Positions 1-21,839 of a DNA stretch of 21,839 nucleotides are shown piece by piece. This DNA comes from a virus, in IMG/VR virus record IMGVR_UViG_3300028780_000161, positions 1 through 21,839 of that record. One strand, written 5' to 3'. The notes beneath the pieces are model-generated. The model was not told where the DNA came from, searched no databases, and saw only the letters and a list, made by a program, of their open reading frames with translations. Made by a program: the position numbers and the translations under genes. Within the stretch, counting starts at the first letter, position 1; every line of letters begins with the position of its first letter.

Positions 1-233
1 AGAGTCGCGGTCCCAGACCTGCACAAACGATATAGTTCAACGTCGTCTTCTTCATAGGCGACGATCATGCTCATGTTTGTTGGGAACTTAGGTGTCGGGA
101 GAGCGCCGCCGCGGGCCACGGCTTCCAGCGTAATCGGATCGGCCTTGCGCATCCGTTCGAAGTTGCTTGGCTCAATGATAACGATCAGAAACGTCTGGTT
201 AATTTTCTCGACGTCGATCATGGTGCAGATCAT
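1..233 (-). CDS. Hypothetical phage protein, C-terminus beyond the window
   Basis: An open frame starts with ATG at 233 and continues without a stop to the left edge, giving at least 77 residues beginning MICTMIDVEKINQTF. The start overlaps the stop of the upstream zinc-ribbon gene by four bases (ATGA), the junction type used throughout this genome, which supports both the frame and the start. The N-terminal part alternates hydrophobic and charged residues (FLIVIIEPSNFERM) as in a small alpha/beta fold, followed by an acidic stretch (YEEDDVELY). I do not recognise a family. It is the last visible gene of the leftward cluster that begins with the C2H2 finger gene. Confidence 0.6.
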   Translation of the reverse strand, partial: MICTMIDVEKINQTFLIVIIEPSNFERMRKADPITLEAVARGGALPTPKFPTNMSMIVAYEEDDVELYRLCRSGTAT

Positions 234-481
234 GTTTCCTTCTCCGCCAGCTTCACCACGCATTCAAGGCACACCACTTGCGCCCCTGGGCTCTGCTTCA
301 TCATTTTCATTCCATCTGAGAGATACACTCGTTGCCCGCAGCGCTCGCAGGGAAACGGCTGAGACCCTTGTACTTCAAGCACGCTGCCAACGATGTAATC
401 GACCTGGGTTTCCGAGGTCACCGGAAGACTGTTCTCGCGAATGAACTTTCTAGCCTCGTCAATAGAGCGCTCGTCAGTCAT
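230..481 (-). CDS. Small zinc-ribbon protein, function unknown
   Basis: This 83-residue protein (MTDERSIDEARKF...) carries two CxxC pairs, C45/C48 (CERC) and C71/C74 (CLEC), spaced as in a zinc ribbon, ahead of a short charged C-terminus. The frame is open further upstream, but ATG at 481 is preferred because its first four bases overlap the stop of the gene before it. Its own stop overlaps the next start in the same way. The function is unknown. The zinc-binding assignment rests only on the cysteine spacing. It could bind nucleic acid or a host protein. Confidence 0.65.
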   Translation of the reverse strand: MTDERSIDEARKFIRENSLPVTSETQVDYIVGSVLEVQGSQPFPCERCGQRVYLSDGMKMMKQSPGAQVVCLECVVKLAEKET

Positions 482-726
482 AGCCCAGTACCAAGCAGTT
501 CCTTCCGCAGCAGCGCACTGTTGACCATCATCATGGCCTTCTCCTGATAGATCCGAGCCATCTCCATCGTCAGCCACAGCAGGCTTTCGACGCTGCCGTC
601 TGTGTCGCGCAGAATGATGTGCTCGGCAGACGCAACGGCTCGCGTCACAATATCGGCGCGGAGCCGTTCGCTTGCGTCTCGCTGCTCGGCGGTCAGTCTC
701 CTCAAGGTATCGCCATCAGCAGTCAT
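478..726 (-). CDS. Hypothetical helical protein
   Basis: This 82-residue protein starts with ATG at 726 in an ATGA overlap with the gene before it and ends overlapping the next gene. The composition suggests two or three alpha helices: a charged one (LRRLTAEQRDASERLRADI) and a methionine-rich one (WLTMEMARIYQEKAMMMV). No cysteines, transmembrane segment or catalytic motif is visible and I do not recognise the family. The unbroken chain of four-base overlaps on both sides is the main evidence that it is translated. Confidence 0.6.
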   Translation of the reverse strand: MTADGDTLRRLTAEQRDASERLRADIVTRAVASAEHIILRDTDGSVESLLWLTMEMARIYQEKAMMMVNSALLRKELLGTGL

Positions 727-869
727 TGCGGTCGCGGTCTGTGGTGGGCGTCTACTTCATGCATGGCGAGCCAACGCCATCGATTCCAAGGGTGGACACT
801 CCGCGGAGGAGGCTCCCCGCAATGTGGACAGAGAATGCTCACACCGGCGTGCCTACCGACGCGTTTCAC
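723..869 (-). CDS. Very small Cys/His-rich protein
   Basis: The stop overlaps the ATG of the next gene (ATGA), so a gene in this frame is likely, but the start is uncertain. GTG at 869 gives 48 residues and a 17-bp overlap with the finger gene. ATG at 920 gives 65 residues but a 68-bp overlap. GTG at 842 gives 39. The core holds CPHCG near the N-terminus and a HEVDAHH cluster near the C-terminus, which could make one zinc site. The function is unknown. Longer versions of this frame overlap the finger gene extensively and are unlikely. Confidence 0.45.
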   Translation of the reverse strand: MKRVGRHAGVSILCPHCGEPPPRSVHPWNRWRWLAMHEVDAHHRPRPQ

Positions 870-1347
870 GAAGAAGTAGCTCAGCGCATTCCCTGGTGAA
901 CTGCTTTGTAATGTAGCCATGCTCTTCCGCAAAATGGCGTAGGAACTCTTTGACAGACCCGATTGCAAGCGCGTGAGCGACTGCGGAAAGGGCTGCGGAA
1001 ACTGAAGCGGGTGACGAGTACTGCTGGGCGGGGTCGGTGCCGTTGGTTTGCGTGCTAGTTGCGCTCTCATGATTGGGGACAGTCTCCAGACTTGTTGATG
1101 ATTTTTTCTGATGGGCAGTGCCTGATATGTGGTGCTTGAAGCGGCGGTGTCTGCCGAGGTGCGCGGGGCTCTTGAAGTCGTCTTGGCCGCACTCTCTGCA
1201 GACGAGTGTGAGTTCCGTGGACGGTGTGGCTGGTTGTGAATTGCGATGCATCCTTGCTACGTGGATGTTCAGCCCTCGTTCACCCGCGAAACGGTCTGGG
1301 CAAATGGAGCATTGAAAGCGGAGTCTGACTTGCGGTTGGGGACTCAT
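853..1347 (-). CDS. C2H2 zinc-finger protein, probable DNA-binding protein
   Basis: This 164-residue protein has two classical fingers: C13-x2-C16-x12-H29-x4-H34 and C50-x2-C53-x13-H67-x4-H72. A Ser/Thr/Gln-rich linker (about 75-120) and a helical C-terminal segment follow. C2H2 fingers usually bind DNA. Two fingers with eukaryote-like spacing are uncommon in bacteria but do occur in phages. It is the first gene of the leftward cluster, facing the ribbon-helix-helix gene across a 159-bp control region, so a regulatory role is plausible. An AGGAGG sits about 15 bases before ATG 1347, longer than ideal spacing. No closer start exists in this frame. Confidence 0.7.
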   Translation of the reverse strand: MSPQPQVRLRFQCSICPDRFAGERGLNIHVARMHRNSQPATPSTELTLVCRECGQDDFKSPAHLGRHRRFKHHISGTAHQKKSSTSLETVPNHESATSTQTNGTDPAQQYSSPASVSAALSAVAHALAIGSVKEFLRHFAEEHGYITKQFTRECAELLLRETRR

Positions 1348-1506
1348 TGGGGTGCTCTGAGGACCTCCTTATGGGTGTTTCATGCGTTTCACTGTGGTTT
1401 GCGTGCCATCAAAGGTGACCTACTGTTGCGAAAAAATCAGTCTACCCCAATAAGGGGTCTATTTGACATCATTAAGGGGGTTTAATGTGGGGCCAAAAGG
1501 GGCACA
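1348..1506. promoter_or_regulatory. Divergent control region with three AAGGGG direct repeats
   Basis: This gap separates the leftward finger gene from the rightward ribbon-helix-helix gene. AAGGGG occurs at 1452-1457, 1474-1479 and 1497-1502, that is at 22- and 23-bp steps, close to two helical turns. This would place bound proteins on one DNA face. The first copy is also the right arm of a short hairpin (CCCC-5-GGGG, 1445-1457). TTGACA lies at 1463-1468, but no good -10 box follows at standard spacing. The third copy also sits where a Shine-Dalgarno would for ATG 1507. Operator function is inferred. Confidence 0.4.
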
Positions 1507-1758
1507 ATGTGTGTATCATACCAACTCAGGGACAGGGGTAGTCTGTTGCCCTGCAGGGACACGCGCCTTAACATTGGCGATGTGGCTAAGATTCCAACGA
1601 AGTCCCCGAGCGCGCACGCCATCAAGCTTCGGCTACCTGCAGATTTGGTGGCCAAGATTGACGAGGAAGCGGAGAAGCTGTTCCAGCCAAGGAACGGCGT
1701 AATCGTTCGGGCAATAACGGACTTCCTGGAAAGTCGCAATCCCAGCACCAACGGCTAA
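1507..1758 (+). CDS. Ribbon-helix-helix (CopG/Arc-type) regulator
   Basis: The C-terminal half (residues about 37-78) fits a ribbon-helix-helix DNA-binding domain: a beta strand of alternating residues (AIKLRLP), a first helix (ADLVAKIDEEAEKL) and a second helix beginning RNGVIVRAITDFL. Such proteins are dimeric repressors or activators that insert the paired strand into the major groove, and in phages often control their own operon. ATG 1507 gives 83 residues with AAGGGG five bases upstream. GTG 1582 would give a more typical 58-residue protein. It is the first rightward gene, next to three direct repeats that could be its operator (inference). Confidence 0.65.
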   Translation: MCVSYQLRDRGSLLPCRDTRLNIGDVAKIPTKSPSAHAIKLRLPADLVAKIDEEAEKLFQPRNGVIVRAITDFLESRNPSTNG

Positions 1759-1852
1759 AACCGGCCGCCCATTTCCCCGACCACGCGCCGCCACCCGAGA
1801 GATGTGCGCTCTCTCGCGTTTAGGCGTTGGTGTCGTCGTTGGATGGGTTTCT

Positions 1853-2086
1853 ATGATGCTCGATACCGTAACCACGGCCGCCATTGATCGCGCTATCGGG
1901 CGCCAGGCGCAGTTGCAGTTCGACCGTGAACGGTTCGCCTACGTCTGCGGTGAGTCTAAGGAGTTCATCGAGTACATCGAGATGCTGACCGGCGAGCTGT
2001 TACTGGGAAAGACGGCCATACAAGCGGCGTTGGCGTCCGCGATCACCCTGGGCATCGAGATAGGCATTGCCTTGAGGGAGCAGTGA
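1853..2086 (+). CDS. Hypothetical helical protein
   Basis: From ATG 1853 this is a 77-residue protein. An in-frame ATG at 1802 would add 17 residues containing a hydrophobic run (VGVVVGWV). Neither start has a strong Shine-Dalgarno. The body looks alpha-helical and ends in an Ala/Ile/Leu-rich helix (IQAALASAITLGIEIGIAL) that may be amphipathic or membrane-associated. I recognise no family. The stop overlaps the GTG of the DUF3846-like gene, so it belongs to the rightward accessory operon. Confidence 0.5.
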   Translation: MMLDTVTTAAIDRAIGRQAQLQFDRERFAYVCGESKEFIEYIEMLTGELLLGKTAIQAALASAITLGIEIGIALREQ

Positions 2087-2388
2087 CAGACGAACCGCCA
2101 AGTGTGCCGCGCATTTTGCACGCGGACGGGCGGATCGAGTATGTGATGCCAGCCAACGGCAAGATGTTCACGCTGCCGGAGCTGCAAGCAATAGTCGGTG
2201 GCTACATAGAAATGGCGCGAACGAATGGGGAACTGGTGATGATCCTGAATGAAGAGGGAAAGCTAAAAGGACTAAAGACGAACCTCTTTGCCACCGCACT
2301 CTACCGCTACCGTTCAGCTGATTATATTGTGGGCGACGTGCTGCTGGTGGAGCTAGGCTTTCTTGAGGGTGATGACGATGACGGATGA
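2083..2388 (+). CDS. DUF3846-like phage protein
   Basis: This 101-residue protein starts at GTG 2083 in a GTGA overlap with the previous stop. The central part (MPANGKMFTLPELQAIVGGYIE, then a NEEGKLKGL stretch, an N..AT motif and DYIVGDVLLVE) closely follows the pattern of the DUF3846 family. These are small phage and plasmid proteins with conserved LQ..VGG.IE, NEEGKL and D.IvGdv elements. Molecular function is not established for the family. The C-terminus is acidic (GDDDDG). Assignment is by recalled motif pattern. Confidence 0.7.
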   Translation: MTDEPPSVPRILHADGRIEYVMPANGKMFTLPELQAIVGGYIEMARTNGELVMILNEEGKLKGLKTNLFATALYRYRSADYIVGDVLLVELGFLEGDDDDG

Positions 2389-2992
2389 GTCATTCCTGCC
2401 TGAGATAAACGAGATCATCGACCGCTTGGCGCGCCGCATAGAAGCGCGCACCCGCGCCGTTGTAGACGTGGACTTCATCGCTGCCGGCGCCGCCGAGCAC
2501 TGGCAAAAGAATGAAGTGGATCTATACATCTGTGAATCGCCAGCCTGGGCTGAGTTCAAAGAAGCATACGCGGCCGGTGTACTTATGCGGGATCACAGCA
2601 AGACCCATGGCCGATGGAACGGCTACGCCCGGTTCCCTAAGTTGCCCGGTGTTCTCCCAGGGCGTGAGGGGATCTACACATACGTGCCTGTCCATGGCGG
2701 CATAACGTTCTTTCAAGAATGGGCAGATGGGTCAGTCACCTACGGCTTTGACTGTGGCCATCTTTGGTCGCATGAGTCACCTATCAAGGAACTGGGATGG
2801 GTCCGTTTAGAAACAGAGAGCATGGCGCGAGGAATACAAATCGCAGGACGCTTCGAGCGCTTCTATCTCAACGCCGGTGATGATAATGAGAAGAAGGCCA
2901 GGGTGCTCGGTCGCATGGGTAAGTTTCTTCCGGTCGAGGACATCCGATCCAATCTCGGAATCGTGATTAACCTACTCAAAGGTGAGCTATGA
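2378..2992 (+). CDS. Conserved phage protein with GGI-T/FDC motif region
   Basis: ATG 2378 is chosen (204 residues) because GAGGG lies eight bases upstream. TTG 2363 and ATG 2372 are in frame too. The middle (about residues 90-165) contains YTYVPVHGGITF and then a YGFDCGHLW stretch. This pattern recurs in many phage proteins annotated only as hypothetical, with a conserved VHGG-T segment followed by a FDC-H segment. The conserved H, D and C residues could bind metal, but no activity is established. It overlaps the DUF3846-like gene upstream, and its stop overlaps the next start (ATGA). Confidence 0.65.
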   Translation: MTDESFLPEINEIIDRLARRIEARTRAVVDVDFIAAGAAEHWQKNEVDLYICESPAWAEFKEAYAAGVLMRDHSKTHGRWNGYARFPKLPGVLPGREGIYTYVPVHGGITFFQEWADGSVTYGFDCGHLWSHESPIKELGWVRLETESMARGIQIAGRFERFYLNAGDDNEKKARVLGRMGKFLPVEDIRSNLGIVINLLKGEL

Positions 2993-3294
2993 AGGAGCGC
3001 ATCTGGTGGGCGCTGTGCGGCTTCTGCGTGGTATACACGGTTGTCGATTTTACCGTGTGGATTCTTAAGGCGAACGGAATAGTCATCAGGGCATCCTCCT
3101 ATTGGCCTGGGTTATTGTGCGGCGTGGGCGGGTTCGCGATGGGGGCTGTCGTGCGTCGTTTCGAGAAGTTAAGGCGATCCAGAGCCATGTTTAAGAATCT
3201 CGATTACGAGGGCACAGGCTGGCCTCCGCTTACAAGGCCGCTCCCACCGCCGCCGCCTGCACCTCCGCCACCAGTGAAGCGGGAGCAGCCATGA
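2989..3294 (+). CDS. Small membrane protein with proline-rich tail
   Basis: This 101-residue protein shows two hydrophobic segments, about residues 5-28 (WWALCGFCVVYTVVDFTVWIL) and 38-54 (YWPGLLCGVGGFAMGAVV). A basic stretch (RRFEKLRRSR) predicts a cytoplasmic C-terminal half by the positive-inside rule. The tail is strikingly proline-rich (residues about 80-96). It is joined by ATGA overlaps on both sides. The function is unknown. A holin role is unlikely given its place among early accessory genes far from the lysozyme. Confidence 0.6.
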   Translation: MKERIWWALCGFCVVYTVVDFTVWILKANGIVIRASSYWPGLLCGVGGFAMGAVVRRFEKLRRSRAMFKNLDYEGTGWPPLTRPLPPPPPAPPPPVKREQP

Positions 3295-3914
3295 GTACAC
3301 CTGACTGCGCACGGTGCCGCGAAATCCAAGACGGCGGCAGGCAGGTTTACATCGTCAAGGGCGAACTGGGCGAGTATCTCTTCGACGTGCAGCAGGCGCG
3401 AAGCGCTGTCGGAGACGGCCGCCATGTTAGCCAGGTCGTGCCCGACTGGATGATGGAGCGACTGCTGGCGGTCAACGAGGAGCACTGCCCAGAGCATCTG
3501 GACCACGTTGACCCGACAGTTCCCGGCATTCTCGGTCAGCGCCTGGGCGGCGTCTGTCTCATCGACGGCAACCACCGCGCGCGACGATGCATGCGCGACG
3601 GGCTTCCGTTCCACTGCTACATCCTCAGCCTGCCTGAAAGCATGAGTTGCCTCATCTACACGGAGCAGACCGACTTTACGCCTGAGCTGATGGCGCGTGA
3701 ACTGCGCGGCATGCTAATGAACAATCCTCAGATTGAGAAGATGGACATTGTGCTCGACGTGACCGACGACGGAAACGAAAGCGAATGCGAAGCCGCGGTA
3801 AGAGCGTGCCTTACGGAACAAGAAAACGCCCGTCTCGGAATCACTTGCCAGCGAAAGGGAGTACGTCATGAGAAACGTCCGACTCGGCAAAGGGATCATG
3901 GCATTGAATTGTGA
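3291..3914 (+). CDS. ParB/sulfiredoxin-fold-like phage protein
   Basis: This 207-residue protein carries a conserved core around residues 72-112: an HVDPTVPGI stretch, then LIDGNHRARRCMRDGLPF. The DGNHRA-R element resembles the G-(N/H)-H-R motif of the ParB N-terminal nuclease-like fold. Stand-alone phage proteins of this type are known but mostly without proven function. A CxxC (C7/C10) lies at the N-terminus. The C-terminal 60 residues look divergent and basic at the very end. It could bind nucleotide or DNA. The overlap with its neighbours is the usual ATGA type. Confidence 0.6.
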   Translation: MSTPDCARCREIQDGGRQVYIVKGELGEYLFDVQQARSAVGDGRHVSQVVPDWMMERLLAVNEEHCPEHLDHVDPTVPGILGQRLGGVCLIDGNHRARRCMRDGLPFHCYILSLPESMSCLIYTEQTDFTPELMARELRGMLMNNPQIEKMDIVLDVTDDGNESECEAAVRACLTEQENARLGITCQRKGVRHEKRPTRQRDHGIEL

Positions 3915-3939
3915 GAAAGGTGGAAACGTCCATGCCTGA
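3868..3939 (+). CDS. Possible 23-residue micro-ORF
   Basis: A short frame, MRNVRLGKGIMALNCEKGG followed by NVHA, starts at ATG 3868 six bases after GGGAG, a better Shine-Dalgarno than many neighbours have. It spans the junction between the ParB-like gene and the next gene in a different frame and ends inside the following gene. It may be a translated leader or coupling peptide, or chance. No homology can be claimed. Confidence 0.2.
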   Translation: MRNVRLGKGIMALNCEKGGNVHA

Positions 3940-4237
3940 GCTAACAGAGTTGCTGTACTCCACCGACACCAGCGGACCCTTCAAGCTGTACATCCTCGAC
4001 GAGGATGGGTATCACAGCGGCGGCCAGTGGTTCAATTACACGATCCGGTATCCAGACGAGGAGATCACGGTCGCGGCCGCCAAGCAACTTAGCGATGGTG
4101 CGGTGGCCAGGGGCCGGGAGGTGCGTATATGCGACGGCGGCGACTGGCTAGTGTTCCACTCTGTTGACGGCCGCCAGCTTCACCCGGCGCCTGGGATTGA
4201 CTTCTGGGTCAGGTTGAGCGACGGAGGCCAATCGTGA
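3932..4237 (+). CDS. Hypothetical protein
   Basis: ATG 3932 (101 residues) is preferred to GTG 3911 because AAAGGTGG lies about eight bases upstream, although GTG 3911 makes a GTGA overlap with the preceding stop. The sequence reads like a small beta-rich domain (FKLYILDEDGYHSGGQWFNY, then WLVFHSVDGRQLH) with many aromatic and glycine residues and no cysteine cluster. I do not recognise the family. It is coupled to the next gene by a GTGA overlap. Confidence 0.55.
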   Translation: MPELTELLYSTDTSGPFKLYILDEDGYHSGGQWFNYTIRYPDEEITVAAAKQLSDGAVARGREVRICDGGDWLVFHSVDGRQLHPAPGIDFWVRLSDGGQS

Positions 4238-4623
4238 ATTACAGCTTTGGGCCTGAGCGGCATCCGGACTTTCGTTGGTTGCCAACCCCTGTTGGCAAGG
4301 TCTGTAGCTGGTGCGTGGAATCTATCGATGTCCAAGATACTGGCTTTGCGATCCGCACCATGACTCCAGACGGGCGGTGGCGATGTGAGGTTACTTCAGG
4401 GGTGCTGGAGATAGACGGCGGTTTCTATGTGGTGCAGCACTTAGAGTGCCACCTACGCGGGGTTATTGGTAGCGCGGCGCATGTCCAGCGCCGTTGCTCC
4501 TGCTATGTGCCTGGGGCAACGGAAACAGACGATCCAGGCCTAACGCGCCGGCAGGCGGCTGCTCTCGCAGTCGAGCTGTGGCGGGTGAACAATGGCGCGG
4601 TGCAACCGGCTGCTCAAGAATAA
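4234..4623 (+). CDS. Conserved Cys/His-rich phage protein, probably zinc-binding
   Basis: This 129-residue protein begins at GTG 4234 in a GTGA overlap. It contains CSWC near residues 24-27, HLEC-HLR followed by VIGS-H, then a CSC pair, and ends with a DPGLTRRQAAALA segment. The order CxWC, H-ExC-R, GS--H, CSC, (D)PxLTRRxAA matches a small phage family I have seen only as hypothetical. The cysteines and histidines probably form a structural zinc site. Role unknown. It sits in the rightward accessory operon with other zinc-binding proteins. Confidence 0.6.
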   Translation: MNYSFGPERHPDFRWLPTPVGKVCSWCVESIDVQDTGFAIRTMTPDGRWRCEVTSGVLEIDGGFYVVQHLECHLRGVIGSAAHVQRRCSCYVPGATETDDPGLTRRQAAALAVELWRVNNGAVQPAAQE

Positions 4624-4635
4624 CCGAGGAATATT

Positions 4636-4932
4636 ATGCCGCTGACCTTTACGCTTGACGACGATGACGCCGTGCTGCTCATGATGGCTCTGGGCTTTGC
4701 GACGGCAGCTGCACAGATGGATTTTCCGCCGCTGTATCCGAGGATGGTCGAGCTAACCAATCACGTCATATCGAGCGATCCAAGGTTCATTCCCTACGAG
4801 GTTCCGACCGGCGCGGACACGATCCCGTCGATCACCTGCCCGCGCTGCGGGCGCACCAGCTTCAACCGTGGTGATATCAGGAACCGCTATTGCGGCTACT
4901 GTCATGCGTTTCACTCCGGGAGCACCCAATGA
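4636..4932 (+). CDS. Zinc-ribbon protein
   Basis: This 98-residue protein has a C-terminal zinc ribbon with C68/C71 (CPRC) and C86/C89 (CGYC), including the recurring RxTSxN-GDIRNRYCGYCH spacing. The N-terminal 60 residues look helical. GAGGA six bases before ATG 4636 supports the start. Small ribbons with this CPRCG-TS...RYCG-CH layout recur in phage and bacterial genomes without known function. Its stop overlaps the next start (ATGA). Confidence 0.65.
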   Translation: MPLTFTLDDDDAVLLMMALGFATAAAQMDFPPLYPRMVELTNHVISSDPRFIPYEVPTGADTIPSITCPRCGRTSFNRGDIRNRYCGYCHAFHSGSTQ

Positions 4933-5171
4933 TATTCAAAGGGGGAGACCGTGTGCGCGTTCGCCTGTTCGGTGACACCGCCTGGACCCTTGGGAAGATA
5001 GGTATCGCTTCCGCGAACGGCCGGTCCATCGCTGTCGTGCTCGATGACGTCGTGCGCGCTTCCGGTGGAGTGATAGCGAATGTTCTTCCCTTGTTCCTTG
5101 ACGAGGAACAACGCTTCATCTGCCCGGTGACGTCTGGTATCTACGAGATTGAGCCGATAAACACAGCATGA
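4929..5171 (+). CDS. Small beta-rich (SH3/KOW-like) protein
   Basis: ATG 4929 is chosen for its four-base overlap with the previous stop, giving 80 residues. A longer in-frame version from 4890 would overlap the ribbon gene by 43 bp. The N-terminus, FKGGDRVRVRLFGDTAWTLG, then SIAVVLDDVV, resembles the first strands of SH3-like or KOW barrels, where a GD-V-V element starts the fold. This is only a fold-level guess. The stop overlaps the next gene. Confidence 0.5.
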   Translation: MIFKGGDRVRVRLFGDTAWTLGKIGIASANGRSIAVVLDDVVRASGGVIANVLPLFLDEEQRFICPVTSGIYEIEPINTA

Positions 5172-5389
5172 AAAAACAGTGGATGACAGATCAGTGCTGG
5201 GCGTTTCTGTTCGTGGTGACGGGCTGCGTCATGGCGATAATCTGCAAGCACTACGGGCTCACCGATGCTATCGGCGCCGGCATCGTAGGCGGCGGCCTGA
5301 CAGCGCTCACTAAGGCCGAGGCGAAGCAGCAAAACGTCAACGTCGATCATGTGGATACCTTAACCCAGGGCGAGATCACCAAGCCGTGA
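5168..5389 (+). CDS. Small membrane protein
   Basis: This 73-residue protein has a hydrophobic segment at about residues 12-27 (WAFLFVVTGCVMAIIC) and a second glycine/alanine-rich one at about 33-48 (AIGAGIVGGGLTAL), followed by a polar tail. Size and topology would suit a holin-like or immunity/exclusion protein, but it lies far from the lysozyme and nothing proves either role. It is the last rightward gene of the accessory operon. Its stop lies only two bases from the stop of the convergent gene. Confidence 0.5.
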   Translation: MKKQWMTDQCWAFLFVVTGCVMAIICKHYGLTDAIGAGIVGGGLTALTKAEAKQQNVNVDHVDTLTQGEITKP

Positions 5390-5391
5390 GT

Positions 5392-5577
5392 TCAGCCGCA
5401 AACACGATTTGTTCTCGCAGTCTGGAACCGAGCAGTTCGGCCAATCTTCTTGGAGGAGCGAGAAGGCGCTATCCCCATCTTCATCATTGGCAGCCATTCA
5501 ACATATTCCTCTAACTCGGCGAGGGACATCTCGCCCTCATCGTCATCGAACCCATGCACGGTGTCATCGCTCACCAT
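5392..5577 (-). CDS. Hypothetical small protein, last gene of the leftward operon
   Basis: This 61-residue protein has an acidic N-terminal half (DDDEGEMSLAELEEYVEWL) and a basic C-terminal half. The start overlaps the stop of the gene upstream by seven bases. It ends two bases from the convergent membrane-protein gene, leaving no room for a terminator between the two operons. No family is recognised. Confidence 0.45.
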   Translation of the reverse strand: MVSDDTVHGFDDDEGEMSLAELEEYVEWLPMMKMGIAPSRSSKKIGRTARFQTARTNRVCG

Positions 5578-5732
5578 GAGATTGTAGCCTCAACGCAAGC
5601 GACGAACATCCAGTAAAAGCCGCGCCTAAGATCGCGTGCGTAAAAGTACCCGACACTGGCGCCCACCGCGATGACCACCTGTGCGCAGCCAAACACCTTG
5701 CCGGCATTCCAATTAGAAAAGTGTATGTTCAC
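5571..5732 (-). CDS. Small membrane protein
   Basis: A GTG start at 5732 overlaps the stop of the 59-residue gene (GTGA), giving 53 residues. An in-frame ATG at 5762 would overlap that gene by 34 bp. Two hydrophobic stretches are visible, about residues 15-30 (GCAQVVIAVGASVGYF) and 39-50 (FYWMFVACVEAT), with arginines between them, suggesting a small hairpin membrane protein. Function unknown. Confidence 0.45.
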   Translation of the reverse strand: MNIHFSNWNAGKVFGCAQVVIAVGASVGYFYARDLRRGFYWMFVACVEATISW

Positions 5733-5908
5733 GGTTGAGCGTCTTTCACCCAGCAAGTGCAAATCCCATTCTCGCGATACTCTGCACGCTCACTCTCGTA
5801 GGTATCAAGGTCCAATAACACGACCGGCATCCAAGTGCGGCTAAGCGGCCCCCACACGTAAAGGCGCGGCGCGTCTGTAATTCTATTAGCACTTGAGCCT
5901 AATATCAT
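5729..5908 (-). CDS. Hypothetical 59-residue protein
   Basis: This gene reads MILGSSANRITDAPRLYVWG onward to WVKDAQP. A Shine-Dalgarno GAGGTGG lies directly upstream of ATG 5908. The stop overlaps the GTG of the next gene in the GTGA manner typical here, which makes it credible despite its size. It contains a CTC pair near the C-terminus and an acidic middle (LLDLDTYESERAEY). No family is recognised. Placed among short genes at the end of the leftward operon. Confidence 0.6.
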   Translation of the reverse strand: MILGSSANRITDAPRLYVWGPLSRTWMPVVLLDLDTYESERAEYRENGICTCWVKDAQP

Positions 5909-5951
5909 TCCACCTCAATTCACAAAGGGGTGAAGCCGATCCCGATAAATC

Positions 5952-6206
5952 TCAGTGATCCCCGGCCAGCGAGATCCCGCAACCACGAAGAAAGTTGCGC
6001 AGCTCCTCTGCTCGCAGCATGTGGTAATGAAACTCACGGATGAGAGCCTCCTCCGCGGCATCTGAACGCTCGCTTGCGACCCACTCACGGTCCCTGTCTA
6101 TGGCGGCGAGCTCCTTGCGAAGTGCCCGCTCGGCGGCCGATGGATCAACTGCGCCGCGACAGTCGATGTTGAAGCTGCTACGTTTCTTTGTCCTGGACAC
6201 CGTCAT
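5952..6206 (-). CDS. Hypothetical coiled-coil protein
   Basis: ATG 6206 is chosen because a strong AGGAGAG lies five bases upstream, giving 84 residues. A longer in-frame version from 6245 lacks such a site. After a basic N-terminus (VSRTKKRSS) the rest is strongly helical and charged (AERALRKELAAIDRDREWVASE), with a probable second helix at FHYHMLRAEELRNFL. It lies immediately 3' of array A1 on the transcribed strand. Function unknown. Confidence 0.6.
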   Translation of the reverse strand: MTVSRTKKRSSFNIDCRGAVDPSAAERALRKELAAIDRDREWVASERSDAAEEALIREFHYHMLRAEELRNFLRGCGISLAGDH

Positions 6207-6250
6207 GCTTACTCTCCTTTGCGATCTTTGCCAGGTACGCTGCAAGTCTC

Positions 6251-6414
6251 ACGCTTTGCTCGATTCCTATGGCACTCTCTCGGTTCATGGCTCACTCGGC
6301 AGCGTTGGTGCTTTCACCTTGGATGGTTCACTCATACCAAGCTGGTGCTCTCGGCTAGATTGGTTCACTCGGCTTCAGTGGTGCTCGCGACAAAGATGGT
6401 TGACTCGCGTGTGG
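6251..6414 (-). repeat. TIGR-like array A1 (about 4.5 units)
   Basis: On the plus strand, GGTGCTC-type elements start at 6271, 6307, 6344 and 6380 (steps 36, 37, 36). They alternate with GGYTCACTC-type elements starting at 6289, 6325, 6362 and 6398. Read on the minus strand the unit is GNGAGCACCA, 8 variable bases, GAGTGAACCA, 8 variable bases. The variable blocks differ from unit to unit. The array fills the gap between the Lys/Pro-tailed gene, whose stop is at 6415, and the Shine-Dalgarno region of the coiled-coil gene. It shares its loop-type repeat sequence with distant array A5. Confidence 0.85.
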
Positions 6415-7161
6415 TTACTGGACAGCCGAAGCGAGAGGCTTGCCGTAGCCATCGACGCGCTTGGTCTCCTCCGTCTTTCCGCCCTTGCCCTTTTTCGGGA
6501 CCGCAACAGGCTTTTCCTTTGGCTTCGCCGGCTTCAAGTCGAACTCTGGATCGAGCCCAGGGTCCGCGGCGGCCGCCCGGTCCTTTTCGAACTCATCATG
6601 AGGCGGTATTGTTGTCGCTCCGTTTGGTTTCGCCGGCTTCGACGTCTCTGGACCTGGGTCAGTCGCTTGCACGTTCGGGTTTTCGTCGAGCAGGCTTGGC
6701 TGACCGGCCTCGTACAGGATGAAGATCGAGGTATTGAAATTGTCGTCCGCGAACTTGAGGTAGCGTCCCGTGCGTGGTAGATAGGCCGTGAAGGTTAGAG
6801 AAATTGGCGGATGTTCCTCTTCGGAGTCGCGCTCGATCTTGAATGAGCACATCCGCACGGCGCCGAATGTAATCAGCTCCTTCTCGTCCTTCTTCTCGCC
6901 TGGAGGCAGCCCGAAGACGTGCAACAGCATCGGATCGAGTTCCTTGGTGCTGCTGATGGATTTCACCGCATATTCAGGTTTGGCGATGTCTGCGAAAGGC
7001 TCGCCAACCCAGGACGGCATGCCCACGAGTTGATCTCCAGACAGTGGTAAGCGCATCGACAGCTTGAGGCGTTTCTCCCCTGCTGCGTTACATAAAATGG
7101 TTGCGCCATCGATGATGGTCTCGCGGCGATAGCCTCTGAAGAACGTCTCTTCTGCTCTCAT
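6415..7161 (-). CDS. Hypothetical protein with Lys/Pro-rich tail, flanked by arrays
   Basis: This 248-residue protein starts at ATG 7161, eleven bases after AAAGGAC. Residues 1-160 look like a folded beta-containing domain (LKLSMRLPLSGDQLVGMPSW; CSFKIERDSEEEHPPISLTF). From about 165 onward the chain is low-complexity, rich in Pro, Lys, Glu and Ala (KPAKPKEKPVAVPKKGKGGK), presumably disordered. The layout of a folded domain plus charged tail occurs in phage single-strand-binding proteins, but here the tail is basic rather than acidic at its end and I claim no function. It lies between arrays A2 and A1, directly after the Nop-domain gene. This makes it a candidate accessory protein or simply a replication protein. 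Confidence 0.65.
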   Translation of the reverse strand: MRAEETFFRGYRRETIIDGATILCNAAGEKRLKLSMRLPLSGDQLVGMPSWVGEPFADIAKPEYAVKSISSTKELDPMLLHVFGLPPGEKKDEKELITFGAVRMCSFKIERDSEEEHPPISLTFTAYLPRTGRYLKFADDNFNTSIFILYEAGQPSLLDENPNVQATDPGPETSKPAKPNGATTIPPHDEFEKDRAAAADPGLDPEFDLKPAKPKEKPVAVPKKGKGGKTEETKRVDGYGKPLASAVQ

Positions 7162-7210
7162 TTACCCGGTGTCCTTTCGTTCGGTTAGACGTGCGTGTGT
7201 TCGTTATCGA

Positions 7211-7385
7211 AGTAGCTCGCGGTCAATGGCGCTCTCGTTTCATGGTGCTCCCGTTTCTTCTGGCTAACGCTCAAGTCCTGTGGCGCTCCCTATCGAGTTG
7301 GCTTTTGCGCTCTTTGTTTTTGGTGCTCTCTTCGTTGATGGCTGCGCTCGTGAGCTCTGGTGCGTTCGTTTACGTTGGCTGTTTA
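7211..7385 (-). repeat. TIGR-like array A2 (about 4 units), 3' of the Tas gene
   Basis: Plus-strand edge elements GGTGCTC/GGCGCTC/GGTGCGT start at 7244, 7282, 7322 and 7359. Loop elements with variable internal length start at 7262 (GGCTAACGCTC), 7300 (GGCTTTTGCGCTC), 7340 (GGCTGCGCTC) and 7377 (truncated). Degenerate elements precede 7244. The four complete 11-base blocks after the edges all have C at position two and T at the end, matching the conserved flanks in the other arrays. The TAA of the Nop-domain gene (7383-7385) falls inside the last loop element, so array and CDS abut without a spacer. Confidence 0.82.
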
Positions 7386-8321
7386 CCCTTCGAGCAACGT
7401 GGTTTCAGGCATGTCAGGCCGCCGCTCTGCCGTTTTGGTGCGCTCCGTGATGGTGGCTAGTAATTCACGCTCGTAAAGTGCAAGCGCAGCCGGCATGCCG
7501 TCGATCAGCTCGCAGTTCGGCGGCGCGAGGAAGTGAACGTGGTTAAGAAGGTGCGTGAACGGGTATGGGAACGGGGGCATCATCTGAAAGCGGTCGAAGT
7601 ATGCGGCCGCCTGATAGTGAGCAAGGAACAGCTTCACGGCGTAGCGGCGAGCCCGTGCGTGGATCTGCGCTGGCGGTAGCTTTCCCTCTTTGTAATGCTT
7701 GTAGGCATCGGTGGTCTTCTTTACTCTCTCAAGCCCAACCTTTGCCTGCTCAGCAAACATCAGCGCGTCGTTACGCTGCTGCTCAATACCCTTGCGGGCG
7801 ACGTAGACCTTTCCGTACACATCGTTCTCATTGCTCTGCACCTTGACGAAGCTCTCGCCCAGCTTGAACGCCGTGAGCGTTTTCAGCGAAGCGTTGTAAG
7901 GACGCTTCTCACCCTTCAGCCACTTCTTTGTCGGGTCGAGGCCTGCGAAGCTCCAAATGTGGCCAACGGTCGGGCACTTCTCAATGTCGATGTGAGCCAG
8001 AAGCCCGGCGCTGATGACGGGCCCAATTCCGCAGATGCTCTTGGCCCACCGGCTGATCGCGTTCGCGTCGGTCCACTTGTCGAGCGCACGCTTAATTTGA
8101 TTCTCCAGGCCCTCGTTCTGGTCGGCAAGCCACTCGATCACCTGGTGTGGCTCGTTGCCAGCGTTCAGCGTTCGCACCTGGTGGTCCGCGGAGATGCGGT
8201 TTTCTTGAAGCATGTAGTAAGCATCCACAAGGTATCGAGCCTCGCGAACTGACAACGTTGTGGACGCGTTTGCAAGGTCTTTTGTAAGACGCTGCAGAGG
8301 CTCTAAAACAAGTTCGGTCAT
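7383..8321 (-). CDS. tasA: Nop-domain Tas protein, nuclease-less (TasA-like)
   Basis: This 312-residue protein has helical/coiled-coil segments (about 25-95) leading into SICGIGPVISAGLLAHI (95-111) and KCPTVGHIWSFAGLDP (115-130), then VYGKVYVARK (168-177) and HARARRYAVKLFLAHY (221-236). That order matches the Nop domain of Nop5/Nop56/58 and the C-terminal domain of IS110-family transposases. Both bind guide RNA, and both folds are shared by Tas proteins of TIGR-Tas systems. There is no RuvC (DEDD) domain and no HNH, so it corresponds to the nuclease-less TasA class. Arrays lie on both sides (8341-8403 and 7211-7385) with the large one 0.4 kb upstream. Expected role: bind array-derived guide RNAs and direct DNA binding. 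AAGGAG eleven bases before ATG 8321 supports the start. The alternative label, an IS110-like transposase fragment, fits less well. Confidence 0.83.
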   Translation of the reverse strand: MTELVLEPLQRLTKDLANASTTLSVREARYLVDAYYMLQENRISADHQVRTLNAGNEPHQVIEWLADQNEGLENQIKRALDKWTDANAISRWAKSICGIGPVISAGLLAHIDIEKCPTVGHIWSFAGLDPTKKWLKGEKRPYNASLKTLTAFKLGESFVKVQSNENDVYGKVYVARKGIEQQRNDALMFAEQAKVGLERVKKTTDAYKHYKEGKLPPAQIHARARRYAVKLFLAHYQAAAYFDRFQMMPPFPYPFTHLLNHVHFLAPPNCELIDGMPAALALYERELLATITERTKTAERRPDMPETTLLEG

Positions 8322-8340
8322 GGTGTCATTCTCCTTGTGT

Positions 8341-8403
8341 GGTTACCGCTCATCCGTCCTGGTGCTCTAAAGTATCGTGGCTTGCTCAGGTTGCCTGGTG
8401 CTG
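8341..8403 (-). repeat. TIGR-like array A3 (about 2 units), 5' of the Tas gene
   Basis: Plus-strand elements in order are GGTTACCGCTC (8341), nine bases, GGTGCTC (8361), eleven bases, GGCTTGCTC (8379), nine bases, and GGTGCTG (8397). This is the same alternation and spacing as the main array. It occupies the gap between the 78-residue zinc-ribbon gene, whose stop lies in the element at 8379-8387, and the Shine-Dalgarno of tasA just after 8341. Confidence 0.8.
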
Positions 8404-8622
8404 ACGCTTATGCGCATTTGGAAGACGTTTTCGAGGCGCTTCTGGAATAACGTAGTTGCCTTCAGTCCTCCAATGAATACCGTCTCGTGAGGATGTTTTG
8501 GCAACACGTTCAGGCAAGCAAATCGCGCAAAATGGATTCTCTTTTTGCTCAAGCGCCGTACAGGTCATCTCTCGCCCACAATATCGGCACCGTTGAATCC
8601 TAGCCAAAATCAATTCCGCCAT
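8386..8622 (-). CDS. Small zinc-ribbon protein between arrays
   Basis: This 78-residue protein has four cysteines in two CxxC pairs, C12/C15 (CRYC) and C32/C35 (CAIC), making a compact zinc ribbon, followed by a basic tail rich in Arg, Lys and His. GGAGGAAG lies about ten bases before ATG 8622. The last six codons run into array A3, so its stop is inside a repeat. It sits between the main array and the Nop-domain gene on the same strand, which makes it a candidate accessory (for example RNA-binding) protein. Nothing in the sequence shows this directly, and similar ribbons occur elsewhere in this genome. Confidence 0.6.
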   Translation of the reverse strand: MAELILARIQRCRYCGREMTCTALEQKENPFCAICLPERVAKTSSRDGIHWRTEGNYVIPEAPRKRLPNAHKRQHQAT

Positions 8623-8696
8623 ATCGGTCTCACTTCCTCCGTGGCCTTACTGTGAGTTTCGGCAGCTTCGCTTTGGGTTGTTCTACAAAGCCTTCC

Positions 8697-9508
8697 AGTG
8701 CTCGATCAACAAATCTGCTCGCCACTTCGGGTCTTACATCGTGGCTTCTGTCTCTTCATTTGGTCCGCTCATTGATCTTGGTGCTCGCGGCAAATATGGC
8801 TCGCTCGCTGATCTTGGTACTCCCGTCATATCGGGCTCGCTCTTCCTTGATGGCGCTCTTCGTTGCCCTGGCTCGCTCGGGCATGCTGGTGCTCGCAACT
8901 GGTATGGCTCGCTCGTGAACGATGGTGCTCTCTTCTGTTCTGGCTTCGCTCAGATTACCCTTTTGCTGTCCTTCATTGTGGCTGTCGCTCGCTCGCTTTG
9001 TAACTGTCGCTGGATTTGGCTCGCTCCGGCGATTTGGTGCTCCCCGATGATATGGCTGACTGACGCTCACTCACTCTGGCACTCCCGCACGGAATGGCTT
9101 GGCTCACGTTGTATGGCGCTCTCCTGGATTGTGGCTCCGCTCTTCATAAATTGGTGCTCCCGCTGTGAATGACTAACGCTCCCTCACTGTGGTACCCACA
9201 TTACAAATGGCTGCGCTCGCATCCTCGGGCGCTCTCGTCGGTTGTGGCTCGCTCTGGAAACATGGTACTCACAACTATCTTGGCTTTCGGCTCGCATACT
9301 CGGGCGCTCTCGCTGGTTGTGGCTGCGCTCAGTGGCTCTGGTGCTCTTCGGGATCGTGGCTGCGCTCGTGTCCATGTGGTGCTCGCTTGCTTGTATGGCT
9401 GCGCGCTGGTTCTTTGGTGCCCTCACAAGAAACTGACTCGCTCGAACTCACTGGTACTCCCGTCAGATTTGGCTCGCTCTCCTTCATGGGTGCTCTCCGC
9501 CATGCTGG
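8697..9508 (-). repeat. Main TIGR-like array A4 (about 20 units of ~36 bp)
   Basis: On the plus strand, clear edge elements (GGTGCTC, sometimes GGTACTC or GGCGCTC) begin at 8780, 8816, 8852, 8888, 8924, 9036, 9078, 9115, 9153, 9191, 9228, 9264, 9303, 9340, 9378, 9416, 9453 and 9489. Degenerate copies lie near 8961 and 9000 and before 8780. The first five are exactly 36 apart. Later units reach 37-42 because the second element varies (GGCTCGCTC, GGCTGCGCTC, GACTAACGCTC and others). Between them lie variable blocks of nine and eleven bases. The nine-base blocks mostly end in T. The eleven-base blocks nearly all have C second and T last. Removing those conserved bases leaves two 8-base spacers per unit. 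Read on the minus strand: GNGAGCACCA, spacer, GAGCG(n)AGCCA, spacer. This matches the tandem dual-spacer format and 36-nt unit of TIGR arrays. The array begins at the HNH stop codon. Orientation is inferred from flanking genes. Confidence 0.88.
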
Positions 9509-10036
9509 CTAAAAAAAGTCCATTTCTCGCGTCGTCGGAACTGGCGGCGCGCGCAACTGCTTTACTGCTCCCTTCGGCTCGTCGGGAAAGTGCCTGTTCT
9601 TGATCCCCATGGCGCCGGCGCGCAGCCGCTTTGTGACGTTGGCCGCGCCCACCCGTGAGAGCTTCTCTTCGACGAACTTCATTAGCGCGATAAAGTCATG
9701 CGGCGGCATCGCATCTTTCATTTTGTTGCAGTCCGCGCAGCTAACGACGAGGTTGTCCAGATCGGCGCTGCCGCCCAGATCCAACGGGTTATAGTGATCG
9801 GGCTCGAAGCTGATGACATCTACTGGGCGCGGGCAGTAGTGGCAACGCACGGTTCCCAGGCCCACCTTCTCCATCGCCCAGGCGCGGAACTCTGCCAGGC
9901 TAAACGGGAGCTCGCGCCCAGGTCTGCGCAGCTTGCCGGCGCGCTTGCCAGTCTTCCAATACTTCGGCTTTAGGCGCGCGGCCATCGAGCGGCGCTTGGT
10001 CGCGGTTATCTCGTCGAAATCGTGTTTGGAGATCAT
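9509..10036 (-). CDS. HNH endonuclease adjacent to the main array
   Basis: This 175-residue protein contains a full HNH motif: CHYC (C65/C68), DH at 80-81, the N of LDNLVVSC at 95, and CADCN (C100/C103, N104). The cysteine pairs would hold a structural zinc and the DH/N/N residues the catalytic metal. The flanks are basic (residues 11-42), suiting DNA binding. The stop codon abuts the first element of array A4. In TIGR-Tas systems some Tas proteins (TasH) carry a fused HNH domain. Here the Nop protein lacks one, so a separate HNH acting in trans is an attractive inference. Free-standing phage HNH nucleases are also common as homing or packaging enzymes. The start overlaps the 33-residue gene. 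Confidence 0.75.
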   Translation of the reverse strand: MISKHDFDEITATKRRSMAARLKPKYWKTGKRAGKLRRPGRELPFSLAEFRAWAMEKVGLGTVRCHYCPRPVDVISFEPDHYNPLDLGGSADLDNLVVSCADCNKMKDAMPPHDFIALMKFVEEKLSRVGAANVTKRLRAGAMGIKNRHFPDEPKGAVKQLRAPPVPTTREMDFF

Positions 10037-10134
10037 ACGGCGTCGTCTGTTGGCTCAGGCTCAGTCCACTTGGCGATCTCTTCAATGCGTTTGCTGCGCT
10101 CTTGTGCCTCTGGGCTGCTTAGCTTGCGGTCCAT
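10033..10134 (-). CDS. 33-residue hypothetical protein
   Basis: A small frame, MDRKLSSPEAQERSKRIEEI continuing to PEPTDDAV, starts at ATG 10134. Its stop overlaps the ATG of the HNH gene (ATGA), the normal junction of this operon. The composition is charged and probably helical with an acidic tail. No strong Shine-Dalgarno is visible upstream, so it may instead be a leader that couples translation into the HNH gene. Confidence 0.4.
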   Translation of the reverse strand: MDRKLSSPEAQERSKRIEEIAKWTEPEPTDDAV

Positions 10135-10149
10135 CGCGTCTAAGTTGCC

Positions 10150-10181
10150 CGAAATGAGGCTCGGGATGGGGTCTCATTTCG
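10150..10181. promoter_or_regulatory. Perfect 9-bp inverted repeat between dnaB and the HNH gene
   Basis: CGAAATGAG at 10150-10158 is the exact reverse complement of CTCATTTCG at 10173-10181, with a 14-base loop. It lies 17 bases after the dnaB stop in the transcribed direction. There is no U-tract, so a rho-independent terminator is unlikely. It could be an operator, an mRNA processing or stability hairpin, or a block between the replication genes and the array/HNH/Tas segment. Confidence 0.45.
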
Positions 10182-10197
10182 CGCAGCTTCTCCCAAT

Positions 10198-11577
10198 TTA
10201 GTAAAACTCCGGATCCCGCTCCTGCTGGAGCGAATACTGCTGTGGGCCCTGCGGAACCTTCACGGCTCCGCCCGATTCAAACATCAAGCTCGTTGTGTAA
10301 TGAACGGCCAGCTTGCCGGTTTCGCCGTTGCGCTGCTTGGCGATCACCATGTGACCGTCAGGCAGAATCTTTTCGCTGTTGTCATCGATCTCGCGATGAA
10401 TCAACACGACCGTGGAGGCTTCGTACTGGATGTCTCCGGACTGGCGAAGGTCAGCGAGCGTCGGCATCATGTTGCGGCCGCGCCCTGTCTTCTCGGTCAA
10501 CGAGCTGAGCACCAGCACGGCCAGGTGGTCTTCTTTGGCCAGGTTCGCCATCTTCACGCAGCCATCTGTAACAGCGACGTTGCGACTGTCGACGGCGCCG
10601 AAGTTCATCTTCTGCAGATAGTCCACGCCGACGAACCGGGTGCCGTTCTTCCGCTTGGAGATGCGTGCCCTCGAGCAGATCTGCGGCGCCGTGAGGTTCG
10701 TGTCGTCGTCAATGATGAGCGGGAAGCGTGACACCTGCTCCTCTGCTGCCCGCAGGATGGCTAGCTCCGACGATGGGAGCAGTCGCGGAGTGCGGAGCCA
10801 TCCAAAGCGCAACGACGCCACACCGGCCCACAGACGACGCAACATCTGCTCCTTGGTCATCTCCAGCGCGAAGCAGTGTGCCGGCACCTTGTCGAGCCCG
10901 AGGCGAATCAAGGTTTGCACAAGCGCCGATGATTTCCCCTGCCCAGGGCGGCCGCCCAGGACCGCGAGTTCCCCCTCGACCCACCCGCCGATGTGGCTGT
11001 CGAGCGAGTGCAGGCCTGTGGGCAGTCCAAGAAACGGGCGCTCGTCCTCACGCTCCTGGAGTAGCTTTGCGAACTCACGCTGTGACGTTTGCGCGAGCGG
11101 TTCAATGTCCGCAGTGGTGTCCGCGCTGATATGCATCAGCCTGGTGTCCGTGTCGGTCAGCAGGGACTCTACGGTGACGCTTTGCTCCTCCGCCATCGCG
11201 ATAGCGGAATAGCAGACGGTGATCAGCGCCCTGGCCTGTGCCTTTTCCTTGACGATGCGCACGTACTCTTCAATCGACGGACGCCGCGGCAGGCATTCGG
11301 TCAGCGAGAACAGGTACGGCCTGCCGCCAACCGCGTCAACCTCCTGGTGGCTTTGCAGGGCGTCTGTGAGCGTCACGATGTCTATCGCACGGCCGTCAGC
11401 AGCAAGCTCAGCCATGCGCGCAAAAATGCGCTTGTGTGAGTCTAGATAGAAATCGTTATAGGAAATCTGGTCAGCCTGATTATAGGCGCTGACCCCGTCG
11501 AGCAGAACGGCGCCGAGGATGGACTTCTCCGCTTCGATACTTGCGGGACGGCTGCGCTCGAAGGCCTGCTCGTTCAT
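10198..11577 (-). CDS. dnaB: Replicative DNA helicase, DnaB family
   Basis: This 459-residue protein has the DnaB layout: an N-terminal helical domain (SIEAEKSILGAVLLDG, 13-28; DFYLDSHKRIFARM, 42-55), a linker, and a RecA-like C-terminal ATPase. The Walker A is GGRPGQGKS (208-216), the Walker B VGVDYLQ (316-322). The LADLRQSGDIQYEASTVVLI segment (374-393) matches the DLRESG-IE-D-A motif of the family. It would form the hexameric helicase that unwinds the phage replication fork. Length is typical. The start overlaps the stop of the 94-residue zinc protein. The replisome-organizer-like gene slightly upstream is a candidate loader. Confidence 0.95.
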   Translation of the reverse strand: MNEQAFERSRPASIEAEKSILGAVLLDGVSAYNQADQISYNDFYLDSHKRIFARMAELAADGRAIDIVTLTDALQSHQEVDAVGGRPYLFSLTECLPRRPSIEEYVRIVKEKAQARALITVCYSAIAMAEEQSVTVESLLTDTDTRLMHISADTTADIEPLAQTSQREFAKLLQEREDERPFLGLPTGLHSLDSHIGGWVEGELAVLGGRPGQGKSSALVQTLIRLGLDKVPAHCFALEMTKEQMLRRLWAGVASLRFGWLRTPRLLPSSELAILRAAEEQVSRFPLIIDDDTNLTAPQICSRARISKRKNGTRFVGVDYLQKMNFGAVDSRNVAVTDGCVKMANLAKEDHLAVLVLSSLTEKTGRGRNMMPTLADLRQSGDIQYEASTVVLIHREIDDNSEKILPDGHMVIAKQRNGETGKLAVHYTTSLMFESGGAVKVPQGPQQYSLQQERDPEFY

Positions 11578-11858
11578 CGGGAAGCCGCCAGTACAGCGAG
11601 AGCCACGGCCAGGGCTTCATTCCAGTTCGGCCCCGTGTATTTGCACCCGTGAACGCGAGCGATGGCAAAGACAGCGTTCAGCGACTCGCTTGCGTCAATC
11701 GCCATAAGCTTTGCTGTCAGACTGTCCAGCGCTATACGCAGCGCGTCCCGCTGGTCTTCGATTGCGAATGGATCTTTACCATGTGTGCCCCCGCACACGC
11801 TGCATTGATCGAAGTCACTGCGGTAGACGAATTCGTGATGTGTATCAGTGGCGTTCAT
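11574..11858 (-). CDS. Small zinc-binding protein, paralog of the next gene upstream
   Basis: This 94-residue protein begins MNAT, has a CSVCGGTHG zinc-knuckle-like segment near residues 19-27, then a helical LTAKLMAIDASESLNAVF segment and a C-terminal motif HGCKYTGPNWNEAL. The upstream gene at 11855-12248 shares the MNAT start, the TDKLKAIDACDSLAEVF segment and, after a frameshift, HGCVYTGPNW. The two therefore form a tandem duplication. Function unknown. It is coupled to dnaB by an ATGA overlap, so a role near the fork is possible but unproven. Confidence 0.6.
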   Translation of the reverse strand: MNATDTHHEFVYRSDFDQCSVCGGTHGKDPFAIEDQRDALRIALDSLTAKLMAIDASESLNAVFAIARVHGCKYTGPNWNEALAVALAVLAASR

Positions 11859-12248
11859 CGCGTCGCGGCCTCCAGATCCAGTGCCTTAAGCACGGCGTTT
11901 GCGGATGCAATATCGTCTTTCCAGTTCGGGCCGGTGTAGACGCATCCGTGAATGTTTGCGGTTTATAAAGACCTCGGCAAGTGAGTCGCATGCGTCAATC
12001 GCTTTGAGTTTGTCAGTGAGCGTCCGCAGGGCTGTCGCGACGTTGTATAGCTGCTCGGCTAGGCGGTCTCTCTTCGCAATGAGTTCGGCAGGGCCCTCGA
12101 TCTCCGCGTGTCGCCCGCATAATTCATACTCCCGCTGTGACAGATGGACATAGCGTCTGACGCCTTGACCCTTTACTTCAGCGCCGCAGTGCCTGCAGCG
12201 GTCAACCTGTGCCGGTACCGGCTGGTCGATCAACGGTGTGGCGTTCAT
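11855..12248 (-). pseudogene. Frameshifted paralog of the small zinc-binding protein
   Basis: From ATG 12248 the frame encodes MNATPLIDQPVP, a CRHCG zinc knuckle, a second Cys/His group (LCGRHAE), and the paralog-like LTDKLKAIDACDSLAEVF. After that it loses similarity and stops at 11886. Shifting by one base near AACCGCAAACATT restores IHGCVYTGPNW followed by KDDIASANAVLKALDLEAATR. That frame ends with a TGA overlapping the ATG of the next gene (11855-11858). The span is 394 bp, one more than a multiple of three. One inserted base thus explains everything. It is either a real disruption, a sequencing error, or a programmed shift. Confidence 0.7.
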
Positions 12249-13177
12249 CGCGTGCCCTCCACGTCTGTGAGCAGTACGTGAACCGGCTTTGGTTTGCTTG
12301 CCTGGTCGTAGTTGCCGTTGAGGATGTTGCCGACGTTCTCCTGGTTCCTGATCAGGAAATCAAAGTTCGCCTTCCATCGTCGGTCGTTGTCACCCATGCA
12401 GAAAGGGCTCTTATGGATCTTGTCAAGCACGGCTTTGAATCGCGCAGGTGTTAAACCCTCGCTGATCCTCGACCGCAGCTTGTCTGCGCGTGCTGGGCTC
12501 AGCGGTAGCTCAACTGCTGGTAGGGCGCCTCGGACCTTGTTCCAGAAAGCTGCATACTCTGTCGGCGTCCTGTTCTTCGTTGGGGGCGTTAGCTGGAACA
12601 GGGCGGGGTCGGCGGCGCCAGCCGTCGACACTCTCTCGGTCTTAGAATGCTTTTTCCTTAGAACAGGCTCCGGCTCAGGCTCAGGCTCAGGAGCAGGCTC
12701 TGGATCAGGAGCAGGAGCAGGAAGTGGCTTGTCCGGGCTTTCTGTGCGCACGGCGTGCCCGTTCTTTTCGTGGGCTTCTGGATATTTTGCCTTCAGCCTC
12801 TGGCGTTCTGGGTCTGAGAGCCTCCGCATACGGGTTGGCTCTCCGTTTGCGTACCGTTCCCCACCTCGCGAAAGCTTGTTATCTGTGGCGTCATCGCTGT
12901 GGATGTGCCAGTCGTGGATGATCAGCCGATGTGTGGGATCGGGCTCAAGCAACCCAGCGGCCAGCAGCGCCTCTACCATTGCTGCTGGGTCGCCGTCATA
13001 GAACATTTCCATCGCGATATCCTCATTGCTTAACCGTCCGATTGCACCGCTGGGCGCTTGCTCGGCAGTCACATGCCACAACGACTCAGCAACACCTAGA
13101 GCGAAGCATGGGCTGATCTGCAGCAGCGTCGCCAGCCGCCTCACCTTGCGGTGCGTGAGTGTTCCTCGCAGCGCCAA
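12245..13177 (-). CDS. Phage replisome organizer / replication initiator-like protein
   Basis: About 310 residues. The N-terminal 100 (residues RKVRRLATLLQISPCFALGV through a SLWHVTA segment and DNKLSR) resemble the winged-helix domain of phage replisome organizers. The C-terminal SPFCMGDNDRRWKANFDFLI, then NVGNILNGNYD, matches the conserved end of such proteins, which may contact DnaB or a loader. A Pro/Glu repeat linker (residues about 152-170) joins the two. The start is TTG at 13177, immediately after the TGA of the ATPase gene and in the same frame. No ATG fits the conserved N-terminus and no strong Shine-Dalgarno is visible, so translation is probably coupled. The stop overlaps the frameshifted gene (ATGA). 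Confidence 0.7.
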   Translation of the reverse strand: MALRGTLTHRKVRRLATLLQISPCFALGVAESLWHVTAEQAPSGAIGRLSNEDIAMEMFYDGDPAAMVEALLAAGLLEPDPTHRLIIHDWHIHSDDATDNKLSRGGERYANGEPTRMRRLSDPERQRLKAKYPEAHEKNGHAVRTESPDKPLPAPAPDPEPAPEPEPEPEPVLRKKHSKTERVSTAGAADPALFQLTPPTKNRTPTEYAAFWNKVRGALPAVELPLSPARADKLRSRISEGLTPARFKAVLDKIHKSPFCMGDNDRRWKANFDFLIRNQENVGNILNGNYDQASKPKPVHVLLTDVEGTR

Positions 13178-15064
13178 TCAAGCACCCGCTGTCGTGAGTG
13201 CGGTTGTGGCGTCGAGTTCCGTAGCCGTGATGCCTTCTGCTTTCGAAAAGGTGTAAAAAGCTGTGCCCTGGGCTTCGAAGGTGCCGGCGATTCCGGTAGA
13301 CGTCAGAATGGCCTGGTCAAGGTCCGACGCAAGAAGCCCCTGGGCGAAGCTCCACTTGTCTTGTTTGTCGAGAATCTCAGCCGCGTCTGCGATGACAAAC
13401 TTCAGCCCGGTCCACATTGCGATTGCAATCGAGAACGCTACGCCGAGTCTGTAGCTCTCCGACTCGCTAAGCTGGCTTGGCATGAGAACGATGTGTGGGG
13501 CGTCCGTCTCGGTGATGCGCAGCTGATACGGCTCAATCGTGAAGGCAAGCGCGTAGCCCCACCACGCAAGCACGGCGTTGACCCTTTCCGTGAAGAGGTC
13601 CAATCGCTCTGCGATGAGCTTCGCCTTGATACCGTTCTGTCCGAAGTAGTCCAACAGCTTCTCAAGCTCGGCCAGGCGTGTTTCAGCAACACCGCGTTCT
13701 TCAAGCTGCTTCGTGTAGACTCGCTGGGCTTCTTCAAGCTCGACGATCTTTACCAGCACCTCCAGCCCGCGAACTACCCTAGCCTTCAGCGCTTCCAGGT
13801 CCGCGTGCAAGGCCTCGAGGGTTTCTGGAAAATCCGGTGGCTGCTGTTCTGGCCCTTCAAACAGGTTGCTGTGCTGTTGGCGTAGATTGGTAAGAGACGT
13901 GGTTACGGCATCCTGCCGTTCTCGCTCGGTCGTGTCCGCTGCAAGCTGGGCAATGGCCCCAGCACTATCGCCGCCTTCCGCGAGTTCCTTTTCTAAGCGA
14001 TGGACGGCAGCGTGCGCATCATTGAGCCGTGTCATGTACGGCGCATACATTGCCTTTCGGGACTCCTCAGTAATAAGCGATTTGCAGGTTGGACAAACGC
14101 CCTGCTCGTCATGCTTGCTGAGCTTTTCGATGGTGGCTTCGATGCTCGCTTGCTCGGCGCGCTCTGTGACCAGCAATGCGCGAATCTCCGCGTGTCGCGC
14201 CTGTAGCTTCGCGGAGGCCTCCAGCTTCTTACGGGCGGCCGCGGTCAGAAGGTGTGGGAAGGCCGCCACCAGTCCGGCTAGGCGGTCGATTTCCAACTGA
14301 CTACGCTGTTGCTGTTCCTTTTGTTGCTGGGCGCCGGCTGCGCGGGTCGATAGAAGTGTGATTTTGCGGTTCACTTCCGCCTGCTGTGTCTGTATCTCCG
14401 TGAGCTTTGCTTTCACGGTGTCCCGACTTCCGGTCAACGGCTCGGGTTCAACAATGGACTTGAGATCACGCAGCTTGCGGTTAACCTCGGTTCTGGCCAT
14501 CGTGATCGACTTGTGTGTCGCTTCGATAGTGGCGAAGAGCGAAGGCTTTTCGATCACAGCAAGGTGGTTTGCTTCGAGCCAGGTCACGACGTCCTTATCC
14601 AGCTCGAGCTTCTCCGGAAGGAGCACACGCGCCAGCAGTGACGCCTGCTCGTGCTCATTCATCCTGATGAATCGCCACGCATTCAGTGTGGCGTTGATAA
14701 CGTCCGGGGCGGCAATCTTCTCCACAAGCCACTCCTGGGCCTGCTTTCCCAGGATTGTGTGGCCCTTGGTTTGTACTTTGAAGTTGCGGCCGGTCGTGCG
14801 ATCGAGTGTGAGCGTAATGACAACGTCGTCGGAGCACTCAAGGGCAATAAGGGCGGTCTGCGCACCTTGCTCGATGAGCTTTTCAAATCCCTTGCCAGCC
14901 TCGTCGGTTACAGCGCAGCGCCCAGATAGCGCCATCTCGACGGCCAAGGCTAGCCCGCTTTTTCCACTTTTGTTGAGACCTCGGATGAAGTTGATTCGCT
15001 CCAGTGCCAGCGTCGTGTGACGGTGGCTGCGAAAGTGTTTGAGTTTAACTCTGTCTATGCGCAT
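13178..15064 (-). CDS. Rad50/SMC-like ATPase with zinc hook
   Basis: This 628-residue protein begins MRIDRVKLKHFRSH, the usual opening of Rad50/RecF/SMC ATPases, with Walker A GLNKSGKS (29-36). Long coiled coils (about 185-320 and 340-475) flank a CPTC zinc hook (324-327). The C-terminal lobe has a signature-like LSESES (532-537) and Walker B FVIADAAEILD (556-566). Such proteins tether or process DNA ends, normally with an Mre11/SbcD nuclease (in T4, gp46 with gp47). No Mre11-like gene is present. Instead the gene just upstream is a Cas4/RecB-like nuclease. Expected role: phage DNA recombination, replication or degradation of host DNA. Array A5 separates it from the nuclease gene. Confidence 0.85.
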   Translation of the reverse strand: MRIDRVKLKHFRSHRHTTLALERINFIRGLNKSGKSGLALAVEMALSGRCAVTDEAGKGFEKLIEQGAQTALIALECSDDVVITLTLDRTTGRNFKVQTKGHTILGKQAQEWLVEKIAAPDVINATLNAWRFIRMNEHEQASLLARVLLPEKLELDKDVVTWLEANHLAVIEKPSLFATIEATHKSITMARTEVNRKLRDLKSIVEPEPLTGSRDTVKAKLTEIQTQQAEVNRKITLLSTRAAGAQQQKEQQQRSQLEIDRLAGLVAAFPHLLTAAARKKLEASAKLQARHAEIRALLVTERAEQASIEATIEKLSKHDEQGVCPTCKSLITEESRKAMYAPYMTRLNDAHAAVHRLEKELAEGGDSAGAIAQLAADTTERERQDAVTTSLTNLRQQHSNLFEGPEQQPPDFPETLEALHADLEALKARVVRGLEVLVKIVELEEAQRVYTKQLEERGVAETRLAELEKLLDYFGQNGIKAKLIAERLDLFTERVNAVLAWWGYALAFTIEPYQLRITETDAPHIVLMPSQLSESESYRLGVAFSIAIAMWTGLKFVIADAAEILDKQDKWSFAQGLLASDLDQAILTSTGIAGTFEAQGTAFYTFSKAEGITATELDATTALTTAGA

Positions 15065-15073
15065 CGTTGCTTT

Positions 15074-15155
15074 CCTTCACTCCTAATCTTTGGTGCTCTC
15101 CAGGATCATGGTTCACTCGTGCAGGTTTGGTGCTCCCTGCCTTCATGGTTCTTCA
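15074..15155 (-). repeat. TIGR-like array A5 (about 2 units), distant from the Tas gene
   Basis: Plus-strand elements: CCTTCACTC (15074, degenerate loop), GGTGCTC (15092), GGTTCACTC (15110), GGTGCTC (15129), GGTTCTTCA (15147). Spacings are nine to eleven bases, as in the other arrays. Both eleven-base blocks have C second and T last. The array fills the gap between the nuclease gene, whose stop (15143-15145) lies inside it, and the Shine-Dalgarno region of the ATPase gene. It is about 6.8 kb from tasA and uses the same GAGTGAACCA loop repeat as array A1. Confidence 0.8.
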
Positions 15156-16309
15156 TCGGGATGTTCGGGGTTAATTCTGCTTATTTTGAAGCTGGTGATC
15201 TCCTTCACGGTCTCGATGTCTGTCAGCGCCTGGTCAAGGAGCACCCGCTTCTTTGCGCTGCGCAGGCTTGCGAGTGAAGTCTTGGAGACATTCAGCTTCG
15301 GGGTTAGATCCTCGCCCGATTCATCCGCGTGTTGCTCGATCACTTTGAGCGTGGGCATCAGCGGCAGGGTGCGCTTCTCTCCCGGCACGAAGCGGGCCTC
15401 GTATAACTTGCCGTTGCCGTCCTCCGTCTGAATGCTTGCAAAGCGAACAGCGGTGCGAAGGATCTCGTTGCTTGACTTTATCGCAGCACGAAGATAGATC
15501 ACATATCGGAGTCGTTCTGGACCCGTCATTGTTGCATATGGATTCCAGTCATTTACCTGGCATCGTGCGGTCCGCAGCAGTGGGCAATACTCGCACGCTT
15601 TCCCTGGGATTGCCTGCGCGAGGCCTTGAATCTGGTGGATCTGGCGTTGCCGTGCTCTCGCATCACTCAACACCTTCTCAAGCAGCGGCACCTGATCTCG
15701 AGTCCACACGACATCGCGGGTCCTGCCGTAGCGCATGAACACAAGCACGAACCGAACGGTTTTCAGATTTAGATTGTGACGGAAGAGAAGAAGTGGATAG
15801 AGCTTAGCTTGGAAGGTTTCGGGATTGATCATCTCGAAGTAATTTTTGTAATCCCAGATGGTCGCGTCTTCCATCGTTTCCATCGTCACCAGGTCCGGGG
15901 TGCCGGCTGCGTCTGGATCGTAAAAGCGCAACTCCGTTGTGAGGATCGTCTTCGGATTAAACTTCATGGAGCCTATGAAACCGTTCAAGATCTCCTGGGC
16001 TTCCTCTGTGAAGGTTGGTAGCAAGCTTTTGAAGAAGTTCCAATCTTCCTGCTGCTGTGTGTCACGGAGGTGGGCCACGTAGAGCGACATGCAGTGATGC
16101 CCCTCTTGTCCGAGGGAGCTGTACTCGTTGGGCGGTGAGTGGATGCCTGCAACGTATTGCGCCTGGTAGGAGGCTGGGCACGCCATCGACTCATACATCG
16201 ACTGACTAAGTGGTGGCGGCTCCGCCTTCGGCGCTACGGTGACCTGCTCTATGGTCAAAGGCGTTGTGCTGCTGATGAGCGTGGCCTTCTGTGAATCAAT
16301 GGTGTTCAT
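15143..16309 (-). CDS. PD-(D/E)XK nuclease, Cas4/RecB-like, with probable Fe-S cluster
   Basis: ATG 16309 overlaps the previous stop (ATGA) and gives 388 residues. A longer in-frame version from 16489 would overlap the upstream gene by 184 bp and is rejected. The nuclease core reads GTPDLV (D139), WDYKNY (D153-x-K155) and Q167-AKLYPLL, the D...DxK...QxxxY pattern of Cas4/RecB-family exonucleases. C44 near the N-terminus with C239, C242 and C250 (CEYC-x7-C) suits the 4Fe-4S cluster of Cas4/AddB-type enzymes. Expected activity: resection of DNA ends for phage recombination, together with the Rad50-like ATPase next door. The stop lies inside array A5. Confidence 0.82.
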   Translation of the reverse strand: MNTIDSQKATLISSTTPLTIEQVTVAPKAEPPPLSQSMYESMACPASYQAQYVAGIHSPPNEYSSLGQEGHHCMSLYVAHLRDTQQQEDWNFFKSLLPTFTEEAQEILNGFIGSMKFNPKTILTTELRFYDPDAAGTPDLVTMETMEDATIWDYKNYFEMINPETFQAKLYPLLLFRHNLNLKTVRFVLVFMRYGRTRDVVWTRDQVPLLEKVLSDARARQRQIHQIQGLAQAIPGKACEYCPLLRTARCQVNDWNPYATMTGPERLRYVIYLRAAIKSSNEILRTAVRFASIQTEDGNGKLYEARFVPGEKRTLPLMPTLKVIEQHADESGEDLTPKLNVSKTSLASLRSAKKRVLLDQALTDIETVKEITSFKISRINPEHPDEEP

Positions 16310-16749
16310 GCGAGCAGTCTCCTGGTGTCTGTAATCGTCATTAGATCCGGCATGCGTGGAATGACGTGATCGGCCAACGTGCGTCCATCTTTGAGAACGA
16401 CGTAAGGCATCACGACAGTGCGGATGTCGATGACTCCTGAGTCGGCTGCCTCGAAGAGGGCCTTTAGGTGCCAGTACAGAACGCGCCACACGCGGCGGTT
16501 CTCTTGATCGATGGCTGTCGCAAGGCCGTTCTGCGTGCGCAGGTAGCCGTTGCGGTCTTTCGTGACGTTCTTGCAGATTGCCATTACGCGGATGTGGAAC
16601 AGAACATTCTCGACCATGATCTTGGCCTCGAAGCCCTCACGGGGCGGCTCAGAGACCAGCATCAGACCTGTACCGCGGTGGCCATAGATCAGCTTTCGAA
16701 TGGCATCCTGCGACTTCGAAACTCCAACTTCTGTTTTGTCGTAAGCCAT
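16306..16749 (-). CDS. Conserved phage protein of unknown function
   Basis: This 147-residue protein starts DKTEVGVSKSQDAIRKLIYG and ends with an ADSGVIDIRTVVMPYVVLKDGRT segment. The pattern KTEVGVSxSQxxI near the start, a RRVWRVLYWHLKALFEA helix and a late VLxDGRT element is one I recognise from many phage early regions, where it is annotated only as hypothetical. It often neighbours recombination genes. No catalytic residues can be named. It lies three bases after the upstream gene and overlaps the nuclease gene by four. Confidence 0.65.
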   Translation of the reverse strand: MAYDKTEVGVSKSQDAIRKLIYGHRGTGLMLVSEPPREGFEAKIMVENVLFHIRVMAICKNVTKDRNGYLRTQNGLATAIDQENRRVWRVLYWHLKALFEAADSGVIDIRTVVMPYVVLKDGRTLADHVIPRMPDLMTITDTRRLLA

Positions 16750-16752
16750 TTG

Positions 16753-17949
16753 CTAGAAGTCCTGGGCGTCGCCGAGCTTGCCTTGGGCTGGTGACGTCGT
16801 GCGCTTGCCTTTGGGCGGAATGACCTCACCTGTCGGTGTCTTCGGCTTTGCCGCCGTCTCTTCTGTTGCCGGCTTCGTCTCTGCGGCCGGCGCCTTCGTC
16901 TCACCCTGGGAGGATTGCGTGTCAGCCGTGGCGGGTTTTGTCTCAGTCTTTGCCGGTGTTGCGGCGGCGGCCTTAACGGCCAGCTCGGACATGATGACCA
17001 CTAACCGTGCGATGTCAGAAATGTTGCGGCCGATCTCGCTTGACAGTTTGGCGTCGTTCCACTTCAGCTTCTTCGCCAACTCGCGGAGTTGAGGAAGTTG
17101 TGGAACCTCCTCTTCAGTCGGAAGCGTGGTCGATACGCGGTAGTCGTCCCAAACAGAGTTGCCTTCACGGATGCCGGTGAAGATGCCGCGCAGCGTGGCA
17201 ATCTGATCCGGGGTTGTGTCCTTGAGCGGATGGCCAAGGTAGTCCTCGAGCATTGCAACGTTAACGCCGACAGTGAGAAAGGCATCGGCCAGCTTTGCGC
17301 GGACCGCTTCGGGATGCTTGCTTGCTTCCTCCTTGGTGACCTGACGTGCAACCTCTAGAACCTCGTCGACCAGGTGCGACGGAATTACTTTCAGGATGCA
17401 GTTGCGCTCGCCGATGGATGCGTATTTGTTGCTCAGCTCGCGCATCTCGCGCTCATCGGGCTCAATCCACTCCGTGCTCTTCTCGCGCTTCCCGTTGACG
17501 TTGGTCCACTTGGTCCGCTGAATTAGCTTCTTGAAAGTTGCTTCCGCGAGGCATCGCATGTTCGTTTGCATGTCCCATGCGAAGCTGCGTATCTGGCGGT
17601 CGGTGTCGGTCTCACGAATCACCTCAGTGCCGTAAACCAGGTTGCCCCAGACGCGAGCGCCCTCGCGTGCGATGTATGTCGACGGTCCCGTCACAATGTT
17701 TTCAACCCATTCCTTTGTGACCGGATCCTGCTTCTTGCCACGTGGAAAGCTGTAGGTTGCCTTCTCGGCCAGCCGCGGCGAGGCCTTGACTGCGTTCAGC
17801 AAATCTTGGCGAGCCTGTGATTCGCTACGCTTGAATCGCTGAGCAACCATGATGGCGGCCTGGGTCTCGGCCTGCACACGTGCTGTACTGCTGGCGATGT
17901 TTGCCTCTCCTGGCATCTGGAGGGCTACGTTTCCGTTCTCACTGTCCAT
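16753..17949 (-). CDS. Putative phage recombination (annealing-type) protein
   Basis: This 398-residue protein has a conserved body at about residues 85-220: GPSTYIAREGARVWGNLVYG, SFAWDMQTNMRC, and NKYASIGERNCILKVIPSHL. This GPS--LAE--AR-WGN, FAWD-ETN-R, R--CIL--IP pattern occurs in a phage/prophage family found beside exonucleases, where a recombinase or annealing role is suspected but not shown. The C-terminal 90 residues are a low-complexity Pro/Ala/Lys/Thr tail. It lies in the same operon just before the nuclease and the Rad50-like ATPase, supporting a recombination module. Its start overlaps the finger gene by 11 bp. Confidence 0.55.
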   Translation of the reverse strand: MDSENGNVALQMPGEANIASSTARVQAETQAAIMVAQRFKRSESQARQDLLNAVKASPRLAEKATYSFPRGKKQDPVTKEWVENIVTGPSTYIAREGARVWGNLVYGTEVIRETDTDRQIRSFAWDMQTNMRCLAEATFKKLIQRTKWTNVNGKREKSTEWIEPDEREMRELSNKYASIGERNCILKVIPSHLVDEVLEVARQVTKEEASKHPEAVRAKLADAFLTVGVNVAMLEDYLGHPLKDTTPDQIATLRGIFTGIREGNSVWDDYRVSTTLPTEEEVPQLPQLRELAKKLKWNDAKLSSEIGRNISDIARLVVIMSELAVKAAAATPAKTETKPATADTQSSQGETKAPAAETKPATEETAAKPKTPTGEVIPPKGKRTTSPAQGKLGDAQDF

Positions 17950-18175
17950 TGGCTTGTTCCGATCCTTTGCGCAGGCTGCTACGACGTGGATTCTGAATAC
18001 AGATCTGCAGGTGGCGGCGCATGTCGCGCGTGCCGAACGGCAGGGTGCAAAACTTGCAAGGCTTGAACACGCGACGCGCCGGCCGTCCCTGCCTCCACGC
18101 CCTACGACTCAACTCAGAGGCTAGGGCCGACGACGGGATGCCACTCAAATCAACGCTTCCGGTTGCTTCATCCAT
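17939..18175 (-). CDS. C2HC zinc-finger protein, first gene of the leftward operon
   Basis: This 78-residue protein carries one C2HC finger, C40-x2-C43-x11-H55-x3-C59 (CKFCTLPFGTRDMRRHLQIC), after a basic helical segment (ALASELSRRAWRQGRPARR). The layout, a SEL-RR helix followed by a CPxC-type finger, resembles small uncharacterised bacterial and phage proteins and suggests nucleic-acid binding. GAGGA lies six bases before ATG 18175. As the first gene of a 12.8-kb operon it could be a regulator (inference). Confidence 0.65.
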   Translation of the reverse strand: MDEATGSVDLSGIPSSALASELSRRAWRQGRPARRVFKPCKFCTLPFGTRDMRRHLQICIQNPRRSSLRKGSEQANGQ

Positions 18176-18557
18176 ATAGTTCCTCTGCTGTCACCTTTTT
18201 CCGCTCTGACGTCATCCCTGCTGCCAACGCCACATTTCACTAACTTATGCAGTCTGGAGCTGTCTCCGACTAACTGCGGCCATCTAGCTATAGCTCACAT
18301 AACATGCGTTGTAGCCAATGAAGACGCGGTGTTGCGCGTCATCGGTGAAAGAGACACTAACATGACGATCCGCTATGTACAAGTTTGCGGTGTAAGTAAT
18401 AAACGCGCATCCGGTAAACCGTTGTATAGTCTCAACTAACGGACCTAGCGCATCGTGCAGGATCCTTCATACCGCGCGGCGATTTCCACAGGCTGCATTC
18501 ATCGGCGAACGGGTGACGGAGCGGCGGGATTCGCTCACCCAGAAAACGGAAGGTTGG
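18176..18557. promoter_or_regulatory. Divergent intergenic control region
   Basis: This stretch of about 380 bp has no convincing gene. It separates the start of the long leftward operon from the rightward late-side genes, so promoters for both should lie here. A 10-bp palindrome AGCTATAGCT is at 18286-18295. For the leftward operon a weak TTGGCT / AGCTAT pair with 17-base spacing is at 18318-18290. TATAGT at 18425-18430 is a possible rightward -10 without a good -35. An in-frame GTG at 18513 would extend the next gene into this region. All assignments are tentative. Confidence 0.35.
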
Positions 18558-18917
18558 ATGTCAAAGCGGGCCGTGCTGTGCGATATAGACGACGTGGAAA
18601 TCGCTCACGTTTCCTATTCAGAGATGGATGACTATATCGAACGCGGCATCGTGGAGCGTCTGACGCCAGTGCGGTCGAAGACGCATCGATTTCGATTACT
18701 GCATCCATCTGAGGCGTCAAAGGAGACGCTTATTCCACACATCAGCCCCTGCAGCTTGCCGGCGAATCTGAGTCGTGAAAATGCCGGTGAAGCTGGTATT
18801 CAGGAGGGTTTCTGGGCGCGCCGAAAGGTGCGTGCGTGGCCAAAGATTGGGACGGTGAAGATCGGTGATCACTGTCCGTTAATTCCTCGCAGACGGCGCC
18901 TGGTCGCGCAGGCGTGA
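18558..18917 (+). CDS. Hypothetical protein
   Basis: ATG 18558 (119 residues, MSKRAVLCDIDDVEIA...) is preferred because GGAAGG lies four bases upstream. GTG 18513 would add 15 residues. Residues about 18-50 (SYSEMDDYIERGIVERLTPV) look like a short helix-strand unit, and the C-terminal half is basic (RRKVRAW; PRRRRL). It is the first rightward gene before the membrane protein and lysozyme. The family is not recognised. A DNA- or RNA-binding role would fit the charge but is not shown. Confidence 0.5.
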   Translation: MSKRAVLCDIDDVEIAHVSYSEMDDYIERGIVERLTPVRSKTHRFRLLHPSEASKETLIPHISPCSLPANLSRENAGEAGIQEGFWARRKVRAWPKIGTVKIGDHCPLIPRRRRLVAQA

Positions 18918-19478
18918 ATGTACAAAGCACTTGCGAGTTACATGACGCGTCGGCATCTGGTCATCTGGCGGATGCTTCGTGAGAGTAGGGTTGTGGATCG
19001 CGTGAAGCTTGGGCTAATGGTGACGTCCCTGGTACTGTGCAGCGGGGCAGCTGGATCCGCAGTAGGCGCGTCGTTTCTGATGGAGCCGCGTAAGCACCTA
19101 AAGGTGAATACAAGCCTGTTCATGCAGGCCGTAGCGCCGCCTGAAACTCGCACCGTGGTGGTTGGCGGCCCAAGCACAGAGACGACGCTAGCTATCGACG
19201 GTGTCAAGCTGGATCAGCTTACCCAGCAGAACTCGACGTCGATCGATGATCGCCACACGATTCATGACCAGATTGCGGCAATCGCTACGGTGGAGGTGAA
19301 TCACTACAACCTGCTTAGCGACAGGCTGAACGTTAACGATGCGAGAGTGACTAGCATAGGTTGGGTGCTCGGGACTCTCTTTACGATGTCACAGGGGATT
19401 GTTTTGTTTTTTCACCTGGACAGACGCAGGCAAAACACCCGAACTGCTTCGTCGCGCAGAAGGCGGGTCGGCGAGTAG
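18918..19478 (+). CDS. Two-span membrane protein upstream of lysozyme
   Basis: This 186-residue protein starts on the base after the previous stop. Transmembrane segments are visible at about residues 31-54 (LGLMVTSLVLCSGAAGSAVG) and 144-165 (SIGWVLGTLFTMSQGIVLFF). A polar domain of about 90 residues lies between them, probably outside the inner membrane because both termini are strongly basic. The position directly before the lysozyme gene and the topology suit a holin- or spanin-related lysis protein, though the large loop is unusual for a holin. No family is recognised. Confidence 0.55.
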   Translation: MYKALASYMTRRHLVIWRMLRESRVVDRVKLGLMVTSLVLCSGAAGSAVGASFLMEPRKHLKVNTSLFMQAVAPPETRTVVVGGPSTETTLAIDGVKLDQLTQQNSTSIDDRHTIHDQIAAIATVEVNHYNLLSDRLNVNDARVTSIGWVLGTLFTMSQGIVLFFHLDRRRQNTRTASSRRRRVGE

Positions 19479-19498
19479 AAGAGAGCAATCCTGCAAAA

Positions 19499-20050
19499 AT
19501 GTATATCGATACTGCCGTCACTGCAATTGCCGGGTTTGAAGGGCGTGTCCACTGGATGTATCTGGACACGGAGGGAAACGTCACCGTTGGCGTCGGCGAG
19601 GAACTTGCCAGCCCCGAGGCAGCAATCAAATTTCCGTTTCGTCGGCAGACCGCCGAGCTTGCGGAAACCCCTGAGATCATCGCTGAGTACGCGCTCGTAA
19701 AGCTCATGAAGCCTGGTCTGGTGGCCAGCGCTTATCGTCGCATGTCGTCACTGCTATTGGACGACATCGCGATCACTCAGACTCTTCGGTTCACCGTCAC
19801 CGAATACGCAGAAGAGCTCACAAAGCTATTCCCGTTATTTCCTGGATTTCCCGATTCGGCAAAGGTCGGTTTGCTGGATATGCAATTCAATATGGGCATC
19901 AATCGCCTGCGGAAAGACTTTCCAGACTTCTGCAACGCGGTCAATTCACTGAGGTGGCCGGTAGCTGCGATGCAGTGTCACCGGGCCGCTGTGTCTGCGG
20001 CACGCAACGCTTGGACAGCAGAGCAGTTCGTTAAATGCGGGACGTTCTAA
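19499..20050 (+). CDS. GH24 lysozyme-type endolysin
   Basis: From ATG 19499 the protein has 183 residues. A longer in-frame version from 19361 would overlap the membrane-protein gene and adds unrelated sequence. The catalytic signature is exact for the T4-lysozyme family (GH24): E14, eight residues, D23, five residues, T29 (GFEGRVHWMYLDTEGNVTVG). The motif DMQFNMGINRL near residue 127 resembles the F-N-G helix conserved in this family. It would cleave the glycan of host peptidoglycan at lysis. No signal peptide is evident, so export probably depends on a holin. The C-terminus overlaps the HNH gene by 16 bp. Confidence 0.85.
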   Translation: MYIDTAVTAIAGFEGRVHWMYLDTEGNVTVGVGEELASPEAAIKFPFRRQTAELAETPEIIAEYALVKLMKPGLVASAYRRMSSLLLDDIAITQTLRFTVTEYAEELTKLFPLFPGFPDSAKVGLLDMQFNMGINRLRKDFPDFCNAVNSLRWPVAAMQCHRAAVSAARNAWTAEQFVKCGTF

Positions 20051-20520
20051 AGCAGCTTCTTCCGCGGCGCATTCCAAAGCGGCCCTGTTCCACGCCTGGT
20101 TGCGCTGAAACGACGGAGCACGGATCACGATGTCCAGGATGTCAAAAGCTTTACCAGCAGCAGCAGGACGAACGTAGACAGTCACCGTCAAGGCGCGGTT
20201 ACGACGCCGATCACAACAGGCTTCGCATTCTTGCCTTTCTTAGAGACGGGTGGCGCTGCGTTGATTGCGGCTGGGAACCAGACACTGTACGCGACTTCAG
20301 GCTTTACGGTCTTGGAGAGCCGGCGCGCGAAGTCATTCTCGAGGAACTGCGGATTAGATGGACCCGCGGTGAGCGTCATCTGCATGGCGATCACCAGATT
20401 CCTATACAGGACCGGCCAGAGTCCCGGCTCGATCTTGACAACTATCGAACGCGCTGCAACGAGTGCCACAGCGCAAAAACAATGCGTGAATCAGTATCCA
20501 CGCTTCACAGAAAGTTCTAA
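20035..20520 (+). CDS. HNH endonuclease, packaging-associated type
   Basis: This 161-residue protein has an N-terminal Cys cluster (C18, C23, C33, C36), then CVDC (C75/C78), DH at 119-120, N136 and CNECH (141-145), a complete HNH motif with its zinc cysteines. In many cos phages a small HNH protein encoded next to the terminase and the cos site assists DNA cleavage during packaging. Its location between the lysozyme and the G-rich right end fits that. It is distinct in sequence from the HNH at 9509-10036. Confidence 0.8.
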   Translation: MRDVLKQLLPRRIPKRPCSTPGCAETTEHGSRCPGCQKLYQQQQDERRQSPSRRGYDADHNRLRILAFLRDGWRCVDCGWEPDTVRDFRLYGLGEPAREVILEELRIRWTRGERHLHGDHQIPIQDRPESRLDLDNYRTRCNECHSAKTMRESVSTLHRKF

Positions 20521-20523
20521 ATC

Positions 20524-20853
20524 ATGGAACTTGTCGTTCTCTTACACCGAAAGGATCTAAATCGCATCATGGGACAAATCGACGATCTAAACGCAGCAGT
20601 AACAGTGATCCAGAACGGCATCAGCACGTTGACAACCGAAGTGCAAGAAGTCATCTCTGACTTCCAGACAGCGGAAGCTGCTCTGGCAGCAGGCTCACCA
20701 GATGTTGATCTCAGCGGCCCGATTTCTGCACTCACCACCATCGCGTCTAATCTAAGCGGACTAAACAGTCAGCTTGCGGCTGCGATTCCTGTCGCGTCGT
20801 CACCCGTTCCTCCTCCACCGCCCGCCGCGCCTATTATTCCTGTCGGCGCCTAA
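20524..20853 (+). CDS. Small coiled-coil protein with Pro-rich C-terminus
   Basis: This 109-residue protein (or 94 from ATG 20569) has heptad-like hydrophobics (IDDLNAAVTVIQNGISTLTT; VISDFQTAEAALAAG) followed by a Pro/Ala-rich tail (PPPPPAAPIIPVG). Proteins of this build are common in the late regions of phages and prophages, often near structural genes, but their role is usually unknown. No membrane segment is visible. Confidence 0.55.
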   Translation: MELVVLLHRKDLNRIMGQIDDLNAAVTVIQNGISTLTTEVQEVISDFQTAEAALAAGSPDVDLSGPISALTTIASNLSGLNSQLAAAIPVASSPVPPPPPAAPIIPVGA

Positions 20854-20925
20854 AAGCATTCGAGGCAATCCAGGGGCGTGTGTGTGTCATGGCATGCGCC
20901 TCTGATGAAAAGGACGGCGCACAAC

Positions 20926-21405
20926 ATGGAGTTCTTTCATCACCAACATAATGCGTCGACAGTGAATGTCGTCCCAACTCCGGGAGTAAACGTCACGATG
21001 ACTACCGAAACACTGTTACAGAAGATCGAAGGTGGCGAAAAGAAGTTCATCTCCGTTCTTGAACAGGCTGGCAAGGATGCGGAAAAGGGTCTGGTGTTCG
21101 CGCAGAAGTACGCGCTGCCGCTGGCATCGTTGGCTGGCATCTTGTTCCCTGCGGCCGCGCCTGGCGCCACTGCGGTGGTCACCGCTGTAGGCTTGATCCA
21201 GAACGCGGTGCTTGAGGTTAAGGCAAAGGCCTCGGCGTTGCCTACTGGACTGACACCAGCACAGATGCTGGCAGACGAGATACAGCTTGTCGAGCCTGCT
21301 GTTGTCTCCCTGCTCGCGTCTGAGCACATCACAATTGACAGCGCCGAACTGGCGGCCAAGGTGCAAGCTGTGGTTGCCATCCTCAACAGTCAGGCGGTGC
21401 TATAG
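20926..21405 (+). CDS. Hypothetical helical protein with hydrophobic centre
   Basis: ATG 20926 gives 159 residues. GTG 20878 and ATG 20998 are in-frame alternatives, the last preceded by GGGAG. A helical segment (LLQKIEGGEKKFISVLEQAG) leads to an Ala/Leu-rich stretch (YALPLASLAGILFPAAAPG, then VVTAVGLIQNAVLEV) that could be amphipathic or membrane-embedded, and then more helices. It is followed without gap by the next gene. I do not recognise the family. A virion, tail or lysis-associated role is possible given the location. Confidence 0.5.
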   Translation: MEFFHHQHNASTVNVVPTPGVNVTMTTETLLQKIEGGEKKFISVLEQAGKDAEKGLVFAQKYALPLASLAGILFPAAAPGATAVVTAVGLIQNAVLEVKAKASALPTGLTPAQMLADEIQLVEPAVVSLLASEHITIDSAELAAKVQAVVAILNSQAVL

Positions 21406-21702
21406 ATGCCGCCGCTTCTGCAGTACGACCCCACCGGCGCAACGTTCTCACCTATCCCAGCGGAGGAGTATAAAAAGCTGGTCGCGACGTTGGGCACAAA
21501 CTCGAAGGTCACCAAGCTTGTAAGCAGCGGTGACACCGGCTCGTGTGAAGTGCAGGGCGTTGACTTCGCGTGGGCCTACTACGACGCCACTGCAAGCCTA
21601 AAGGTGACAATCACTGCGAAGCACGGCCTGTTCGTTGCGCACGTTCCGAACGCTACCATCTTCGATCACCTAAACGACGAGTTCATGTCCTCGCTCGCCT
21701 AA
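21406..21702 (+). CDS. Hypothetical protein
   Basis: This 98-residue protein has its ATG directly after the TAG of the gene before it, implying coupled translation. The sequence (YKKLVATLGTNSKVTKL; GSCEVQGVDFAWAYYDATAS; LKVTITAKHG) suggests a small alpha/beta domain rich in beta strands. No motif or family is recognised. It is the last gene before the G-rich end. Confidence 0.5.
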   Translation: MPPLLQYDPTGATFSPIPAEEYKKLVATLGTNSKVTKLVSSGDTGSCEVQGVDFAWAYYDATASLKVTITAKHGLFVAHVPNATIFDHLNDEFMSSLA

Positions 21703-21839
21703 GCGCACCAGCAATCCTCGTTGACCTCGCCACTGAGCCTCTGGGCACACGGACGGGGCCACAAGTAGGCCCAGCGGAGACCCTGCGCCCATGCAAGGGG
21801 GGAGGGGGGGTCAAATCTCTACAATGCCCGACCCTGTAC
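21703..21839. other. Right-end noncoding stretch with G tracts, possible cos region
   Basis: After the last gene there are 137 bases without a convincing frame. They include GGGGGG-A-GGGGGGG at 21797-21810 followed by TCAAATCTCTAC. G-rich tracts followed by GGTCAAATCTCT-like sequence recur between an HNH gene and the small terminase gene in cos-type phages, in or near the packaging site. The cos call is by that recalled pattern and position. The terminase gene would lie beyond the window. Confidence 0.35.

Follow-up and report, generated by a model that had tools for sequence, protein, structure and literature searches.

The window analyzed here, a virus record of 21,839 bases, carries a TIGR-Tas system of the TasA type, with the tasA gene and its guide arrays lying within a DNA-replication operon on the minus strand. 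Sequence, fold and array together settle the assignment to TasA, and membership of the locus in TIGR-Tas is close to certain. For the account as a whole, a TIGR-TasA of a temperate siphophage that would carry out RNA-guided silencing of rival mobile elements, we estimate a probability of roughly 0.6. Systems of the TIGR-Tas kind have been known since 2025; the locus is therefore a further member of an established kind, to which the dispersal of its arrays, the variation of its edge repeats and the stop-codon overlaps bring added detail rather than a new kind of system.

The 312-aa protein matched the NCBIfam model NF052498 (TIGR_Tas_endo) with 193 bits (E 5.1e-57, cut-off 100), compared to a score of only 29.8 against a cut-off of 140 for the NCBIfam IS110 model. 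In a PDB search with a profile of eight homologs, TasR (9mty) was found with E 4e-19, TasH with 1.2e-10 and IS621 with 7e-4. The AlphaFold2 model of TasA, made with 60 homologs as input, had a mean pLDDT of 92, with the C-terminal tail as its least confident part. Foldseek placed TasH and TasR chains at the top for this model, and a structural aligner gave Z values of 17-19 against the cryo-EM structures of TasH and TasR, about 12.5 against IS621 and ISCro4, and 7.5 and less for unrelated helical proteins. The model shows a coiled coil (helices 25-54 and 60-85) followed by the Nop/IS110-C-terminal-like domain. An earlier note on this DNA had proposed this domain composition and the TIGR-Tas identity of the locus, suggesting a profile search and a structure comparison as checks; both came out in its favor, with TasH and TasR ahead of the IS110 recombinases. 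Nop5 chains were absent from the Foldseek and structural-aligner lists, which is still compatible with a distant kinship to Nop5, and a search of a defence-system library gave no match for TasA.

The structural alignments start at model residue 22 against TasH residue 65 and at model residue 26 against TasR residue 112, and TasA therefore has no counterpart of the nuclease domains of these proteins. Pfam and the structural alignment likewise showed neither the N-terminally fused HNH domain that is characteristic of TasH nor the RuvC domain that TasR has in this place. The Pfam search and the AlphaFold2 model thus agree with the TasA-like, nuclease-free label given earlier.

Transposase_20 was the only Pfam match of the protein (weak, E 7.6e-5), and PHROG annotates it as 'transposase'. 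Both would fit an IS110-type transposon or its remnant, with the protein a relative of transposases and the repeats unrelated to it. The DEDD transposase domain, however, is absent: TasA has no DEDD Pfam match, and the alignment of IS621 to the TasA model begins only at IS621 residue 125. Moreover, NCBIfam and PDB put the protein with Tas, and regular guide arrays accompany it in dozens of loci. We consider the transposon reading refuted.

The arrays lie on the same minus strand as the operon. Read on this strand, each unit of about 36 nt consists of an edge repeat, the 8-nt spacer A, a loop repeat and the 8-nt spacer B, so that a guide has 16 nt. The edge repeat follows GAGYN2-6RCCA (GAGY, two to six free bases, RCCA), with a length that varies from 10 to 14 nt inside a single locus, and the loop repeat follows GNGAGYRCCA. 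Both end in CCA, the box C of Faure et al. (PMC12045711). Altogether 32 guide units were parsed in the window. The parser scores were 75-100 for array A4 and 31-37 for array A1. Base shuffles never scored above 8, and the plus strand of the window nowhere above 5; the alternating repeats and variable blocks described from the sequence are real and stand far above chance. The four arrays listed in the earlier note (A1-A4) were all confirmed, but the set was incomplete, as array A5 lies outside the range given there and a further unit is located inside tasA (Table 1).

Table 1. Genes and TIGR arrays of the replication operon, with positions in the window
Feature	Position	Strand	Remarks
TIGR array A1, four full units and a truncated one	6258-6417	minus	starts on the TAA stop (TAA-CCA) of the 248-aa ORF
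248-aa gene between A1 and A2	6415-7161	minus	also present in G002
TIGR array A2, about five units, the last irregular	7215-7382	minus	starts at or just after the tasA stop codon
tasA, 312 aa, coiled coil and Nop/IS110 C-terminal-like domain, nuclease-free	7383-8321	minus	NCBIfam, PDB profile, AlphaFold2, fold match
Single array-like unit, TAGCCA-CCATCACG-GAGCGCACCA-AAACGGCA-GAGCGG	7422-7460	minus	in the 3' coding end of tasA
TIGR array A3, two units, one of them inside a 78-aa ORF at its end	8340-8405	minus	ends just before the tasA ribosome-binding site
TIGR array A4, about 20 units	8761-9511	minus	starts with a truncated edge repeat, TAGCCA, that includes the TAG stop of the HNH gene
HNH endonuclease gene, 175 aa	9509-10036	minus	Pfam HNH 5.5e-10
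DnaB-like replicative helicase gene	10198-11577	minus	Pfam DnaB_C 4e-48; same operon as tasA
Replication initiator gene	12245-13177	minus	replication operon
SbcC/SMC-like ATPase gene	13178-15064	minus	replication operon
TIGR array A5, two units, between the PD-(D/E)XK nuclease and SbcC/SMC-like ATPase genes	15075-15151	minus	starts at the stop of the nuclease gene
PD-(D/E)XK nuclease gene	15143-16489	minus	replication operon

We observed a regular relation of the arrays to the genes around them. Arrays A1, A2, A4 and A5 each start at the stop codon of the preceding gene or immediately behind it, and A3 starts within an ORF end, with truncated edge repeats (TAGCCA, ACAGCCA, TAACCA) at the array starts. 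Most arrays finish near the next gene, and A3 and A5 reach its ribosome-binding site. The same tendency was seen among relatives, where 61 of 146 arrays begin from -12 to +15 nt from the upstream stop, compared to 6.8% of random positions. The single unit in tasA is read in frame as part of the C-terminal tail of TasA, and the tail of the TasA encoded in contig G002 (82% identical) is likewise encoded by an array unit. Promoter and terminator scans found fewer sites than in shuffles and none marking the arrays as separate transcripts.

When all units from the relatives are pooled, position 4 of the edge repeat and the base before CCA covary, forming C-G and U-A pairs: U-A was seen 146 times against 50 expected, while the mismatch C-A was seen 69 times against 167 expected. 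Such covariation is evidence for pairing at the RNA level. A search of Rfam found no known RNA family.

The public contig G001 (58,997 bases) comes from the same phage. It is identical to the window at 1-8321 and resumes at 9329, so that positions 8322-9328, mostly arrays A4 and A3, are the sole part of the window missing from it; the repeats are probably what stopped the assembly there. From the length of G001 and this missing part we infer a circularly permuted phage genome of about 60 kb. The genes of G001 include a large terminase, a portal, a head protease, a tape measure, a J-like tail fibre and an integrase, and this gene content makes the carrier a temperate siphophage. The phage replication operon, another element of the earlier description, was recovered in the Pfam and PHROG searches through its helicase, initiator, nuclease and ATPase genes.

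Two other genes of the operon lie beside the arrays. The 248-aa protein had no Pfam, PHROG or NCBIfam match, and among the TasA loci compared its homologs were found only in L003/G002. The HNH gene had been counted as a part of the system. Its protein could join TasA in trans and cut the targets, as a TasH split into two genes; its location directly upstream of A4 and its retention in G002 would agree with this. On the other hand, the protein has no sequence similarity to the HNH domain of TasH and resembles an ordinary phage HNH gene product. At the sequence level this HNH gene or a homolog of it is found beside only two of 90 TasA genes, the other one being that of G002, and no conserved partner protein or partner family common to the TasA loci was found. 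We therefore rejected the split TasH, which appears very improbable, and to judge from these sequence comparisons the HNH gene probably stands outside the TIGR system.

The locus is a clear member of a large phage group, as relatives of TasA are encoded in at least 402 public viral stretches. Comparisons within the group showed a fast turnover of guides. In G002 the arrays occupy the corresponding slots and have zero guides in common with the window; the closest pair of guides differs at 6 of 16 positions, as expected for random pairs. One guide of the window (GATATGAC/AGATCAGC, unit 8842) recurs with a single change in L055 (TasA identity 66%), and the first half of this guide also occurs in L054, paired with another partner. 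Five related phage contigs (L058, L059, L060, L062 and L067) have common units in shuffled order. Among these contigs 7 A spacers were found with a new B and 13 B spacers with a new A, compared to about 0.05 re-pairings expected.

Conservation of spacers was observed as well. In L063, L075 and L099, letter-identical spacer pairs stand within loop repeats that differ at several positions, a pattern in the sequences that suggests selection acting on the spacers. L075 and L099 also have one spacer pair in swapped order, with one mismatch; guides swapped in this way address the same double-stranded site.

For the target searches, a site was modeled as spacer A, a gap of 0-2, and the reverse complement of spacer B. 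This A/B order, not printed in the text of PMC12045711, was inferred from the C-5 rule together with the 3' overhangs of 8 nt that have been reported. The 32 parsed guides of the window had zero matches in their own genome. When 13 carriers were searched against their own contigs, zero exact matches were found, and the 27 near-matches compared with 33.5 in re-paired controls; neither the published rule nor the reverse order gave own-genome targets beyond chance. The composition of the spacers follows the GC of the carrier (r 0.67), at about 9 GC points below it in 60 of 61 loci, and the lower GC also argues against the carrier genome as the origin of the spacers. Guides that bind the phage's own genome to time its replication or gene expression would agree with the placement within the replication operon. 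Still, with no exact match in the 13 carriers, near-matches no more common than for re-paired guides, and guide GC much below that of the carrier genome, such self-regulation is improbable.

In related TasA phages, observed matches equaled those of re-paired controls, and a small surplus of matches in the expected geometry (131 against 112, sd 11) was within noise. In four scans of public viral contigs, no family of contigs was matched by two guides beyond chance, and the guide common to the window and L055, scanned along with three guides of L063, L075 and L099, had about chance numbers of matches. Thus, no target beyond chance was seen for the window's own guides in its own genome, related TasA phages or public viral contigs. 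One family of about 26 contigs, matched at the start of a capsid-like gene, was rejected as a target: the matches represent one ancestral match copied among related phages, no second guide matched beyond chance, and the reverse-order control gave a comparable extra match.

A candidate target came from a TasA provirus in the sequenced chromosome of Acidobacteriaceae KBS 96. The first guide of this provirus (TAAAAGCA/TTCGATTC) matches a site elsewhere in this chromosome exactly and without a gap. The site, at chromosome position about 6,329,962, lies 25-40 nt behind the start codon of a gene of the HTH_17 (excisionase-like) type. Since the neighbors of this gene are a phage integrase, a prohead protease and a capsid gene, it belongs to a second phage-like element. 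The match is the only one for this guide among 237 genomes of the family, and the number expected in the KBS 96 genome for all five provirus guides is 0.034. The other four guides, as well as three guides of a Halomonas provirus, had no match in the respective host genomes (seven of eight tests null). We regard the sequence match as suggestive of a target of the TasA provirus guide.

The provirus searches bear as well on the possibility that the guides aim at host chromosomal genes, which TasA would repress to the benefit of phage replication or of the stability of lysogeny. A nuclease-free TasA would suit regulation, the arrays are inside the replication operon, and spacers that track the GC of the carrier at about 9 points less resemble AT-richer promoter regions. 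Yet the eight guides in two provirus hosts produced one match, and that one is in a phage-like element; we consider control of the host unlikely. Quite improbable, in our view, is a role in which the complex of TasA and tigRNA bends specific DNA sites to aid phage integration or recombination. DNA bending was proposed for TasA by Faure et al. (PMC12045711), and the carrier phage has an integrase gene; however, many diverse, fast-changing guides per phage are a poor fit to one or few attachment sites.

The lack of self-targets, the fast turnover of guides and the KBS 96 match together favor silencing of rival elements. The arrays, lying between genes of the early replication operon, would be read on the same transcript as these genes. 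With TasA present, cuts in the edge repeats would release 36-nt tigRNAs with two 8-nt spacers each, as in a relative with measured processing. Judging from studied relatives, a TasA dimer would hold one tigRNA, and, as for TasR and TasH, each spacer would pair with its own strand of a 16-bp DNA site, B with the strand opposite to that of A. The DNA would be bound and bent and, given that TasA on the model has no nuclease domain, would be left uncut. Most likely, binding would keep other mobile elements in the cell from being transcribed or replicated. A more general proposal can be made only tentatively: phage TIGR-TasA may be a means of inter-element silencing, in which quickly reshuffled two-part guides bring the nuclease-free TasA to sites close to the starts of early genes of competing phages or satellites and so shut these genes off.

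Faure et al. (PMC12045711) gave the native targets of TIGR systems, the role of the nuclease-free TasA and the mode of array change as all unknown. Handles on these three questions come from related phages whose corresponding slots differ in their guides, from strains in which half-guides have been re-paired, and from the KBS 96 provirus. If our interpretation is correct, the excisionase-like gene of the second integrated phage-like element in KBS 96 would be the first natural TIGR target. These handles, among them the KBS 96 provirus with its sequenced host and its candidate target in a rival element, make the role testable at the bench.

Among known systems, the IS110 recombinases (IS621, ISCro4) are related to the window's TasA in the RNA-binding C-terminal part (Z 12.5), but their DEDD catalytic domain and single bridge RNA are both absent here, and they have no arrays. 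TIGR-TasR (TaTasR, 9mty) has the same fold of Nop domain and coiled coil (Z 17.5 over 193 residues), along with an N-terminal RuvC nuclease that the window's TasA does not have. TIGR-TasA systems such as FpTIGR of Flavonifractor plautii (PMC12045711) likewise combine a solo Nop-domain Tas with a dual-repeat array of 36-nt units. Unlike FpTIGR, the window has five arrays, scattered over the gaps between genes of a single replication operon; the length of its edge repeats ranges from 10 to 14 nt inside this locus, and its spacers have 8 nt instead of 9. TIGR-TasH of Salicola phage CGphi29 (SpTIGR; structures 21kl, 9vzx and 9w04) has the same fold over residues 22-273 and resembles the window in its 8-nt spacers and its phage carrier. 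For its array, 36-nt tigRNAs were measured, so that processing is experimental there (PMC12045711). TasH of CGphi29 differs in its fused N-terminal HNH nuclease, absent from the window's TasA, and in its loop repeat (AAGACAACCA, compared to GNGAGYRCCA in the window), whereas the edge repeats of the two systems, AAGCGAGCCA in CGphi29 and GAGCGAGCCA in the window, are near-identical.

Related phage contigs L058, L059, L060, L062 and L067 had TIGR units in common, and the order of these units was shuffled from contig to contig. The half-guides themselves were also re-paired, with A spacers joined to new B spacers and B spacers to new A spacers. Such re-pairing together with the shuffled units implies recombination in both the edge and the loop repeats of these arrays.

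We also observed the same two half-guides in swapped order between different phages, in TasA loci L075 (6197) and L099 (6539) with one mismatch, as well as in L054 (6710) and L055 (6616) with two. One DNA site would be addressed alike by guides with swapped halves.

Spacers in 60 of the 61 TasA loci had a GC content about 9 points lower than the carrier genome, and across the 61 loci the B spacers were enriched in purines in comparison with the A spacers.

For the TasA provirus of KBS 96 (L043/L066), we found a guide with an exact match at the beginning of an excisionase-like gene. In one family of viral contigs (about 26, L203-L269), a capsid-like gene carried at its 5' end a full match to a guide common to three TasA phages; these were mainly gap-1 matches and alone were not significant.

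Coordinates of the KBS 96 guide match and of two features of the window
Feature	Position	Description
KBS 96 guide match	L462 10962-10977, chromosome about 6329962	second phage-like element, same host
Inverted repeat	window 10142-10189	17-nt arms, 88% complementary, 14-nt loop
Small protein with C2H2-type zinc finger	window 853-1347	Pfam zf-C2H2_4

The inverted repeat of the window is intergenic, with the HNH gene on one side and the DnaB gene on the other. A zinc finger protein of this type is unusual for a phage.

Among other carriers, the translation of L050 9977-11401 (an Acidobacteriota genome bin), read by eye, showed TasA with a ParB-like domain in an apparent fusion. In the Halomonas provirus L042, where the sequence was likewise read by eye, a putative dUTPase gene (about 10820-11300) immediately follows tasA.
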